Part shown: positions 1 to 64,000 of the stretch, in pieces
Position numbering within the stretch: the stretch's first letter is position 1
How the letters are laid out: every line of letters begins with the position of its first letter
From: Octadecabacter algicola
GTDB lineage: Bacteria > Pseudomonadota > Alphaproteobacteria > Rhodobacterales > Rhodobacteraceae
DNA: 64,000 bases
Assembly: GCF_021532625.1 (NCBI RefSeq)
Contig: NZ_JAKGAR010000002.1
Location: 496,001-560,000, forward strand
Direction of reading: 5' to 3'
Translations under genes and position numbers: made by a program
Notes under the pieces: generated by a model
The model's input: the letters and a program-made list of their open reading frames with translations, nothing else
What the model was told of the DNA's origin: nothing
Databases searched by the model: none

Positions 1-118
1 GGGCGAGCTTACCCATCAGGAGATCAGTACCCAAACGGGTCTGCCGCTTGGCACAATCAAGTCCCGCATCCGTCTGGGTCTTGAAAAGCTACGTCACGAG
101 TTAAAGGAACTGCGTTAA
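1..118 (+). CDS. ECF sigma factor, C-terminal end (partial)
   Basis: Only the last 38 codons lie in the window (reading frame from base 2, TAA at 116-118). The peptide GELTHQEIS..TGLPLGTIKSRI is the helix-turn-helix of sigma-70 region 4.2, which contacts the -35 element. The next gene is a ChrR-type anti-sigma factor starting one base after this stop, so this is the partner sigma factor, comparable to RpoE of Rhodobacter sphaeroides, which responds to singlet oxygen. The family and pairing are well supported; the stress it senses is inferred from the partner. The rest of the gene is outside the window. Confidence 0.85.
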   Translation, partial: GELTHQEISTQTGLPLGTIKSRIRLGLEKLRHELKELR

Positions 119-119
119 G

Positions 120-755
120 ATGACGACCATCACTCACCACCCATCAGACGCCTTGCTGGCGGCCTATGCTGGAGGAAGCTTACCGCAGCCATTTGCGTTG
201 GCCGTGGCAGCACATATCTCTTTGTGTCTAGACTGTCGCGCTACTTACGAAGCCCATCTCGTATCGGGTGGTGCGGTATTGGAGATGAGCAATACCGAAG
301 CCGTGTCGGCCGACTTGAAATCCAATGTGCTTGATCTTTTGGACGCACCAGTTGCAGCAAAACCAGCGTATCAGCGTTCAGGGGTTTTCCCGGGCCCTGT
401 GATGGAAGCGCTAAAAGGTAAGCCTCCGCGTTGGAAATCCCTCGGGATGGGAGTCCGTCAGAGTATTTTGTCGGACGGGCGCGATGGTTCTGTTCGTCTT
501 CTTTATATACCGCCTGGCCGCGCCGTTCCGGATCACAGCCACAACGGTTTGGAACTGACTTTGGTCCTTCAAGGTAGCTTCAGCGATGAAACCGGTCGGT
601 TCGGTGTTGGTGACCTTGAGGTTGCGGATCACACGCTTGAACATACGCCAGTTGCCGATCCGGGCGCACCTTGTATCTGCCTTGCGGCCACGGACGCGCC
701 ATTACGATTCAATTCGTTTATCCCGCGATTGCTTCAGCCATTCTTTCGTATCTGA
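120..755 (+). CDS. chrR: ChrR-type zinc anti-sigma factor
   Basis: A 211-residue protein with the two-domain plan of R. sphaeroides ChrR (about 213 residues). The N-terminal anti-sigma domain has H6 and H32-x3-C36-x2-C39, matching the zinc ligands known in ChrR. The C-terminal cupin domain has H139, H141, E145 and H175, which line up with the second zinc site needed for the singlet-oxygen response in that protein. It should bind and silence the sigma factor encoded immediately upstream until stress triggers release. The start lies one base past the sigma factor stop, so translation is probably coupled. A good terminator follows at 784-814. Function is by family; the inducing signal has not been shown here. 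Confidence 0.9.
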   Translation: MTTITHHPSDALLAAYAGGSLPQPFALAVAAHISLCLDCRATYEAHLVSGGAVLEMSNTEAVSADLKSNVLDLLDAPVAAKPAYQRSGVFPGPVMEALKGKPPRWKSLGMGVRQSILSDGRDGSVRLLYIPPGRAVPDHSHNGLELTLVLQGSFSDETGRFGVGDLEVADHTLEHTPVADPGAPCICLAATDAPLRFNSFIPRLLQPFFRI

Positions 756-783
756 CGCACAAAACATGACATTCAACTAGGGC

Positions 784-814
784 AAAAAACCATCGGTTTC
801 CCGGTGGTTTTTTT
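784..814 (+). terminator. Rho-independent terminator after chrR
   Basis: A 10-base-pair stem (787-796 with 801-810, one G-U pair) closes a TTTC loop and runs into a T-rich tract through 814, with a matching A-run on the 5' side. It sits 30 bases after the chrR stop and ends the sigma/anti-sigma operon. Confidence 0.85.
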
Positions 815-864
815 ATTTATTTCAACAGGTTGAATTGGTTGTCCTCACGTTTCTGTGACCATGT

Positions 865-890
865 GAACCAAGCCCGATCGTCCTCCGTAA
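865..890 (+). promoter_or_regulatory. Possible ECF-type promoter for the fasciclin gene
   Basis: GAACC at 865-869 and CGTAA at 886-890 are 16 bases apart and lie about 60 bases before the fasciclin start. The spacing and the GAAC/CGT cores resemble ECF sigma promoters in general. They do not match the TGATC-type consensus I recall for R. sphaeroides RpoE. This is a weak call made mainly from position next to an ECF sigma operon. Confidence 0.22.
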
Positions 891-949
891 CCTTTGTACG
901 AAACGTAAATCAAAACGGACATGATCGTCCGGCAACACGGAGAACGAAG

Positions 950-1465
950 ATGAAAATGAACCTGAAAGCCACTGCTGCAGCCCTCACACTCAGCCTAACT
1001 GCCGCGGCAGTGAACGCCGAATCCATCGTTGAAATCGCCGCTGGCGACGAACGCTTTTCAACGCTTGTAGCCGCAGTCTCTGCCGCTGGCCTCGTCGACA
1101 CATTGTCGGGACCGGGTCCGTTCACTGTATATGCGCCGGTCAACGATGCGTTTGCGGCGCTACCAGAGGGAACGGTTGATACTCTTTTGCTTCCTGAAAA
1201 TAAGGATCAGCTCACCAATGTGCTGCTTTACCATGTTGATGATCGGAAATTGTCCGCCAGCATGATCCCTGCTGGGTCAAATTACTTCCGCCCAATTCTG
1301 GACAGCGAACGTCTTTGCATTACTGCCGGAAGTGGCGGCGTAACGATTGCTGATGGAACAGGCGAAATGGCAAATGTCATCATCGCAGACATTATGGCTG
1401 ACAATGGCGTTATTCACGTCATCGACAAGGTCCTTCTGCCGGGCACACGCCCTGCGTGCCACTAG
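950..1465 (+). CDS. Secreted fasciclin (FAS1) domain protein
   Basis: A 171-residue protein with a signal peptide (MKMNLKATAAALTLSL... cleaved near AVNA-ES) and one FAS1 domain. Typical FAS1 features are the GPFTVYAPVNDAFAALP block (H1 region, about residues 55-71), an LLYHV motif, and NGVIHVIDKVLLP near the end. FAS1 proteins are surface or periplasmic adhesion-type modules; several bacterial ones are stress induced. I chose the ATG at 950 because GGAG lies 7 bases upstream and a signal peptide follows directly; an in-frame start at 830 would add 40 unrelated residues. It lies directly after the sigma/ChrR operon in its own transcription unit and may be a target of that sigma factor, which is inference. 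Confidence 0.88.
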   Translation: MKMNLKATAAALTLSLTAAAVNAESIVEIAAGDERFSTLVAAVSAAGLVDTLSGPGPFTVYAPVNDAFAALPEGTVDTLLLPENKDQLTNVLLYHVDDRKLSASMIPAGSNYFRPILDSERLCITAGSGGVTIADGTGEMANVIIADIMADNGVIHVIDKVLLPGTRPACH

Positions 1466-1473
1466 TTAGATAT

Positions 1474-1500
1474 GGCGCCCTGCTGAATAGGCAGGGCGCC
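1474..1500. terminator. Hairpin between convergent genes
   Basis: A perfect 10-base-pair GC-rich stem (1474-1483 with 1491-1500) with a 7-base loop lies between the fasciclin stop and the iolG stop, which converge here. No long T-run follows on either strand, so it may act as a weak bidirectional terminator or a 3'-end stabiliser. Confidence 0.6.
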
Positions 1501-1548
1501 CATTCATCACTCACGGGGCTCGGTTAACGTGCCTCAGAACTTTCCAAG

Positions 1549-2535
1549 CTAGAATGATCGGCGCCCGCCGTCTCGCGCAGCTGCATCGGCTGCATCGGCG
1601 AGAATTTGTGCTTTCAAACCATCGTCGCCGGTTGGCGTCATTGGAACATTCGATACAATACTAGAAACGAAATGTTCCATCTCGGCGCGGTACGCAGCCG
1701 CGTAGCGTTCTAGAAAGAAGGGCTGTGTGGCAGCAGTTTGGTGCCCTGCGCCCGTGGCCAGCTGAACGGTGTTTTCGAGCATATTGTCTGCGCGCAACAT
1801 TCCTTTTGACCCGTGCACTTCAATGCGTTGATCGTAGCCATAGGTCGCACGGCGGGAATTGCTGATCTGGCAAAGCTTACCGCTCGCGGTCTTCAACGTG
1901 ACAACCGCTGTATCAAAGTCACCAGCGTCGCCGATTGCAGGGTCCACAAGGCAAGACGCTTCTGCCGTAAGTTCAACAGGTTCTTCGCCCAGCAAGAACC
2001 GTGCCATATCAAGGTCATGGATCATCATATCGCGGAAAATTCCGCCAGATGTTTTGACGTAGCCGATCGGGGGCGGGGCAGGGTCGCGCGACAGGATCGT
2101 GACGATTTCCACATCACCGATAACTTGATCGGCAATCTGTTTTTGCAAATGGGCAAAGCTCGGGTCGAAGCGGCGGTTGAAGGCCACCATGAATGGCACG
2201 TCTGCGGCTTTTACGGCGGCTAGGCACTCGCGAATGCGGTCCACGGACAGATCGACAGGCTTTTCGCAAAAGATCGCTTTGCCGTTCGCGGCGGCTTTGT
2301 GAATGAGGTCATAATGCGTGGTCGTTGGGGTGCCAATGACGACAGCATCAATGCTGGGGTCTTCCAGCATCCCGTCACTGGTCATGACCTTTGCGCCCAA
2401 TTGTCCGGCCAACGCGTTCGCCGCTTCTGGCAGGAAATCTGATACTGCGGCAGCCCGCGCAGTGTGCATTCCTGCAAGTGTGGCGCCGTGGACTTGGCCG
2501 ATACGGCCACATCCCAAAAGTCCGATGTTGAGCAT
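1549..2535 (-). CDS. iolG: myo-Inositol 2-dehydrogenase
   Basis: A 328-residue Gfo/Idh/MocA oxidoreductase that oxidises myo-inositol to 2-keto-myo-inositol (scyllo-inosose) with NAD+, the first step of inositol breakdown. The Rossmann motif GCGRIG is at residues 8-13, the hallmark EKP at 91-93 and the catalytic D168-x3-H172 pair, matching the D/H pair of Bacillus IolG. An AAAGGA ribosome-binding site precedes the ATG. It is the last gene of the iolD-PhyH-iolC-iolB-iolJ-iolG operon, 3 bases after the iolJ stop. Two other Gfo/Idh genes lie nearby, so which enzyme handles which inositol isomer is open, but the position among iol genes makes IolG the best name for this one. Confidence 0.88.
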   Translation of the reverse strand: MLNIGLLGCGRIGQVHGATLAGMHTARAAAVSDFLPEAANALAGQLGAKVMTSDGMLEDPSIDAVVIGTPTTTHYDLIHKAAANGKAIFCEKPVDLSVDRIRECLAAVKAADVPFMVAFNRRFDPSFAHLQKQIADQVIGDVEIVTILSRDPAPPPIGYVKTSGGIFRDMMIHDLDMARFLLGEEPVELTAEASCLVDPAIGDAGDFDTAVVTLKTASGKLCQISNSRRATYGYDQRIEVHGSKGMLRADNMLENTVQLATGAGHQTAATQPFFLERYAAAYRAEMEHFVSSIVSNVPMTPTGDDGLKAQILADAADAAARDGGRRSF

Positions 2536-2538
2536 GTT

Positions 2539-3366
2539 TTATCCTTTTAGAGGAGCAAGAACGCGACGAGTGGCGGCGATCATAGGTGTTTCTGTGTCTT
2601 TCAAGATCGATACACGATCGAACCGTTTAGGATCTGAGGCAATTGCGTCTCGAAGGGCAGCGCCGAAGGCCATGCGCAGTTCGGTGCCGATGTTGAACTT
2701 GCAGATGTTGGTTTCGCGGGCCAATCGCGCGCGTTGTTCAACTGGCACGCCTGATCCACCGTGGATCACCAATGGCACGTCCGTTAGGGCTTGGATTGCG
2801 GCGATGCGCTCTTCGTCCAACCCGCCTTCTTTGTCTTCTTGAAGGTGTACGTTTCCAACCGAGATTGCCATTGCATCGACCCCTGTCAGACGCGCGAATT
2901 CCGCGGCCTCCGCGGGGTCGGTTCCGGCGGATGCTTCGCCTAACGCGTAGCCCACGAAACCGATTTCACCTTCGCAGGAAATGCCTGCCGCATGGGCCAT
3001 GTCAGCGATGCGTTTGGTTTCCTCTACATTTTCGGCGAATGGCTTGCGTGATCCGTCAAACATTAAGGACGTGAACCCGCTGTCCAACGCTTCGGCGCAT
3101 TCATCATAAGTATAGCCGTGATCCAGATGAGCCACGACAGGCACAGACGCGTTCTCGGCCAGATGGCGGAACATCTTTCCAAGAACGGGCAGGGGCGTGT
3201 GTGCTCTGCATCCGGGGCCAGCCTGTAGAATGACAGGGCAGTTTTCAGCCTCTGCTGCATGTACAAAGGCGCGCATGTCTTCCCAACCGAGTGTCACGAG
3301 ACCAGCAACCGCCGTTCCGTTCTTGAGCGCGGGCTGCAAGACATCCGCAAGTGTTACCAACGCCAT
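2539..3366 (-). CDS. iolJ: Class II aldolase, IolJ-like (6-phospho-5-dehydro-2-deoxygluconate aldolase)
   Basis: A 275-residue class II (zinc) aldolase of the fructose-bisphosphate/tagatose-bisphosphate family. The zinc-site motif H80-L-D-H83-G is present, as are the EGE/IGF block near residue 131 and the HGGSGVP phosphate-binding stretch near 202. In the iol pathway IolJ splits DKG-6-phosphate, made by IolC, into dihydroxyacetone phosphate and malonate semialdehyde. An AGGAG site precedes the ATG. It lies between iolB and iolG with short gaps (9 and 3 bases), in one transcription unit. The family is certain; the substrate follows from the operon. Confidence 0.87.
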   Translation of the reverse strand: MALVTLADVLQPALKNGTAVAGLVTLGWEDMRAFVHAAEAENCPVILQAGPGCRAHTPLPVLGKMFRHLAENASVPVVAHLDHGYTYDECAEALDSGFTSLMFDGSRKPFAENVEETKRIADMAHAAGISCEGEIGFVGYALGEASAGTDPAEAAEFARLTGVDAMAISVGNVHLQEDKEGGLDEERIAAIQALTDVPLVIHGGSGVPVEQRARLARETNICKFNIGTELRMAFGAALRDAIASDPKRFDRVSILKDTETPMIAATRRVLAPLKG

Positions 3367-3375
3367 AGTGCGCTC

Positions 3376-4218
3376 CTATTTGAACTTTGCGATCATGTCT
3401 TTGATGCCGGGGATCGTTTCGACCTGATAAGCATGGCTCGGTTGGAAGAACTGCACGAGGCTGCGCTGTGACAGTCCTCCAAGGATCGTGAAGTAATACA
3501 TCTGATAGCCAGGCAGAACCGCGCAAGGGTGATAGCCGCTGTCGAGGCAGATCGTTGAGCCATCCACGATGTGATAGGCGTCACCCGCCTTGCCGTCTTC
3601 GCGCTGCAACATCTGCACGCCTGACCCGTGGTTGGGTTTGAAACGGAAGTTGTAGGTTTCATCGTGGCGCGTTTCTTGCGGTAGGCGATCTGTGTCGTGC
3701 TTGTGGCTTGGGAAGCCTGACCATCCACCTTCGCCGACGGTGAACAGCTCGGATACCAGTAGGCGACCAACCTTGTCGTGATACTTGGTACCAAGGATAT
3801 GTTTGATCTTGCGGTGGGTCTTAGTGTCGTCGGATCCGTATTGGACCATGTCCAGTTCATCTGAACGCACGGCAAAGGCATCTAACACCTTGTCGTAGCG
3901 CGCTCCGGCCACAAAAACCTCGGCTTCGTCCGAGGTGCAGACGATTTCCGCTTTTGCGGCGGTGGGGACGTAAACACCTTCTGGTTCACCGTCCCAAACG
4001 TCTTCGCCACGTCCGCCGATATCACCGGCCTTGAAGCCTTCGACGTCGATGTCGATGCTGCCGGTGGCAGGCACGATGCAGGTCTCATATCCGGGCACTT
4101 CATATTCAAAGGCCTGCCCTTTTTTCAACTTCACTATGTTAAAATAGTTCAGCGGAACGGTGCTGTCGTCGATATCAACGATAGGTTTGTTGTGGTTGTC
4201 GAAGGGAGCAATATGCAT
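3376..4218 (-). CDS. iolB: 5-Deoxy-glucuronate isomerase
   Basis: A 280-residue IolB protein, a bicupin isomerase that turns 5-deoxy-glucuronate into 5-dehydro-2-deoxy-D-gluconate, the substrate of IolC. The sequence carries IolB hallmarks such as the GGWSGFPSHKHD metal-binding stretch and YHPCAVLPGYQMYY near the C-terminus. The start at 4218 (MHIAPFDN) has an AAAGGAA site 6 bases upstream; an in-frame upstream start at 4374 would add 52 residues lying inside iolC. It follows iolC by 10 bases. Confidence 0.93.
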   Translation of the reverse strand: MHIAPFDNHNKPIVDIDDSTVPLNYFNIVKLKKGQAFEYEVPGYETCIVPATGSIDIDVEGFKAGDIGGRGEDVWDGEPEGVYVPTAAKAEIVCTSDEAEVFVAGARYDKVLDAFAVRSDELDMVQYGSDDTKTHRKIKHILGTKYHDKVGRLLVSELFTVGEGGWSGFPSHKHDTDRLPQETRHDETYNFRFKPNHGSGVQMLQREDGKAGDAYHIVDGSTICLDSGYHPCAVLPGYQMYYFTILGGLSQRSLVQFFQPSHAYQVETIPGIKDMIAKFK

Positions 4219-4228
4219 GATCGTTCCT

Positions 4229-5209
4229 TTAGCGTTGAGTTGGGCCGGAGTGGGTGGCCAGAAAATTTTCAAGCGTTTCGGTGTCAGCCATCGCGGGAGC
4301 ACAGCCGGGCCGAGAGACGGTGACAGATGCGCAGGCAGAGCCGCGCAAAATAGATGTCTTGAGGTCGTGACCATCCGCGAGAGAAGTTAAAAGGCCGGCC
4401 ATAAAGCTATCACCAGCACCCGTCGGTTTGAGTGCATCGACTGGGTAGATACCGGTATGAATTTCTTGGCCCTCGGCAAAGGTAATCGCGCCTTCAGGCC
4501 CCATCTTGTAGACAACAATCGCGGCAGTGCTTTGCGAGAGTTCACGGGCCTTGTCCAAGCCCTTGTCGATGGACCCGGCCATAAAACCGAATTCTTCGTC
4601 ATTGCCGACGATCATGTCGCATTGATCGGCCGCGCGGCTGAGGACATCTGCGGCTACTTCAGCAGAGGGCCATGAATAAGGGCGATAATCGACATCGAAA
4701 ATAATCGGCAGCCCAGCCTCTTTGGCCAGATCAAATGCGCGGAAGGTCGCGCTGCGGGATGGTTCTGCGGCAAGAACAGTCCCTGCCGTAATCAGGGCAC
4801 CGAAACGGGCGTAATCGACAGCTTCGACGTCAGATTGGTTCATCTCAAAATCGGCGGCGCCGTTGCGGTAGATAACAGACTGGTGCCCCTCAAGACGGCT
4901 TTCGTAGACGGCGAGAGAGTTCCGAAACTCGCCGCCGACAGGGGTTACGTAGTCAGTGCCAACGCCGTAGCGCTTTAGTTGATTTACGCAGTAACGTCCG
5001 ATGCTGTCGTCAGATACCCGCGTTACGATGGCTGCCTTTCCGCCCAGTTTGCAGATTCCCGCCGCCGTATTGGCCGACGATCCGCCAAGGCCCGCGTGGA
5101 AGACTTCGGCGTCCTCGGTTGCGGTGCCCGCGGGCGTAAAAAAGTCCATTCCGGCGCGGCCGACGATGACGAAATTGTTCTGGGCTATGCCCGCCAATAG
5201 TTTGCTCAC
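4229..5209 (-). CDS. iolC: 5-Dehydro-2-deoxygluconokinase
   Basis: A 326-residue PfkB-family sugar kinase that phosphorylates 5-dehydro-2-deoxy-D-gluconate for the IolJ aldolase. It has the N-terminal sugar-binding block with GGSSANTA, and the C-terminal GAGD anion hole with catalytic D267. The start is a GTG at 5209 (MSKLLAGIAQ), supported by GGAGGGG just upstream and by a 4-base GTGA overlap with the stop of the preceding oxygenase gene. Longer in-frame starts run back inside that gene and are not needed. Length agrees with IolC. Confidence 0.92.
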   Translation of the reverse strand: MSKLLAGIAQNNFVIVGRAGMDFFTPAGTATEDAEVFHAGLGGSSANTAAGICKLGGKAAIVTRVSDDSIGRYCVNQLKRYGVGTDYVTPVGGEFRNSLAVYESRLEGHQSVIYRNGAADFEMNQSDVEAVDYARFGALITAGTVLAAEPSRSATFRAFDLAKEAGLPIIFDVDYRPYSWPSAEVAADVLSRAADQCDMIVGNDEEFGFMAGSIDKGLDKARELSQSTAAIVVYKMGPEGAITFAEGQEIHTGIYPVDALKPTGAGDSFMAGLLTSLADGHDLKTSILRGSACASVTVSRPGCAPAMADTETLENFLATHSGPTQR

Positions 5210-6042
5210 TTGCGCCCCTCCGTGTTGCCACCTTTGGCCTGATCCAAAATCTCCGGGTAGGGATAGTTGAAGCCCAGCAGTTGTTTCAGATCTGGACTTG
5301 CGGCATCCAAAAACTCTTGCGACAGCGCTGCGGGCATATCCTCTAGCGGTTTCACCCACTTTGGCAGGTAGTTGATCAGGACTGCGGACCGGTCGTGGTC
5401 CGCGTTGTTGGGCATCGCGCAATGCCAAGCCACGCCGTAAAACAGCGCCACATCACCCGGCTCGCCCAACATCTGCTCACAATTGTCGTAGAAATTATCC
5501 GACTCTTTGGGATAGCGCAGTTCTTTTTGGCTGCCCGGAACGTAGGCCGTGGCGCCACTCTCTTTCGTGAACGGGTCAAGCAAGACAGAGACTTGAGCAT
5601 TCATCGGAAAGCTGCTGTTCAGACCAACAGGGTGGCTTTCGGATTTGTAGAAGTCCCAATAGGGATAATCGACGTGTGGCTCTTGCCCCGGACCGTCAGG
5701 CAGGATGCGGTTTGCGGCAATGGACCCCATGATGAATTCCGTTCCTAAGAACTTGCGCAGGATCGCCATGATCGCCGGAGGGGTCGCCATATCCGAAAAG
5801 ACCGCGCCCTTGTCCAATAGGTTCCACACCCGGCGTTGCAGGTTGATCCTTCCCTCTTCCGCCGCCTTACCTTGAAAGTGAGTGACCTTATCGGCCTCGG
5901 CGGAGTATTCCATCACAATTCGCCGCGCTTCCGCGACTTGCTCATCGGTGAATAAACCCGAGATCAGGACAGCCCCTTTGCCGTGCAACAATTCTGCGAC
6001 AATCTCATCCGGGTCAGCGGTTTTGGCGGTGTAACGCTTCAT
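5206..6042 (-). CDS. Phytanoyl-CoA dioxygenase (PhyH) family Fe(II)/2-oxoglutarate oxygenase
   Basis: A 278-residue protein with the PhyH-type facial triad H123-x-D125 and H207, plus R218 as the likely 2-oxoglutarate anchor, so an active Fe(II)/2-oxoglutarate oxygenase is expected. It is not part of the classical inositol pathway, yet it lies between iolD (1-base gap) and iolC (4-base overlap) and must be co-transcribed and probably co-translated with them. It could hydroxylate or demethylate an inositol derivative (for example a methylated inositol such as pinitol) so that it enters the iol route; that is inference. Start chosen at 6042 with AAAGGA upstream, since the longer form reads into iolD. 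Confidence 0.85.
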   Translation of the reverse strand: MKRYTAKTADPDEIVAELLHGKGAVLISGLFTDEQVAEARRIVMEYSAEADKVTHFQGKAAEEGRINLQRRVWNLLDKGAVFSDMATPPAIMAILRKFLGTEFIMGSIAANRILPDGPGQEPHVDYPYWDFYKSESHPVGLNSSFPMNAQVSVLLDPFTKESGATAYVPGSQKELRYPKESDNFYDNCEQMLGEPGDVALFYGVAWHCAMPNNADHDRSAVLINYLPKWVKPLEDMPAALSQEFLDAASPDLKQLLGFNYPYPEILDQAKGGNTEGRK

Positions 6043-6043
6043 C

Positions 6044-7915
6044 CTACAGTCCTTTCCGCTGTTTGGGGCGGCTGCTTTCCCAGTCTTTGTGGGCTGCAGT
6101 GACTTTTGGGTTTTCTGAAACATGTGGGGTGCCGACTTCCCACCATGTGTGTCCTTCGGTCGTCCATCCCTCGTAAGGATCGACTTTCATTACGATGACG
6201 TAGGTTTGGTCAGCCGCCTTTGCGCGGGCAAAGGCCTCGGCAAGGCCAGATGGGTCGGCAACGGTTTCCGCCAAAGCGCCCATGGACTGCGCGTGAGCTT
6301 CGAAATCAACGCCGACCTGATGGGTGGCTGTTGGCGTATCCGCGATCAGGTTGTTGAAGCTTTCGTTGCCGGTGTTGTTTTGCAGTTTGTTGATGACCGC
6401 AAAGCCGCCGTTGTCCAACACCATGATGATCATCTTTTTCTCGGTTAATACTGAGGAGTAGATATCCGAATTCATCAACAGATATGACCCGTCACCCGTG
6501 AATACGATGGTATCCTGATCCGGCTCTTTTTCGGACTGCGCGATCCGTGCGCCCCAGCCGCCAGCAATTTCATAACCCATACAAGAAAAGCCGAATTCAA
6601 CATCGACCGTTCCGATATCCAACGTGCGCCAGTTTGCGGTAACTTCGGCAGGTAGCCCGCCAGCAGCGGCGACGATGCGATCACGTGGATCGCACGCGGC
6701 GTTAACCACACCAATCGCCTGCGCATAAGACGCAGGACCATTCCCGAGGCGCGTGTTGCCTTCGACATAGTCGTCCCACTTGACCCGTTCAGCTTTGGCG
6801 GTTGCGACCCAGTCCTCGGGGGACACATATCCAATGAGTGCGTCTTGCAAAGCTCCAAGCGCCAGTTTGGCATCACCAACGACAGTTGCCGACATGTGTT
6901 TTGCCGCATCATGGCGCGCCGCGTTCAATCCGATGATCTGTGCGTCTTGGGCAAATGCAGTCCACGACCCTGTCGTGAAATCTTGCAATCGCGTTCCAAC
7001 GGCGAGAATTACATCAGCCTTTTCAGCAATCGCATTTGCACTGTCCGACCCCGTCACCCCAAGTGGTCCGATGTTGAGGGCGTGCGTCGCTTTCAGGTTC
7101 GCACGTCCAGCGATGGTTTCGACAATAGGGATAGAATGGGTCTCGGCGAAAGTTGTCAGTTCTTCCACAGCGCCGGAGTATTGCACACCACCACCCGCGA
7201 TGATCATCGGGCGTTTTGCGGTCTTCAAAAGCGCGGCGGCCTCGGCAATTTCTGCGATATCCGCAGCCTGACGTCGGATTCGATGGACGCGTTTATCAAA
7301 GAAGGAGGCGGGGTAATCATATGTCCAACCCTGAACGTCTTGCGGCAAACCAAGGAATGCGGGGCCGCAATCTGCGGGATCAAGCATGGTATTCAGCGCT
7401 GCGGGCAAGGATTGGATGATCTGCGCGGGGTGGGTGATCCGATCCCAATAACGGCTGACGGCCTTAAAGGCGTCGTTAACACCAAAGGTTGGATTTCCAT
7501 AATGTTCGAGTTGTTGCAGCACAGGATCGGGCAGGCGAGTCAAAAAGGCATCGCCACACAGAAGCAACAACGGCAGACGGTTCGCATGGGCCAGTGCGGC
7601 GCTAGTCAAAAGATTCGCCGTGCCGGGGCCGGCACTTGCGGTGCAAAACATAAAGCGGCGGCGCAGATGCGCCTTGGCGTAGGCCGCTGCCGCAAAGCCC
7701 ATGCCTTGTTCGTTCTGGCCACGATAAAGGGGCAATTCATCTTGATGGTCGTGCAAGGCTTCGCCGAGGCAGGTGACATTGCCATGGCCGAATATGCCAA
7801 ATCCACCGCCACACAGGCGCGTTTCTACGCCGTCTATTTCAATGTATTGTGCTGCAAGATACCGCACGATTGCTTGCGCAGTTGTCAGCGTGATTGTTTG
7901 GTTTACGTTTGCCAC
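6044..7915 (-). CDS. iolD: 3D-(3,5/4)-trihydroxycyclohexane-1,2-dione hydrolase
   Basis: A 623-residue thiamine-diphosphate enzyme that opens the cyclohexanedione ring of the inositol breakdown intermediate to 5-deoxy-glucuronate. It shows the three-domain plan of the acetolactate-synthase superfamily: catalytic Glu in YRGQNEQG (E69), a central Rossmann-like domain, and the ThDP/Mg motif GDGSYL starting near residue 474. The start is a GTG at 7915 with GGAGG 7-8 bases upstream; the in-frame ATG at 7948 has no such site. It is the first gene of the leftward iol operon and faces the rightward operon across a 119-base region holding the LacI-type operator. Confidence 0.92.
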   Translation of the reverse strand: MANVNQTITLTTAQAIVRYLAAQYIEIDGVETRLCGGGFGIFGHGNVTCLGEALHDHQDELPLYRGQNEQGMGFAAAAYAKAHLRRRFMFCTASAGPGTANLLTSAALAHANRLPLLLLCGDAFLTRLPDPVLQQLEHYGNPTFGVNDAFKAVSRYWDRITHPAQIIQSLPAALNTMLDPADCGPAFLGLPQDVQGWTYDYPASFFDKRVHRIRRQAADIAEIAEAAALLKTAKRPMIIAGGGVQYSGAVEELTTFAETHSIPIVETIAGRANLKATHALNIGPLGVTGSDSANAIAEKADVILAVGTRLQDFTTGSWTAFAQDAQIIGLNAARHDAAKHMSATVVGDAKLALGALQDALIGYVSPEDWVATAKAERVKWDDYVEGNTRLGNGPASYAQAIGVVNAACDPRDRIVAAAGGLPAEVTANWRTLDIGTVDVEFGFSCMGYEIAGGWGARIAQSEKEPDQDTIVFTGDGSYLLMNSDIYSSVLTEKKMIIMVLDNGGFAVINKLQNNTGNESFNNLIADTPTATHQVGVDFEAHAQSMGALAETVADPSGLAEAFARAKAADQTYVIVMKVDPYEGWTTEGHTWWEVGTPHVSENPKVTAAHKDWESSRPKQRKGL

Positions 7916-7992
7916 AGCGGCGCCTCCACGAAATTGAGCATGACGCACAGCAAATCGCTATTGACCTGCGCCCCCAATCAAAGATAGCCGTT

Positions 7993-8008
7993 TTGCAACC
8001 GGTTGCAA
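7993..8008. promoter_or_regulatory. LacI-type operator between divergent inositol operons
   Basis: TTGCAACCGGTTGCAA is a perfect 16-base palindrome with the central CG step typical of LacI-family operators. It lies between iolD (GTG 7915, leftward) and the Gfo/Idh gene (GTG 8035, rightward), where one bound repressor could block both promoters. A near-identical copy lies at 16285-16300, ahead of the operon that encodes the LacI-family repressor itself. These are the only two copies I found in the window. Confidence 0.82.
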
Positions 8009-8034
8009 CGGGATTCTTTTGGGAGAGAGAAAAA

Positions 8035-9138
8035 GTGGCTGAAATTGGAATTGGACTGATCGGCGGCGGCTATATGGGTAAGGCCCATTCCGTTGCATAT
8101 GCGGCTGTCGCGGGGGTGTTCGATACGCCATTGCGCCCCGTCCTTGAGATGATCTGCGCGTCGTCGCCTGCGTCCGCCGAACGCTACCGTGCATCCTATG
8201 GGTTTAGACGTGGAACTGACGATTGGCGCACGCTGGTTGCAGATGATGCAGTAGGTGCAATCGTCATCGCTTCGCCGCAGTCCACGCACAGAGAAATCGC
8301 AGAAGCCGCGTTTGCGCTGGGCAAGCCGGTGTTTTGTGAAAAGCCACTTGGTGCCTCCCTAGAGGACAGCCGCGCAATGTTATCGGCGGCTGAGGCTTCA
8401 GGCGCAGTTCACATGACGGGATTCAACTACATCCGCACGCCTGCGTCGCAGTTTGCAAGGCAGCTCGTTGCCGAAGGGCGGATCGGGGATGTCACGTGGT
8501 TTAGGGGTGAGCACACCGAGGACTTCCTCGCGGATGAGACACTACCAGCGACATGGCGCACGACAGGGGATGCCAATGGGACCATGGGCGATCTCGCGCC
8601 CCATATGATCAACGCTGCGCGTGCGCTGATCGGGCCTATTGTCAGCTTGAACGCCACTGCGGAAACCGTTCACAGCACCCGCCCAGGCGGGATCGTTGAT
8701 AACGATGACCAAGCACAGATGATGTGCCGGTTTGAGAATGGCGCACAGGGACACCTGTTCTTTAGCCGGATCGCGACAGGTCGAAAGATGGGCTATGCCT
8801 ATGAAATCCACGGCACAACGGGCGCGATCCGTTTTGATCAAGAAGATCAGAACGCACTGCATCTTTATACGATGGAAGGCCCCGAGGCCGAACGCGGGTT
8901 TCGCAAAATCCTAACGGGACCGGCGCATCCTGACTATTTGCCGTTCTGTCAGGGCCCCGGCCATGGGACAGGGTATCAAGACCAAATTATCATCGAGGCC
9001 CACGACTTTTTGCGGGCCATCCATGAACAACGCAACATCTGGCCAACCTTCGCCGAAGGAATGGAAGTAAACCGCGTTGTCACAGCTGCACTGGCTTCAA
9101 GTCGCACAGGCACTTGGGTCGACATCAAAAATTTCTAA
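8035..9138 (+). CDS. Gfo/Idh/MocA family oxidoreductase in the inositol locus
   Basis: A 367-residue NAD(P)-dependent dehydrogenase with Rossmann motif GGGYMG (about residues 10-15) and the family EKP motif (in FCEKPLG). It probably acts on an inositol isomer, an inosose or a related cyclic polyol. The start is a GTG at 8035 with GGGAGAGAG 9 bases upstream; upstream in-frame starts would cross the operator and run into iolD. It is the first of three rightward genes with iolE and another Gfo/Idh gene, and is controlled from the operator 27 bases before its start. The exact substrate cannot be told from sequence alone. Confidence 0.82.
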   Translation: MAEIGIGLIGGGYMGKAHSVAYAAVAGVFDTPLRPVLEMICASSPASAERYRASYGFRRGTDDWRTLVADDAVGAIVIASPQSTHREIAEAAFALGKPVFCEKPLGASLEDSRAMLSAAEASGAVHMTGFNYIRTPASQFARQLVAEGRIGDVTWFRGEHTEDFLADETLPATWRTTGDANGTMGDLAPHMINAARALIGPIVSLNATAETVHSTRPGGIVDNDDQAQMMCRFENGAQGHLFFSRIATGRKMGYAYEIHGTTGAIRFDQEDQNALHLYTMEGPEAERGFRKILTGPAHPDYLPFCQGPGHGTGYQDQIIIEAHDFLRAIHEQRNIWPTFAEGMEVNRVVTAALASSRTGTWVDIKNF

Positions 9139-9154
9139 CTGAAAGGGCTTGATC

Positions 9155-10051
9155 ATGATCAAGATTGGGAACGCACCATGTTCTTGGGGAGTCGAGTTTG
9201 CGGATGATCCGCGCAACCCGAACTGGCGAAAAGTACTGCAGGAAAATGCAGGCGCAGGTTACACAGGGATCGAACTTGGCCCCGTCGGGTTTATGCCTGA
9301 GGACCCAGCGGTCTTGTCGGACGCGCTTGAAGAGTTCGGACAAACTCTTGTGGGTGGCGTGGTGTTCCGGCCATTCCATGACCCTGACGCGTGGGATGAT
9401 GTGATGGACGGCGCTGTTCGGACTTGCAAAGCATTGCAGGCCCACGGAGCAGAGCACCTTGTTTTGATCGACAGTATTTCACCACGCCGCGCGCCCACAG
9501 CGGGCCGCGCTGATGAAGCCGAGCAAATGGATAAGGCCGAGTGGACAGCATACCGCGATAAGTTTGCGACAATCGCAAAGATGGGGACCGAAGAGTACGG
9601 CCTCACGGTCGGTATTCACGCACACGCTGGCGGGTTCATGGATTTTGAACCTGAGCTGGACCGCTTGCTGGCTGAAGTCGACGAAAGCATTCTTAAGATC
9701 TGCTTTGACACAGGGCACCATTCCTATGCAGGCTTTGATCCGGTGGCGTTCATGCGCCGCAATATCGACCGTATCAGCTACATGCATTTCAAGGATATCG
9801 ACCCGAAAGTAAAAGCGCAGGTCGTTACCAACCGCACTGATTTCTACGATGCCTGTGGGCAGGGGATCTTCTGCAACCTTGGCGACGGAGACGTCGATTT
9901 CCCAGCGGTTCGTCAGGTCCTGTTGGATAATGGTTTTGACGGATGGTGCACCGTTGAACAGGACTGCGACCCAGAAGGCGACACATCGCCAATTGATGAT
10001 GCAAAACTAAACCGTGCTTACTTGCGGTCTATTGGATTTGAAGGAGCTTAA
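9155..10051 (+). CDS. iolE: Inosose dehydratase (IolE-like)
   Basis: A 298-residue TIM-barrel protein of the sugar-phosphate isomerase/epimerase (AP endonuclease 2) fold. The N-terminus IGNAPCSWGVEF and the metal-ligand stretches GIHAHAG, CFDTGHH and YMHFKDI match IolE, which dehydrates scyllo-inosose to the dione used by IolD. The start is the ATG at 9155 with AAAGGG 7 bases upstream; an in-frame TTG at 9149 is less likely. It lies 16 bases after the Gfo/Idh gene and 4 bases before the next one, so the three are one operon. Confidence 0.88.
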   Translation: MIKIGNAPCSWGVEFADDPRNPNWRKVLQENAGAGYTGIELGPVGFMPEDPAVLSDALEEFGQTLVGGVVFRPFHDPDAWDDVMDGAVRTCKALQAHGAEHLVLIDSISPRRAPTAGRADEAEQMDKAEWTAYRDKFATIAKMGTEEYGLTVGIHAHAGGFMDFEPELDRLLAEVDESILKICFDTGHHSYAGFDPVAFMRRNIDRISYMHFKDIDPKVKAQVVTNRTDFYDACGQGIFCNLGDGDVDFPAVRQVLLDNGFDGWCTVEQDCDPEGDTSPIDDAKLNRAYLRSIGFEGA

Positions 10052-10055
10052 CGTC

Positions 10056-11210
10056 ATGGCGAAACTGAAATGGGGTATGATCGGCGGCGGCGAAGGCAGT
10101 CAGATTGGGCCTGCACACCGTCTTGGGTCCGGTTTGGACGGGCTTTTTGAATTCTCGGCTGGCGCATTGGATCACCGCCCCGAAGAAGGTATCGACTACG
10201 GTAAACGGCTCGGGCTTGGCGATCGGGCCTATGGGTCTTGGCAGGATATGCTTGAAGGCGAAAAGAAACGCGACGACCGCGTTGATCTCGTTACTGTGGC
10301 TACGCCAAATTCGACACACTTTGAAATCACCAAAGCCTACCTTGAGGCCGGTTTTCATGTGCTTTGTGAAAAGCCGATGACCATGACCGTTGAAGAGGGT
10401 CAGGAAATCGTTGAGATCGCTAGCAAGACAGGCAACATCTGCGCCGTAAATTATGGGTACTCTGGGTATTCATTGGTTCGGCACATGCGCGCGATGATTG
10501 CGCGTGGGGATATCGGCAAGGTGCGTTTGGTGAACGCGGAGTTTGCGCATGGTCACCATGCAGATGCGACGGATGCGGATAACCCTCGTGTGCGCTGGCG
10601 GTATGATCCTGCGCAGGCGGGTGTGTCTGCACAGTTTGCCGACTGCGGAATTCATGCGCTGCATATGGCGAGCTTTGTGACGGGCCAAGAAGTCACCAAA
10701 CTTTCGGCGGACTGCGTGTCTTGCATCGATGTGCGTACGCTTGAAGACGATGCGATGGTGAACTTTCGAATGGATGGTGGCACGGTTGGACGTTTGTGGA
10801 CGTCGTCCATTGCGATAGGTCGACAGCACGGGTTGGGCATTCAGGTGTTCGGGGAAACTGGTGGGCTGCGCTGGAGCCAGGAACACCCCAACCAGCTTTA
10901 CTATATGCCGCTGGGGGAGCGTTTGCAGGTCATTGAACGCGGCGAAGAGAACCTTTCACCAGAAGCAGATCGCACCAGCCGCGTGACCATCGGTCATGCC
11001 GAAGGGATGCCGCTGGCGTTTGCCAATATCTACACCGATTTGGCCGAAGCCATCAGCGCGCGCAAAGAAGGCCGTGTTATGGACCGCGCGGCGAACCTGT
11101 TCCCACGTGCTGAGGACGGGTTGCGTTCAATGGCGGCTGTCGTGGCTGTCGCTGAGTCCGGCAAGCAAGATGGTGCGTGGCTTGATGCGCGCCCCCCAAT
11201 GTTTCGCTAA
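10056..11210 (+). CDS. Gfo/Idh/MocA family oxidoreductase, second rightward copy
   Basis: A 384-residue dehydrogenase of the longer Gfo/Idh/MocA subgroup. The glycine-rich motif reads GGGEGSQIGPAHR near the N-terminus, with an insertion relative to the usual GxGxxG, and the EKP motif is in LCEKPMTM. Members of this subgroup oxidise inositols or related sugars at C1 or C3; the specific substrate is not resolved. AAGGAG at 10041-10046 supports the ATG at 10056; an upstream in-frame start lies within iolE. Last gene of the rightward inositol operon, followed by a hairpin. Confidence 0.82.
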   Translation: MAKLKWGMIGGGEGSQIGPAHRLGSGLDGLFEFSAGALDHRPEEGIDYGKRLGLGDRAYGSWQDMLEGEKKRDDRVDLVTVATPNSTHFEITKAYLEAGFHVLCEKPMTMTVEEGQEIVEIASKTGNICAVNYGYSGYSLVRHMRAMIARGDIGKVRLVNAEFAHGHHADATDADNPRVRWRYDPAQAGVSAQFADCGIHALHMASFVTGQEVTKLSADCVSCIDVRTLEDDAMVNFRMDGGTVGRLWTSSIAIGRQHGLGIQVFGETGGLRWSQEHPNQLYYMPLGERLQVIERGEENLSPEADRTSRVTIGHAEGMPLAFANIYTDLAEAISARKEGRVMDRAANLFPRAEDGLRSMAAVVAVAESGKQDGAWLDARPPMFR

Positions 11211-11216
11211 TTAAAG

Positions 11217-11238
11217 GGCGCCCGTTTTTTCGGGCGCC
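11217..11238. terminator. Hairpin between convergent inositol genes
   Basis: GGCGCCCG (11217-11224) pairs with CGGGCGCC (11231-11238) around a T6 loop, 7 bases after the Gfo/Idh stop and touching the stop codon of the convergent repressor gene. It probably ends transcription from the left; no T-tract follows it. Confidence 0.6.
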
Positions 11239-12233
11239 TAAGCAGGCCGCAGCGTGCCGCGTTCGACAACGGATCCGTCGAATAGGCGGGCCTTAGGCTC
11301 TAGCGTGGGGTCGGCAACCAATTCGGTAACGCGCGCAATGGATGCCGCGATGATTTCGGACACTGGGTTATGAATCGTGGTTAGGTTTATGCTTTCCCAA
11401 CCCGCCATTTCCATGTCGTTCAGCCCGATGATACCGACATCCTCCGGAACCTTTAGGCCTGCTGTCTGAAGTGCGGACATAGCCCCTATGGACAACACGT
11501 CATCGCCACAGAAATAGGCTTGTGCAGGCTTTGATGCCAACAGACGGGTCATTTCTTCGCGGCCAGCCTCGAAGGAATAGGCTGTGGCGAAACTGGAGGT
11601 CGCGGTCATGCTGCCATGTTGTGCGACTTCTTCCATGAACCCCGCTTGGCGGTCGATTGTCGACGTCGCACTGGCTGGGCCGCCCAAAAATCCGACATTT
11701 GTATAGCCGCGTTCAATTAGGGTTCGCGCGGCCAGTCTTCCGGCAGCGATGTTATCGATCCCTAAAACATCCACAGCTGGCGCTTCGGTTTGGCGGCCGA
11801 AAGAATGCACCACAGGAACACCTGCATCACGGAAAGCACGCGCAAAGTCATGGGGCAGGGTGGAGGATGCGACAATCACACCATCTACCGAATACTGGCG
11901 AAGCATCCGCACGGACGCTTCTGGGTCGGTTTCGTCCGTCAGGTTCACCAGCAATGGGCGCAGATCCCGTTCATGCAGCCCGCGAGTAAACAGGTCGAAC
12001 ACTTCGAGGAAAATGGGGTTGTGAAAGTTATTTGAGACAAGGCCGATCATCTTGGTGCGACCGGTGGTCAAAGACGACGCAAGCGCATTGGGGCTGTAAC
12101 CTAGCTCAGTTGCCGCTGCCATGACCTTGTTTCGGGTCTTGGCGGAAACAGACGCGCCCTCAGTGAAGGTGCGTGAAACCGCGGAGCGAGACACGCCCGC
12201 GAGTTCCGCAACATCTTTTAAAGTGACAGCCAT
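11238..12233 (-). CDS. LacI-family repressor, probable inositol regulator
   Basis: A 331-residue LacI/GalR regulator. The N-terminal helix-turn-helix is VTLKDVAELAGVSRSAVSR (residues 3-21), followed by the hinge and a periplasmic-binding-protein-like sensor domain. It is the last gene of the inositol transport operon, 6 bases after the small membrane protein. The two palindromes at 7993-8008 and 16285-16300 have LacI-operator form and stand before all three inositol transcription units, so this is very likely their repressor and controls its own operon. The inducer is probably an inositol pathway compound. The link between this protein and these sites is inferred. Confidence 0.88.
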   Translation of the reverse strand: MAVTLKDVAELAGVSRSAVSRTFTEGASVSAKTRNKVMAAATELGYSPNALASSLTTGRTKMIGLVSNNFHNPIFLEVFDLFTRGLHERDLRPLLVNLTDETDPEASVRMLRQYSVDGVIVASSTLPHDFARAFRDAGVPVVHSFGRQTEAPAVDVLGIDNIAAGRLAARTLIERGYTNVGFLGGPASATSTIDRQAGFMEEVAQHGSMTATSSFATAYSFEAGREEMTRLLASKPAQAYFCGDDVLSIGAMSALQTAGLKVPEDVGIIGLNDMEMAGWESINLTTIHNPVSEIIAASIARVTELVADPTLEPKARLFDGSVVERGTLRPA

Positions 12234-12239
12234 ACTGTC

Positions 12240-12440
12240 CTATTCATCGGAAATGGTGCTGTAGTCAATCGTGGCAAACTGCCACGCGCATACGACGCCA
12301 ATTCCTATGAAGATAATTGCCCAGAGAACGGCACCCGTGCTCAGCTCGAATAGGCCCCACGCCGCCAAAACTATGACAATGGCGACGCGGATCCAGGCGG
12401 GCGCAAAGAAGGGGTGGTATAGATCGATGAGTTTTCTCAT
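12240..12440 (-). CDS. Small two-helix membrane protein of the inositol ABC operon
   Basis: A 66-residue protein with two hydrophobic segments (about residues 17-33 and 36-53) and a charged C-terminal tail. Its ATG overlaps the ATPase stop by 4 bases (ATGA), so it is real and translationally coupled. I do not recognise the family. Its place between ATPase and repressor in a sugar ABC operon suggests a role at the transporter, but nothing in the sequence proves it. Confidence 0.75.
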   Translation of the reverse strand: MRKLIDLYHPFFAPAWIRVAIVIVLAAWGLFELSTGAVLWAIIFIGIGVVCAWQFATIDYSTISDE

Positions 12441-13216
12441 GCGACCCCTTCGTATTCTGCGCCCGTTTTGGCACCTGTGATGTAGCTCACGACATCCTCG
12501 CCTGTGTAATCGCCGTTCTTAATGTCGAGGTTCGCACAAATGCGCCCACGACGAAAGACGATGATACGATCCACAAGATCAAACACCTGCCGCATGTTGT
12601 GCGAGACAAGGATCAGGCTTTCACCCTGTTCCTTGAGCGTGCGAACGATGTTTTCGACCTGCGCAGTTTCTTGCACACCAAGGGCCGCTGTTGGTTCATC
12701 CATGATAGTCAGCTTTGACGCAAACGTTGCTGTGCGGGCGATGGCAACACATTGGCGCTGTCCGCCAGACATATTGGCGATGCTGTTCTTGATGTTCGGG
12801 ATTTTGACGCCCGTCTTTTCGAGCCCAGCCATGGTGTCACCACGCATGCCCTTATAGTCCAGCAAACGGAACGGACCGAGCCAATTGAACTTGGTCTTTT
12901 CACGGCCAAGGAACAGATTGTCCGGCACGTTCAGATCGTCCGCAAGAGCGAGGGTTTGGAACACGGTTTCGATCCCAGCTTCGCGGGCATCTAGCGGACC
13001 CGCAAAATGGACTTCTTGGCCATCAAAGGTGACGGTGCCACGCGTGCGTTGTTCAACGCCTGTGATCTGACGAACAAAGGTAGACTTGCCCGCACCGTTG
13101 TCGCCCATGATCGCGACATGTTCGCCGCGCTCAAGTTTGAAATCCGCATCTTCAAGTGCGTGAACGCCGCCGTAGTGTTTGGTCAGGCCTTTGGTTTCCA
13201 GAATGATATCTGACAT
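12437..13216 (-). CDS. Sugar ABC transporter ATP-binding protein (inositol)
   Basis: A 259-residue single-domain ATPase of the RbsA/FrcA group: Walker A GDNGAGKST (about residues 35-43), signature MSGGQRQ, and Walker B LTIMDEPTA. It powers the RbsC-type permease encoded just upstream. Start at 13216 (MSDIILETKGL) with GGGAGGG upstream; the longer in-frame start lies inside the permease gene. Unlike E. coli RbsA, which is a fused pair of ATPase domains, this is one domain, so the complex presumably uses two copies. Substrate by context: myo-inositol. Confidence 0.9.
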   Translation of the reverse strand: MSDIILETKGLTKHYGGVHALEDADFKLERGEHVAIMGDNGAGKSTFVRQITGVEQRTRGTVTFDGQEVHFAGPLDAREAGIETVFQTLALADDLNVPDNLFLGREKTKFNWLGPFRLLDYKGMRGDTMAGLEKTGVKIPNIKNSIANMSGGQRQCVAIARTATFASKLTIMDEPTAALGVQETAQVENIVRTLKEQGESLILVSHNMRQVFDLVDRIIVFRRGRICANLDIKNGDYTGEDVVSYITGAKTGAEYEGVA

Positions 13217-13230
13217 TGGTATGCCCTCCC

Positions 13231-14304
13231 TTATGCTCGCGCCGCGGCGCGTTTTTGTTGCCACTGATCAAGCGCGACTGCGCCCACAATGATGCAGCCA
13301 AGAACCATCTCTTGGTAGTAAGCGCCAAGGCGCAAGAACGTGAAACCGGACGTGATAACGCCGATAATCAGCGCGCCGATAACGGTGCCAATGATCGAAC
13401 CGCGCCCCCCGAACAGGGACACGCCACCGATCACGGCCATGGCAATCGCTTCGAGTTCGTAAGATAGACCCATGCCGGATTGCGCTGTCAGGTTTTTGGA
13501 CGTCAGGATCACTGCGGCAAGGCCAGCCAGACCGCCAGCGATCAAGTAAACCAGCACAAGGTGGCGCGGCACGTTGATGCCCGACATCCGCGCTGCGGCT
13601 TCATTAGAACCAATCGCGTAGGTGTGTTTGCCGTAGACGGTATAGTTCATAATGAAATGGAACAGCACCGCGAGCGACAGGAAGATGATCACGGGCATCA
13701 TACCTGCGCCGATTTTGGCGTAACCTTCAGTCGGGAAAGACACAGGGTTACCCAGCGACCACCACTGCGCAACGCCGCGCGCAAATAGCATCATGCCAAG
13801 GGTCGCGATGAACGGCGGAATGCGAGAGTAAGCGACCAATACCCCGTTTATGATACCGGCAAGCATACCGACACCCAGGCCGACGAGAACTGGTACAACG
13901 ACAGGTAAATCCAAGGCCCAATCGCCAAAGATCGCTTTTGGATTCGGGCCGCCGTTCACTTCGGCGACTTGCGCGAAACTCATCGCGATCATCGCCGTTG
14001 CGCCCACAACGGACCCTGACGACAGGTCGATACCGGCCGTGATGATCACCTGAGTGACGCCAATTGCGATGATACCGATGATTGCGACCTGAATAATAAT
14101 GATCCGAAGGCGCGCTTCGTTAAAGATGCTGTCAAAACGGTCACGGGAGTCAAACAGAAGGCTTTGCTGCATGAAGATCGCGCCGAGAATTTCGAAGATA
14201 ATCACGATTAGAATAAGGGCCGCAAAGACGTTTAACTCGTTAGGCCATTGGCGCTTAGATTTGTCATACGTCAGGCCGCCTGTGCCTTCACTTGTGTCCG
14301 ACAT
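13231..14304 (-). CDS. Sugar ABC transporter permease (inositol), RbsC family
   Basis: A 357-residue inner-membrane permease of the RbsC/BPD-2 family. It has many hydrophobic helices and the motif block GINxxxxLVxxYxxxGxxAGLAAV typical of ribose/inositol-type permeases (about residues 240-270). AGGAGAAC precedes the ATG. It forms the channel with the downstream ATPase (14-base gap) and receives substrate from the binding protein encoded upstream. Substrate by context: myo-inositol. Confidence 0.9.
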   Translation of the reverse strand: MSDTSEGTGGLTYDKSKRQWPNELNVFAALILIVIIFEILGAIFMQQSLLFDSRDRFDSIFNEARLRIIIIQVAIIGIIAIGVTQVIITAGIDLSSGSVVGATAMIAMSFAQVAEVNGGPNPKAIFGDWALDLPVVVPVLVGLGVGMLAGIINGVLVAYSRIPPFIATLGMMLFARGVAQWWSLGNPVSFPTEGYAKIGAGMMPVIIFLSLAVLFHFIMNYTVYGKHTYAIGSNEAAARMSGINVPRHLVLVYLIAGGLAGLAAVILTSKNLTAQSGMGLSYELEAIAMAVIGGVSLFGGRGSIIGTVIGALIIGVITSGFTFLRLGAYYQEMVLGCIIVGAVALDQWQQKRAAARA

Positions 14305-14342
14305 CGGTCCGTTCTCCTACATGATCGGGGGTGTTGTTTGTG

Positions 14343-14371
14343 GTGCAGGGCCGCATGTCGCAGCCCTGCAC
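14343..14371 (-). terminator. Intercistronic hairpin after the inositol binding-protein gene
   Basis: GTGCAGGGC (14343-14351) pairs perfectly with GCCCTGCAC (14363-14371) around an 11-base loop, 25 bases after the binding-protein stop and before the permease gene. With no T-tract it is better read as an RNA-stabilising or attenuating element that keeps binding-protein mRNA in excess. Confidence 0.65.
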
Positions 14372-14395
14372 AGTATCTGAATTCTCCAGATTGGC

Positions 14396-15334
14396 TTACT
14401 GGAGGAAGTCACCAATGTTGTCTGGTGTCACCAGCTTGAAAGGGATGAAGACAGTCTGGTCGACCTCTTCGCCGTTGATCAGCGCGATTGCTGTGTCGAT
14501 GGAACCAGCGCCCTGACCAGCAAGGTCTTGGAATACTGTTACGTCCATTTCACCCGCCTGCATGGAGAGCAGCGCATCAGAAGTCGCGTCAACACCACCA
14601 ACGACAACGTCGTCCATGGAAATGCCAGCAGCTTTCATTGCCTGAATAGCGCCCAGCGCCATTTCATCGTTGTTGCCGAAAACAGCGTCGAATGGCTCAC
14701 CGGAAGAAATCCAGTTTGTCATCAAATCGTTTGCTTCATCGCGAGACCAGTTCGCTGTCTGCTCATCGATCAAAGTAATGAAGTTGCACATGTCCATGCC
14801 GATAACGTCATGGAAATCCTTGGAGCGCTGAACCGCAGCTTGGTTAGAAAGCTGACCCATCAACATGTACGCAGTCGCGCCACCGGATTTGCCCTCTGCA
14901 CGAAGCTGACGACACATCTGGAATGCGGCCAAAGTACCGGATTCGATTTCGTTGGATGCCACAAATGCCTGACCTTCTGGCAGTGTGTCCATGTTGACTG
15001 GCTGACGATTGACGTAAACGAGTGGTACGCCTGCAGCCGCTGCAGCGTTGGACATCGCTTCTGTTGCGTTTGTATCAACTGCGTTCACGATGATTGCGTC
15101 GACGCCAGATGCGATGAAGTTGTTGATCTGGTCGAGCTGCTTTGCAACGTCGTCTGTCGCATCTTCGATCTGCAAAGATACGCCGTCCAGCATTTCTTCG
15201 TGAGCAGTCATACCGTTACGCATAACGGTCAGGCCGTTGTCGTCAAAACGCGCAACGGATACACCGATTTGCTGCGCCATAGCCGATGTTCCCATCAGCA
15301 TTGTCAGGCCTGCGGCCATAAATAGCTTGTTCAT
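14396..15334 (-). CDS. Periplasmic sugar-binding protein (inositol), RbsB family
   Basis: A 312-residue type-1 periplasmic binding protein. A signal peptide (MNKLFMAAGLTMLMGTSAMA) is followed by the mature start QQIGVSVARFDDN. The fold signatures are a DxxxxQxxQI-like stretch (DVAKQLDQINNF), VNAVDTN, and FGNNDEMALGAIQAM near residue 215. It delivers substrate to the RbsC-type permease. Start at 15334 with GGGAGGAAA upstream. Placement after the operator and among iol genes points to myo-inositol, as in the ibpA-iatA-iatP system of Caulobacter, which is the model I rely on for this inference. Confidence 0.9.
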   Translation of the reverse strand: MNKLFMAAGLTMLMGTSAMAQQIGVSVARFDDNGLTVMRNGMTAHEEMLDGVSLQIEDATDDVAKQLDQINNFIASGVDAIIVNAVDTNATEAMSNAAAAAGVPLVYVNRQPVNMDTLPEGQAFVASNEIESGTLAAFQMCRQLRAEGKSGGATAYMLMGQLSNQAAVQRSKDFHDVIGMDMCNFITLIDEQTANWSRDEANDLMTNWISSGEPFDAVFGNNDEMALGAIQAMKAAGISMDDVVVGGVDATSDALLSMQAGEMDVTVFQDLAGQGAGSIDTAIALINGEEVDQTVFIPFKLVTPDNIGDFLQ

Positions 15335-15415
15335 TGGTTTCCTCCCAAAAATCGTGCCCGGCACACGGTTCATTTCCCGGGGCCCTTATTAAAAGGGCTT
15401 TCTCTTCACAGCTTC

Positions 15416-16234
15416 TCAGGCCTCCCTTTCGGCGATTTGAGCAGTTATGAATTTCGTTGACTCAGCGATGTTTGCGACTGGGTTTTCCAGCGCATGAACG
15501 TCGGCTGAAAAAGCCTCAAAAGAATACGGACCGTCGTAGCCTTGCGCCCGCAGTTCAGCGATTTGCGCAATATTTCCGAGGCGATCTTGGTCATCGACCA
15601 GCCCCCGCATTTCGTCCGTCATGTCGTCAAATTTCACGTGGGGGTCAGACACCCCGGAGATATGAACAATCTTGGTCTCTGCGGCGAAAACATCAGTTTC
15701 GCCCGACAACGCGTGGTGAAACGTATCGTGGATAAGCGCGAAACAAGTCGGGTTGTGTATTTCATCCAACACTGCACGCACATCTGCTTTCAGTCGCAAA
15801 CTGGCGTTGGGGAACCCTAACGGTTCGATCAATCCTGTGATGCCGGAGTTTTCAAACAACGGCAGCAACGCGGTCAGTGTGTCGCGCAATTGGTCCCGTT
15901 GGACTTGACGCGGTACTGGGCTGTCCTGGATGCGCGGGATGAGCGCGATGGCCTCTGCGCCGCAGTTTTTTGCAATATCGATCAAGGCGCGAACCTTGTC
16001 GTGGCTTTGTGTGTCGTTATCGTTGAAGCCATAGACTTCAGCCAAAGCCAGAATGCGTAATGCTCTGCTGGCAGCGGCGTCGCGTATCACTTCCGGCGCA
16101 TTATTATCAAACAAAGGCGTCGCCAAGTCATTGCGCAGCTCAATCCCGACGCATCCCATTTCAACAGCCGCATCCATAGTCGCGAGCGTCGCGGCGTGAG
16201 GCATAGTTTGATGGTTTAGACCGATAGGAAACAT
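15416..16234 (-). CDS. TIM-barrel sugar isomerase/epimerase (IolI-like)
   Basis: A 272-residue protein of the AP-endonuclease-2/sugar isomerase fold. Metal-ligand positions are visible as E in LIEPLGF, D-x-x-H-H in LIHDTFHHA, H in VHISGVSDPH, and E near the end in YSFEAFS. In Bacillus, IolI interconverts inososes (2-keto-myo-inositol and 1-keto-D-chiro-inositol); a similar role would let D-chiro-inositol enter the pathway here. It is the first gene of the transporter operon, right after the second operator. Family is clear, exact reaction inferred. Confidence 0.82.
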   Translation of the reverse strand: MFPIGLNHQTMPHAATLATMDAAVEMGCVGIELRNDLATPLFDNNAPEVIRDAAASRALRILALAEVYGFNDNDTQSHDKVRALIDIAKNCGAEAIALIPRIQDSPVPRQVQRDQLRDTLTALLPLFENSGITGLIEPLGFPNASLRLKADVRAVLDEIHNPTCFALIHDTFHHALSGETDVFAAETKIVHISGVSDPHVKFDDMTDEMRGLVDDQDRLGNIAQIAELRAQGYDGPYSFEAFSADVHALENPVANIAESTKFITAQIAEREA

Positions 16235-16284
16235 TCAGTGGCAGCCCTTTGATTCGGGACCCAGTTTAGTTCGGATGGAAATTT

Positions 16285-16300
16285 TTGCAACCGGTTGCAG
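16285..16300. promoter_or_regulatory. LacI-type operator before the inositol transport operon
   Basis: TTGCAACCGGTTGCAG, with a perfect 14-base palindromic core (16286-16299), 51 bases before the leftward isomerase gene. It differs from the 7993-8008 site at one end base only. The operon it controls includes the LacI-family repressor gene, implying autoregulation. The remaining 16301-16509 holds no gene I can support. Confidence 0.82.
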
Positions 16301-16509
16301 TTTTGGGGCGGGACGGCCGAAAAAGCGTTCCGAAAAGGAGACGAAAGGGCCCCGGTAGTGGCAGGTGCCGTCAGCAGGCGCAGCCGATCACAGTATTGAC
16401 GGTACCAAATGGGGCTAAATGTTAAGAGAGTATTCTTTGTGCGTTGCCTCCAAAACGGAGCCGACGATGTGACAAACTGCGGGCGCCATGGATCGGATTG
16501 TGGCTGGGT

Positions 16510-16905
16510 TTAGGCCCCAAAGATGGCAGTTGCTTCGACTTCGACCTTAAATTCTTCGCGAGTGAAGCCGCATACGATCAAGAGGGTTGATGCGGGTCGA
16601 ACAGTGACCCCGTCGAGCCATGCATCACGAACCGCCATATAGTCTGCGAAATAAGAACGATCGGTGACGAAAGCGCTGAGACGAATAACATCTTTGGGGC
16701 CGCACCCTGCGTCTTTTAGGATGGCGGAAATGTTAGCAAAGCACTGTTCGGCCTGTGCGCGCACGTCGTCGGCACAGCTGCCATCCGGCGCAAGCCCGAG
16801 CTGCCCTGACGTGACTACTAAATGGCTGACTGGCCCGGTTTTGATCCCGTGGTTGTAGTCGCCAAACGGTGGGGCAATTGTGATCGGGTTTATGGCCTGT
16901 GTCAT
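16510..16905 (-). CDS. RidA (YjgF/YER057c/UK114) family protein
   Basis: A 131-residue Rid-family protein. It has the family C-terminal block with R in TVRPASTLL, which corresponds to the key arginine of RidA, and E in VEVEATAIF. RidA-type deaminases hydrolyse reactive enamine/imine intermediates; other subgroups act on acylated carbamates or ring-opened intermediates in pyrimidine and aromatic breakdown. It diverges from the ABC/deaminase/oxygenase operon starting at 17157, so a role in that pathway is plausible. Confidence 0.85.
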   Translation of the reverse strand: MTQAINPITIAPPFGDYNHGIKTGPVSHLVVTSGQLGLAPDGSCADDVRAQAEQCFANISAILKDAGCGPKDVIRLSAFVTDRSYFADYMAVRDAWLDGVTVRPASTLLIVCGFTREEFKVEVEATAIFGA

Positions 16906-17156
16906 GATTTGGGCGCCTCTAGGTTTGACTTAGAATCGGCATGTGATGCCATTTTGGGCGGATACAAGCATAGGGTGTGCCTCTAAACACAGCACTCCTA
17001 AGTAGATGGCGCTCGTTTTTTGCACAGTGAAGGGCGAAGCGCTCAAGAATTAACCTATTCTTAGTATCTCATTACAAAAGCAGTCCTTTGGTTCGTGCGA
17101 TCCCGCGCGACGCCTCGTTAGCTTTATCCGTGACCTTTCACCCATGGAGATTTTCA
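16906..17156. promoter_or_regulatory. Divergent promoter region of the unknown catabolic operon
   Basis: A 251-base non-coding region between ridA (leftward) and the binding-protein gene (rightward), no doubt holding both promoters. I can point to one small inverted repeat, GGCAT-GTG-ATGCC at 16938-16950, near the ridA side. There is no adjacent regulator gene. The reading frame that runs into the binding protein from 17088 is not thought to be translated before 17157. Confidence 0.4.
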
Positions 17157-18152
17157 ATGACCCTTAAGCAAACAATCACTGTCGCTTCGCTGGCAGCTAT
17201 GACAGCAAGCAGCGCGTTCGCTCAAGACCTGACGCCCGTTACATTTGGGACCAACTGGCTTGCCCAAGCCGAACACGGTGGTTTCTATCAGGCCGTGGCT
17301 GACGGCACCTATGCTGAATGCGGCTTGGACGTAACAATCGTGTCTGGTGGCCCGCAGGTTAACAATCGTGCGCTGATGTTGGCTGGTCGCATTGACTACC
17401 ACATGGGCGGCGATCTGTTGCAGGCGTTCAACGCTGCCAAGGAGGGCATCCCTGTAGTTGCCGTAATGGCCACGTTCCAAAAACACCCGCAGGTCATCCT
17501 TTCACACCCTGGCCAAGCTGAGACTTTTGAAGACTTGCGCGACCTAACGCTTTTGATCGGCGACAACGGTTTCACGTCCTATTACCAATGGATGATGGCT
17601 GAGTATGGCTTCACGGCTGAACAACGCGAGCCGTACACGTTTAACCCAGCGCCTTTCGTAGCCGATGAAACCAAAGCCATGCAGGGCTACCTTTCGTCCG
17701 AACCCTATGTGATCGAAAACGAAGCGGGTTTCGTCCCAGACACGTTTCTGATCGCTGATGCCGGGTATTCGACCTACGCCACAACAGTTGAAACCATGGC
17801 CGACACCATTGCTGAAAACCCCGAGCAAGTTGCCTGTTTCGTCGACGGGTCGATCACTGGCTGGTACAACTACCTATACAACGATCACTCCGCCGCGGAT
17901 GCCATGATCATGGAGGCCAACCCTGACATGACCGCAGACAAGATCGAGTATGCTATCTCGAAAATGTTGTCTGAAGGTATCGTGGACAGCGGCGACGCAC
18001 TTGAGCTCGGGATCGGTGCCATGACCGATGAGAAGATCGAAGACTTCTACAACAAGATGGTCGCAGCTGGCGTGATTGAGGCTGGTCTGGATTACTCCGC
18101 TACCTACACAACTCAGTTCGTGAACGCGATGCTGGGCATGGACCTTAGATAA
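17157..18152 (+). CDS. ABC transporter substrate-binding protein, NMT1/THI5 type
   Basis: A 331-residue periplasmic protein with a signal peptide (MTLKQTITVASLAAMTASSAFA). The mature N-terminus VTFGTNWLAQAEHGGFYQA is typical of the NMT1/THI5-like group (ThiY-type pyrimidine, nitrate and sulfonate-related binding proteins). The conserved G-x-x-Y/F-QA and WMMAEYGF stretches are present. This group commonly binds flat nitrogen heterocycles such as hydroxymethylpyrimidine derivatives. Start at 17157 with GGAG 8 bases upstream; the longer frame has no signal peptide. It leads an operon containing a CodA-like deaminase, so the ligand is probably a nitrogen-containing ring compound; this is inference. 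Confidence 0.88.
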   Translation: MTLKQTITVASLAAMTASSAFAQDLTPVTFGTNWLAQAEHGGFYQAVADGTYAECGLDVTIVSGGPQVNNRALMLAGRIDYHMGGDLLQAFNAAKEGIPVVAVMATFQKHPQVILSHPGQAETFEDLRDLTLLIGDNGFTSYYQWMMAEYGFTAEQREPYTFNPAPFVADETKAMQGYLSSEPYVIENEAGFVPDTFLIADAGYSTYATTVETMADTIAENPEQVACFVDGSITGWYNYLYNDHSAADAMIMEANPDMTADKIEYAISKMLSEGIVDSGDALELGIGAMTDEKIEDFYNKMVAAGVIEAGLDYSATYTTQFVNAMLGMDLR

Positions 18153-18176
18153 GTCGTTGAACTGAAGATGATGCGA

Positions 18177-18202
18177 GCAGGGGCGGGATTTTTCGCCCTT
18201 GC
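18177..18202 (+). terminator. Intercistronic hairpin after the THI5-type binding-protein gene
   Basis: Bases 18177-18185 pair with 18194-18202 (9 base pairs, one G-U) around an 8-base T-rich loop, between the binding-protein stop and the ATPase start. It probably sets a higher level of binding-protein mRNA than of downstream genes rather than ending the operon. Confidence 0.6.
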
Positions 18203-18223
18203 TACCGATCGAGAAAGCAAGAC

Positions 18224-19030
18224 ATGTCAGACCATTCCATAATACCGCCGATGGGGCAGCGCGACGAACTGCTTAGCATGACCGACGTCGACAAGGTCTT
18301 TAATGGCAACGTCGAAGCGCTCAAGAATTTGAACCTGACCGTCAATCAGGGTGATTTTATTTCGCTCCTCGGACCATCTGGTTGCGGCAAATCCACAGCA
18401 CTGCGCCTTATTGCGGGGCTGATGCGTCAGACCTCTGGGCAGATAAAATGGAACGGTGGTTTGAACGAAGGTGACCTTGGTGTCGTGTTTCAAGAACCCA
18501 CCTTGATGCCGTGGGCGACAGTAGAGCAGAACGTCTGGCTGCCACACCGCTTGCGCGGCAAGTCCCTTGACGATGTGCGCGGCGATATCATGTGGGCGCT
18601 CAAGATGGTGGGGCTTGAAAAGTTCCAAAAATCCTACCCGCGCGAACTGTCTGGCGGCATGAAAATGCGGGTGTCAATTGCCCGTGCCCTCGTGACACAG
18701 CCACGGTTGATCCTGATGGATGAGCCCTTTGCCGCGCTCGATGAAATCACGCGTCACAAGCTGAATAACGACCTTCTGATGCTGCGCGACAAGCTTAAGT
18801 GCACCGTCATTTTCGTGACCCATTCCGTTTTTGAATCGGTTTTCCTGTCTGACCGCATCGTCGTGATGGCCGCGCGTCCGGGACGGGTTTCGGCAGAAGT
18901 TTCTGTTGATGCTCCTTATCCGCGAACAGAAGAGTTCCGCACGTCGGCGCAATACGCCGAACTGTGCCGCAAGGCGTCGGATGCCTTGCATGGCGCGATG
19001 AACCAACATGGCGAAAGGGCATCCGCATGA
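18224..19030 (+). CDS. ABC transporter ATP-binding protein, SsuB/TauB/ThiZ type
   Basis: A 268-residue ATPase with Walker [10 protein letters not shown] (about residues 50-58), Q-loop in VFQEPTLMPW, signature LSGGMKMR, Walker B LILMDEPFAALD and the switch His in FVTHSVFES. These features place it in the nitrate/sulfonate/taurine/pyrimidine importer ATPase group. It pairs with the permease that overlaps its stop by 4 bases. The Shine-Dalgarno match (GAGAAAG) is weak. Confidence 0.9.
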   Translation: MSDHSIIPPMGQRDELLSMTDVDKVFNGNVEALKNLNLTVNQGDFISLLGPSGCGKSTALRLIAGLMRQTSGQIKWNGGLNEGDLGVVFQEPTLMPWATVEQNVWLPHRLRGKSLDDVRGDIMWALKMVGLEKFQKSYPRELSGGMKMRVSIARALVTQPRLILMDEPFAALDEITRHKLNNDLLMLRDKLKCTVIFVTHSVFESVFLSDRIVVMAARPGRVSAEVSVDAPYPRTEEFRTSAQYAELCRKASDALHGAMNQHGERASA

Positions 19031-19887
19031 GCGCCCCAGAGATGCACGCAGCACAGGCCCCTGTGGTGGATCAAGAAGAACTACAGCATGCCCGCGCGCA
19101 GCGCCGCGACAAAATCGCGAAGTGGTCGTTGCCTATTCTGATGCTCGCGCTTGCGATTTTCCTATGGGACAGGATTGTCGTCTGGAACGATATTCCGCAC
19201 TACATCCTACCGGGGCCGGGACTTGTTATTCGGACCTTGATTGAAGATTGGGGCATGTTGTCGGATGCGCTTTGGGTCACTCTCAAGATTACGCTGATGG
19301 CCCTTGGTGTGGCCGTTGTTGGGGGTGTCGGCTTGGCCGTTCTGTTCACCCAATCGCGCTACTTTGAAATGGCATTTTACCCTTTTGCGGTCATCTTGCA
19401 GGTAACGCCTGTGGTGTCGATTGCTCCGTTGATCTTCATCTATGTCGACAGCCGCCTTGCGGGGCTATTGTTGTGTGCGTGGATCGTGGCGTTTTTTCCA
19501 ATCCTGTCCAACACAACGCTTGGTCTGAACTCGACGGACCATAACTTGCGCGACCTTTATAAGATTTATGGGGCGACCCGCTGGCAACGCTTGCGGTATC
19601 TGCAACTGCCGACCGCACTGCCATATTTCCTTGGCGGTTTGCGGATTGCGGGGGGGCTATCCCTGATCGGGGCCGTTGTTGCCGAGTACGTTGCAGGTAC
19701 CGGCGGGATCGGATCTGGCCTTGCGTTTCGTATCTTGGAGGCAGGCTATCGTCTCAATATTCCGCGTATGTTTGCGGCACTCATTCTGATCGCGGCAACA
19801 GGTGTGGTGATCTTCACTTTTGCTTCGTTACTTAGTCACGCGCTTTTGCACAAATGGCATGAAAGCGCCATCAAACGGGAGAATTAA
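19027..19887 (+). CDS. ABC transporter permease, SsuC/ThiX type
   Basis: A 286-residue inner-membrane permease of the BPD-transport family with about six hydrophobic helices and the EAA-type loop (IYGATRWQRLRYLQLPTALP, near residue 185). Start at 19027 overlaps the ATPase stop (ATGA); the frame extends further upstream but inside the ATPase gene. Forms the import channel for the compound handled by the following enzymes. Confidence 0.9.
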   Translation: MSAPEMHAAQAPVVDQEELQHARAQRRDKIAKWSLPILMLALAIFLWDRIVVWNDIPHYILPGPGLVIRTLIEDWGMLSDALWVTLKITLMALGVAVVGGVGLAVLFTQSRYFEMAFYPFAVILQVTPVVSIAPLIFIYVDSRLAGLLLCAWIVAFFPILSNTTLGLNSTDHNLRDLYKIYGATRWQRLRYLQLPTALPYFLGGLRIAGGLSLIGAVVAEYVAGTGGIGSGLAFRILEAGYRLNIPRMFAALILIAATGVVIFTFASLLSHALLHKWHESAIKREN

Positions 19888-21167
19888 TGGAATTTTGCGT
19901 TTTGCCCAGCGGCGCGAAGACCCTTCGAAATGTTACTGTCCCAGCCTGCTTGATCGGGCGAGACGGTGACCTAATAACCACAGACCTGACCATCACAGAT
20001 GGTTTGATTACATCAACGGACGCTGGGCAACCGGCCGAAACTGTAATCAATATGAAAGGCGCAATTGCTCTGCCGTGCTTTGTCGATATGCATACGCATC
20101 TGGACAAGGGGCACATTTGGCCGCGTGCGTCCAACCCGGACGGGTCCTTTATGGGAGCGTTGACGACCGTCCATGCAGACCACGTGAACTGGACAGCTGA
20201 CGACGTCGAAGCGCGGATGGATTTCGCCCTTCGGTGTGCCTTTGCCCACGGCACAAAGGCTATCCGTACTCATATCGATAGCGCCGATGATCTTGCAGCA
20301 TCGTCTTTTGGCGTGGTCGCAAAGTTGCAGGAACAGTGGGCCGGTAAGATCACCCTTCAGGCGTCCTGCCTCGTGGCGATTGATCGCGTGTTTCGCGATG
20401 ACGGTATCTTTCCCGATATTGCTAAAATCGTTGCGGATACTGGAAACATCCTAGGCGCTGTGACTTATCCGGTGCCTGACCTTCAGGACCGATTGAACGA
20501 CTTTTTCCATTTCGCTCAAACCTATGATCTGGACGTTGATTTCCACGTCGATGAAACGAACGATCCGACCTCTGATACCCTGCGCACGATTGCTGAAACG
20601 GTTCTGGCTTTGGGCTTCAAGAACAAGGTCACCGTTGGCCACTGCTGTTCGATTTCCGTCATGCCCGACAATGTCGCTGCTGAGATAATCGCGTTGGTCG
20701 CCAAGGCTGGTCTGCATGTCGTGTCTTTGCCGATGTGCAACATGTACCTGCAAGACCGCGAGGCAGGGCGCACCCCGCGCTGGCGCGGCGTAACGATGGC
20801 TCATGAGCTTAAGGCGGCGGGCGTCAACGTGTCATTTGCGTCCGACAACACCCGCGACCCGTTCTACGCCTACGGTGATCTCGATATGATCGAAGTCATG
20901 CGTGAAGCTACGCGTATTTGTCATCTAGATCACGGGCTGACCGATTGGCCCGCGTCATTTGTGACCAATCCTGCCGCGGCCTGCGGTTTCGATGACACAA
21001 GCCTGAATGTCGGTGCGCCCGCTGACCTGATCCTATGTAACGCGCGATCCTGGACCGAGTTTTTCTCGCGCCCACAATCGGACCGCATCGTGTTGCGAAA
21101 CGGTGACCCGATCGACCGCACACTGCCTTCTTATTCCGAACTCGACCCGATTGAGAGCAAGCCATGA
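19887..21167 (+). CDS. Amidohydrolase, cytosine deaminase (CodA) like
   Basis: A 426-residue amidohydrolase-superfamily enzyme. Metal-ligand motifs are H-x-H in MHTHLDKG (about residue 68), a barrel His in HVDET, H in VGHCCS, and the Asp in ASDNTRDPFYAYGD, which is close to the CodA/isopropylammelide hydrolase pattern. Such enzymes remove amino groups from, or open, pyrimidine- and triazine-type rings. Its ATG overlaps the permease stop (TAATG), so import and deamination are coupled. The natural substrate is not known; cytosine itself is possible but would not need the oxygenase and FAD oxidase that follow. Confidence 0.85.
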   Translation: MEFCVLPSGAKTLRNVTVPACLIGRDGDLITTDLTITDGLITSTDAGQPAETVINMKGAIALPCFVDMHTHLDKGHIWPRASNPDGSFMGALTTVHADHVNWTADDVEARMDFALRCAFAHGTKAIRTHIDSADDLAASSFGVVAKLQEQWAGKITLQASCLVAIDRVFRDDGIFPDIAKIVADTGNILGAVTYPVPDLQDRLNDFFHFAQTYDLDVDFHVDETNDPTSDTLRTIAETVLALGFKNKVTVGHCCSISVMPDNVAAEIIALVAKAGLHVVSLPMCNMYLQDREAGRTPRWRGVTMAHELKAAGVNVSFASDNTRDPFYAYGDLDMIEVMREATRICHLDHGLTDWPASFVTNPAAACGFDDTSLNVGAPADLILCNARSWTEFFSRPQSDRIVLRNGDPIDRTLPSYSELDPIESKP

Positions 21168-22570
21168 CCCCTAATATTGCCGAAGCCAAAGCCAAGTTGT
21201 CCCATCTCGATATGGAGGCAAACCCAGCCACCGTGCGCAACAAATCACGCGATTTCTTTTGGTACTCACCGGTTCTCAAGGATGCGATGGATCACCTTGA
21301 GGCGGATTTCGTCATCAACGCGAAGTCCGAAGACGAGATCATTGAAATCTTGCGGGTTTGTTATGCCCACGATGTCCCAGTCACCATGCGCGGCGGCGGA
21401 ACGGGGAACTACGGTCAAGCGATGCCGCTTGCGGGTGGCTGCGTGATCCACGTCACCAAGATGAACAAGATTAAGGAGATCGGCGCGGGTTTTGTCGTGG
21501 TTGAACCGGGCGCGATCATCAAAGAGCTCGACGATGAACTGAAGGAAAAAAGTGGACAAGAATTGCGCATGTTCCCGTCCACCTATTCGCAAGCCACAAT
21601 CGGCGGCTTTATCGCTGGTGGGTCTGGCGGTGTCGGGTCGGCAAACTGGGGCGCGTTGCGTGATATCGGCAATATCAAACGCCTGCGTGTCATCACAATG
21701 GAAGCCGAGCCGCGCGTTCTGGAATTCACCGGTGAGGAATTGCACCGTGTCTCTCATGCTTATGGCACCAACGGTATCATCACAGAATTGGAACTGCCCC
21801 TCGCGCCAGCTTACGAGTGGACAGAACTGTTTGTGCGCTTCGATACCTTCCGCGCAGCGACCGAGTTTGCAGGGGCAGTTACCGCGGAGCCGGGCATCCT
21901 GATTAAGCTTGCGTCGGTTTATGCCGCACCCATCGCGCACGCGTATTTCCAGCGCGTAAAGCCCCATGTCACAGAGGACGACCATCTTGTTGGGTTGATG
22001 GCAGCGCCGCACAACATGGACGGCTTGTTGACTTTGCTGGAACGCTTTGAAGGCAGCGAAGTAATTTATCGCTCAGATGACAACACATGGGAACGCAACC
22101 CTGGTCCGATGTATGAATTCGGCTGGAACCACACAACGTTGCGGGCCATGAAGTTTAACAAAGGCCTGACGTATCTGCAGGTGCGTTATGGCGGCGACAT
22201 CGAAAAGGTCATGGCCGCCTATGAGGCCTTTAAGGGCAAACTGCATATGCACCTAGAAGTCATGCGCGAAGAGGCGGGGCTGTCGTTTGCAGGTCTGCCG
22301 ATTGTAGAACCGATGGACAAAGATGCGCTTGATGAATTGGTCGCCGAGCATGAGGCCATGGACTGCATGATCTTCAACCCTCACCGCTACACACTCGAAG
22401 AAGGCGGGCGGCAAGCCACGGACGCACGTCAGCTTGATTTCAAGCGCGAGTCTGACCCCAAGGGCCTTTTGAACCCGGGTAAAATGATTGCATGGGACGA
22501 GCCTGACTTCGATTACGCTGATATGTATTCCTACAAGGGCATCCGCCCAAAACCTGAGGCTGCCGAATGA
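21164..22570 (+). CDS. FAD-linked oxidase (PCMH-type FAD-binding)
   Basis: A 468-residue flavoprotein of the GlcD/FAD_binding_4 family. The PCMH-type FAD domain shows VTMRGGGTGNYGQAMP (about residues 75-90) and GGFIAGGSGGVGSANWG (about 147-163). The C-terminal part ends in NPGKMIAWD, as in D-lactate/glycolate oxidase relatives. It should oxidise an alcohol, hydroxy acid or ring carbon using FAD. ATGA overlaps with both neighbours tie it firmly to the deaminase and the flavodoxin-fold genes. Substrate unknown. Confidence 0.85.
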   Translation: MTPNIAEAKAKLSHLDMEANPATVRNKSRDFFWYSPVLKDAMDHLEADFVINAKSEDEIIEILRVCYAHDVPVTMRGGGTGNYGQAMPLAGGCVIHVTKMNKIKEIGAGFVVVEPGAIIKELDDELKEKSGQELRMFPSTYSQATIGGFIAGGSGGVGSANWGALRDIGNIKRLRVITMEAEPRVLEFTGEELHRVSHAYGTNGIITELELPLAPAYEWTELFVRFDTFRAATEFAGAVTAEPGILIKLASVYAAPIAHAYFQRVKPHVTEDDHLVGLMAAPHNMDGLLTLLERFEGSEVIYRSDDNTWERNPGPMYEFGWNHTTLRAMKFNKGLTYLQVRYGGDIEKVMAAYEAFKGKLHMHLEVMREEAGLSFAGLPIVEPMDKDALDELVAEHEAMDCMIFNPHRYTLEEGGRQATDARQLDFKRESDPKGLLNPGKMIAWDEPDFDYADMYSYKGIRPKPEAAE

Positions 22571-23166
22571 TCAGCCCCTCAAGCAAAGGGCGGGTTATGG
22601 TTCTGTTCGCCCACCCGTGCCCCGAAAGCTTTAATGCGGCGGTGCATAATGTGGTCGTCCAAACCCTGACTAAATCGGGTTGGGAGGTCGACGATTGCGA
22701 CCTCAACAAAGAGGGATTTCAACCTGTCCTGACCGAGGTCGAACGGCGTGGTTATCACGAAGAGCCTGAAAACATAGAACCCGTGCGGCCTTATGTTGAA
22801 CGCGTCAAAGCAGCGGATGCCATTGTGATGGTCTTTCCCGTGTGGAACTTTGGGTACCCTGCGATCCTCAAGGGGTTTTTGGACCGCGTTTTCCTCCCCG
22901 GGATTTCGTTCAAACTTATCGATGGAAAGGTACGCCCAGGACTCACCAATATCAAAAGGCTCTATGCGTGCACGACCTACGGTGGGACCCGTTGGCGGGC
23001 GATCCAGAACGCCGATCCACCACGTAAGACGGTAACACGGGCGGTTTGGTATGCCTGCGGGATGCCTAAGAAGAAATACATTGGTCTTTACGATATGAAC
23101 CGCAACACCGAGGCGAAGCTAACTGCGCATCTTGAACGCGTCCGTCGTGAGATGGAGGCATTTTAG
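22567..23166 (+). CDS. Flavodoxin-fold NAD(P)H oxidoreductase, first of a pair
   Basis: A 199-residue protein of the NQO1/KefF (flavodoxin_2) family. The FMN/FAD-phosphate stretch FAHPCPESFNAA is near residues 15-26 and the family signature PVWNFGYPAILKGFLDRV near 92-110. These enzymes transfer two electrons from NAD(P)H to quinones, azo groups or a partner oxidoreductase. ATGA overlap with the FAD oxidase suggests it may pass electrons to or from it. The next gene is a paralogue of the same length. Confidence 0.85.
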   Translation: MISPSSKGRVMVLFAHPCPESFNAAVHNVVVQTLTKSGWEVDDCDLNKEGFQPVLTEVERRGYHEEPENIEPVRPYVERVKAADAIVMVFPVWNFGYPAILKGFLDRVFLPGISFKLIDGKVRPGLTNIKRLYACTTYGGTRWRAIQNADPPRKTVTRAVWYACGMPKKKYIGLYDMNRNTEAKLTAHLERVRREMEAF

Positions 23167-23169
23167 GCA

Positions 23170-23769
23170 ATGAAGGCACTCGTTGTTTACAGTCACCCCC
23201 GTGAAGGGTCCTTTAATGCGGCGATCCGTGATTTGGTGATTTCGCGGCTGGAAGAACACGGCGTCGAGTACCGTCTTCGTGATCTTTACGCCGAAGGGTT
23301 CGATCCAACGATGTCAGCCCACGATCACGAGGTTTACGAAACCGTGCCAGAAAACCGCGCGCTTGTTGATCGCGATTGCACCGATCTGGAATGGTGCGAT
23401 GCGTTGATCTTTGTCTACCCGACATGGTGGTATGGTATGCCCGCGATGCTTAAGGGCTGGTTGGACCGCGTAATGGTGCCTGGTGTGTCATTTATCCTGC
23501 CTGAAACAGTTGGTGGGGACATCAAACCCGGGCTGACCCATATCAACAAGTTGGGCGTTTTCACGACCTGTGGTGCGTCTCGTTTGTTGACGTTTTTCGT
23601 CGGCTCACCGGGCAAACGCACTCTTATGCGCGGCGTCCGTCTGTTGCTGGCCAAACGCGCCAAAACAAAGTTCGCGGCTCATTTCTTGATGGATAGTTCC
23701 ACGCCTGAAAGCCGCGCCGCGCATCTTGATCTGGTCAAAACCCGTCTCGATAAGCTTATAACCGCCTAA
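23170..23769 (+). CDS. Flavodoxin-fold NAD(P)H oxidoreductase, second of a pair
   Basis: A 199-residue paralogue of the preceding protein, with the matching motifs VYSHPREGSFNAA and PTWWYGMPAMLKGWLDRV. The two products clearly share a family but differ enough to suggest an old duplication with divided roles or a heterodimer. It starts 3 bases after the previous stop. Likely a NAD(P)H-dependent reductase in the same pathway; partner and substrate unknown. Confidence 0.85.
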   Translation: MKALVVYSHPREGSFNAAIRDLVISRLEEHGVEYRLRDLYAEGFDPTMSAHDHEVYETVPENRALVDRDCTDLEWCDALIFVYPTWWYGMPAMLKGWLDRVMVPGVSFILPETVGGDIKPGLTHINKLGVFTTCGASRLLTFFVGSPGKRTLMRGVRLLLAKRAKTKFAAHFLMDSSTPESRAAHLDLVKTRLDKLITA

Positions 23770-23786
23770 ACCAGAGGACCCGTGAC

Positions 23787-24713
23787 ATGGATATTCCTGT
23801 ATTGGATTGGAACCGCTTCACCAGTGGAGATGACGCTGAGGGCTTTGCTGCTGACCTTGGGAAAGCGTGCCGTGAGACAGGTTTCTTTGTTCTAACTGGG
23901 CACGGGATTTCCAAAGATCTGATCGCCGATGTCTTTACCGTCGCGGATCGTTTCTTTGCGCTGCCACCGGAAGAAAAAGCCGAAATCGCCATTTCCAAGA
24001 ACCCGCACAATCGCGGTTGGGCGCAACAAGGCAGTGAAGCCCTCGATGAGGCGTCGGGGCTCAAGGATCGCAAGGAGGCCTTTAACGTCGGGCTTGATTT
24101 GCTAGCCGATGACCCGCGTGTAATCGCGGGCGAGCCGTTTCGCGGCGTTAACGTATGGCCGGACCTCGAGGGGTTCCAGAAAATCATGCTCGACTATTAC
24201 GAACGCGCGCTCAATCTTGGCAGGGGATTACACCGCGCGTTTGAGGCTGACCTTGGCTTGCCGCAAGAGTATTTTGAGCCGCACTTCACGGAACCGATGG
24301 CGACTTTGCGCGTGCTGTCCTATCCCGCCGCGCCGGATGGCGAAGGGATCGGGGCAGGGGCGCATACCGACTACGGATCGGTAACGTTGCTCATGACGGA
24401 CGGTGTCGCTGGGCTCCAAGTCAAGCCACGCGGTGGGGATTGGATGGACGTGCCCCACATTAAAGGGGCTTTTGTCGTGAACATCGGCGATTGCCTGATG
24501 CGGTGGTCAAATGACCTCTATGTCTCGACCCCGCACCGCGTTTTGCCCCCGAAAACCGCCCGCCGATCTATTGCATTTTTCCTTGATCCCAATCCCGAGA
24601 GCATCATCACTGCATTGCCGGGAACGGGAACGGCCAAGTATGCCCCGATCACCGGAGCCGATTATCTGCGATCCCGCCTTGATGCGACCTACACACCGGA
24701 GCCGACCTCATGA
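23787..24713 (+). CDS. Fe(II)/2-oxoglutarate oxygenase, isopenicillin-N-synthase family
   Basis: A 308-residue oxygenase with the DIOX_N region at the start (MDIPVLDWNRF) and the 2OG-FeII domain. The iron triad is H-x-D in GAHTDYGSV (about residue 192) and H in STPHRV (about 250), with R-x-S (RRSIAFF, about 260) for 2-oxoglutarate. Bacterial members hydroxylate or oxidise small molecules including pyrimidines. AGAGGA lies upstream of the ATG. It overlaps the creatininase gene by 4 bases. It probably catalyses an oxidative step on the imported compound. Confidence 0.87.
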   Translation: MDIPVLDWNRFTSGDDAEGFAADLGKACRETGFFVLTGHGISKDLIADVFTVADRFFALPPEEKAEIAISKNPHNRGWAQQGSEALDEASGLKDRKEAFNVGLDLLADDPRVIAGEPFRGVNVWPDLEGFQKIMLDYYERALNLGRGLHRAFEADLGLPQEYFEPHFTEPMATLRVLSYPAAPDGEGIGAGAHTDYGSVTLLMTDGVAGLQVKPRGGDWMDVPHIKGAFVVNIGDCLMRWSNDLYVSTPHRVLPPKTARRSIAFFLDPNPESIITALPGTGTAKYAPITGADYLRSRLDATYTPEPTS

Positions 24714-25510
24714 GACGACTTGATTGGTCTGAGTATCGAACAACTGAATTTTCCGATTTCGACCCAGAGAAAACCATCGTCATCCTGCCCACTGCGGCGA
24801 TTGAACAGCATGGACCGCACCTTCCTGTTGGGGTGGACACTTTCATCAACGAAGGCATGTTGGCGCAGCTGCGCGCGACCCTTCCTAATGATATCACAGT
24901 GCTGATCCTGCCGGTTCAGGCGGTTGGTAAGTCCAACGAACATATCCACGCCAAAGGCACGCTGACATATACCGCCAAGACTGCCCTTGATGCGTGGACA
25001 GAAATTGGGCTGTCGGTGGCCCGTGCAGGCCTTAAGAAGATGGTTATCGTCAATTCACATGGCGGAAATCTGGATCTGATCTCTATTCTGGGGCGTGAGT
25101 TGCGAGTGCATGCTGGCATGATGGTCGTGAAATGCCAGTGGGGCAATTTCGGCAAACCTGAGGGCATGTTCTCTGAACAGGAAAACGCTTTCGGCATTCA
25201 TGGCGGCGACTATGAAACCTCGCTCATGTTGCATTTCAAGCCGCATCTTGTGGACATGACTCAAGCCAAAGATTTCCGGTCGAGCGCAGAGACCGCGCCT
25301 ATTTCGCCGATTGGTCCGGTGAACTTGGCGTGGGTGTCTAAGGACCTAAATGAGGCGGGCACCGTCGGTGAAGCGCACCTTGCTACAGCTCAAAAGGGCG
25401 CAACCGTTTGTGAGCTTCAAGTCGCGGGTTTTGTTGAGATGCTGGGGCAACTGCGTGACCTGCCGACCGACGGATATGCGCCAACACTTCCGACGATCAA
25501 TGGCAAGTAA
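24710..25510 (+). CDS. Creatininase-family amidohydrolase
   Basis: A 266-residue protein with all family motifs: EQHGPHLPVGVD (about residues 28-39), NSHGGNLDL (about 114-122) and HGGDYETSLML (about 162-172), which supply the metal ligands. Creatininase-type enzymes hydrolyse cyclic amides (creatinine, formamidopyrimidines) and a relative, IolN, opens an inosose ring. Here, after a deaminase and two oxidising enzymes, ring opening of a lactam or hydantoin-like intermediate is the natural guess. Last gene of the rightward operon; it converges with the flavoprotein gene 18 bases away. Confidence 0.87.
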   Translation: MRRLDWSEYRTTEFSDFDPEKTIVILPTAAIEQHGPHLPVGVDTFINEGMLAQLRATLPNDITVLILPVQAVGKSNEHIHAKGTLTYTAKTALDAWTEIGLSVARAGLKKMVIVNSHGGNLDLISILGRELRVHAGMMVVKCQWGNFGKPEGMFSEQENAFGIHGGDYETSLMLHFKPHLVDMTQAKDFRSSAETAPISPIGPVNLAWVSKDLNEAGTVGEAHLATAQKGATVCELQVAGFVEMLGQLRDLPTDGYAPTLPTINGK

Positions 25511-25528
25511 CCTAATCAAACCTCGCCG

Positions 25529-27178
25529 TTAACCTGCGCTGCGCCCTGCCGCCCGGCCAGAGAAGATGCAGCCGCCCAAGAATGTGCCCTCAAGCGAGTT
25601 GTATCCGTGGTAACCGCCCCCACCAAAACCTGCGGCTTCGCCTGCAGCGTAAAGACCGGCAATCGGTTTGCCTGCCGCGTCGATCATTTGACTGTCTAGG
25701 TTGGTTTGCAAACCGCCCAAGGTCTTGCGCGTGATGAGGTTTAGACGAACAGCGATCAGCGGGCCATTTTCCCCATCAAGGAATTTATGCGGTTTGGCGG
25801 TGCGGATGAGTTTGTCGCCTCGATAATGGCGCGCCGCTTGAATGGCGGTGATCTGTGGGTCCTTGGAAAACGGGTTGTCCACTTGGGCATCGCGGGCTTC
25901 GATCTGGGCACGTAGGTGTGCTTCGTCAATCAGGGCATCCTCGGTCAACCCGTTCATGCCTTTGACGAGATCGGCCAGAGTATCGGCAACGACGAAATCC
26001 GCACCGTGCTCCTTAAAGGCTTCAACCGGAGCAGTGGCAGATTTGCCTGAGAGGATACGTTCTTTAAGAACCTTGGACCATTTGGCCGATGTCAGATCTG
26101 GGTTCTGTTCTGAACCAGACAGCGCGAATTCTTTTTTGATCACCTTTTGGGTCAGGACGAACCAGCTGTAATCATATCCCGTATCTAGGATCGCCTTGAA
26201 GGTGCCATTGGTGTCAAAGCCGGGCATGGCAGGCGGCGCAAACCGGTTGCCGCGTGCATCGAACCACATGGACGACGGCCCGGGTAAAATGCGGATACCA
26301 TGGGCTGGCCAGATCGGATCCCAGTTTTTGACACCTTCGGTATAAAACCAAAGCCTATCGCGGTTGATTACGTGGCCACCTGCGTCCTCCGCAATGCCGA
26401 TCATGCGGCCGTCTACATGCGCTGGCACGCCAGACAGCATGTTTTTAGGGGCGGGGCCAAGGCGCTCGGTTGGCCAGACTTTGCGGATGAGGTCAAAGTT
26501 GCCCCCGATACCACCAGAGGCGACGATCACTGCATCTGCATCGACGCGGAACTCTCCGACAATGTCCCGATTGGTTTGCGCACCTTGCTGTGCGTCGTCG
26601 GGGGCCAATGTGGTGCCAGTGACGCCAACAGCCGCCCCGTTTTGCATTTCCAAACGATCAACTTGATGACGATACAGATAGGTCAGGCGACCTGCTGCGG
26701 CATGTTCATTGCAGCGTCGGATGAAGTGTTCAAGAACACCTGGGCCAGTACCCCAGGTGATGTGGAAACGCGGCACGGAATTGCCATGCCCCATCGCGTC
26801 TGATCCGCCACGTTCGGCCCAACCTACAACTGGAAACCAACGTAGGCCCATCTTGTGCAGCCACGGGCGCATTTCACCAGCGGCAAAGTCCAGATAGGCG
26901 GAGGCCCATTGGCGGGGGTAATCATCCTCGGGTCGGTCAAACTGCGCCGAGCCCATCCAGTCGTTCAACGCCAGATCGTGGCTGTCTTTGATGCCCATTC
27001 GCCGCTGTTCGGGCGTGTCGATCATGAACAACCCGCCAAGGGACCAATGCGCCTGACCGCCTAGGTTTTGGGGGCCTTCTTGGTCCACAATCACGACCTG
27101 TTTGCCGCGATCCCCAAGTTCAGCAGCGGCAGCTAGACCTGATAGGCCCCCACCGACGATTACAACATCTGTTTTCAT
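25529..27178 (-). CDS. KsdD-like FAD-dependent dehydrogenase
   Basis: A 549-residue flavoprotein of the fumarate reductase/ketosteroid dehydrogenase group. The N-terminal GGGLSGLAAA (residues 8-17) binds the FAD ADP part. A GGQAHWSLGGL block follows, and the C-terminal GLYAAGEAAGFGGGGYHGYNSLEGT completes the FAD site in the form seen in this group. It should introduce or reduce a carbon-carbon double bond. It overlaps the upstream BASS transporter gene by 4 bases, giving a transporter/dehydrogenase pair. Substrate unknown. Confidence 0.83.
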   Translation of the reverse strand: MKTDVVIVGGGLSGLAAAAELGDRGKQVVIVDQEGPQNLGGQAHWSLGGLFMIDTPEQRRMGIKDSHDLALNDWMGSAQFDRPEDDYPRQWASAYLDFAAGEMRPWLHKMGLRWFPVVGWAERGGSDAMGHGNSVPRFHITWGTGPGVLEHFIRRCNEHAAAGRLTYLYRHQVDRLEMQNGAAVGVTGTTLAPDDAQQGAQTNRDIVGEFRVDADAVIVASGGIGGNFDLIRKVWPTERLGPAPKNMLSGVPAHVDGRMIGIAEDAGGHVINRDRLWFYTEGVKNWDPIWPAHGIRILPGPSSMWFDARGNRFAPPAMPGFDTNGTFKAILDTGYDYSWFVLTQKVIKKEFALSGSEQNPDLTSAKWSKVLKERILSGKSATAPVEAFKEHGADFVVADTLADLVKGMNGLTEDALIDEAHLRAQIEARDAQVDNPFSKDPQITAIQAARHYRGDKLIRTAKPHKFLDGENGPLIAVRLNLITRKTLGGLQTNLDSQMIDAAGKPIAGLYAAGEAAGFGGGGYHGYNSLEGTFLGGCIFSGRAAGRSAG

Positions 27179-28038
27179 GATTTACGGCTCCGAAGCCAAA
27201 GGACGAATGGAATTGCGGTGACATACATGATGACACCGTAAAGTGCGGACGGCAGCCCTATAGTGGGGATGCCCCCTGATACACCAACGATAAGCGGGGC
27301 GAGGGTGATACCAAGGCTGCCGTTCTGAATGCCGACCTCGATGGATATTGTTTTGCGTTCAGCCCAAGTCAGTCCCAAGGCCCCCGCGATCAACAACCCA
27401 GCAAGCATCGTCACCACGTTCAACGACAACAGTGCTGGCCCCAGCTTAGCTACGTTTTCGGTAAGCAGAGTCCAGTTCGACGCGATGGCGGCAAGGATGA
27501 TCAGGACGAACAGGGCCGAGGCAAGTTTGATCAAAACCGGTTCGATACGATCCGCAAGTGGCGTCGCGAAATGACGCAGCACCATACCCAAAATAACCGG
27601 TAGCATGGTCAGCAAAAACATAGCCAAGGCCAGCGTCGTTACGGAAATATCGGGGGCATCTTCCCCCATGAAATGCACGACCGCCCAACCTATCATTACG
27701 GGTACAGTGAAAATAGACACCAAAGATATCAGGGCTGTCAGTGACACAGACAGGGCAACATCCCCCTTCGCAAGCCGCGTCACGACATTGGACGTCACGC
27801 CGCCCGGACAGAGTGCAATGAGCATCACACCTGTCGCCAGTGCACCGGTCAATCCAAACGTGAGGATAACGAGATAGGCCACAACCGGGAGCAACACGAG
27901 CTGACATAACGCCCCAACGGCAAAGACCCATCCCCGTTCCGCCACGCGACGAAAGTCAGCCATCGTTAGCCCGATACCGAGACTGAACATGATGATCGCC
28001 AGAGAAAGCGGCAAAACAACGTTTACAAGAATATCCAT
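27175..28038 (-). CDS. BASS-family sodium-dependent transporter
   Basis: A 287-residue membrane protein of the bile acid:Na+ symporter (SBF) superfamily with about nine hydrophobic segments. Typical stretches are CPGGVTSNVVTRLAKGDVALS (sodium-site region, near residue 80) and EVGIQNGSLGITLA (near 230). BASS members move organic acids, steroid-like acids and 2-oxo acids. GGGAGGGG precedes the ATG at 28038; the longer frame has no support. The downstream FAD dehydrogenase, overlapping by 4 bases, presumably acts on what it carries. Confidence 0.88.
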   Translation of the reverse strand: MDILVNVVLPLSLAIIMFSLGIGLTMADFRRVAERGWVFAVGALCQLVLLPVVAYLVILTFGLTGALATGVMLIALCPGGVTSNVVTRLAKGDVALSVSLTALISLVSIFTVPVMIGWAVVHFMGEDAPDISVTTLALAMFLLTMLPVILGMVLRHFATPLADRIEPVLIKLASALFVLIILAAIASNWTLLTENVAKLGPALLSLNVVTMLAGLLIAGALGLTWAERKTISIEVGIQNGSLGITLAPLIVGVSGGIPTIGLPSALYGVIMYVTAIPFVLWLRSRKS

Positions 28039-28153
28039 GATCCCCTCCCAAGGCCGTAAGGCTGCAAGGCCACCACAGCGTAGGTGGTAAATCAAGGGAG
28101 AGGGTGGTGTTACGGCACGTTAAGGCCGCCGTAAAAGAAATTTTTGAAGGTTG

Positions 28154-29740
28154 TTAGGTCGCCTTCTTTAATTTCATCCACTGATCGAGGGCATCAATTT
28201 GATCGATGGTCATACGCAGCCCCAGTCGGGTCCGCCGCCATACGACGTCTGCAGCTTGCTGCGCGTATTCGTGATCCATGAGCCATTCGACCTCTTGCGC
28301 GGTCAACGTGGCGCCAAAAGGTTTCCCCAGATCAGCGGCCGAAGTGGCGTTGCCCAACAGGACGCGCGCGTCGGTGCCATAGGCCTTAATCAGCCGCTGC
28401 GCCCAAGCGGCATCCAAGAACGGATATTCCGTTCGAAGAGCCGCAATTAATGTCTCAACACCGTCGACGGGGAAGTCTCCGCCGGGGAGAGCTACGCCAG
28501 CGGTCCATTTTTCAGATGCCTTCGGGAAGTAGGGTTCGAATTTAGACAAGACATTTTCAGCCAGCTTGCGGAACGTTGTGATCTTACCGCCAAAGACGTT
28601 GACCACTGGTGCGCCGCCGTCTGCGTCGTTCAAAGACAAAACGTAGTCACGGGTCGCAGCGGTGGCTGATTTCGCACCATCGTCATAAAGTGGGCGAACA
28701 CCGGAATAACTCCAGACGATGTCATTTCTTGTGATTGGTTTCTCGAAATAATTGGACGCAAAGGCACAAAGGTAATCGGCTTCTGCGTCCGTGCAGTCTG
28801 GTTCATCAAATGCTGAACCGTGTTCCGCGTCGGTGGTGCCGATCAGGGTGAAATCCGTCTCGTAGGGGATTGCAAAGATGATGCGCCCGTCTTCCCCCTG
28901 AAAGAAGTAGGCCTTGTCATGATCAAACAGCCGCTTGGTGACGATATGGCTGCCGCGCACCAATCGCACGCCTTCCGAACTGGTTATGTCCAGCGATTGA
29001 TCAATCACATCACCAACCCACGGTCCGCTAGCATTAACGAGAGCTTTGGCCGTGACTTCGAAAGTGTTGCCCGTTTGGTGATCAAGTAACGATATTTTCC
29101 AGAGACCGTCGACCCGATCCGCGGTGATGACTTCTGTTCGCGTCATGATCTTCGCACCGCGGGCTTCGGCATCGCGCGCATTCAACACGACGAGCCGCGA
29201 GTCTTCTATCCAGCAGTCCGAATACTCGTAAGCCTTTTCGAACTTGTCTTGAAGCGGCAAGCCGGTGGCGTCGCTCCTTAGGTTTATTGAGCTTGTGCCG
29301 GGAAGGATTTGCCGCCCTCCAAGGGTGTCATAAAGGAACAACCCGAACCGAATAAGCCATGCAGGTCGGCGGCCTTTCATCCATGGCATAAAGGCGTTGA
29401 GAAGCTTGGACGTCGGCGTTTCGCCTTCAAAGCGCATGTCTCTATGGACGGGCAACACGAAGCGCATCGGCCAGCTAATATGCGGCATAGCTTTTAATAG
29501 GGTTTCACGTTCTTTTAGCGCCTTGGCAACGAGACCAAATTCAAAGAACTCAAGATAGCGCAAGCCACCATGAAACAGTTTTGTCGATGCAGATGAGGTC
29601 GCGGAAGCGAGGTCATTCATCTCAGCCAAGCCGACAGCCAGGCCCCGTCCGGCCGCGTCTCGTGCGATCCCGCATCCGTTGATGCCACCGCCAATGACAA
29701 AGAGGTCAAATGCGGGGAGGGTGTTGTTGGTGTCAGGCAT
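28154..29740 (-). CDS. glpD: Glycerol-3-phosphate dehydrogenase
   Basis: A 528-residue FAD enzyme of the GlpD/GlpA family that oxidises sn-glycerol-3-phosphate to dihydroxyacetone phosphate at the membrane, passing electrons to quinone. The N-terminal GGGINGCGIARDAAGRG (about residues 16-32) binds FAD. The ASSxSTKLFHGGLRYLE block and ALVNASGPWVGDVI near 235 are family marks. AGGAACG precedes the ATG. It diverges from a GlpR-type regulator across a region with several GlpR half-sites. No glpF, glpK or transporter gene is in this window. Confidence 0.93.
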   Translation of the reverse strand: MPDTNNTLPAFDLFVIGGGINGCGIARDAAGRGLAVGLAEMNDLASATSSASTKLFHGGLRYLEFFEFGLVAKALKERETLLKAMPHISWPMRFVLPVHRDMRFEGETPTSKLLNAFMPWMKGRRPAWLIRFGLFLYDTLGGRQILPGTSSINLRSDATGLPLQDKFEKAYEYSDCWIEDSRLVVLNARDAEARGAKIMTRTEVITADRVDGLWKISLLDHQTGNTFEVTAKALVNASGPWVGDVIDQSLDITSSEGVRLVRGSHIVTKRLFDHDKAYFFQGEDGRIIFAIPYETDFTLIGTTDAEHGSAFDEPDCTDAEADYLCAFASNYFEKPITRNDIVWSYSGVRPLYDDGAKSATAATRDYVLSLNDADGGAPVVNVFGGKITTFRKLAENVLSKFEPYFPKASEKWTAGVALPGGDFPVDGVETLIAALRTEYPFLDAAWAQRLIKAYGTDARVLLGNATSAADLGKPFGATLTAQEVEWLMDHEYAQQAADVVWRRTRLGLRMTIDQIDALDQWMKLKKAT

Positions 29741-29772
29741 AGCACGTTCCTAGAGCTTGAGTCGCGGGAAAG

Positions 29773-29901
29773 GAACATTTCCGCGCCAAACGGTCAAGAA
29801 AATGCTTGCGAATTTGTTCGTTTAGGCTTTGATAGCTGTCAATTCAGGTTAATCGCGGTGAAAGCGAACGTTTTTATTGCTCTTGGGTGCAAAAACGAAC
29901 A
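29773..29901. promoter_or_regulatory. Cluster of GlpR-type half-sites between glpD and glpR
   Basis: The divergent region carries GAACAT (29773-29778), TGTTCG (29815-29820), CGAACG (29865-29870) and CGAACA (29896-29901). TGTTCG/CGAACA are the half-sites of the E. coli GlpR operator, and DeoR-family GlpR homologues often keep this core. Their placement around both starts suggests control of glpD and autoregulation. The half-sites are scattered rather than set as tight 20-base palindromes, so exact occupancy is uncertain. Confidence 0.6.
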
Positions 29902-29927
29902 TTAGAATCTCTAGTTTTGGATCACCA

Positions 29928-30689
29928 ATGTCCCAGTCTTTCCGCCAGCAAGAAATTCAAGAGATCGCCAGACGAGACGGAAAGGTGATCGTCGAAGACC
30001 TTGCAGCGCATTTTGGGGTGACGGTGCAGACTATCCGTCGAGATTTGACAGATATGGCCGATGAAGGAACATTGGATCGTGTCCACGGCGGGGCTTTGTA
30101 CCCATCAGGTGTTTCCAACATCGAATATGAGGAACGCCGCGATCTGAACCAAGACGCAAAGTCTAGAATGGCGCGGGCCTGTGCGCGGGCAATACCGGAT
30201 GGTGTTTCGGTGTTCATCAACATTGGCACCAGCACTGAAGCGGTCGCAAACGAACTCTTGTCACACAGCAATCTTCTGGTGGTGACGAACAATCTGAATG
30301 TGGCGAATAGGCTGACGAAAAACCCCGATAGCGAAGTCGTCGTCACGGGGGGATCGCTGCGGCGAACCGATGGCGGATTGGTCGGGGCGTTGGCAACGCG
30401 AACGATTGAGCAATTCAAATTTGATTATGCGGTGATCGGGTGCTCAGCCGTGGATGAGGATGGCGATCTATTAGATTTTGACATGCAAGAAGTCACCGTC
30501 AGCCAAACCATCATTAGACATGCACGCAAGGTGCTGCTCGTTGCAGATCACAGTAAAATCCTGCGCAGCGCACCAGCACGTATCGGATCAATGCGCGAAA
30601 TTGATGCCTGTTATACAGACCGCCCGCTGCCCGGAGTGCTGAAACGCAAATGCGATGAATGGGGTACGCAGGTCGTCGTTGCAGGCTAG
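29928..30689 (+). CDS. glpR: DeoR-family regulator, GlpR-like
   Basis: A 253-residue DeoR regulator. The N-terminal helix-turn-helix is DLAAHFGVTVQTIRRDLTDM (about residues 22-41), and the C-terminal sugar-phosphate sensor has the ISOCOT-type stretch VFINIGTSTEA (about 94). Divergent orientation to glpD and GlpR-type half-sites between them support glycerol-3-phosphate as the inducer. Start placed at 29928 (MSQSFRQQEI), where the family N-terminus begins; the ribosome-binding site is weak, and an in-frame start at 29877 would cover a candidate half-site. Confidence 0.87.
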   Translation: MSQSFRQQEIQEIARRDGKVIVEDLAAHFGVTVQTIRRDLTDMADEGTLDRVHGGALYPSGVSNIEYEERRDLNQDAKSRMARACARAIPDGVSVFINIGTSTEAVANELLSHSNLLVVTNNLNVANRLTKNPDSEVVVTGGSLRRTDGGLVGALATRTIEQFKFDYAVIGCSAVDEDGDLLDFDMQEVTVSQTIIRHARKVLLVADHSKILRSAPARIGSMREIDACYTDRPLPGVLKRKCDEWGTQVVVAG

Positions 30690-30701
30690 AGCCCCGTAGC
30701 G

Positions 30702-31706
30702 TTAAGTCGATTGGGTAAAGCTAAACTGTGACACTTGCCGGTAGACTTCGTTTGGATGCAGTTCTGCAGGCGGAAATGACGGGTTGTGCGGCGCATCGGG
30801 CCATAACTGCGGCTCAATCGCTAAGCCTGAACGCGGGCCGTAGGTTGTCCCAATTAAGCCAGCTGCATTGGCGCCGCCAATGCCTTGCCCATCATAGATC
30901 TGGATTCCGGGCTCGGTTGTCGCCACCTGCATTGTAACCCGTCCGTCTGCCCCTGTCAGCTCGGCTGCTGGTTGGAGGTCACGCCTTTGGCTCGATAAGC
31001 AAAAATTGTGGTCTAACCTATTCGAGGCTTCAAGCGGCCTGTATGCCCTGAAGTCAAAGCGTGTGTCGGTGACGTCCGCGATGTCTCCCGTGGGAATACC
31101 ATCTCGTTCAATGGGTAAATATTTGTCCGCAAAAACGCGGAGCCGATGGTCGTCGATGGTTCTGCTGCCATCCAGATTGAAGTAACTGTGATGAGCAAAG
31201 CTGCACAGGGTCGTTGCGGTTGTGGTCGCTGTGATTTCGATCTCAAGGGTTTGGGCGGTTAGAATTCGGTAGGTCGCTTGCACGTCCATCGTTCCCGGAA
31301 AACCCATGTGGCCATCTGCAAGGCGGGTCTTAAATTGCACATGGGTCAACGAGTGTTCCGCGACTTCCCAATTCAGGGTTGCCGTTCCATCATGGCCACC
31401 GTGAATGTGATGGCCCTCGGCAGTATTGCGGTCCATTTGGTGAGGCCGACCTGCGATATTGGCCACGCCGCCCTTTAGACGATTGGCAAACCGGCCAACT
31501 GTTGCGCCAAAGTTATTCGGGTTTTTCAGGTAAGGTTGCAGGATTGGGTACCCAAGCACCAACGGCCTGTTGTGCCCGGCAAGCCGCAAATCTTGCAACG
31601 TTGCACCTTGTGATATCAGACAGGCGCGAAGCCCGTCGCGTTCGATCGTGATACGGTTCACATCCGACCCGTCGGCCGCGAGGCCAAAGACCTCAACGTT
31701 GGTCAT
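30702..31706 (-). CDS. galM: Aldose 1-epimerase (mutarotase)
   Basis: A 334-residue GalM-family enzyme that interconverts the anomers of galactose or glucose. Motifs are NRLKGG near residue 80, the HHIHGG stretch near 100, the catalytic His in FAHHSYFNLDG (about 170) and the Glu in LAIEPQLWPD (about 300). It is the last gene of the galactoside operon, overlapping the GH42 stop by 4 bases. It would supply the anomer used by galactose dehydrogenase after galactoside cleavage. It converges on glpR with 12 bases between the stops and no clear terminator. Confidence 0.92.
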   Translation of the reverse strand: MTNVEVFGLAADGSDVNRITIERDGLRACLISQGATLQDLRLAGHNRPLVLGYPILQPYLKNPNNFGATVGRFANRLKGGVANIAGRPHQMDRNTAEGHHIHGGHDGTATLNWEVAEHSLTHVQFKTRLADGHMGFPGTMDVQATYRILTAQTLEIEITATTTATTLCSFAHHSYFNLDGSRTIDDHRLRVFADKYLPIERDGIPTGDIADVTDTRFDFRAYRPLEASNRLDHNFCLSSQRRDLQPAAELTGADGRVTMQVATTEPGIQIYDGQGIGGANAAGLIGTTYGPRSGLAIEPQLWPDAPHNPSFPPAELHPNEVYRQVSQFSFTQST

Positions 31707-33619
31707 AGTTGTTTCGGTGCGGACTGTCGCACAACCCCTGCGGCTTCAATGGACATACCGTCAATTGTGACGGGGTTAGCGTTGTAATTGAACCAGAACC
31801 GTTCAGCGCCGCAATCACGGATCCGCACGCCGTCAGGCAGGGTAACTGTTGTAACGCCAGCGGCTGCGCAAGCATTGCCAATCACCCGCTGAAGGCCAGC
31901 GAGGTCCAACCACGCACCGAGGTACGTCACGGTACCGCTGGACATTGCAACTGCCGCGCCGTTTTCAGTGGTTTCGACGATGCTTGCGGTTCCTTCCAAG
32001 GCTTCCATGTACTGGTGAACCATTCCGCCGCCTTTCAACGGGATTGGCAGGTCGGGGCGCAGGCTTTCGACGTAGGAGACGGTGACGTCCAAATCAGGAA
32101 TAGCGGGCGGCAGGGGGATTGGAATTGCCATGTTGGCATCGCGCGCACCACTGCGCGGCCCTATCAGGACTTGTGCGCTTGATGCCGTTAGGGCCGCTTT
32201 CACGTCTTCGCTCATGTGCATCAAGCCTGGCGCGATAACTACCTTATACCCTTCAAAGTCAGAGCTATCGGCGCGTTGGATATCCACCGATAGGCCAAGG
32301 CTGCGTAGGGCGCGGTAGGTGTCAAAAACCAGCCCGAAATAGCTGAGCCCCTCACCGTGGGGTTGGGTTGCCCAAGCGAAATCGGCGTCATAGTCAAAGA
32401 TCAGCGCTACTTGGGCTTGGGCTTGGACTACGTCAGGCGCGTCTTTCAACTCGGCGGCGACCTGCATAGCCTCGCCCATTGCTGGTGCATCCGCACTATC
32501 AGGGCGCAACATCCCCGCATGCATCTGTTCCTGTGCAAAGGGGGCCTGACGCCAGCGGAAATAGCAGACCGCTTCGGCACCGTGAGCAAAGGCCTCCCAT
32601 GACCACAGGCGGACCATGCCTGGCAGCGGGGCTGGGTTGTAAGGCGCCCAGTTTACGGGGCCGGGTTGCTGTTCCATGACCCACCAACGCCCCTTACCAA
32701 CAGCGCGGTATAGGTCGTGGTGCAACGCTTGAAAGTCTGGGTCGCCTTGGCGGGCGAAAGTCCGTTGACGTTCCGCATCCGCGCCGACGCGGTCTTCCAG
32801 AAATCCCAAAGGATAGCTGTCCCATGTCGCGATCTCGAGGTCGTCCCCGACTTTGAAATGGTCGAAATCTGTGATCCGGCCCATGTAGTTATGTGAAATT
32901 GGAGCGCCAGAATGAGCGTGAATGATATCGGTTTGTATCCGATTGAACGCCACAACTTGATCGGAGCTAAACCGCCGGAAAGCCAGCGTATGGGACGGGT
33001 TGGGTTCAGTGACGGTAAGGTTGGGCAGATCGATTTGGTCAAACCTGTCGTAGTCCATCGACCAGAACACATTGCCCCAAGCCGAATTAAGCGCAGCGAT
33101 GTCGCCGTCGAACTGCATCTGAAGCCATCCTTGAAACGCAACACGGGCGGCATCGCTGTATGAAATGGTGGTGTCGTGGCAACCGTATTCGTTGTCCGTC
33201 TGCCATGCTGCGACATGTGGGTTCTTACCGTATCGTTCTGCCAGTTTTGACACGATTGATGCGCAGTCTTTCTTGTAACCTTCGTGGCTGAAACAGTAGT
33301 GGCGGCGCGATCCGAATTTGCGAGGGCGTCCGTCAACATCAACGGCAATCATGTCAGGGTGACGGTCGATCATCCAACGCGGCGGGGTAGCTGTTGGTGT
33401 GCCAAGTACAACCTTCAGGCCAACGGCACCAAGAACCTCAATCGCGTCATCGAGCCAGTTGAAATCATACTGGCCCGCGACAGGTTCGAGCCGTGACCAC
33501 GCAAATTCGCCGATACGAACCCACTTGAGGCCGGCCTCGACCATGCGCCGTGCGTCGTCTTCCCAGATGTCGCGGGACCAATGTTCTGGGTAATAGCAAG
33601 TGCCTAGAGTTCGTTTCAT
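31703..33619 (-). CDS. Beta-galactosidase, GH42 family
   Basis: A 638-residue GH42 enzyme. The N-terminus [14 protein letters not shown] is typical of the family; the acid/base Glu lies in WQTDNEYGCH and the nucleophile Glu in WVMEQQPGPVNW; the C-terminal domains follow the usual trimer-forming plan. No signal peptide, so it acts in the cytoplasm on imported beta-galactosides. The start at 33619 overlaps the lactonase stop by 4 bases; the longer frame lies inside that gene. Part of the long galactoside operon. Confidence 0.92.
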   Translation of the reverse strand: MKRTLGTCYYPEHWSRDIWEDDARRMVEAGLKWVRIGEFAWSRLEPVAGQYDFNWLDDAIEVLGAVGLKVVLGTPTATPPRWMIDRHPDMIAVDVDGRPRKFGSRRHYCFSHEGYKKDCASIVSKLAERYGKNPHVAAWQTDNEYGCHDTTISYSDAARVAFQGWLQMQFDGDIAALNSAWGNVFWSMDYDRFDQIDLPNLTVTEPNPSHTLAFRRFSSDQVVAFNRIQTDIIHAHSGAPISHNYMGRITDFDHFKVGDDLEIATWDSYPLGFLEDRVGADAERQRTFARQGDPDFQALHHDLYRAVGKGRWWVMEQQPGPVNWAPYNPAPLPGMVRLWSWEAFAHGAEAVCYFRWRQAPFAQEQMHAGMLRPDSADAPAMGEAMQVAAELKDAPDVVQAQAQVALIFDYDADFAWATQPHGEGLSYFGLVFDTYRALRSLGLSVDIQRADSSDFEGYKVVIAPGLMHMSEDVKAALTASSAQVLIGPRSGARDANMAIPIPLPPAIPDLDVTVSYVESLRPDLPIPLKGGGMVHQYMEALEGTASIVETTENGAAVAMSSGTVTYLGAWLDLAGLQRVIGNACAAAGVTTVTLPDGVRIRDCGAERFWFNYNANPVTIDGMSIEAAGVVRQSAPKQL

Positions 33620-34467
33620 GTCAGTATCACGCGATGTTCTGGCTGACCTTTCTGGTCGAGCTTTGTGAAAAAGGTTTGGCCCTGAGTATCGGAAGGGGCG
33701 TGCATGCCCTCGGCCGCAGTCGTGGCAAAGAGCGTCGTACAATCTGTTCCGCCGAATGCAGGGCATGAGACTTGCTCTGCAGGCATGTCGACATGCATCA
33801 ATTCTCGCCCCCGCGTGTCATAACATGTGATGCGGGATGCGCCCCATTGAGCGTTCCACAAGTTGCCATCGGCATCAACGACGGCCCCGTCCGGATTGCG
33901 GCCTTGGGTTACCAAGTCGACATGCAGGGACGGTTTTCCGTTGGGCCAACCATCAGTCCCAAGCGGTTGGCGCATGATTTGGCGGGTGGGGGTGTCAGCA
34001 AAATATGCAAATTCACGATCTGGCGAAAAGCAGATCGCATTCGGGATCGTTAGACCATCAAACAACGTGCGAAGTTCGCCATTGTACCAACGATAGATTG
34101 CGCCAGCCTTGGGTTGGGCTTGCTTGCCCATCGTTCCGATCCAAAACCCGCCCCACGGGTCAGCGCGGCCATCGTTTGAACGTGTCAGCGGGTTTTCGGG
34201 TTCTAGCGGGCAGCGTGGCTTGGACGTGCCGGTTTCAACGTTGAATTCAAAAAGCTCGACTTCGCTGGCGATCAGAAGGGTATCGTGGTCAATCCAGCCG
34301 GCAGCGGACACATGGCGGTCAAATTGCCAAACCATCTCACGGTCATCGACCCGGCTCAGAAGCCGCTTATTGTTGATATCAAACCAAAACAGCTGGCTGC
34401 GTTCTGGGTGCCAAAGTGGCCCTTCACCCAGCGAACAGGTGCGTGGATCATAGACCGTTGCGGTCAT
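33616..34467 (-). CDS. SMP-30/gluconolactonase family lactonase (galactonolactonase)
   Basis: A 283-residue six-bladed beta-propeller lactonase. Metal ligands are seen as E in [10 protein letters not shown] (about residue 15), N/D in [14 protein letters not shown] (about 97-101), N in [10 protein letters not shown], and D in [14 protein letters not shown] (about 195). It should hydrolyse the galactonolactone made by galactose dehydrogenase to galactonate. ATGA overlaps with both dgoA (upstream) and the GH42 gene (downstream). An L-arabinonolactonase activity cannot be ruled out, but the neighbours point to galactose. Confidence 0.87.
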
Positions 34468-35072
34468 GCGCCAAAAACTTCGTCATAGGTCTTAACCATG
34501 TGCATAGCGCGCTCGCGAACCTCGGCAGCCGTAAAGCCCGGCTTGTAAAGCGCGCTGCCAATACCAAACCCATCGGCGCCTGCCGCTTTCCAATCAGCGA
34601 AGTTTTCAGGCCCTGCGCCGCCAACGGCAAGAACTTCGGTGCCCGTTGGCAACACTGCGCGGATCGCTTTGACACCATCAGGTCCGATCAAGGTCCCGGG
34701 AAAGAACTTCAATCCATCAGCGCCATGACGCAAAGCGGTAAAACATTCGGTCGGTGTCAAAACCCCTGGAAACGACAACATGCTGGCGGCTTTGGTTGCC
34801 TCGATCACCTGAGGATTACAATCGGGCGAAACCACGAGTTCACCGCCTGAGTTTTTCAATCGGGTGACGTCATCCGTTGTCAGCACAGTGCCAGCCCCGA
34901 TCAGCGCATCATCGCCGTAAGCGCGAGCCATTTGCTCAATGCTGTTGAACGGGTCGGGAGAATTGAGCGGCACTTCGATCTTGGTGATGCCGCAGTCGAT
35001 AAGAGTTTCAGCGATTTCCAAAGCTTCGTTTGGTTTGATTCCGCGTAGGATCGCGACGATGTTGCGGGTCAT
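34464..35072 (-). CDS. dgoA: 2-Dehydro-3-deoxy-6-phosphogalactonate aldolase
   Basis: A 202-residue class I aldolase of the KDPG/KDPGal family. The Schiff-base lysine is K122 in [10 protein letters not shown], with the catalytic E33 in KIEVPLNSP. It cleaves KDPGal to pyruvate and glyceraldehyde 3-phosphate, the last step of the De Ley-Doudoroff pathway. The [10 protein letters not shown] form and the adjacent dgoK favour galactonate over gluconate. It lies 2 bases after the dgoK stop. Confidence 0.92.
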
Positions 35073-35074
35073 GT

Positions 35075-35980
35075 TTAGGAGTCCTTCCAGCTGGCATATG
35101 CGGCTTTGAGGCCAAGGAGCGTCATGTCGTCGCCGGTATGAATTTCAGAGGGTGCGCCCTGTTGATCAAGGGCGGTTTTATAAAGCTGGGCCAACTTGGG
35201 ATCGCCGATCAATGCAATCTCTTGGCCGAGCCAATAGGGTTTCGCACCTGCGAGTTCGAGGCCAATCAAAAAGCCGGACAAACGTGATTTTGCAATGGTC
35301 GATGACATGTCATTGAGCAGCGTTTCCGCACGTAAACCAAACAGTCGCGACGCAAGGTTCTGTGGTCTGCTGAGTGTGTCGTCCAAAGCGTTTAAGAAGC
35401 TATCGTTGTCCCAGCCGTCGCTTTGGGCAGAATGGCGCAAGACAGATTGCTCGGACAACAGCGCAAACATCTCACCACTCATGTAGGTAGAAAAACTGAC
35501 GACCTCACCAGCGCTGATACGGACCCATTTTGTGTGCGTGCCAGGAAGGCACAGGACCCCGTCAAAATCGGGGCGCTGGGATAGGAACCCCGCAATTTGT
35601 GTTTCCTCTCCGCGCATTACGTCGGCAGGATTGGCCTGCATCATTCCCGGGAGGATCACAGGCACAAGGCGTGGGTCTTTGGCTGGTACTTTTGTCGCGT
35701 TAGTGACGGACGGCGGGACAGCCGGAACTGAGACATATGCCGCCTCTTGCCAACCTTGTCGCGCACCAACCATGCCGCAGCAAATCACGGGCGTCGGGGC
35801 ATCGCCCAAATAGGGTGCGATTAGGTCCAAGAGGGCAGGTTCAAACTGATCGGGTGCCAAGCTTCCCATACCTTGGTCTGAGCCCAGTTGCGTAATCAAA
35901 GCGTCGCCCGCGCCAAACACCCAAGCGCGCAGATTGGAGGTTCCCCAATCCACCGCAATCCATGTTGCCGTCTCTGTCAT
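35075..35980 (-). CDS. dgoK: 2-Dehydro-3-deoxygalactonokinase
   Basis: A 301-residue DgoK-family kinase with the N-terminal phosphate-binding stretch [13 protein letters not shown] (about residues 9-21), GMVGARQGW near 70 and [10 protein letters not shown] near 145. It phosphorylates 2-keto-3-deoxygalactonate with ATP before DgoA cleavage. It lies between the SDR gene (5-base gap) and dgoA (2-base gap). Confidence 0.92.
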
Positions 35981-35985
35981 GTGTT

Positions 35986-36756
35986 TTACCCCGTTGTCAC
36001 AACGCCGCCGTCAACAACAAGCGACTGACCTGTCATCATTCGGCTGGTATTAGACGCCAAAAACAGAACGGCATCCACCATATCCTGCGGCGCAAGCGTG
36101 TCTTTAAGACACTGGCGATCAAGGTGCCCAGCGAGCGCTTCGGGTGTAACCCACATTTCCTTTTGTTTGTCCGTCAAAACCCACCCCGGCGCGAGCGCAT
36201 TGACACGGATTTTGTCAGGGCCGAATTCCCGCGCGAGCGAACGAGTCATTCCGTTGATGCCGGAATTCGCTGTGGTGTAAGACGGGTAGCCCGTGTTGCC
36301 CATCATGTAACTGATCGAGGTAAAGTTGATGATAGATCCACCACCCGCCGCGCGCATAGCATCTATCACGGCCTGACAGGCAAAGAAGTATGCCTTGAGA
36401 TTGACGGCTTGCGACCAATCCCAGAAATCTTCGTCGACTTCTGCTGTCGTATGGCGTTTGTCATTGGCAGCGTTGTTGACCAGAACGGTAACGGGGCCAT
36501 GGGCCTCGGCGGCCTGTGCGATGCAGGATTTCAAACGTGAAATGTCTGTGATGTCGCACTGCATAAACAACGGGCGCACGCCGTGTTTCTGCTCCATCTC
36601 ATCGGCGAATTCGGTCGCATCAGATCGCTGAACAAAAGCCACCTTGGCACCTTGCGCCATTAGCCCGTCCGTTAGAAACGCACCAATGCCTGAACCGCCG
36701 CCGGTGATGAAAACACTTTGACCCTTTAGGTCATGGAAGGTCGCTGTTTGGGTCAT
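35986..36756 (-). CDS. SDR-family oxidoreductase, probable galactose dehydrogenase, with Asn at the catalytic Lys position
   Basis: A 256-residue classical short-chain dehydrogenase. The cofactor motif TGGGSGIG is at 18-25, the NNA motif near 90, catalytic S147 and Y160. By position in the operon it should oxidise galactose to galactonolactone, the step otherwise missing before the lactonase. The usual YxxxK reads Y160-T-T-A-N164: the lysine codon is AAT (36265-36267), a one-base change from lysine. The rest of the SDR fold is intact. Either this enzyme works with Asn, as a weak or unusual SDR, or another enzyme provides the activity. Overlaps the dehydratase stop by one base. Confidence 0.82.
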   Translation of the reverse strand: MTQTATFHDLKGQSVFITGGGSGIGAFLTDGLMAQGAKVAFVQRSDATEFADEMEQKHGVRPLFMQCDITDISRLKSCIAQAAEAHGPVTVLVNNAANDKRHTTAEVDEDFWDWSQAVNLKAYFFACQAVIDAMRAAGGGSIINFTSISYMMGNTGYPSYTTANSGINGMTRSLAREFGPDKIRVNALAPGWVLTDKQKEMWVTPEALAGHLDRQCLKDTLAPQDMVDAVLFLASNTSRMMTGQSLVVDGGVVTTG

Positions 36757-38465
36757 TAGTGGCTCTCTCTTGTGACGGGGCGCGTGTCTTTGCCGACGAG
36801 GAAATCAAGGTCTGCGCCTTGGTCGGCTTGCAATACATGATCAACATACATCTTGGCATAGCCACGTGTGTAATGCGGGTCTGGTGGTGTCCAAGCGGCG
36901 TGACGTTCTGCCATCTCTGCGTCAGACACGAGAAGTTCGAGGACACCGCCTTTGGCTGAAATGCGGATGCGATCGCCTGTTTGCACCAACGCAAGCGGCC
37001 CACCTGCCGTTGCTTCGGGGGCAACGTGCAAAATGACTGTGCCAAATGCGGTGCCGGACATGCGGGCGTCAGACACTCGGATAATGTCGCGGACACCTTT
37101 TTTAACCAGCTTCGCCGGCACTGGCATATCGCCGACTTCAGGCATCCCTGGGTATCCCTTTGGCCCGCAGTTTTTCAAGACGAGAATGGTGTTTTCATCC
37201 ACAGGTAAATCGTCACGATCGATGTTGGCTTTCAGGTCTTCTATTGTTTCAAATACATAGGCTTCGGCTTCGTGTTCGAGCAAGTGATCAGACGCAGCAG
37301 ACGGTTTGACGATTGCGCCATTTGGGGCAAGGTTGCCGCGCAAAACGCGCAGACCCGCAGCGGGTTTTAGCGGGTCGTCATAAGCAAAGATCACATCGCG
37401 ATTAAAACATTCGGCATCTTCGTAATAGGTTGAGATGTCTTTGGACATGACTGTATTCGCTGGCCGAATCTTTGCGGATAATTCTTTTAGAACCACAGGC
37501 ACGCCGCCAGCATAACAGAAGTCCTCCATCAAATACTTGCCCGATGGCATGCAATTGACGAGCAGGGGGATTTCACCGCCGATTTCGAAATCTTCCAGTG
37601 TCAGATCGATGCCGACACGACCTGCCAGCGCCAAAAGGTGAATAACCGCATTGGTTGACCCACCAAGTGCTGCGTTGGCTAGGATGGCGTTCTCGAAGCT
37701 TTCTTTGGTTACAACGTCCGATAGCTTTACGTCTTCTTCGACCATCTCGACGATACGTTTTCCGGTAAGGTGCGCCAATGCCATGCGGCGGGCATCAACA
37801 GCGGGGAGGGAGCCGTTCATCGGTAACGCCAGCCCCATCGCTTCGGTCAAAGACGACATCGTCGAGGCCGTGCCCATGGTCATGCAAACGCCCTTGGATC
37901 GGCTCATGCCTGCTTCGGTTGCCATGAAATCCTTAAGCGTCATATCGCCCGCTTTCACGTCCATCGCGAATTTGCGTACGTCGGTTCCCGATCCAAGATC
38001 GCGGCCTTTCCATTTGCCGTTCAGCATAGGGCCTGAACTTACCACGATGGTGGGCAGATCGACGGACGCCGCCCCCATTAATTGCCCCGGAGTTGTCTTG
38101 TCACAGCCGCCAAGCAAAACCACCCCGTCCATTCCATAGGCGCGGATGGATTCTTCGACGTCCATTGCCAACAGATTGCGAAACAGCATGGCGGTCGGTT
38201 TCATCTGTGTTTCACCAAGGCTCATCACAGGAAATTCCACGGGGAACCCGCCGGCTTCCCATACGCCGCGTTTCACCCCTTCGGCCAGTTCGCGCAGACC
38301 GGAATTGCAGGGTGTCAGTTCCGACCATGTGTTGCAGATGCCAATGACAGGCCTCCCATCAAAGGCATGGTCAGGAAACCCTTGGTTCTTCATCCAAGAA
38401 CGACGAATGAACCCGTCCTTGTCGAGCATTCCATACCATGCGCGGTTGCGGCGATCATTGGTCAT
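36756..38465 (-). CDS. IlvD/Edd-family sugar-acid dehydratase (galactonate dehydratase role)
   Basis: A 569-residue Fe-S dehydratase. The three cluster cysteines are C53 (TPCNSGL), C121 (GGCDKT) and C194 (GVCMTMGTAST), as in L-arabinonate and D-xylonate dehydratases of the IlvD family. It should dehydrate galactonate to 2-keto-3-deoxygalactonate for DgoK. The classical DgoD is an enolase-family enzyme, so this operon uses the alternative family. Pentonate substrates are possible too, given the known breadth of these enzymes. Overlaps: ATGA with the GH36 gene, one base with the SDR gene. Confidence 0.9.
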   Translation of the reverse strand: MTNDRRNRAWYGMLDKDGFIRRSWMKNQGFPDHAFDGRPVIGICNTWSELTPCNSGLRELAEGVKRGVWEAGGFPVEFPVMSLGETQMKPTAMLFRNLLAMDVEESIRAYGMDGVVLLGGCDKTTPGQLMGAASVDLPTIVVSSGPMLNGKWKGRDLGSGTDVRKFAMDVKAGDMTLKDFMATEAGMSRSKGVCMTMGTASTMSSLTEAMGLALPMNGSLPAVDARRMALAHLTGKRIVEMVEEDVKLSDVVTKESFENAILANAALGGSTNAVIHLLALAGRVGIDLTLEDFEIGGEIPLLVNCMPSGKYLMEDFCYAGGVPVVLKELSAKIRPANTVMSKDISTYYEDAECFNRDVIFAYDDPLKPAAGLRVLRGNLAPNGAIVKPSAASDHLLEHEAEAYVFETIEDLKANIDRDDLPVDENTILVLKNCGPKGYPGMPEVGDMPVPAKLVKKGVRDIIRVSDARMSGTAFGTVILHVAPEATAGGPLALVQTGDRIRISAKGGVLELLVSDAEMAERHAAWTPPDPHYTRGYAKMYVDHVLQADQGADLDFLVGKDTRPVTRESH

Positions 38466-40546
38466 ACCAAGGTTCCTTCAATGACCCACATGGTATCAGG
38501 GAAGGACCATGGCAGTGTTAGGCCGTGGGCCATCAGATAGCCGCCACTGAGAACCAGAGGGCCGGATTTAAGGGCTTGGTCGCCGCGTGATAAGGCTTCG
38601 GCATCGGCGCGGTTGACCAATTCAATACGGTACTTGGCGTCAGGCGTCAGGCGCGTGAGGGGCAGTGGCCGCGGGGAAATCTGATCCGATGTGGCGGCCT
38701 TGCCAGCAAAGACAACGAACTTCTCGCCGCCCTCAGACAAATGCTGTTCTGCAACTATGGCGTCATCTGGACTGTCGAGGCGCAAAATATCAGCACGGTA
38801 TGTCCAATCGCGGTTGGTCTTCCACCAGCTGGTGACGTCTTTCAGAACACCGGCTTCTTCATCGGTCAACTCCCGAGGATCCATTTCAAAACCCATATGG
38901 CGCTGGGCGGCGACCCAAGCACGGAACCGAATATCCATGATGCGCCCCGAGGTATGGCATTTGCGCGGACCAACATGGCTGCCTGTCACGGCCATGGGCA
39001 AGAAAATCGCGGCGTTGTGCTGCATCTTCAACCGCTCCAAAGCATCGTTGCTATCGCTGAGCCAAACGCGGTGGGTGCGGGATAGAATGCCAAAGTCGAT
39101 CCGCCCGCCGCCCGAGGCACAGCTTTCGATCTCAACATCAGGAAACGCAGCGCGAAGCCGGTCGATCAATTCATATGACCCCCGCGTTTGAGCTGCGTCG
39201 GGCATAGGGAGAACGCGGTTGTGGTCCCATTTAATGTATTCGATGTCGTTGTCGCGCAGAACGGCACTGATCCGATCAAACAAAAAATCCCGCACATCTG
39301 GCAATGCCATGTTCAAAGCCATTTGTTGACGGCCAAGAATTTGATCTTCGCTGCCGAGAGCCCAATGCGGATTGGCGCGGAACACGTCGGAGTCTGGGTT
39401 GATCATTTCTGGTTCGAACCAGATGCCAAACGTCATGCCGAGGCCGTGAACGTGATCAATCAGTGGTGTTAGACCATCAGGGTATTTACGTGGGTCGACT
39501 TCCCAATCCGACAAGGCTTGGGTGTCGTCATCGCGGTTTCCAAACCAGCCATCGTCCAACACGAACCTTTCAGCGCCAAGCCCTGCTGCACGGTCAGCAA
39601 TGTCTTTCAGTTCTGGAAGGTTGTGATTGAAATAGATCGCTTCCCAGCAGTTGTAATGTACAGGACGGGGGCGTTCGGTGTTAGGGAAGGTAACGATTTC
39701 ATCGCGCAGGTGACGTTGAAAAGCTACCCCGCAGCCGTTGATTCCGTCGTCCGAAAACACAGCATAAAGTGGCGCGGTTTCGAAACGCGTCTTAGGTTCG
39801 GTTTCCATGCGTGCTGCGTGACCGAACTGAATTTGGCGACGCCCATCGGGTAATTCTTCGGCCACCATTCGGTGCCCACCGGACCAACCGTAGTGGAATG
39901 CGTATGCGTGGCCTTGCGTGTTGGTCGCCCCACGACATGGCACGATCAGTCCCGGAAAGTGTTCATGCCCTGTGCGTCCAGTTCGGTTTTCACGATACCG
40001 AATGCCTGCAGACCACGGCGTGCGGTTCAATTGAAACTCACCGCACCAGCGGCCCGCGACATCGATCATTTCGTCAGATTGCTGCGAACCCGGAAAAACT
40101 GGCGCACTGAGCCAGTGAAGATGGACGGGCGCGGATGCCTCAAGTGTGGCTTGCGCCTCGATCATGTGCGTACGCGGGTGGATCGAAAATCGCGCACTAT
40201 AGGTCAGCGCATTTGTGGTGTCCGTATACACCAGCGACAGACCATTGGTGGTTTCCTGCGCCTCAGCAAAGCAAAACTTTGGCAACATGGGGGTGCCATC
40301 AGTTGCCCGCACGATCAATCCTGGCTGGCCGGGGAAACTGCGGGTCGCTTCGGGGCACAAGGACAGTTCCGGATTGCTGTCCAGCATGCCGCCCGTCACA
40401 TCAATCGCGTGCGCGTCGTACAGAGTTGTCAGGTCTTCGTCATCCGGCAGGCGCGGGCCCCAATAGACCACCTCAGCGAGGCGGTCTTTGTGGGATCCGA
40501 GCACCAGCGATTGACGGCTGTCATCCAGTCGCCAGCATTGGATCAT
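38462..40546 (-). CDS. Alpha-galactosidase, GH36 family
   Basis: A 694-residue GH36 enzyme. Nucleophile Asp lies in IKWDHNR (about residue 438) and acid/base Asp in SCASGGGRID (about 500). The family stretch FVLDDGWFGNRDDD (about 344) and WFEPEMINPDSD (about 390) are present. No signal peptide, so it acts in the cytoplasm on imported alpha-galactosides such as melibiose, raffinose or galactosylglycerol. ATGA overlap with the permease gene upstream ties it to uptake. Galactosylglycerol, a marine algal product, would fit the adjacent glp genes, but that is speculation. Confidence 0.93.
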   Translation of the reverse strand: MIQCWRLDDSRQSLVLGSHKDRLAEVVYWGPRLPDDEDLTTLYDAHAIDVTGGMLDSNPELSLCPEATRSFPGQPGLIVRATDGTPMLPKFCFAEAQETTNGLSLVYTDTTNALTYSARFSIHPRTHMIEAQATLEASAPVHLHWLSAPVFPGSQQSDEMIDVAGRWCGEFQLNRTPWSAGIRYRENRTGRTGHEHFPGLIVPCRGATNTQGHAYAFHYGWSGGHRMVAEELPDGRRQIQFGHAARMETEPKTRFETAPLYAVFSDDGINGCGVAFQRHLRDEIVTFPNTERPRPVHYNCWEAIYFNHNLPELKDIADRAAGLGAERFVLDDGWFGNRDDDTQALSDWEVDPRKYPDGLTPLIDHVHGLGMTFGIWFEPEMINPDSDVFRANPHWALGSEDQILGRQQMALNMALPDVRDFLFDRISAVLRDNDIEYIKWDHNRVLPMPDAAQTRGSYELIDRLRAAFPDVEIESCASGGGRIDFGILSRTHRVWLSDSNDALERLKMQHNAAIFLPMAVTGSHVGPRKCHTSGRIMDIRFRAWVAAQRHMGFEMDPRELTDEEAGVLKDVTSWWKTNRDWTYRADILRLDSPDDAIVAEQHLSEGGEKFVVFAGKAATSDQISPRPLPLTRLTPDAKYRIELVNRADAEALSRGDQALKSGPLVLSGGYLMAHGLTLPWSFPDTMWVIEGTLV

Positions 40547-41391
40547 TTTACGGCTCCGAGAGTTAGGCCTGCGATGAAGTGCTTCTGCATGAGAAAGAAC
40601 ATCGCCACAGGTGGCAGGGCAGCGACGATGCTGCCTGCAGACATCAAATGATAGGCTGCGCGAAACTGACTGTTAAATGACGTAATACCGGCAGTTACAG
40701 GTTGGCTGTCTGGTCCTTGGGTCAAAACGATCGCCCAGAAATAGTCGTTCCAGATGAACGTAAAGATCAAGACTGCAAGGGCGGCGAGCGCAGGTTTCAT
40801 CAGCGGCAAGACTACGAAAAGGAAGATGCGCCATTCTCTCACGCCCTCAACACGGGCGGCTTCGATCAGAGGGAACGGCAAGGCGCGAATGAAGTTGCGC
40901 ATAAACAGCGTACAAAACCCTGTCTGAAAGGCCACATGGAACAAGATTAGACCCAGTTTTGTGTCGTAAAGGTTCAACGACAGCGTCAGGTCGCGCACAG
41001 GTACCATCAAGATTTGGAAGGGCACGAAATTGCCGGCAATGAACATGAAGAAGATCAACAGGTTGCCGCGGAACTTATATACACCAAGGGCAAACCCAGT
41101 CATCGATGATAAGATGATGCAGCCGATCACGGTTGGAACGGTGATCAACACAGAGTTCCACAAGTATCGTGGCATGTCGGATTCAAAGAAGACCTTACCG
41201 TAATTGGTGAAGAACTCGAACGACGATGGGAGGCCCCAATAGTTACCGTTGACGAAATCTGCCTCCGGTTTGATCGAAAAAACTGCGACTGCGATCAATG
41301 GCAAAAGCCAGACAATAAGCGTTAGCGGCAACAAAACCTGATAGCTGATCTGCCAGTTGCGTGATGACTTTTCTAAAGGTTTGGGAAACAT
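40543..41391 (-). CDS. Carbohydrate ABC transporter permease, MalG type
   Basis: A 282-residue inner-membrane permease of the MalG/LacG family with six hydrophobic helices and the EAA loop (EAARVEGVREWRIFLFVVLPLMKPAL region, about residues 185-205). Start at 41391 overlaps the MalF-type permease stop (ATGA). It forms the channel heterodimer with that protein. Substrate by context: galactosides. Confidence 0.92.
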   Translation of the reverse strand: MFPKPLEKSSRNWQISYQVLLPLTLIVWLLPLIAVAVFSIKPEADFVNGNYWGLPSSFEFFTNYGKVFFESDMPRYLWNSVLITVPTVIGCIILSSMTGFALGVYKFRGNLLIFFMFIAGNFVPFQILMVPVRDLTLSLNLYDTKLGLILFHVAFQTGFCTLFMRNFIRALPFPLIEAARVEGVREWRIFLFVVLPLMKPALAALAVLIFTFIWNDYFWAIVLTQGPDSQPVTAGITSFNSQFRAAYHLMSAGSIVAALPPVAMFFLMQKHFIAGLTLGAVK

Positions 41392-42308
41392 CAGCGCACG
41401 CCCTTTTCGTCTTGGTACATCGACCACAAGAAGTAGCCGATGAAGATGAGCATAATGAAGAACAAGACAACAGCGATGGCCGCGCCATAGCCCATGCGGA
41501 ACCCGAATTCAGAAAGGGATTCTTCGAACATGTAGAACGACAAGACGCGGGTTGACCCGAACGGTCCGCCATTGGTCATAACGGCAATAAAGTCAAAGGA
41601 CCGCAAAGCACCGATGATCGTTACAACAAAGGCAATGAACGTTGCAGGTTTTAGCTGTGGGATGATCACATACCAAAGCATTTTGAGGCCTTTTGCGCCG
41701 TCCAATCGGGCGGCTTCGACTTGTTCGGGGTCAACGGCATTCAAGCCAGTGAGGTACAGGATCATACAATATGCAGTTTGCGGCCAAAGCCCTGCAGCGA
41801 TGATGCCATAGGTCGCCGTGTTCGGGTTGCCCAAAACACCACCTTTAATGTCGATCCCCACAAGACCGGTGATCACGTCAAATAGCCCGTCATTGGGCAG
41901 GTAAAACCAAGAAAACACCAAGCCGACGACCACTTGTGAAATCACAAAGGGGAAGAAGAACAGCGATTTATAAAGCCGGATGCCGCGCACGGTTTGGTTG
42001 AGAAATAACGAGATCGACAGGCCCATCGGAATGGCTAGCAAATAAAGAACCAACCACTTGAGGTTGTTCCAGAATGAGGTCTCGAATTTGCGATCCCCGC
42101 CCAACAGGCGTTCATAGTTTGCGGTACCCACCCATGTTTTTTCGCCTAAGCCATCCCATTCATGGAAGGAAATCCAGACCGACTGAAAAATTGGGATAAT
42201 TACATAAAGCGCGAAAAAGAGAATACCGGGCAAAAGAAAGAGCCACGGCGTCACCGCTATTTCATTTCGTCTATACCAGCTTCTGTTCTGAGTGGTGGCC
42301 GTTGCCAT
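41391..42308 (-). CDS. Carbohydrate ABC transporter permease, MalF type
   Basis: A 305-residue permease of the MalF/LacF family. Six hydrophobic helices and the EAA loop (EAARLDGAKGLKMLWYVIIPQLKP region, about residue 205) are visible. GGAGTC lies just before the ATG. It follows the binding-protein gene after a 119-base gap that carries a hairpin, so its transcript level is probably lower than that of the binding protein. Confidence 0.92.
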   Translation of the reverse strand: MATATTQNRSWYRRNEIAVTPWLFLLPGILFFALYVIIPIFQSVWISFHEWDGLGEKTWVGTANYERLLGGDRKFETSFWNNLKWLVLYLLAIPMGLSISLFLNQTVRGIRLYKSLFFFPFVISQVVVGLVFSWFYLPNDGLFDVITGLVGIDIKGGVLGNPNTATYGIIAAGLWPQTAYCMILYLTGLNAVDPEQVEAARLDGAKGLKMLWYVIIPQLKPATFIAFVVTIIGALRSFDFIAVMTNGGPFGSTRVLSFYMFEESLSEFGFRMGYGAAIAVVLFFIMLIFIGYFLWSMYQDEKGVR

Positions 42309-42395
42309 TGGGAGTCTCCTGACGCGTCAACGCATGTGAAAGACGCAAAGCGCGGCTTACAGATAGGTTGGGATTGGATGTGATGTAGATGGTGT

Positions 42396-42418
42396 GGGCG
42401 GGCCACTTGGGCCCGCCC
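42396..42418 (-). terminator. Intercistronic hairpin after the galactoside binding-protein gene
   Basis: GGGCGGGCC (42396-42404) pairs perfectly with GGCCCGCCC (42410-42418) over a 5-base loop, 9 bases beyond the binding-protein stop. With no T-tract, partial termination or mRNA 3'-end protection is more likely than full termination, since the permeases and enzymes have no other evident promoter. Confidence 0.68.
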
Positions 42419-42427
42419 GAATGCCGC

Positions 42428-43684
42428 TTACTGGTAGACGCGCTGACGCGTGTCTTCGAGGCGTTCAAGGATGTCGTCCAGATTGTCGGGGAACACCATG
42501 AATTCCTGCAGGCCTTCCATGCCGACCGATGCCATTTCCGCTGGGAAATCGCGATCGAAGAACTGCATGATGCCGCCAGATGCGTTGTTGGACAGCATGT
42601 CAAAGCCTTCCTGAATGAACTTGTCATCAGAAACGGCTGCTGCTGCGTTCACAGGTAGCTGACCAAGTGCGTCGCCGCCATTGATCGCGGACTGAACGTC
42701 AGGTGAAGTCACATAAAGCAGGAACGCTTTGGCCGCTTCAACGTTCTGTGCACCACTTGGGATGTGGAACGTATCTGTTGGCGCATCCTCAGCTGGTGCA
42801 ACATCAGGGTTGATCTGTGGGAACTGGTAAAAGTCCAACTGATCATCTGTCAGGCCGCCGTCGCGCATCGCAGCAACTGCAAAGTTACCCATCAGATAGG
42901 ATGCGGCTTCACCGTCTACCATGAAGGGCAATGCTTCTTGCCAGCTGTATGCTTGGTGGTCTTCGATGAATGCGCCCATATCGATAAGGGTACGCCAGTT
43001 GGCGAATGTTTCGCGAACACGATCATCGGTCCATTCAACTTCGCCGTTGGCGAGCTGGATGTGGAACTCGTACCCGTTGGTGCGCGAGTTGATGTAGTCG
43101 AACCAACCGCCAGCAGTCCAAAGGTATTTGGATCCGATGGTGTAACACGCGCGGCCGGAATCGACGATCACCTGACAGTTGGCAATCTCTTCATCCCAAG
43201 TTGTGGGTTCGGAAAGGCCAAGCTCCTCAAAGATATCTTTGCGGTAGTAGACGCCCCATTGGTAGTATGTGTACGGAACGCCCCACTGAGCGCCGTTCAA
43301 CGTCATCGCACCTTTTGTTGATGCGAGATCTGCCATTGCAGGATCTTCCCACAAATCAGAAATGTCCATGAACAGACCCGCGTCGACGTATGGTGTCATA
43401 CGTGTTGCTGCGTACCAGTTAACAACGTCTGGCGCATTGGCTGTCAACGCGTTGCGAATTTGAGTTTTCCAAGCTTCACGATCAACGATCTCGAGCTCAA
43501 TGTTAAGATCAGGGTGCATTGCGCCAAAGTCAGCAGCAAGGCCTTCCATCACCGCGCGTGGCGCAGGGTTGGACATGTCAGAGACGATGCGAAGATCGCC
43601 AGAAAGCGACTGGGCGGACGCGCTGCCCGCCAGAATGGTTGCAGCAGATAGCGCTGCTATTGTTCCCTTGAATGTTTTGCTCAT
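42428..43684 (-). CDS. Carbohydrate-binding protein of the galactoside ABC transporter
   Basis: A 418-residue type-1 extracellular solute-binding protein. Signal peptide MSKTFKGTIAALSAATILAGSASA, then QSLSGDLRIVSDMSNP. Typical family features follow: NWYAATRMTPYVDAGLFMDIS near residue 96 and an N-rich hinge. It captures galactosides in the periplasm for the MalF/MalG permease. GGGGAGG lies 5 bases before the ATG at 43684. It is the first and probably most highly expressed gene of an eleven-gene leftward operon ending at galM. Confidence 0.92.
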   Translation of the reverse strand: MSKTFKGTIAALSAATILAGSASAQSLSGDLRIVSDMSNPAPRAVMEGLAADFGAMHPDLNIELEIVDREAWKTQIRNALTANAPDVVNWYAATRMTPYVDAGLFMDISDLWEDPAMADLASTKGAMTLNGAQWGVPYTYYQWGVYYRKDIFEELGLSEPTTWDEEIANCQVIVDSGRACYTIGSKYLWTAGGWFDYINSRTNGYEFHIQLANGEVEWTDDRVRETFANWRTLIDMGAFIEDHQAYSWQEALPFMVDGEAASYLMGNFAVAAMRDGGLTDDQLDFYQFPQINPDVAPAEDAPTDTFHIPSGAQNVEAAKAFLLYVTSPDVQSAINGGDALGQLPVNAAAAVSDDKFIQEGFDMLSNNASGGIMQFFDRDFPAEMASVGMEGLQEFMVFPDNLDDILERLEDTRQRVYQ

Positions 43685-43702
43685 GGTGTCCTCCCCGACA
43701 CG

Positions 43703-43741
43703 TTTCAAATAGTGAAATGCAAGTTTGCATGTTGCAACATG
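43703..43741. promoter_or_regulatory. Overlapping palindromes in the divergent galactoside promoter (IclR-type operator candidates)
   Basis: Between the binding-protein gene (leftward) and the IclR gene (rightward) lie TTTCA-N5-TGAAA (43703-43717), TGCAA-GT-TTGCA (43718-43729) and the perfect 14-base palindrome CATGTTGCAACATG (43728-43741). IclR-family regulators bind palindromes of this size in divergent promoters. Which of the three is the real site cannot be told by eye. Confidence 0.6.
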
Positions 43742-43814
43742 AGCATAATTGCCCTAGTTTTGTCAACAGCAACATTGCCCATCGGGAGCTGGGTGAAGGG
43801 GAGGGGTTGGACAT

Positions 43815-44594
43815 ATGTCGACTGGGACAGCCGGAAGCGGAACGGTCAAAAAAGCACTCGAGGTTCTCGAGCTTGTGGCCTCGTTCGAGAGGCCTGTACG
43901 CTTTCCTGAAGTCCTTGAAATGTCTGAATTTCCCAAGGGAACTCTCTATAGGTTGATGAAGTCTTTGGTGGAGCAATCGATGTTGTCGTTTGACGCCGAA
44001 GATCAGACATACAGCCTTGGTGTTCGCCTCATTCGGCTTGCACATGCAGCATGGAAGAACGCTTCACTTGCACCGATTGCCAGACCTTTTATCGAATCGC
44101 TGGCAGCGCAGGTGGGTGAAACAATTCACGTGGCTCAAGTCGATCACGGGCAGGTTTTGTTCATCGACAAGATCAGGTTGGCCGAGAGCCCTGAGACCCT
44201 CGCGCGGGCTGGTAAGGTGGCGCCTGCTTATTGCACGGGCGTCGGCAAAGCGATGCTGGCATTCATGGCTCCAAAGCGGTTGGAGCTTGCTTTGCAACAA
44301 CAAGCTTACTTCAAATACACGTCTGCGACCCACGGATCCGCCGAGACGCTTCTTCAAGAATTGGAACAGATTAGGGCGGAAGGCATTTCGTTTGACCGCG
44401 AAGAACATGAGCAGGGCACAATTTCTATTGCGGCCCCTATTTTATCTGAGAACGGCAGGATGTTGGGGGCGGTCTCTATTGCGACGTCCACATCCCAACA
44501 TTCTCTCGAGACGCTTTGCGAATTTCGTGAGCCTCTCCTCGATGTCACTCAAAAGATAGGCGCTGAGGCTTCGTCCTGGCAGTTCCCGTCTTAA
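43815..44594 (+). CDS. IclR-family regulator of the galactoside operon
   Basis: A 259-residue IclR regulator. N-terminal winged helix-turn-helix with VKKALEVLELVASF and the recognition region FPKGTLYRLMKSLVEQ (about residues 40-55); C-terminal effector domain with GKAMLAFM (about 152) and FDREEHEQGTISIAAPI (about 192-208). Divergent from the galactoside operon and 25 bases before the ATPase gene, so it likely controls both directions. GGAGGGG precedes the ATG. Whether it represses or activates is not visible. Confidence 0.9.
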   Translation: MSTGTAGSGTVKKALEVLELVASFERPVRFPEVLEMSEFPKGTLYRLMKSLVEQSMLSFDAEDQTYSLGVRLIRLAHAAWKNASLAPIARPFIESLAAQVGETIHVAQVDHGQVLFIDKIRLAESPETLARAGKVAPAYCTGVGKAMLAFMAPKRLELALQQQAYFKYTSATHGSAETLLQELEQIRAEGISFDREEHEQGTISIAAPILSENGRMLGAVSIATSTSQHSLETLCEFREPLLDVTQKIGAEASSWQFPS

Positions 44595-44619
44595 CTATCT
44601 TTAATAAAGGAAAACGATC

Positions 44620-45678
44620 ATGTCTGGTGTAACACTTCAGAACGTAATCAAACGCTATGGCGATGTTCAGGTGATCCATGGGATCGATCTGGAAATCAAG
44701 GATGGTGAGTTCTGCGTCTTTGTAGGGCCATCGGGCTGTGGCAAGTCGACATTGTTGCGCATGGTTGCGGGCCTTGAGGAAACCACAGCAGGCGCAATGA
44801 CGATCGGTGAGAGAGACGTTACCGCGATGGACCCTGCCGAACGTGGTGTTGCGATGGTTTTCCAGACGTACGCGCTTTATCCGCATATGACGGTTAAGGA
44901 AAATATGGGGTTCGGGTTGAAAATGAACGGTCACCCGAAAGCCGAGATCGCCGAAAAAGTTGCTGAAGCTACCCGTATCCTAAAGCTTGAAGAATACCTC
45001 GACCGTAAACCGGCTGCTTTGTCCGGCGGCCAACGCCAGCGTGTTTCTATCGGGCGTGCGATTGTTCGCGGCCCGGAGGTGTTCTTGTTCGACGAACCGT
45101 TGTCCAACCTCGATGCCGAACTGCGTGTTGAAATGCGGGTCGAGATTGCGCGGCTTCACAAAGAGATCGGCGCGACCATGATCTACGTGACGCACGATCA
45201 AGTTGAGGCAATGACCTTGGCGGATAAGATTGTAGTGCTGCGCAGCGGTCGGATCGAACAGGTCGGCGCACCGCTGGACCTTTATCGGGATCCCGACAAC
45301 AAATTCGTTGCAGGATTTATCGGCTCACCTGCAATGAACTTCTTGGACGGCGTGGTGAAGAACGGTCAAGTTGAGGTGCCTGGCTTGCAGGCCAGTGTCA
45401 GCGTTCCCGTTACGCTTCCAGCCGAAGGAACTGAGGTGACCTTGGGTGTCCGTCCTGAACACATCACGATTGATCCTGCCGGTGATACGCACAGTATTGA
45501 CCTGACAGAAGCGCTGGGGGGTACGTCCTACGCCTACCTGATGTCTTCGACTGGCGAAAAGATTATCGTCGAAGAACATGGGGATGATCGCTCGCTTGCG
45601 GGTGGGCGCGTTGGCATCACATTCCCCGCAGAACGCACGATGTTGTTTGATCGTAAGACAGAAGCGCGGCTGCGGTAA
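44620..45678 (+). CDS. ABC transporter ATP-binding protein, UgpC/MsmX type
   Basis: A 352-residue sugar-importer ATPase: Walker [10 protein letters not shown] (about residues 37-45), Q-loop in [10 protein letters not shown], signature LSGGQRQR (about 135), Walker [13 protein letters not shown], switch His in VTHDQ, and the C-terminal regulatory TOBE-type domain. It supplies energy to the MalF/MalG permease encoded divergently; this transporter has no other ATPase gene nearby. AAAGGAAAA precedes the ATG. MsmX-type ATPases may serve several importers. Confidence 0.92.
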
Positions 45679-45756
45679 CGGCACCCTAGCGCGGTAATTT
45701 TTGTGGGGTCCGGCCGCGTTTCGCAGTGGGGTGACGCAAATTGCCGCGCGGCATCC

Positions 45757-45772
45757 GTATACAACGGTATAC
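45757..45772. repeat. Two GTATAC palindromes one helical turn apart upstream of icd
   Basis: GTATAC occurs at 45757-45762 and again at 45767-45772, centres exactly 10 bases apart, 61-76 bases before the icd start. The second copy overlaps TATACT (45768-45773), a good -10 element. Spacing of one helical turn suggests a side-by-side regulator binding site over the icd promoter. No regulator is assigned. Confidence 0.45.
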
Positions 45773-45832
45773 TATCGACCTTTGCAATTGCTTCGGCTAA
45801 TAAGCCGTCAAACGTCATGCAAGGGGATTCCT

Positions 45833-48022
45833 ATGTCAGATATCATCTACACCAAAGTCGACGAAGCGCCAGAACTGGCATCCGCGTCGTTCCTGCCAAT
45901 CATTCAAAAATTCGCCGCGGCTGCTGGCGTGACAGTTGGCACCAAAGACATCAGCCTTGCTGGCCGCGTCCTGGCAACGTTCCCCGAGAAGTTGACCAAA
46001 GAGCAGTTTCAATCCGATGACCTGGCTGAACTGGGCCGTCTGGTGAAAACACCAGAAGCAAACGTCATCAAGCTCCCGAATATCTCTGCATCTGTTCCAC
46101 AGCTGAAAGCGGCGATTGCTGAACTTCAGGCCAACGGTTTTGACGTTCCTGATTATCCAGATGCGCCGACAACTGCAGAAGAAAAAGACATTCAGGCCCG
46201 TTACGACGGCATGAAGGGTTCCGCTGTGAACCCTGTTCTGCGCGAAGGGAACTCGGATCGTCGCGCGGCCAAGGCTGTTAAGACATTCGCACAAAACAAC
46301 CCGCACCGCATGGGTGAGTGGACAGCCGACAGCAAGACCAAGGTGTCGTCTATGTCCGGCAATGATTTCTTCTCCAACGAAGTGTCTGCGACACTTGATA
46401 AAGAAGCGACAGCGAAAATCGTTCTGGTCACAGACGCAGGCGAAACTGTTCTAAAAGAAGGCGTTTCCTACCCTGCAGGCACCGTCGTTGACGCAACATT
46501 CATGTCTGCTGCAGCGCTTGACGCGTTCTTGGCCGAGCAGATTGAAGACACAGCCAAAGACGGCACGTTGTTTTCGCTCCACATGAAGGCAACGATGATG
46601 AAGGTCTCTGACCCGATCATCTTCGGCCACGCAGTGAAAGCATTCCTCGCGCCTGTCTTTGAAAAGCACGGCGCAGCGATGGCCGATCTGGGGGTGAACC
46701 CAAACGCCGGTTTGGGTGATCTGTTGGCGCGTATTGACGGTAATGCAGACATCAAAGCAGACATCGAAGCTTGCATGGCAGCCCGCCCACCGATGTACAT
46801 GGTTGATTCCGACAAAGGCATCACCAACCTGCACGTCTCTTCTGACGTTATCATCGATGCATCCATGCCAGCCCTGATCCGCGCAGGCGGCAAAGGCTGG
46901 GGCCCAGATGGCAAAGAAGGGGACAGCAACTGCGTGATCCCAGACAATTCCTATGCACCTGTATACGACGAGACCATCAAGTTCTTCAAAGAGAACGGCA
47001 AGCTGAACCCTGCTACTGCAGGCACAGTTCAGAACATTGGTCTGATGGCGCAAAAAGCGGAAGAGTACGGCTCCCACCCGACAACGTTCGAAATGCCAGA
47101 GGCTGGCACAGTCAAGATGATCCTTGATGACGGCACAGTCCTGCACGAGCACAAAGTTGAAGCAAACGATATCTGGCGTTCTGCGTCTGCGCGCAAAGCG
47201 CCGATCGAAGACTGGGTAAACCTTGCGATTGACCGTCAAAAGGCCGAAGGCTGCGAAGCGATCTTCTGGCTGGACGCGAACCGCGCCCACGATGCTGAAC
47301 TGATCAAATACGTTACGCCAATCCTTGAGGCCAAAGGCGTTGCAGATAAATTCACCATCATGGCACCACGCGAAGCAACGCGCGCCTCGCTCGAAACTAT
47401 CACAGCGGGTAAGAATTCCATTGCGATCACAGGCAACGTTCTGCGCGACTACCTGACCGATCTGTTCCCGATCCTAGAACTGGCGACATCCGCAAAGATG
47501 CTTTCTATCGTGAAATTGATGAACGGCGGCGGCCTTTTTGAAACCGGCGCTGGTGGTTCCGCACCTAAGCACGTTCAGCAGCTGGTCGAAGAAAGCCACC
47601 TGCGTTGGGACAGCCTTGGCGAATTCTGTGCGCTGGGCGAAAGCCTTCAGTTCTTGGCAGATGCCAAGGGCAACGAAAAGGCCCGTGTTTTGGGGCAGGC
47701 GGTTGATGCTGCGACGCAGGGCATCCTCGACAATAGCCGTTCACCGTCCCGCAAGGTGGGTGAGCCTGACAACCGTGACAGCCACTACTGGTTTGCACGC
47801 TACTGGGCCGAAGCCCTTGCGGCGCAGAACAGCGACGCTGACATGGCTGCGCATTTCGCACCAATCGCAACGGCGCTGGCTGACGGCGAAACTGCGATCC
47901 TCGCCGAACTTGCTGCAGCACAGGGCGGCGCAGCTGATCTGGGCGGCTACTACCGTACAGACACAGCAAAAACAGAAGCAGTTATGCGCCCGTCTGCAAC
48001 GCTGAACGCCATTATCGGCTAA
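45833..48022 (+). CDS. icd: NADP-dependent isocitrate dehydrogenase, monomeric type
   Basis: A 729-residue monomeric isocitrate dehydrogenase, the large single-chain type (about 740 residues) unlike the dimeric 400-residue form. Characteristic stretches are the start [28 protein letters not shown] near residue 136, and [11 protein letters not shown] near 370. It makes 2-oxoglutarate and NADPH in the TCA cycle; 2-oxoglutarate is also the cosubstrate of the two oxygenases in the window. Start at 45833 with AAGGGGA 5 bases upstream; the frame runs further back but through the promoter. Own transcription unit with a strong terminator. Confidence 0.95.
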
Positions 48023-48042
48023 GTCGTTAGACACTTAATCTA

Positions 48043-48077
48043 GGCCGCGCGTTCACATCGAACGCGCGGCCTTTTTT
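48043..48077 (+). terminator. Rho-independent terminator of icd
   Basis: A perfect 12-base-pair stem (48043-48054 with 48060-48071), loop ACATC, followed at once by T6 (48072-48077). One of the clearest terminators in the window. Confidence 0.95.
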
Positions 48078-48155
48078 GTGCGCTCATTCTTCAAAGTGCG
48101 ATTGAGGTTGTTTGCCGCTTCACTAAGGCTCCCCTTGAGCTAAGGGAGTGAAGAG

Positions 48156-48224
48156 ATGGTAAGACATTTAAAGAAAACCGCTTTGGTCGCACCACTTCAG
48201 TCTGAGAAATCGCCGTGTTGGTGA
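48156..48224 (+). other. Possible 22-codon ORF in the icd-FAH intergenic region
   Basis: The 219 bases between the icd terminator and the FAH-family stop hold no recognised gene. One short frame (ATG 48156, TGA 48222-48224; MVRHLKKTALVAPL...) has GGGAG 10 bases upstream and a basic N-terminus. There is no homology I can name and no promoter I can show, so this may be chance. Confidence 0.15.
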
Positions 48225-48296
48225 CCTATCTGGCCTGAGATAAAAGCAGACACAAAACGGGCGTGGCTCATGTGATCGACGGGGGCGAACGTCTGA

Positions 48297-49154
48297 TCAG
48301 TCCGCATTGCGCACTGATTGCGTTTGAACACCCAGACCATCGATGCCAAGGCGCATCGTTTCGCCGCCCTTCAGGTATTTCTGTGGCGTCAGGCCCATCC
48401 CAACGCCGGGGGGCGTGCCTGTTGAAATCAGGTCACCCGGTTGTAGGCTCATGAACTGTGAACAATAAGCAATTAGGTGCGGGACTTTGTAGACCATCGT
48501 CGCCGTGGATCCGTTTTGGTGGCGGGTGCCGTCCACTTCTAGCCACATCGCGAGGTCGTCGTAGTTGCCAGCTTCATCCGGCGTCACAAGCCAAGGGCCG
48601 ATAGGGCCGAATGTGTCGCAGCCCTTACCCTTGTCCCACGTGCCCGAACGTTCAATTTGGTAGGCGCGCTCTGACACGTCATTGATGACACAGAACCCTG
48701 CCACGTGGTCCATCGCGTCGGCCTCGTCGATGTAGGATCCGCCCTTACCGATTACGATGCCTAGCTCTACTTCCCAGTCTGTCTTTTCAGACCCACGCGG
48801 AATGACGACATCATCGTCAGGGCCAACAATAGACGACGTCCATTTGCTGAAGATCACTGGCTCGGGTGGTACTTCTAGACCGCTTTCAGCGGCGTGATCG
48901 GCGTAGTTCAGACCGATACAAACGAACTTTCCAGAGTGGCCCACACAGGCCCCAAGGCGCAGATCATCTTGTGGGGTGCCAGCCACGACAGGCAAAGTTG
49001 AAACATCCACCCCCTTCAGGCGGTCGATAGTTTCTGGCAGCAACGTGTCGCCTGCGATGTCATCGACATGCCCGGATAGATCACGCACACGACCGTCCAC
49101 ATCTAGGCAACCGGGTTTTTCTTGGCCGACCGGGCCATAGCGCAATAACTTCAT
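48297..49154 (-). CDS. Fumarylacetoacetate hydrolase (FAH) family protein
   Basis: A 285-residue FAH-superfamily enzyme. The C-terminal domain has the family core CIGLNYADHAAE (about residues 80-91), KWTSSIVGPDD, metal ligands in DWEVELGIVIGK (about 120-131) and GDLISTGTPPGVG (about 245). Closest in form to 2,4-diketo-3-deoxy-L-fuconate hydrolase and related 2-keto-acid hydrolases or decarboxylases, which break carbon-carbon bonds of dioxo acids with Mg2+. It stands alone between icd and a LysR gene, so the context gives no substrate. Confidence 0.87.
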   Translation of the reverse strand: MKLLRYGPVGQEKPGCLDVDGRVRDLSGHVDDIAGDTLLPETIDRLKGVDVSTLPVVAGTPQDDLRLGACVGHSGKFVCIGLNYADHAAESGLEVPPEPVIFSKWTSSIVGPDDDVVIPRGSEKTDWEVELGIVIGKGGSYIDEADAMDHVAGFCVINDVSERAYQIERSGTWDKGKGCDTFGPIGPWLVTPDEAGNYDDLAMWLEVDGTRHQNGSTATMVYKVPHLIAYCSQFMSLQPGDLISTGTPPGVGMGLTPQKYLKGGETMRLGIDGLGVQTQSVRNAD

Positions 49155-49240
49155 GGGATCCTCAGGTGCTCGTGTTTCGTGTTCCTATCTTTCTGGGACG
49201 CAGAGAACGGCAATGCAAGGAACATGAGGTAGCTGCGGAT

Positions 49241-50140
49241 CTATACTGCCTGCGCCTCAAGCCGTTCGACTTCGCTTCGCACCCCGCTCACGAGCGCCTT
49301 GGCAAATCGCGCCAAGCGCTGGTTTCGTTGATCATCCGCGTGGCGGATTAGATAGAACGATCGGGTAAGGCTGACGTGATCGGTCAAGATACGCCGCACG
49401 TCCTGTGTCGCGGGGAGCGAAAAGTCATGCATGACTCCGACGCCACCTGCTTGTTGAATCATGTTAACTTGCACGGACACAGAGTTGGATGCCATCGGCA
49501 CTCGGCTTTGACCAATTTCAGCAAGATAATCCAATTCACGGTCAAAAATCATATCGGGGATATAGCCGACCATCCGATGAGATTTGAGATCCGCGATATT
49601 GGAAATCGGCGAGCGGGTCGCAAGGTAGCGGGCCGATGCGGCCAGGTGCAGTTTGTAGTCGGTAATTTTTTGCACAACCAACCGGCCGGCCGTCGGGGCG
49701 CTTACGCCGATGGCCATATCGGCTTCGCGACGGGACAGGTTAAAAACACGGGGCAGGGCGACAATCTGGATGTCGAGTTCTGGGTTGTCTTCTACGATGT
49801 GCGCGCAGACCTGCGGTAAGACGAAGTTCGCGCAGCCATCAGGCGCGCCGATCCGGATTTGCCCGCTTAGGTGGTCGCTTTGGTCCGCGACGTCCGCTGT
49901 CGCGAGGATCATCGCCTGTTCGGCAGCTTCGGCGCGGGCGAACAGTTGTTCACCTGCGGCGGTCAGTGCGTAACCCTGCGGTGATTTAACAAACAACGCG
50001 ACCTGCAGTGCCTTTTCCAGCCTAGCCACACGCCGGCCTAATGTTGCGGGGTCTAGTCGAACCACCTTACCCGCCCCTGACAACCCCTGTTCGCGGGCCA
50101 CGGCCAGAAACAGCCTTAGATCATCCCAGTTGTGTGCCAC
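49241..50140 (-). CDS. LysR-family regulator of the mmsA operon
   Basis: A 299-residue LysR regulator. N-terminal helix-turn-helix: LRLFLAVAREQGLSGAGKVVRLDPATLGRRVARLE region (residues 8-42), then the co-inducer domain. The start is put at GTG 50140 (MAHNWDDLRLF), which gives the normal LysR N-terminus; the ATG-proximal frame from 50263 would cross the promoter and the mmsA start. It diverges from mmsA with a strong palindrome at 50168-50187 between them, the usual LysR layout, so it probably controls mmsA and the acyl-CoA dehydrogenase. The inducer is likely a valine-degradation intermediate. Confidence 0.86.
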   Translation of the reverse strand: MAHNWDDLRLFLAVAREQGLSGAGKVVRLDPATLGRRVARLEKALQVALFVKSPQGYALTAAGEQLFARAEAAEQAMILATADVADQSDHLSGQIRIGAPDGCANFVLPQVCAHIVEDNPELDIQIVALPRVFNLSRREADMAIGVSAPTAGRLVVQKITDYKLHLAASARYLATRSPISNIADLKSHRMVGYIPDMIFDRELDYLAEIGQSRVPMASNSVSVQVNMIQQAGGVGVMHDFSLPATQDVRRILTDHVSLTRSFYLIRHADDQRNQRLARFAKALVSGVRSEVERLEAQAV

Positions 50141-50167
50141 GTCGGTTTCCAATTCTATACCAGTAAG

Positions 50168-50187
50168 GCTTTGCAGAAATGCAAAGC
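50168..50187. promoter_or_regulatory. LysR-type operator between the regulator and mmsA
   Basis: GCTTTGCA-GAAA-TGCAAAGC is a perfect inverted repeat with 8-base arms. It contains a T-N11-A box (50171 to 50183), the LysR signature. It lies 28 bases before the regulator GTG and 76 bases before the mmsA ATG. Confidence 0.8.
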
Positions 50188-50262
50188 TATTTTGAAATCT
50201 TGCCTCTTTCGCAGGCCTTTTTGCAAGGGTATCGTTGTGCCAAATCTGATAGGAGCACGGCA

Positions 50263-51762
50263 ATGCAAGAACTCACGCACTATATGAACGGCGCCCACGT
50301 CAAAGGGACTTCTGGTCGTTTTTCTGATGTTATGAACCCCGCAACTGGTGAAGTGCAGGCAAAATGCCCGCTGGCCAGCGTAGAAGAGATGGACCAAGCG
50401 GTGAAGTTCGCGCAGGCTGCACAACCAGCGTGGGCCGCGACCAACCCACAGCGCCGCGCCCGTGTTCTAATGAAATTCGTCGGGCTATTGAACGACAACA
50501 TGGACAAGCTTGCAGAAGCCCTGAGCCGCGAGCACGGCAAGACCCTGCCGGATGCGGCTGGCGATGTGCAGCGTGGCCTTGAAGTGGTTGAGTACTGCAT
50601 CGGCGCACCAGAACTGCTTAAGGGGGATTTTACCGACAGCGCTGGCCCCGGTATTGATATGTATTCTATGCGTCAGGCTTTGGGTGTCACGGCTGGTATT
50701 ACGCCATTCAACTTCCCTGCGATGATCCCGATGTGGATGTTCGCGCCAGCCATTGCGTGTGGCAATGCGTTTATCCTGAAACCGTCCGAACGTGATCCGT
50801 CCGTGCCACTGATGCTGGCCGAATTGATGGAAGAAGCAGGTCTGCCAAAAGGCATCCTGCAGGTCGTAAACGGGGACAAAGAAGCCGTGGATGCAATCCT
50901 GCATCACGACGTAATCCAGTCTGTCGGCTTTGTTGGTTCAACACCGATCGCCGAATACATCTATTCAACGGGCTGTGCTAACGGCAAACGCGTCCAGTGT
51001 TTCGGTGGTGCGAAAAACCACATGATCATTATGCCGGATGCGGACATGGATCAGGCTGCTGACGCACTGGTTGGTGCTGGGTACGGTGCAGCTGGTGAAC
51101 GCTGCATGGCGATTTCCGTCGCGGTTCCAGTGGGCGACGAAACCGCGGATCGCTTGATTGAAAAATTGGTGCCACGTATCGAAGCACTGAAAGTCGGCCC
51201 TTATACGTCCGGTGCGGATGTGGATTACGGCCCAGTCGTTACTGGCGCTGCCAAAGCCAACATCGAACGTCTTGTGCAGACGGGCATAGATCAAGGTGCG
51301 GAACTGGTCGTTGATGGGCGTGACTTCAAGCTGCAGGGTTATGAGGACGGCTATTTTATTGGGCCGCACCTTTTCGATAAAGCCACCAAAGACATGGACA
51401 TCTATAAGCACGAGATTTTCGGACCTGTGCTGACATGTGTTCGCGCCCAATCCTATGAAGAGGCAATCGGCCTTGCGATGGATCATGAATACGGCAATGG
51501 CACCGCGATCTATACGCGGGATGGCGATGCGGCACGCGATTTCGCGAACCGGATCAATGTTGGCATGGTCGGGATCAACGTACCGATCCCAGTGCCGCTG
51601 GCTTATCACACCTTTGGCGGCTGGAAGAAATCCGTGTTCGGCGATTTGAACCAGCACGGGCCGGACGCGTTTAAGTTCTACACACGCACCAAAACTGTCA
51701 CCGCGCGTTGGCCATCGGGCATCAAAGAAGGCGGCGAATTTTCTATCCCAGTGATGGAATAA
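50263..51762 (+). CDS. mmsA: Methylmalonate-semialdehyde dehydrogenase (CoA-acylating)
   Basis: A 499-residue aldehyde dehydrogenase of the MmsA/IolA group. Catalytic Cys is in GAAGERCMAISVAVP (about residue 285). It has the group-typical KPSERDPSVPLMLAEL (about 173) and FGGWKKSVFGDLNQHGPD (about 453). It makes propionyl-CoA or acetyl-CoA from methylmalonate or malonate semialdehyde. It is paired with an acyl-CoA dehydrogenase, as in valine breakdown. The inositol locus here lacks iolA, so this enzyme could also finish inositol breakdown. AGGAG lies 7 bases upstream of the ATG. Confidence 0.94.
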   Translation: MQELTHYMNGAHVKGTSGRFSDVMNPATGEVQAKCPLASVEEMDQAVKFAQAAQPAWAATNPQRRARVLMKFVGLLNDNMDKLAEALSREHGKTLPDAAGDVQRGLEVVEYCIGAPELLKGDFTDSAGPGIDMYSMRQALGVTAGITPFNFPAMIPMWMFAPAIACGNAFILKPSERDPSVPLMLAELMEEAGLPKGILQVVNGDKEAVDAILHHDVIQSVGFVGSTPIAEYIYSTGCANGKRVQCFGGAKNHMIIMPDADMDQAADALVGAGYGAAGERCMAISVAVPVGDETADRLIEKLVPRIEALKVGPYTSGADVDYGPVVTGAAKANIERLVQTGIDQGAELVVDGRDFKLQGYEDGYFIGPHLFDKATKDMDIYKHEIFGPVLTCVRAQSYEEAIGLAMDHEYGNGTAIYTRDGDAARDFANRINVGMVGINVPIPVPLAYHTFGGWKKSVFGDLNQHGPDAFKFYTRTKTVTARWPSGIKEGGEFSIPVME

Positions 51763-51781
51763 GAACCAAAAGGAGGGCGTC

Positions 51782-52927
51782 ATGGACTTTGCATTAACTG
51801 AAGAACAGACTGCGATATTCGACATGGCCTATCAGTTTGGCCAAGAGCACATCGCGCCCTTCGCGGCGGAATGGGAAAAACAAGGTACTATCCCGAAAGA
51901 GCTTTGGTCCGAGGTTGCGGCCTTGGGTCTTGCTGGGTGCTACGTCTCTGAGGAGTTCGGCGGATCCGGTCTGTCCCGACTGGATGCAACGATGGTGTTT
52001 GAAGCCCTTTCTATGGCTTGTCCGTCGGTCGCCTCGTTCATTTCGATTCACAACATGTGTGCAGGGATGATCGACAAATTCGGGTCCGAAGGCATGAAAT
52101 CCGAATGGCTTCCTAAGTTATGCAGCATGGAAAAGGTCGCGTCCTATTGTTTGACAGAACCGGGGTCCGGGTCAGATGCGGCGGCATTGCGCACAAAGGC
52201 GGAAAAGAGTGATGGGGGATATGTGCTGTCAGGCACCAAAGCGTTCATTTCTGGCGGCGGTTATTCTGATGTCTATCTTACCATGGTGCGCACGGGCGAG
52301 AACGGCCCGCGTGGTATTTCCGCAGTCTTGGTCGAAGACGGCACCGATGGTCTATCGTTTGGTGCACTAGAAGAAAAAATGGGTTGGCGGGCGCAACCGA
52401 CACGACAAGTGCAGTTCGATGCCTGTGCTGTGCCCGCCGCCAATTTGGTTGGCGAAGAAGGCCGTGGTTTTAGCTATGCCATGGCGGGTCTTGATGGTGG
52501 ACGACTGAACATCGCCGCGTCGGCATTGGGGGGGGCGCAGGCGGCTTTGGATGCGGCGTTGAATTATACCGGTGAGCGCAAGGCGTTCGGCAAGACGATT
52601 GATCAGTTCCAAGCCTTACAGTTCAAACTTGCCGAGATGGAGATTAAACTACAGGCGGCGCGGGTGTTCCTGCGTCAGGCCGCGTGGAAGCTGGACACAA
52701 GCGCCCACGACCGCGTGAAACACTGCGCCATGGCGAAAACTTTTGTTACCGATGTTGCGTTTGAAGTGACCAACGACGCGCTGCAGCTGCATGGCGGGTA
52801 CGGCTATCTGGCAGACTACGGGATAGAAAAAATCCTACGTGATTTGCGGGTTCATCAAATTCTTGAAGGCACCAATGAAATCATGCACCTGATCGTGTCG
52901 CGCCAGATGATCGAAGACCGCGGCTAA
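51782..52927 (+). CDS. Acyl-CoA dehydrogenase, probably isobutyryl-CoA
   Basis: A 381-residue FAD acyl-CoA dehydrogenase: YCLTEPGSGSDAAA (about residues 121-134) and the catalytic Glu in LEGTNEIMHLI (about 362). Next to mmsA it most likely oxidises isobutyryl-CoA (ACAD8-like) in valine breakdown; other short-chain substrates are possible. AGGAGGG precedes the ATG, 19 bases after mmsA. Its last 4 bases overlap the stop of the convergent nagA gene. Confidence 0.9.
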   Translation: MDFALTEEQTAIFDMAYQFGQEHIAPFAAEWEKQGTIPKELWSEVAALGLAGCYVSEEFGGSGLSRLDATMVFEALSMACPSVASFISIHNMCAGMIDKFGSEGMKSEWLPKLCSMEKVASYCLTEPGSGSDAAALRTKAEKSDGGYVLSGTKAFISGGGYSDVYLTMVRTGENGPRGISAVLVEDGTDGLSFGALEEKMGWRAQPTRQVQFDACAVPAANLVGEEGRGFSYAMAGLDGGRLNIAASALGGAQAALDAALNYTGERKAFGKTIDQFQALQFKLAEMEIKLQAARVFLRQAAWKLDTSAHDRVKHCAMAKTFVTDVAFEVTNDALQLHGGYGYLADYGIEKILRDLRVHQILEGTNEIMHLIVSRQMIEDRG

Positions 52928-54033
52928 GTGACCGCGCTCAACGGACCTTGGAAATCGAGGCTCGGTGACAACAGTATTACGTCTCCGATCTCGCGACCGA
53001 TTATCGTCGCAAGGTCAGGTCTGCCGATGAATGTCGCAGGTGTCGTTACTGCCATCCGCAACGCGGCTTGCAGGCCTAACCCGACATCGCGCACCAACCG
53101 CTGAACCCCTTGGGCTTGGGATACATGTGCGCCTGCTAGGTTGCCCTCGGAATTGACGAGTTTGCCGTCCATAACGGTGATCGTGTCGCCGTAGAGATCG
53201 AAATGATCTGGCCCTCCAACCGTCGCCATAGCATCCGAGACTAGGAACATGCGGTCAGGGCAGGGACGCGCGCGGATCGCCAATGCTAGCATTTCGTTCG
53301 ATACATGATGCCCATCGCAAATGACGCCGATGTGGCAATCCGAATTGATCAAGGCCCCCACCGCGCCGGGCGCGCGGCCCGTCATCTGGGACATGGCATT
53401 GAACAAATGGGTACCGCAGGTGGCGCCTGCTTTAATAGCATTAGTGATCGTTTGCGCCGAAGCATCGGTGTGGCCCAAGGAGACTATGGCTCCCATTGTG
53501 ACCAGCGCTGAAATCTGGGCCATCTGTGCAGCCTCTGGCGCGAGAGTAATCTTCACGGGCATGCCTGCTGCGTGCAAACCTGCAATGACATCAATAGTGC
53601 GATCATCCAGATCGCGAATGAAATCGGCAGAGTGCGTTCCGCGACGAGCCAATGAAATATGCGGCCCTTCGATATGCAATCCGATGATGCCATCTTGTCC
53701 AAAGGCTGCAACTGCAGCACTGGCAGCTTGGTCCAAAACATCTGGGTGATCGGTGATGACAGTCGGCAGAATGGCGACTGTGCCAAGTCCACGATGGGCC
53801 GCCGCGATGGACTTTAGCCCGTCTGGGGTAGGGGTGCTGTTGACCATGACGCCGCCACCGCCATTCACTTGAAGGTCGACGAAACCGGGGGTCAGGGTGC
53901 CGCGAAACGCCAGTGCCGACCTTGGTACGGGCGCGATTTCAGTCACTTTTCGATCCTGCACACGCACGGCCAAACCATCGTGCAACGTTGTTCCATCAAA
54001 AAGTTGGTCAGGGGCGATCCATGTATCAGTCAT
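52924..54033 (-). CDS. nagA: N-acetylglucosamine-6-phosphate deacetylase
   Basis: A 369-residue amidohydrolase of the NagA family. Motifs: FVDLQVNGGGG (about residue 53), metal-binding Glu in LHIEGPHIS (about 122), CGTHLFNAM (about 206) and catalytic Asp in LVSDAMATVG (about 265). It removes acetate from GlcNAc-6-phosphate made by the kinase encoded just upstream. Start at 54033 (MTDTWIAPDQ) overlaps the nagK end by 8 bases; an in-frame ATG at 54054 would add 7 residues. No nagB or GlcNAc transporter is in the window. Confidence 0.92.
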   Translation of the reverse strand: MTDTWIAPDQLFDGTTLHDGLAVRVQDRKVTEIAPVPRSALAFRGTLTPGFVDLQVNGGGGVMVNSTPTPDGLKSIAAAHRGLGTVAILPTVITDHPDVLDQAASAAVAAFGQDGIIGLHIEGPHISLARRGTHSADFIRDLDDRTIDVIAGLHAAGMPVKITLAPEAAQMAQISALVTMGAIVSLGHTDASAQTITNAIKAGATCGTHLFNAMSQMTGRAPGAVGALINSDCHIGVICDGHHVSNEMLALAIRARPCPDRMFLVSDAMATVGGPDHFDLYGDTITVMDGKLVNSEGNLAGAHVSQAQGVQRLVRDVGLGLQAALRMAVTTPATFIGRPDLATIIGREIGDVILLSPSLDFQGPLSAVT

Positions 54034-54928
54034 TTCCGTTTTGCCATGCGGCATAGGCCGCTCCTCTTGCGCCGCTGGCGTCCCCGCCTTGGGCGAGAAC
54101 GATGGGGGGGACTACAAAATCACCGATTTGGGCATCACGGGTGACGCGTGCCAGATCATCTGTGATGCATGCAATATTACTAAGCCCGCCTGCCAAAACT
54201 ATGACATCAGGATCAGCGGTCAGGATAAGATTTCGCAAAAGATCAGCAACCAATGTGAGCCAAACCTGCCAGATCCGCTCAGCATCAGGTGTGCCTTTTG
54301 CGGCGACCTCGCGGGCGGTCATTGCGGTCCCTGATAAGGCCAAGGCCAGGCGTTCCATGCCCGGACCCGATACATAAGTTTCAACACAACCGACAGCGCC
54401 GCAACCGCAAGGCACCAGTGGCAACCCGTGTTTTGCCACTATGTTTGCGGACAGGGACGTATGGCCGAATTCGCCGCCGGTTTGGGTCGCTCCGGATCGC
54501 AGTTTGCCATCAACCGCGATTCCGCCGCCAACCCCCGTGCCAAGGATCACGGCCATAACTGTCGCATGGTTCTTGCCAACGCCGAACACAGCCTCTGACA
54601 AGGTGAGAGCGCGGCTGTCATTGATATAGGTTATATCCCGTCCAAGTATATGTTCGATGTCCTTGGGGATTGATTGCCCATTGGCGCAGACATTTGCGGT
54701 CAGGGCATTGCCTGTGTGCGGGTTGATCAAGCCAGCCGCACCGATCCCGATGGGTAGGATTGCCCCTGCAGTGTCGTCCGCCCATGCAATCAAATCGGTT
54801 ACAACGGTCAGTAAGGCAGCATAGTCCTTTGGCGTTTCAACCCGCCGTTTGGCTGCGGCCTGCCAATTCGCATCAAAAACCTGCGCTTCGATTTTTGTGC
54901 CGCCAAGATCGAGCCCAATTGCGTTCAT
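54026..54928 (-). CDS. nagK: ROK-family N-acetylglucosamine kinase
   Basis: A 300-residue ROK kinase. ATP-binding DLGGTK is at residues 7-12, the sugar-binding stretch NDSRALTLSEA near 104, and the zinc motif CGCGAVGCVETYVSG near 172-186. With nagA directly downstream, GlcNAc is the likely substrate, from wall recycling or chitin. It follows tamB in the same direction after a 165-base gap. Confidence 0.88.
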   Translation of the reverse strand: MNAIGLDLGGTKIEAQVFDANWQAAAKRRVETPKDYAALLTVVTDLIAWADDTAGAILPIGIGAAGLINPHTGNALTANVCANGQSIPKDIEHILGRDITYINDSRALTLSEAVFGVGKNHATVMAVILGTGVGGGIAVDGKLRSGATQTGGEFGHTSLSANIVAKHGLPLVPCGCGAVGCVETYVSGPGMERLALALSGTAMTAREVAAKGTPDAERIWQVWLTLVADLLRNLILTADPDVIVLAGGLSNIACITDDLARVTRDAQIGDFVVPPIVLAQGGDASGARGAAYAAWQNGND

Positions 54929-55093
54929 TTCGCAGCCTCAAGACAGGCGAATGCGACCAGATATGCAGGGCCCTTATTTGTGGAATGTTGCATTCGTTCT
55001 AGTGCGCCTTGTTGGGGATCGATGACACAGTGATTCAACCTCAAAGCCGAACAGGTGTCGAGCGTTACTATAAGAAAGGTGCGAAGGCTGGTC
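54929..55093 (-). other. Gap between tamB and nagK with a frame that ends in an ATGA overlap
   Basis: On the minus strand a frame with no stop from 55209 ends in TGA overlapping the nagK ATG. Most of its 94 codons are out of frame with, and overlap, the tamB 3' end. I do not recognise the peptide and no good ribosome-binding site is seen. The gap may simply hold the nagK promoter, or the frame may be a remnant. Confidence 0.2.
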
Positions 55094-58000
55094 TTAGTAG
55101 TCGCGTTCAAAAAAGATGCCGACGCTGGTTTCACCATCATTGGCCACCGATCCTCGAGCCGTAAAATTGCGGTCGATATCAATGTTAAGGTTGATTTCAG
55201 ACGTACCATCCGCGCCCACGGTTACATCGGTGTAAACATTGTCCGAGATGTATTTCCCCGCGCGGACGGCGGCGTTGCCATCCTCGTCGGTGACAATGTC
55301 GAAATCGTCCAGATCAAGCCCCTCACGCAGGTTATTGATCACCCCACCATTGCCGTTGCCGGCCAGCGTAGCCACAGCGGACGCCAGTTGCACCGCCTGC
55401 AACGGCGAGATTGATGATAGGTCGCGGCCAAATAATAGCTGTGCGAGAACTTCGTCTTGCGGCAGTTCTGGTGAACTTTCGAAGAGCACTTCGATGTCAT
55501 CCGCCGTGCCTTCTACGATGATGCTGATGGTGGTTCCTGTTGCGGCTTCAGTCGTCGCGACAAGCCGTAGGTAGGGCGAGAAATCACCCTGAAGTTCGGC
55601 GTAGCCTTCATCCAGATCGAAACGCTGCCCAAGAATATTCAGCCGCCCTCGCTCGAGTTCAAACCTACCGATTGGAACAATGTTGCTAGTGCTTCCGGTC
55701 AAGCGAAGCTGCCCGCCAAGTTCGGCATCCAAACCGCGCCCCCGCACAAAAATGCGCGAAGGTGCGCGGATTAGAAGGTCGATTGGATAGTCCGTGCCGC
55801 CTTGGGCCGTTTCGCTATCCGATGCCGTTACGCCGACGCTCGCGCGGGCAAGCGTTCGTTGAACGTCCATCGGAACGCCTAGATGGGTGACTGCGGGAAG
55901 ACTGCCCAAAGCACTGACACCGGTTGATGGGACTTGCACTTCAACATCCCCGAGATCAATCAGACCCGAGATTGTCGCCCCGCCTGCCAATGGGCCGTTT
56001 AGGCCGATCTGCCCCTGTGCGGTCGCACGGTATAGCGTTGAATCTTGCAGAACATAGTCCGAGATTCCGACCGTAATTGCCGCTTGGTAGGGGGCGGAAA
56101 GATCGATGGGGCCAGTGATGCTAAGATCGCCGCCTGTGGCACCTTGCCCGCTGAATTCAAAGCGTGCGGTTCCGCCCGCCAGCGTCAAAGTACCATTGAT
56201 GTCCTCGAGGGTTTGTCGAAAGTTAGGTGCAATAAAGCGTGCGTTCTGAATGCGAATAGGGCCGCGAACCGAGCTTAATTGTGCAGGACCTTGAATGGTC
56301 AAATCATATTGTGCCAACCCACTGACTTGGCGTGGCGCGATATAGATGTTTGCCAGTGCCATAAGAGCCGATCCCGCTACAGACATATCGAATATGCCCG
56401 CGTTTGAAACTCGTCCCGTTGCGCGCGCGGATGTATTATTGGGACCGGTCGCGTCGCCAGATACTTGCCAACCAGCGCTATCTTGTTGGGCGGCGATTTC
56501 GGCCACGACTGGTCCTGAAAAGTCGGACACAAACAAAGAAATGTCGCGCAATCTGGCGGATAAGTTCGCCACTGTATCGCTGCCTGTTGTCGTGATCGCG
56601 CCTTGCGCCGTTAAGTTCGGGAACACCACATCCAAAGCATCAATGCGCAAACGACGGGCCTGCGATAGGCTCACGCCAGCGCTGATCCGGCCAAGCCCCG
56701 CAAAAACGGGATCAAGCGCGGTCGACGCCAGTTTAATATTTTGCGTTTGGGCGGTCACATCCGCATCCAACACGCCAGTTTGCGTGACGTATGTTCCCTC
56801 CAGATCAACTGATAGCCCGCCCGCCATACGTTGCCCGACGACCGCGCTATAGGCGCTCAGGTCTGTGGCGGAAACGGTACCATCACCGCGAACGACGTAA
56901 CCTTCGTCTTGCGGTGTTGCGATGCCCCGAAAGGCCGCATCAACCCGCGGTGCGGAGGCCGACGTGTCCAGGATGATGACGCCATTTTGGTCGGTTTCAA
57001 CTTCTAGGTTCAGCGTCGCAGGGCCAGACAAAGACGGACTAATCAACGACAGCTCCGTTAGAGCGGCTTGAAGTGTCGCGGTAGCGCTCTCTGGGGTTAT
57101 CTCGCCACGTCCTGATGCCTCGACCCCTTGTGATTGAACTTGCACGTTCCGCAACCGCGTACCGGTGGTGTCGCGATCAACTTGCAACGCCACCGTCGAT
57201 GCGCCCGTCAGTAATGGGTCAACCTGATCAATCCCAAATGCAAGGTCCGTCGTCTGACCGCCAATGTACAGTTCAAAAATTCCATCAAAAGGCTGTACGT
57301 CACCGGACAATTCGATCTGTCCTGCACCCGAAAGATCAAGGGTCGTAAGCTCCGAAAATCGTGACAGATCAGCGGCATCCACAGTCATTTGTGCGCGCGT
57401 CCAGAACCGATCATCAGGCCCTTTGACAATTGCATTGCCACTTACCAAAAGCCCCGCACCCTCAAGAGTGATGGCGTTGATCACGAAAGGTTCCTGTTCA
57501 AGTCGTCCCATCGTCAGCGTGCCGGAAATATCCTGCCCGAGCGCTTCTGATAATGCAGGGTCCGCAAGCGCGAACCCTCGTGCCGCGTAATTCAGGTCAG
57601 CAGTGAATCGCCCGCGCGTTTCGTCCGCACCTGGGATGATTATGCCACCTCCGGAAAGTGCCAAAGTATCGATAGATAAACCGTCTTGTTCCAGCGAAAC
57701 GATATCAAATGCGCCAGTCCATTCGTTTCCGGCTTCGACGTCATAGGTCACGTCCAGTGACATGCTGCGGACTTCGGTTTCGCTTCCTGCGATAGGTAAA
57801 AGGACGGGTTCTTGGGTGCCAGACCCGACTTGCCCACGCAGATCAATTGCTTCTGGCCACCCAGATGCATCAAAGCTGGCCGTGCCGCGTAGGGCAATCT
57901 GATCCGCAGCAATCGTGAGGTCAGATAGGTCGACACCGCCGCCGCCAAACTGCGTGCCTTCAAGTCGTAAAACGGAGTTGGTGCCAAAGAACGGATCGTA

Positions 58001-58855
58001 TTGGGACTCCAAAAGTGGCCGCACGTCACCGCTCAAGTCGATTGCAAAATCCTGATCAACTGATCCGCTTTCGCGCGACAGGGCAACGGTGCCCGTCACC
58101 CGATCAACGTCATCCGTGGCAAGCGCAATGTCGGCCTGAAAATCATCGAGTGGGGCATCGCCGGCGATATCCAACCTCACAGAGGGGCGGTCCGGAAGCC
58201 CTAGCATTCGCGCCGCGATCCCATCTTCGCCTTCTTGGGCATCTAAAAAGAGGGCCAGTTGGCGGTTTTCATCTTCATAAGCGACGTCGATTTCAAAAGC
58301 GCCAACTTTGTCATCAATTCGTTCCAATTGGAGTTTCGCACTTCCCGCGCCACCCGCAAGAACCATCTCGCCCGAAAACCGAGCAGCAATGGCTTCACCT
58401 AAAAGGTCCTCTGTCAGGATAATCTCATCCGCCGTTACCGCATCAATGTCGATGGAGACGGGCAAATCCGGAAGGGTGAATGGTTCTGCTGCGGCAGACG
58501 AGAGATCCGTTTCGTTGTCGGATACCGGAATTCGGAACAATTCGATGCGGTCAGCGCTTAGTTCTTCGATTTCGACGCGTCCAGACAAAAGCGCGGATCG
58601 GTCCCATGTGATCGTAAGCCCATCAAGGCGCAACCATACGCCGTCAGCGTCGGCCAAAGTGATTGCGTCAGCCGTCGCTTGGGAACTTAGCGCGCCCTGA
58701 AAGTTGTCCAGGCGAACCGTGAGGTCATCGCTTGAAACGGTGTCTTCAATCAGTCCGGTAATGAAATCACGATCATCTTCATTGGTCTGAGATGCGGCAA
58801 AGTCTGGCGCGATGCCAACACAAATGACCACGGGAACTGCCAGCAGTCTGCGCAT
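55094..58855 (-). CDS. tamB: TamB, inner-membrane translocation and assembly protein
   Basis: A 1253-residue AsmA-like/TamB protein. An N-terminal signal anchor is followed by a very long run of beta-strand repeats and the conserved C-terminal DUF490 domain (from about residue 900; GRFELERGRLNILGQRFDLDEG near 1085), ending in an aromatic-rich tail. TamB spans the periplasm, works with the outer-membrane partner TamA, and is linked to autotransporter assembly and lipid movement to the outer membrane. It overlaps the tamA stop by one base (TGATG). Confidence 0.92.
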   Translation of the reverse strand: MRRLLAVPVVICVGIAPDFAASQTNEDDRDFITGLIEDTVSSDDLTVRLDNFQGALSSQATADAITLADADGVWLRLDGLTITWDRSALLSGRVEIEELSADRIELFRIPVSDNETDLSSAAAEPFTLPDLPVSIDIDAVTADEIILTEDLLGEAIAARFSGEMVLAGGAGSAKLQLERIDDKVGAFEIDVAYEDENRQLALFLDAQEGEDGIAARMLGLPDRPSVRLDIAGDAPLDDFQADIALATDDVDRVTGTVALSRESGSVDQDFAIDLSGDVRPLLESQYDPFFGTNSVLRLEGTQFGGGGVDLSDLTIAADQIALRGTASFDASGWPEAIDLRGQVGSGTQEPVLLPIAGSETEVRSMSLDVTYDVEAGNEWTGAFDIVSLEQDGLSIDTLALSGGGIIIPGADETRGRFTADLNYAARGFALADPALSEALGQDISGTLTMGRLEQEPFVINAITLEGAGLLVSGNAIVKGPDDRFWTRAQMTVDAADLSRFSELTTLDLSGAGQIELSGDVQPFDGIFELYIGGQTTDLAFGIDQVDPLLTGASTVALQVDRDTTGTRLRNVQVQSQGVEASGRGEITPESATATLQAALTELSLISPSLSGPATLNLEVETDQNGVIILDTSASAPRVDAAFRGIATPQDEGYVVRGDGTVSATDLSAYSAVVGQRMAGGLSVDLEGTYVTQTGVLDADVTAQTQNIKLASTALDPVFAGLGRISAGVSLSQARRLRIDALDVVFPNLTAQGAITTTGSDTVANLSARLRDISLFVSDFSGPVVAEIAAQQDSAGWQVSGDATGPNNTSARATGRVSNAGIFDMSVAGSALMALANIYIAPRQVSGLAQYDLTIQGPAQLSSVRGPIRIQNARFIAPNFRQTLEDINGTLTLAGGTARFEFSGQGATGGDLSITGPIDLSAPYQAAITVGISDYVLQDSTLYRATAQGQIGLNGPLAGGATISGLIDLGDVEVQVPSTGVSALGSLPAVTHLGVPMDVQRTLARASVGVTASDSETAQGGTDYPIDLLIRAPSRIFVRGRGLDAELGGQLRLTGSTSNIVPIGRFELERGRLNILGQRFDLDEGYAELQGDFSPYLRLVATTEAATGTTISIIVEGTADDIEVLFESSPELPQDEVLAQLLFGRDLSSISPLQAVQLASAVATLAGNGNGGVINNLREGLDLDDFDIVTDEDGNAAVRAGKYISDNVYTDVTVGADGTSEINLNIDIDRNFTARGSVANDGETSVGIFFERDY

Positions 58856-60636
58856 CAGAATGCCTGCCCGATACCGATATAAACTTCGAGTTGTTTGCCT
58901 GCATCGTCCCCACTGGTGGGCGTCGCAAGATCAAGCCGTATTGGTCCGATGCCTGTGTCGTATCTTACACCTATACCTGCACCGCTGTGCCAATCTCCGT
59001 CCCCGAGGTTTAGCGGGTCTGCCCCGATATATCCGGCGTCATAGAAACCGACCAATCCGATGGTGTCGGTTACGCTGACCCGTGCTTCCAGTTGGGTCCC
59101 GATAAAAGCGGTGCCGCCGATTTCATCGCCATTTCCCAAATCAACGGCCAAGGACTGGTAGGATTGCCCGCGAACCGTGCCGCCGCCACCTGAGTAGAAG
59201 AGGTAACTTGATGGGACGTTCTCGGCGTCAGCGCCAATAATCGCACCCAGCTGCCCCCGTGCGGCAAGGGTAAATCGGTCGTCTTGTCCGAAGCTGCGAT
59301 AAATGCGGCCATCCCCCACGACGCGCGCGCCGCTGTCGGTGTCATTGAAACCGGCAAATGGTGTGATGGACAGATTGGCATAAAATCCTGACGTGGCATC
59401 AAAGGCGTCGTTGCGGCGATCAAGCGTTCCTGCGATCGGCAGGTAGATAAGTTCGTAGTTGCGATCGCCCAAGTCGTCCGAAATCTCACCGACCTCGAAG
59501 CCTAGACCGTACTCCAAGATCACATCATCGCGGATGCGGCGTATGATGCCGGCTTCGACGCTGACGTCGCGGGCAAAGTAGGTGGGTTCGTCCAGCTGTT
59601 CCGCCGTCGCGTTGATATAGAAATCTGTATCTTGTCGAAATGTAGCGGGCCGCAGGAATGTTGCCCCAAGGCTGTAATCAATACCGCCTGTACCGCCAGA
59701 CAACCCCGTGATTTCGCCATCGATGCGCAACCTTTCGGCCCCGCCCAACAAGTTTCGGTGCAGCCAGTAGCTCGACAGTGTTAGCCCCGATACAGAAGAA
59801 TACTCTGCACCAAACCCGATACGGCGCGGCGTTTGTTCAACCACTGATATGGTTAGTGGCAAGGTGCCGTCTACCGCGGTGTCGCTTTCGATAACGGCTG
59901 CAGAGTTAAACGCCCCCGCGCGGCGCAGGTTGTCTTCGGCGCGATCAATCATTGCAGGATCGAAACCGTTCTTAGGAATGCCTGCAATCGCAAGGACACG
60001 TTCCGTGCGCACCGCCGAGTTGCCCTCAACTTCGATTGTTCCAAAGGTCAGCTCTGGTCCGGGATCGATTGTGACGGTGACATCAAGTTGACGATCAGGG
60101 TGGCGTGCGGTGATGGATTGTCCAGATGTTCGCGCCAAAGCGTGACCGTTACTGCGCCATGCGGCAACAGCATCGCTAGCCGCGTCGCCAATGGTGTCGG
60201 ACCGTGCGGTGCTGCCCGTGCTAAACGCTTCGGGCAATTCGGTGCCGCTGGCGAGGGGGGCAATATCGGTGCGTCCAAACGTGAACCGCGGGCCAGGGTC
60301 AACCTTCAAGACAACTGTGGAAACCGAACTGCGTGTGATTAATGGATCAAGATTTGCGGCCTCAACACCGTCCACAAGGATCGAGATCGTGCCGCCGTAA
60401 TACCCTTCGGCGTAAAGCCCGGTTAACAGACGGCGATAGTCAGCACGGGCGGCGGCTACATAATCCTGCGGTGATTCAGTGCCTTCGTCTTCCAGTGTCA
60501 TCGTTAATGATGCGGTGCGCAGCGTCGACCGTAAATCGGCCGCATTGTCCGGAAGTTCTAACGTCACATCCTGCGCCACGAGCGCCGAAGGGGCGATCAG
60601 GAGGCAAAGTGCTAATATTCTGTGTGAACTGCGCAT
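58855..60636 (-). CDS. tamA: TamA, outer-membrane BamA-family protein
   Basis: A 593-residue outer-membrane protein of the Omp85 family. A signal peptide (cut near ALVAQ) is followed by POTRA domains (to about residue 255) and a 16-strand barrel. The family stretch YSGGGGTVRGQSYQSLA lies near residue 480 and the C-terminus ends in VYIGIGQAF with a terminal Phe. It teams with TamB encoded downstream. GAGCGGAAC lies before the ATG. Confidence 0.93.
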   Translation of the reverse strand: MRSSHRILALCLLIAPSALVAQDVTLELPDNAADLRSTLRTASLTMTLEDEGTESPQDYVAAARADYRRLLTGLYAEGYYGGTISILVDGVEAANLDPLITRSSVSTVVLKVDPGPRFTFGRTDIAPLASGTELPEAFSTGSTARSDTIGDAASDAVAAWRSNGHALARTSGQSITARHPDRQLDVTVTIDPGPELTFGTIEVEGNSAVRTERVLAIAGIPKNGFDPAMIDRAEDNLRRAGAFNSAAVIESDTAVDGTLPLTISVVEQTPRRIGFGAEYSSVSGLTLSSYWLHRNLLGGAERLRIDGEITGLSGGTGGIDYSLGATFLRPATFRQDTDFYINATAEQLDEPTYFARDVSVEAGIIRRIRDDVILEYGLGFEVGEISDDLGDRNYELIYLPIAGTLDRRNDAFDATSGFYANLSITPFAGFNDTDSGARVVGDGRIYRSFGQDDRFTLAARGQLGAIIGADAENVPSSYLFYSGGGGTVRGQSYQSLAVDLGNGDEIGGTAFIGTQLEARVSVTDTIGLVGFYDAGYIGADPLNLGDGDWHSGAGIGVRYDTGIGPIRLDLATPTSGDDAGKQLEVYIGIGQAF

Positions 60637-60809
60637 GTTCCGCTCGCGCCTGACTTGTTTGTTAGTTCTTACCTATCGCACTGTGTCGGGCTGTGAAACG
60701 ACAAAGCAGCCATAAGCGTCGCATTGCCGATCACAATGATGACGATTCCGTGCGTTTTGACGTCGCCCATGCTCTTTACCTGCATCGCGGTCGGGGGCAG
60801 GGTGGTGGC

Positions 60810-61793
60810 ATGGGATATTTGATTGATAATCTGCAATACGCGAACTGGTCCGAAAAAGTTTTCCGCCAAATGCGTGAGGGCGGTGTGGACGCAGTGCATG
60901 TCACGATCGTCTACCACGAAAGCTTTCGTGAAATGGTCTTGCAGCTTGAGGCATGGAACAAGCGGTTCGAGCAATTCCCCAACCTGATCATGCGCGCCAC
61001 CACGGCGGCGGATGTCGAAACGGCGCGTGCAACGGGGCGCACTGCAATTTTCTTTGGGTTTCAGAACCCTAGCCCAATTGAGGATGACATCGGCCTGATT
61101 GAAATCGTCCATCAAATGGGCGTGCGGTTCATGCAGTTAACCTATAATAATCAATCGCTTCTCGCGTCTGGTTGTTATGAGGATGACGACACGGGCCTAA
61201 CTAGATTTGGTCGTCAAGCTGTCACTGAAATGAATCGCGTTGGTCTGGTCATCGACATGAGCCATTCTGGCGACAGATCTACACTGGAGGCCATAGATGC
61301 GTCGTCGCGACCGATCGCCATTACCCACGCCAATCCCAGTTGGTGGCACCCCGCGCTGCGCAACTTTGATGACACCGTTTTAAAAGCGCTTGTCGCTCGC
61401 GGCGGTATGCTGGGGTTTTCGGTCTATCCGCATCACCTAGCAGGTGGGTCGGACTGCACTCTGGACAGTTTCTGTCAGATGATCGCGGAAGCGGCTGACC
61501 GTTACGGCGCTCAAAATCTCGGGATCGGCACTGACTTGTGCCAAGATCAACCAGACAGCGTCGTTGAATGGATGCGAGTTGGGCGGTGGTCCAAGGCGAT
61601 GGATTATGGCGAAGGATCTGCTGCTGCTCCCGGGTTCCCGCCTATGCCGGCGTGGTTCAATGACAATCGTGATTTTGGAAACGTGACCAAGGGGTTGTTG
61701 GATGTGGGCCTGTCCCAAGCGGATATCGATGGGATCATGGGTGACAACTGGCATCGCTTTTACGCCGAGAATTTCGGCCCAGAGGTAGGATGA
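60810..61793 (+). CDS. Peptidase M19 (membrane dipeptidase) family, altered metal site
   Basis: A 327-residue M19-family protein. Conserved C-terminal-half ligands are present: H152 in DMSHSG, H173 in ITHANP and D242 in GIGTDL. The N-terminal H-x-D of classical renal dipeptidase is replaced (IDNLQY, residues 5-10) and the bridging Glu of GVEGGH is Gln85 (GFQNPSP). The protein may be a one-metal enzyme or have a different substrate. Start set at 60810 (MGYLIDNLQYANWS), which matches the N-terminus I recall for this subgroup. A GTG at 60693 would add 39 residues including DHND, so the long form is not excluded. It overlaps the next gene by 4 bases. Confidence 0.82.
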   Translation: MGYLIDNLQYANWSEKVFRQMREGGVDAVHVTIVYHESFREMVLQLEAWNKRFEQFPNLIMRATTAADVETARATGRTAIFFGFQNPSPIEDDIGLIEIVHQMGVRFMQLTYNNQSLLASGCYEDDDTGLTRFGRQAVTEMNRVGLVIDMSHSGDRSTLEAIDASSRPIAITHANPSWWHPALRNFDDTVLKALVARGGMLGFSVYPHHLAGGSDCTLDSFCQMIAEAADRYGAQNLGIGTDLCQDQPDSVVEWMRVGRWSKAMDYGEGSAAAPGFPPMPAWFNDNRDFGNVTKGLLDVGLSQADIDGIMGDNWHRFYAENFGPEVG

Positions 61794-63439
61794 CGTGCGG
61801 GGCCGCAATAGTTGAATTACGTCCTCCATCGGACGTAATGCGCCTGCGCCGTATGGGAGCATCATTTCCGACGCGACTGTCATTCCTGCGAACCTTGTTG
61901 CGGCGTTTGGCCGCCGAGCAGGCTAAAATTAAGCGTCCTGTTTGGAATATCGACGCTGAGGGGTTTGGCCATGCGGTCTATTGCGTCGAACTGGGCGGAT
62001 TTACGTATTCTCTGGTCGCGGTCTCAACAGATTTGCCGCCCGAGCAACGCACAGACCGCGTAATCGCGACCGCATGGGACACGACCTATGTTCTATATGA
62101 TGGGGTGCCAGATCCCGCTGAAATTGCGCGGATCGTCGCGCGCGCCCCGAAACAAGAAGCCGCGCGTTTTACAGAACGCGACCTTGTCCTGAGCCGTGCC
62201 AACAAATCGGTTAGGCTGTTTGCGCATGTGATTGAACGGCTGCAAGCCGGCAAGCAACCTGACGCGGATTTGGTCCGGCAAACAGGCTATCTCATGCGCA
62301 CCACAGCTGTTTACGGAAACGGCAAGTTTGGCATCGCTGACCGCAGCGTCATCGCCGATAGGCCAGGGCTGAGCGGACCGTTCATGGCCGAAATGCTGAC
62401 CGTTTGGTTGATCCGCGAGTTCACCCATGATCTGGTCGAACATATCGGAGGCGCAACGCTTGCCCCCAACCTGAAGCGACACCTTGGGATCGGAAATTCG
62501 ACAGGGTTGGGCATGGCGCCGTTCCTTGTGTCGCACCCGATATTGCTGAACGCATGGGTTACGGCCCGTGAAACAGCATTGGCGCGGGTAAGAGCGATCC
62601 CAGCGTTATCATCCGATCAAGTTGAACGGATTTATACACTTACCGTTCGTGCTGCCGAACACTTGGCACAGTGGGACGTGCCTGACGCAATAGGCCAATC
62701 CAGAATCGATGTGCTGCGCCGTGAATGGCCACAGGTAGCGGCGCTCATGACACCGGACGCAATGTCGGGGGCAGATCCTTTGGAACATCTGTGGCAATCG
62801 GCGGCGGGCGTTTCCATCGACACACAAGAACTGCTTGCCGCGTTGTTGATCGAGCCCTTTGGGGCGTTGGTGGATGATCTTACTGACGAGATGGCGACCG
62901 ACCAAATCGCGGAACTCGCCCCAGCGATGACTTGCGCCGAACTTCACGTAATCTTGACGCGTGATTGGGCATGGGCGGAGCGGGATTTCGACGCAAAAGA
63001 GGCCTGTTCACAGTTCTGGTACGTGTCCCAAGCCAAAGCTGAACCGCGCTTTGGATTGCGCCACGAAGATCCTGGCGCTGAACTTGAAAGCCCCTTAGAT
63101 ATTGCACGGCAGGTCAGTCGTTTGACTAAGGACTTGTCCCATAAAGGGACCGTCGCGGATTTTTTGGCGATCCATCCCCATCACCGATCTGCCGTGCGGC
63201 GCGTTCAATCGCACGCACATGCACCTTACAGCGAAATTCGCGACAATCTAATTGGTGAGGAATGTCTTCCAATTGATATGCTGCGCTGCAAGTTGGCATT
63301 TTTTGGCGCCGCGAAATTCGACCCAAAGTCAGATCGCTGGACACGAGTTACCTTGTGTCAGGGCGCGCCCTTGGCGGACGAATTGACGGCTGGCAACGCC
63401 GATGATTGGTGGCTACCCACTTTCGCAGGAAGCAGCTGA
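61790..63439 (+). CDS. Hypothetical protein, 549 residues, operon partner of the M19 protein
   Basis: I do not recognise this family. It is a soluble, Trp- and Arg-rich protein with no signal peptide or membrane helix. Notable stretches are WNIDAEGFGHAVY near residue 51, VIATAWDTTYVLYDG near 90, and a C-terminal DDWWLPTFAGSS. Its ATG overlaps the M19 stop by 4 bases and its TGA overlaps the next ATG by one, so the three products are made together. No catalytic motif is evident to me; a dehydrogenase-like or chaperone role cannot be judged. Confidence 0.8.
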   Translation: MTCGAAIVELRPPSDVMRLRRMGASFPTRLSFLRTLLRRLAAEQAKIKRPVWNIDAEGFGHAVYCVELGGFTYSLVAVSTDLPPEQRTDRVIATAWDTTYVLYDGVPDPAEIARIVARAPKQEAARFTERDLVLSRANKSVRLFAHVIERLQAGKQPDADLVRQTGYLMRTTAVYGNGKFGIADRSVIADRPGLSGPFMAEMLTVWLIREFTHDLVEHIGGATLAPNLKRHLGIGNSTGLGMAPFLVSHPILLNAWVTARETALARVRAIPALSSDQVERIYTLTVRAAEHLAQWDVPDAIGQSRIDVLRREWPQVAALMTPDAMSGADPLEHLWQSAAGVSIDTQELLAALLIEPFGALVDDLTDEMATDQIAELAPAMTCAELHVILTRDWAWAERDFDAKEACSQFWYVSQAKAEPRFGLRHEDPGAELESPLDIARQVSRLTKDLSHKGTVADFLAIHPHHRSAVRRVQSHAHAPYSEIRDNLIGEECLPIDMLRCKLAFFGAAKFDPKSDRWTRVTLCQGAPLADELTAGNADDWWLPTFAGSS

Positions 63440-63915
63440 TGGAGCTTTCTGCAAACGAGATCACGACCCTTTTCCTAAAGGCTGCGCGTGGTGGTTCTGT
63501 GCCGCTGGGCTATTGCGAGGACTTGGCCGAAGCCGCACAGTTTATGAACCTTGATGTACTGACCCGTTGCCCGATTTTGGACAGCGCGGCAATGAACGTG
63601 CCGGTGGCGCTGGACTTGGTATTGGCAGGACGGGGGCCACGCACGGTCGTTGCTGAACACGCGGTGATCCAAGCCTATGTTACAGCCTACGAAACACGTC
63701 TCGCCAAAACGTTGCATTGGCAGGTAACCGAGACTGGCGCGGCATTTGAAAGGTTTCATCACGCGTTGCCAGCAAGCCACGCGCCCCTTGGGCGACGCAG
63801 AATGCCGGAAGAGCTGTTGAAACACCTAGAAAGTTTAGCGGCTAAAATCCTCGTGCCTGAAACCGAAAGTTCACGTGCGGGCGGTGCGGGGGCTGGGCTG
63901 ACGGACAATGATTAG
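63439..63915 (+). CDS. DUF3726-like protein
   Basis: A 158-residue protein. The N-terminus MELSANEITTLFLKAARGGSVPLGYCEDLAEAA fits my memory of DUF3726 proteins, which have no assigned function. Alanine-rich, likely helical, with a low-complexity Gly/Ala tail. Start at 63439 overlaps the previous stop (TGATG). It converges on truA; the two stop codons overlap. The family name is from memory and should be treated as provisional. Confidence 0.75.
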   Translation: MELSANEITTLFLKAARGGSVPLGYCEDLAEAAQFMNLDVLTRCPILDSAAMNVPVALDLVLAGRGPRTVVAEHAVIQAYVTAYETRLAKTLHWQVTETGAAFERFHHALPASHAPLGRRRMPEELLKHLESLAAKILVPETESSRAGGAGAGLTDND

Positions 63916-64000
63916 GCGAACGGCGCGTTGGGGTAAGTGACGTCTGCCAGATACAGGCCTTGGGGCGGGCAAACGGGACCACATTTGCTGCGATCCTTGG
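63912..64000 (-). CDS. truA: tRNA pseudouridine synthase A, C-terminal end (partial)
   Basis: The last 28 codons and the stop codon lie in the window. The peptide DRSKCGPVCPPQGLYLADV followed by TYP matches the C-terminus of TruA (CGP-x-APP-x-GLYL-x-x-V-x-YP), the enzyme that makes pseudouridine at tRNA positions 38-40. The TAA at 63912-63914 overlaps the TAG of the convergent DUF3726-like gene. The rest is beyond the window edge. Confidence 0.85.
   Translation of the reverse strand, partial: KDRSKCGPVCPPQGLYLADVTYPNAPFA

Follow-up and report, generated by a model that had tools for sequence, protein, structure and literature searches.

The window analyzed here, a 64,000-nucleotide stretch of the genome of the marine alphaproteobacterium Octadecabacter algicola, encodes nine co-directional genes on the forward strand (17157-25510) and a ridA gene on the reverse strand (16510-16905), as identified from open reading frame (ORF) coordinates and Pfam domains. 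The forward-strand set comprises a substrate-binding protein, an ATPase, and a permease, followed by an amidohydrolase, an FAD enzyme, two flavodoxin-fold reductases, a 2-oxoglutarate (2OG) oxygenase, and a creatininase-family enzyme. Fractions in the list refer to the close loci defined below.

16510-16905, reverse strand: RidA-family enamine/imine deaminase (PF01042, 82 bits; 53/59 close loci)
17157-18152, forward strand: THI5/NMT1-type periplasmic substrate-binding protein (PF09084, 63.5 bits; 57/59)
18224-19030, forward strand: ABC transporter ATPase, nitrate/taurine/sulfonate type (PF00005; 57/59)
19027-19887, forward strand: ABC transporter permease (PF00528; 57/59)
19887-21167, forward strand: amidohydrolase, proposed pterin deaminase (NCBIfam NF005759, 'cytosine deaminase')
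21164-22570, forward strand: flavin oxygenase of the FAD_binding_4 (VAO-like) family (Pfam; ortholog of PDB 6v42/6v43)
22567-23166, forward strand: NAD(P)H-dependent flavodoxin-fold reductase 1 (PF02525)
23170-23769, forward strand: NAD(P)H-dependent flavodoxin-fold reductase 2 (PF02525)
23787-24713, forward strand: 2OG/Fe(II) oxygenase, accessory gene (PF14226 and PF03171; 21/59)
24710-25510, forward strand: creatininase-family metallohydrolase (PF02633, 226 bits; 51/59)

The ORF positions in the original prediction were borne out and all families scored above their Pfam cut-offs, whereas its count of eight genes between 17157 and 25510 has to be raised to nine. For the binding protein and the permease, ATG starts (17157 and 19027, respectively) were picked within longer TTG/GTG ORFs. 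The genes had been described as joined mostly by overlaps of 1-4 bases, which holds for five of the eight junctions; the other three are gapped, by 71 bases (binding protein to ATPase), 3 bases (between the reductases), and 17 bases (reductase to 2OG oxygenase). The predicted divergence of ridA was likewise recovered, across 251 bp of intergenic DNA. Alignment of this spacer from 10 clusters (the window and nine relatives) revealed, by eye, no obvious long conserved operator. No Rfam family, including any known riboswitch, reached its gathering score between 15000 and 28500, and both promoter-like and terminator-like sites between 16000 and 27400 were fewer than in shuffled sequence (4 versus a mean of 6.7 and 9 versus a mean of 12.5, respectively).

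The neighborhood of the flavin enzyme was compared across 72 loci, a hand-picked subset of the matches to this enzyme that comprised 40 loci, 12 named loci, 19 loci from 20 stretches (two of which were joined), and the window. Ten of the 22 named loci (L076-L085), which are partial matches at 29-32%, were left out of the neighborhood counts, and one locus (L064) is nearly identical to the window. By their flavin oxygenase, these 72 loci were divided into 59 close loci (window included) and 13 distant loci. A gene was scored as present when tblastn matched it at E 1e-10 no farther than 10 kb away, a definition under which an unrelated ABC transporter gene can be counted and genes past a contig end are missed.

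The full core was detected within 10 kb in 48 of the 59 close loci, with at least one core gene missing in the remaining 11, and in 3 of the 13 distant loci. At least one flavodoxin-fold reductase was present in 58 of the 59 close loci and two were present in 45. The 2OG oxygenase gene was identified in 24 loci by tblastn (21 close, 3 distant), the figure used here, and in 17 by ORF clustering; it is an accessory gene and not part of the core. Since so few close loci carry it, the two successive oxidations envisaged in the original prediction are doubtful as a core feature. All 10 genes occur in the window's order on plasmid p2 of Sulfitobacter pontiacus, Palleronia and Pseudooceanicola algae share that order without the 2OG gene, and plasmid pRL12 of Rhizobium leguminosarum carries a rearranged set with one reductase, adjoining xanthine-dehydrogenase-family genes. 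The gene order, proposed as something to seek in other Rhodobacterales, recurs in many genera and is therefore not a chance arrangement. Apart from the families of the cluster itself, ORF families recurred in at most 6 of the 72 loci. Among the identified ORF families, which include a minority of those present in 4-6 loci, there was no sign of a recurring carboxypeptidase that would cleave folate or of a recurring gene for p-aminobenzoate. A TauD dioxygenase was observed in distant loci, plus a MoCoBD molybdenum hydroxylase ~5 kb away; a search of the genome that contains the window for the molybdenum-hydroxylase domain PF02738 returned four matches, none inside the window.

The FAD enzyme matched PDB 6v42 over residues 4-461 of 468 (E 4.9e-153) and is 51% identical to the 6v42-type ortholog. 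Its predicted model, of moderate confidence (pLDDT 68), has 6v42 as its first fold match. The PDB title of 6v42/6v43 describes a flavin oxygenase 'involved in folate catabolism', and the putative folate link of this enzyme rests on that title, given by the depositors; we found no assay paper behind it in the open-access literature. A gene in another genome (G877:C1:2326037-2327419) encodes exactly the 6v42 protein (100% identity across 461 amino acids), and its neighbors were mapped by tblastn. There, the creatininase-family and ridA genes lie on the minus strand and the binding protein, ATPase, permease, amidohydrolase, FAD enzyme, and both reductases lie on the plus strand. This cluster therefore has eight partner genes in common with the window, but it lacks the 2OG oxygenase, and its creatininase-family gene sits beside ridA on the opposite strand rather than at the end of the forward-strand operon. 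A flavin enzyme of the 6v42 type was absent from the only other genome sampled from the window's genus.

Because the ortholog titled as folate-catabolic resides in the same gene set, we propose, with a probability of roughly three in four, that the cluster is a catabolic operon for pterins or folate-derived pteridines. The original prediction, in which an imported nitrogen heterocycle is deaminated, oxidized, and opened with RidA clearing up afterward, fits the evidence as a class, although pterins and folate were missing from its list of candidates. Its description of the system as unrecognized is partly upheld: no paper on the whole operon was found in the open-access literature (subscription journals were outside the scope of the search), but the solved ortholog of the flavin enzyme had already been placed in folate catabolism by its depositors, and it lies within the same gene set.

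The flavin enzymes of the distant clusters are 37-46% identical and are accompanied by other partner oxidoreductases, and the distant loci may act on another substrate. It is conceivable, if improbable, that the window's operon itself degrades some other fused or substituted N-heterocycle (a purine, isoguanine, a flavin/lumichrome-like compound, or a xenobiotic), with pterins as incidental substrates of the flavin oxygenase. Such a reading would accommodate the TauD dioxygenase and MoCoBD molybdenum hydroxylase near distant relatives and the xanthine-dehydrogenase-family genes on pRL12. However, direct evidence was found for none of these substrates, and folate catabolism is the only functional label that we found in the flavin-enzyme family.

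The amidohydrolase scored 594.1 bits against the 'cytosine deaminase' model NF005759 (cut-off 403). The deaminase adjoining the 6v42 sequence also passes (623.3 bits), and therefore the name of this model covers the enzymes of this cluster. As aligned, the metal site is kept: H69, H71, H220, E223, H252, and D320 correspond to CodA H61, H63, H214, E217, H246, and D313, and these six residues, together with N321, are invariant in 69 of 69 homologs (window copy included). The predicted structure of the amidohydrolase is poor (pLDDT 59). Differences from CodA are found at its substrate contacts Gln156 and Asp314. Gln156 is aligned to a gap, in a region where the local alignment is uncertain, and position 314 corresponds to N321, an Asn in all 69 cluster homologs. 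The CodA entry aligned is a mutant with Ser at 314. The change at this position alone is weak evidence, because the PDB cytosine deaminase 4r7w has Ser there. Pterin deaminases active on folate are experimentally known from Agrobacterium radiobacter (Arad3529) and Variovorax (PMC9513972); the Variovorax sp. F1 enzyme (PDA) is a 399-amino-acid protein that was reported together with a carboxypeptidase G and acts on folate and pteroate (PMC9513972). Both are deaminases of cyclic amidines, the reaction type that we propose for the window's amidohydrolase, although the Variovorax enzyme and the latter may belong to different subfamilies.

The transporter and the 2OG oxygenase bear on a further alternative. 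The only PDB sequence match of the binding protein at E 0.001 was 4nmy, a weak homolog (E 5e-5), and the ATPase did not reach the cut-off of any of the 25 NCBIfam families listed out of 188. The nearest PDB sequences of the 2OG enzyme were 9ovh and 6jyv, followed by thymine dioxygenase 5c3p. An operon for the breakdown of HMP, the pyrimidine of thiamine, or of some methylated pyrimidine could use THI5-type uptake, CodA-like 4-deamination, and oxidation of hydroxymethyl or methyl groups by the FAD enzyme and a thymine-hydroxylase-like 2OG enzyme. The assignment of the binding protein to the NMT1/THI5 family in Pfam, the third-ranking thymine dioxygenase, and the CodA-type deaminase agree with this scheme, yet the ortholog titled as folate-catabolic sits in the same gene set, the 2OG gene required for methyl oxidation was not found in 38 of the 59 close loci, and CodA Gln156 is without an aligned partner; we regard it as slightly less probable than degradation of another heterocycle. 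Least probable of all is an ordinary cytosine deaminase operon, as the NCBIfam name and score of the amidohydrolase (594 versus 403 bits) would have it, given the gap at Gln156 (where the local alignment is uncertain) and the Asn at position 314 in 69 of 69 homologs, and since the oxygenase, the pair of reductases, and the creatininase-family enzyme would presumably be superfluous for cytosine use; cytosine utilization was rejected on those two positions.

Among the remaining enzymes, reductase 1 has a putative NADPH quinone oxidoreductase (3lcm) and NQO2/NQO1 as its nearest PDB sequences. The metallohydrolase shares its Pfam family with creatininase (TIGR04448; PDB 1q3k, 1j2t) but falls far below the cut-off of TIGR04448 (85.7 versus 235) and has NSHGGN in place of the creatininase motif NGHYEN, and creatinine degradation was rejected on these grounds. 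E32, H34, D43, H117, and E169, presumably the equivalents of the metal residues of creatininase, are kept in at least 95% of 63 homologs. The Rut pathway of uracil degradation combines a flavin oxygenase, an NAD(P)H reductase, a hydrolase, a RidA-family enzyme, and an importer in one operon, and the window's operon follows a similar logic. However, its oxygenase belongs to the FAD_binding_4 family, which is unrelated to the RutA type, its importer is of the ABC type, and its RidA scored below the cut-offs of TIGR00004 and, by far, of RutC (TIGR03610; 22.7 versus 169.1). The Rut pathway was rejected on the RutC score.

We infer both the substrate and the order of reactions in the proposed pterin pathway. 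An oxidized pterin would be taken up by the THI5-type ABC importer, and the 'cytosine deaminase' homolog, judging from its family and context, would strip the 2-amino group to yield a lumazine (2,4-dioxopteridine) and ammonia. The FAD enzyme, an oxygenase by its PDB title, would then insert oxygen into the deaminated ring with NAD(P)H electrons that one or both flavodoxin-fold reductases may deliver. The creatininase-family metallohydrolase would open a cyclic amide or remove a formyl or amide group, and RidA would hydrolyze an enamine/imine product. In many Roseobacter versions, the 2OG oxygenase might broaden the range of substrates or add one hydroxylation, for example of a 6-side chain. 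More tentatively, and at somewhat less than even odds, the cluster may encode a complete, so far undescribed mineralization of the pteridine ring, 'Rut-like' in that the deaminated pterin would be primed for opening by hydrolysis, here by a VAO-like oxygenase in place of one of the RutA type. Other fused heterocycles would then be the targets of sister pathways encoded by the distant clusters, and the 2OG oxygenase of Roseobacters would be an adaptation to side-chain pterins that phytoplankton release.

Pterins and folate are released by cells everywhere. The Arad3529 study reportedly refers to an undescribed pathway for pterin degradation. In the open-access literature, we found a single paper devoted to bacterial pterin deamination and nothing on the subsequent steps. 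The cluster links a solved flavin oxygenase to seven or eight recurring partner genes in Roseobacters and rhizobia, which renders the pathway testable in culturable strains. It also suggests that pterin deamination may be the true activity of many of the proteins that NF005759 labels 'cytosine deaminase'. Collectively, these sequence comparisons suggest that the cluster is common to many Roseobacters and rhizobia and most likely functions in the import and breakdown of pterins.

The cluster is best read as an operon for the catabolism of pterins or folate-derived pteridines, a reading to which we assign a probability of roughly three in four. Its ORF coordinates were confirmed as follows:

16510-16905, - strand: ridA, divergent from the operon
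17157 to 25510, + strand: nine genes

The original prediction had counted eight genes in the one-direction run; its coordinates hold, as does the divergence of ridA, but the run comprises nine ORFs. Adjacent genes overlap by 1-4 bases at five of the eight junctions and are separated by 71, 3, and 17 bases at the other three. Each of the gene families originally read from motifs was confirmed by Pfam. The creatininase-family protein scores far under the NCBIfam creatininase cut-off, and RidA scores under those for RutC and TIGR00004.

The FAD enzyme (21164-22570, + strand) is orthologous to a solved enzyme that is labeled as belonging to folate catabolism. A sequence search of the PDB returned a single outstanding match, 6v42/6v43 (E 4.9e-153, residues 4-461), with the next-best match at E 4.6e-18, and a structure search with a model of moderate confidence (pLDDT 68) again placed 6v42 first. 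This entry, released 2020-12-02, is titled ‘Crystal structure of the flavin oxygenase with cofactor bound involved in folate catabolism’; in the open-access literature, no paper was found that mentions 6V42, or 6V43 together with ‘flavin’. The 6v42 sequence as printed matched 104 of 297 genomes from one family of the window’s class at E 1e-150, and a search of 18 genomes of one genus identified a gene 100% identical over 461 aa. The order at this locus is creatininase-family and RidA (both -), followed by the THI5/NMT1-type substrate-binding protein (SBP), ATPase, permease, amidohydrolase, flavin oxygenase, reductase 1, and reductase 2 (all +). The locus thus has a gene set in common with the window but lacks the 2-oxoglutarate/Fe(II) (2OG) oxygenase, and its creatininase-family gene is relocated.

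Alignment of the amidohydrolase (19887-21167, + strand) places H61, H63, H214, E217, H246, and D313 of Escherichia coli cytosine deaminase (CodA) at H69, H71, H220, E223, H252, and D320, all invariant in 69 of 69 homologs from cluster loci, own copy included. CodA Q156 lies opposite a gap in a region of uncertain local alignment. CodA position 314, which we take to be Asp in the wild type, is Asn in all 69 homologs; this change alone is weak evidence, since the aligned CodA entry (a mutant) and the PDB cytosine deaminase 4r7w both have Ser there. The protein would fit a relative deaminating a larger 2-amino-4-oxo heterocycle. Pterin deaminases acting on folate and pteroate have been demonstrated experimentally (PMC9513972). 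The NCBIfam equivalog model NF005759 ‘cytosine deaminase’ (cut-off 403 bits) captures cluster deaminases, including that of the window (594 bits) and that beside the 6v42 sequence (623 bits), and its name may therefore mislead automatic annotation.

At E 1e-80, the flavin enzyme was detected in 61 of 198 genomes of the window’s family and 32 of 398 genomes of the phylum (own included in each); the sole other same-genus genome in the family sample had no match. Gene neighborhoods were compared at 72 loci, a hand-picked part of the flavin-enzyme hits, of which 59 (window and near-copy L064 included) have a flavin enzyme at least 48% identical to the window’s. Within 10 kb, these close loci encode the amidohydrolase (59), SBP, ATPase, and permease (57 each), any flavodoxin-fold reductase (58; two in 45), RidA (53), creatininase-family protein (51), and 2OG oxygenase (21). 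The whole core, meaning all partner genes except 2OG with one reductase sufficing, is present in 48 of 59, with some absences lying close to contig ends. The cluster looks like a self-contained module, because simple ORF picking revealed no ORF family beyond the cluster’s own in more than six of the 72 loci (families in 4-6 loci were mostly unnamed). One locus, L057, carries two oppositely oriented flavin-oxygenase homologs (48% and 39% identical to the window’s), accompanied by reductase, creatininase-family, RidA, and importer genes.

The window’s operon is directly followed by two overlapping - strand genes (25529-28041), one for a FAD_binding_2 flavoprotein and one for a sodium/bile-acid-type symporter. 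Two of the 59 close loci, the window and L064, were found to have this pair no more than 10 kb from the flavin oxygenase. Elsewhere in the window (5206-9138), domain matches place thiamine-pyrophosphate enzyme and phytanoyl-CoA dioxygenase-family (PhyH) genes beside a Gfo/Idh/MocA dehydrogenase gene; from its sequence, this region appears to serve sugar or inositol catabolism.

The 13 distant loci encode the creatininase-family protein (13), amidohydrolase (11), ATPase and permease (10 each), SBP and any reductase (8 each), RidA (6), and 2OG (3), with the full core in three. Ten of them (L043, L060-L063, L112, L113, L116-L118; flavin-oxygenase homologs 37-44% identical) have looser sets with creatininase-family genes and importers of the THI5 type or another type (SBP_bac_5 in L062); they perhaps represent sister pathways for other heterocycles. 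TauD occurs in L062, a 5'-nucleotidase-like protein in L116, and a MoCoBD molybdenum hydroxylase ~5 kb away in L118.

The cluster also occurs on plasmids, as seen in four annotated records. Sulfitobacter pontiacus p2 carries the window’s ten genes in identical order, the Palleronia and Pseudooceanicola algae plasmids carry that order without 2OG, and Rhizobium leguminosarum pRL12 carries a rearranged set alongside a LysR gene and, on one side, xanthine-dehydrogenase-family genes; on its other side a methyl-accepting chemotaxis protein gene adjoins ridA. The deaminase was detected at E 1e-60 in 176 of 72,556 plasmid records, 144 of them from Rhizobium; 81 of the 176 were typed as conjugative and 79 as non-mobilizable.

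In the proposed pathway, the importer would take up a pterin, which would undergo 2-deamination to a lumazine. VAO-like enzymes are not known to bind NAD(P)H themselves, and the flavodoxin-fold NAD(P)H reductases may therefore reduce the flavin enzyme; reductase 1, the one searched against PDB sequences, resembles NQO1/NQO2. After oxygen insertion by the flavin enzyme, the creatininase-family enzyme would carry out a hydrolysis. Its sequence also matches the creatininase, IolN, MftE, and ArfB models, all under cut-off; the reactions of these families include cyclic-amide and formamide chemistry. RidA would clear an enamine. We lean toward free oxidized pterins rather than intact folate as the imported substrate, since no recurrent carboxypeptidase or p-aminobenzoate gene was seen among the 72 loci, where ORF families in 4-6 loci were mostly unnamed. 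The 2OG oxygenase, speculatively acting on a side chain, is accessory and dispensable for the core, because among close loci it is confined to the window’s family and named Roseobacter-type genera.

No paper on the whole operon was found in the open-access literature, and the Arad3529 study reportedly proposed an undescribed pterin degradation pathway. The system is thus incompletely described, with the structure labeled folate catabolism and pterin deaminases already known; what is new in the window is a variant with a 2OG oxygenase.
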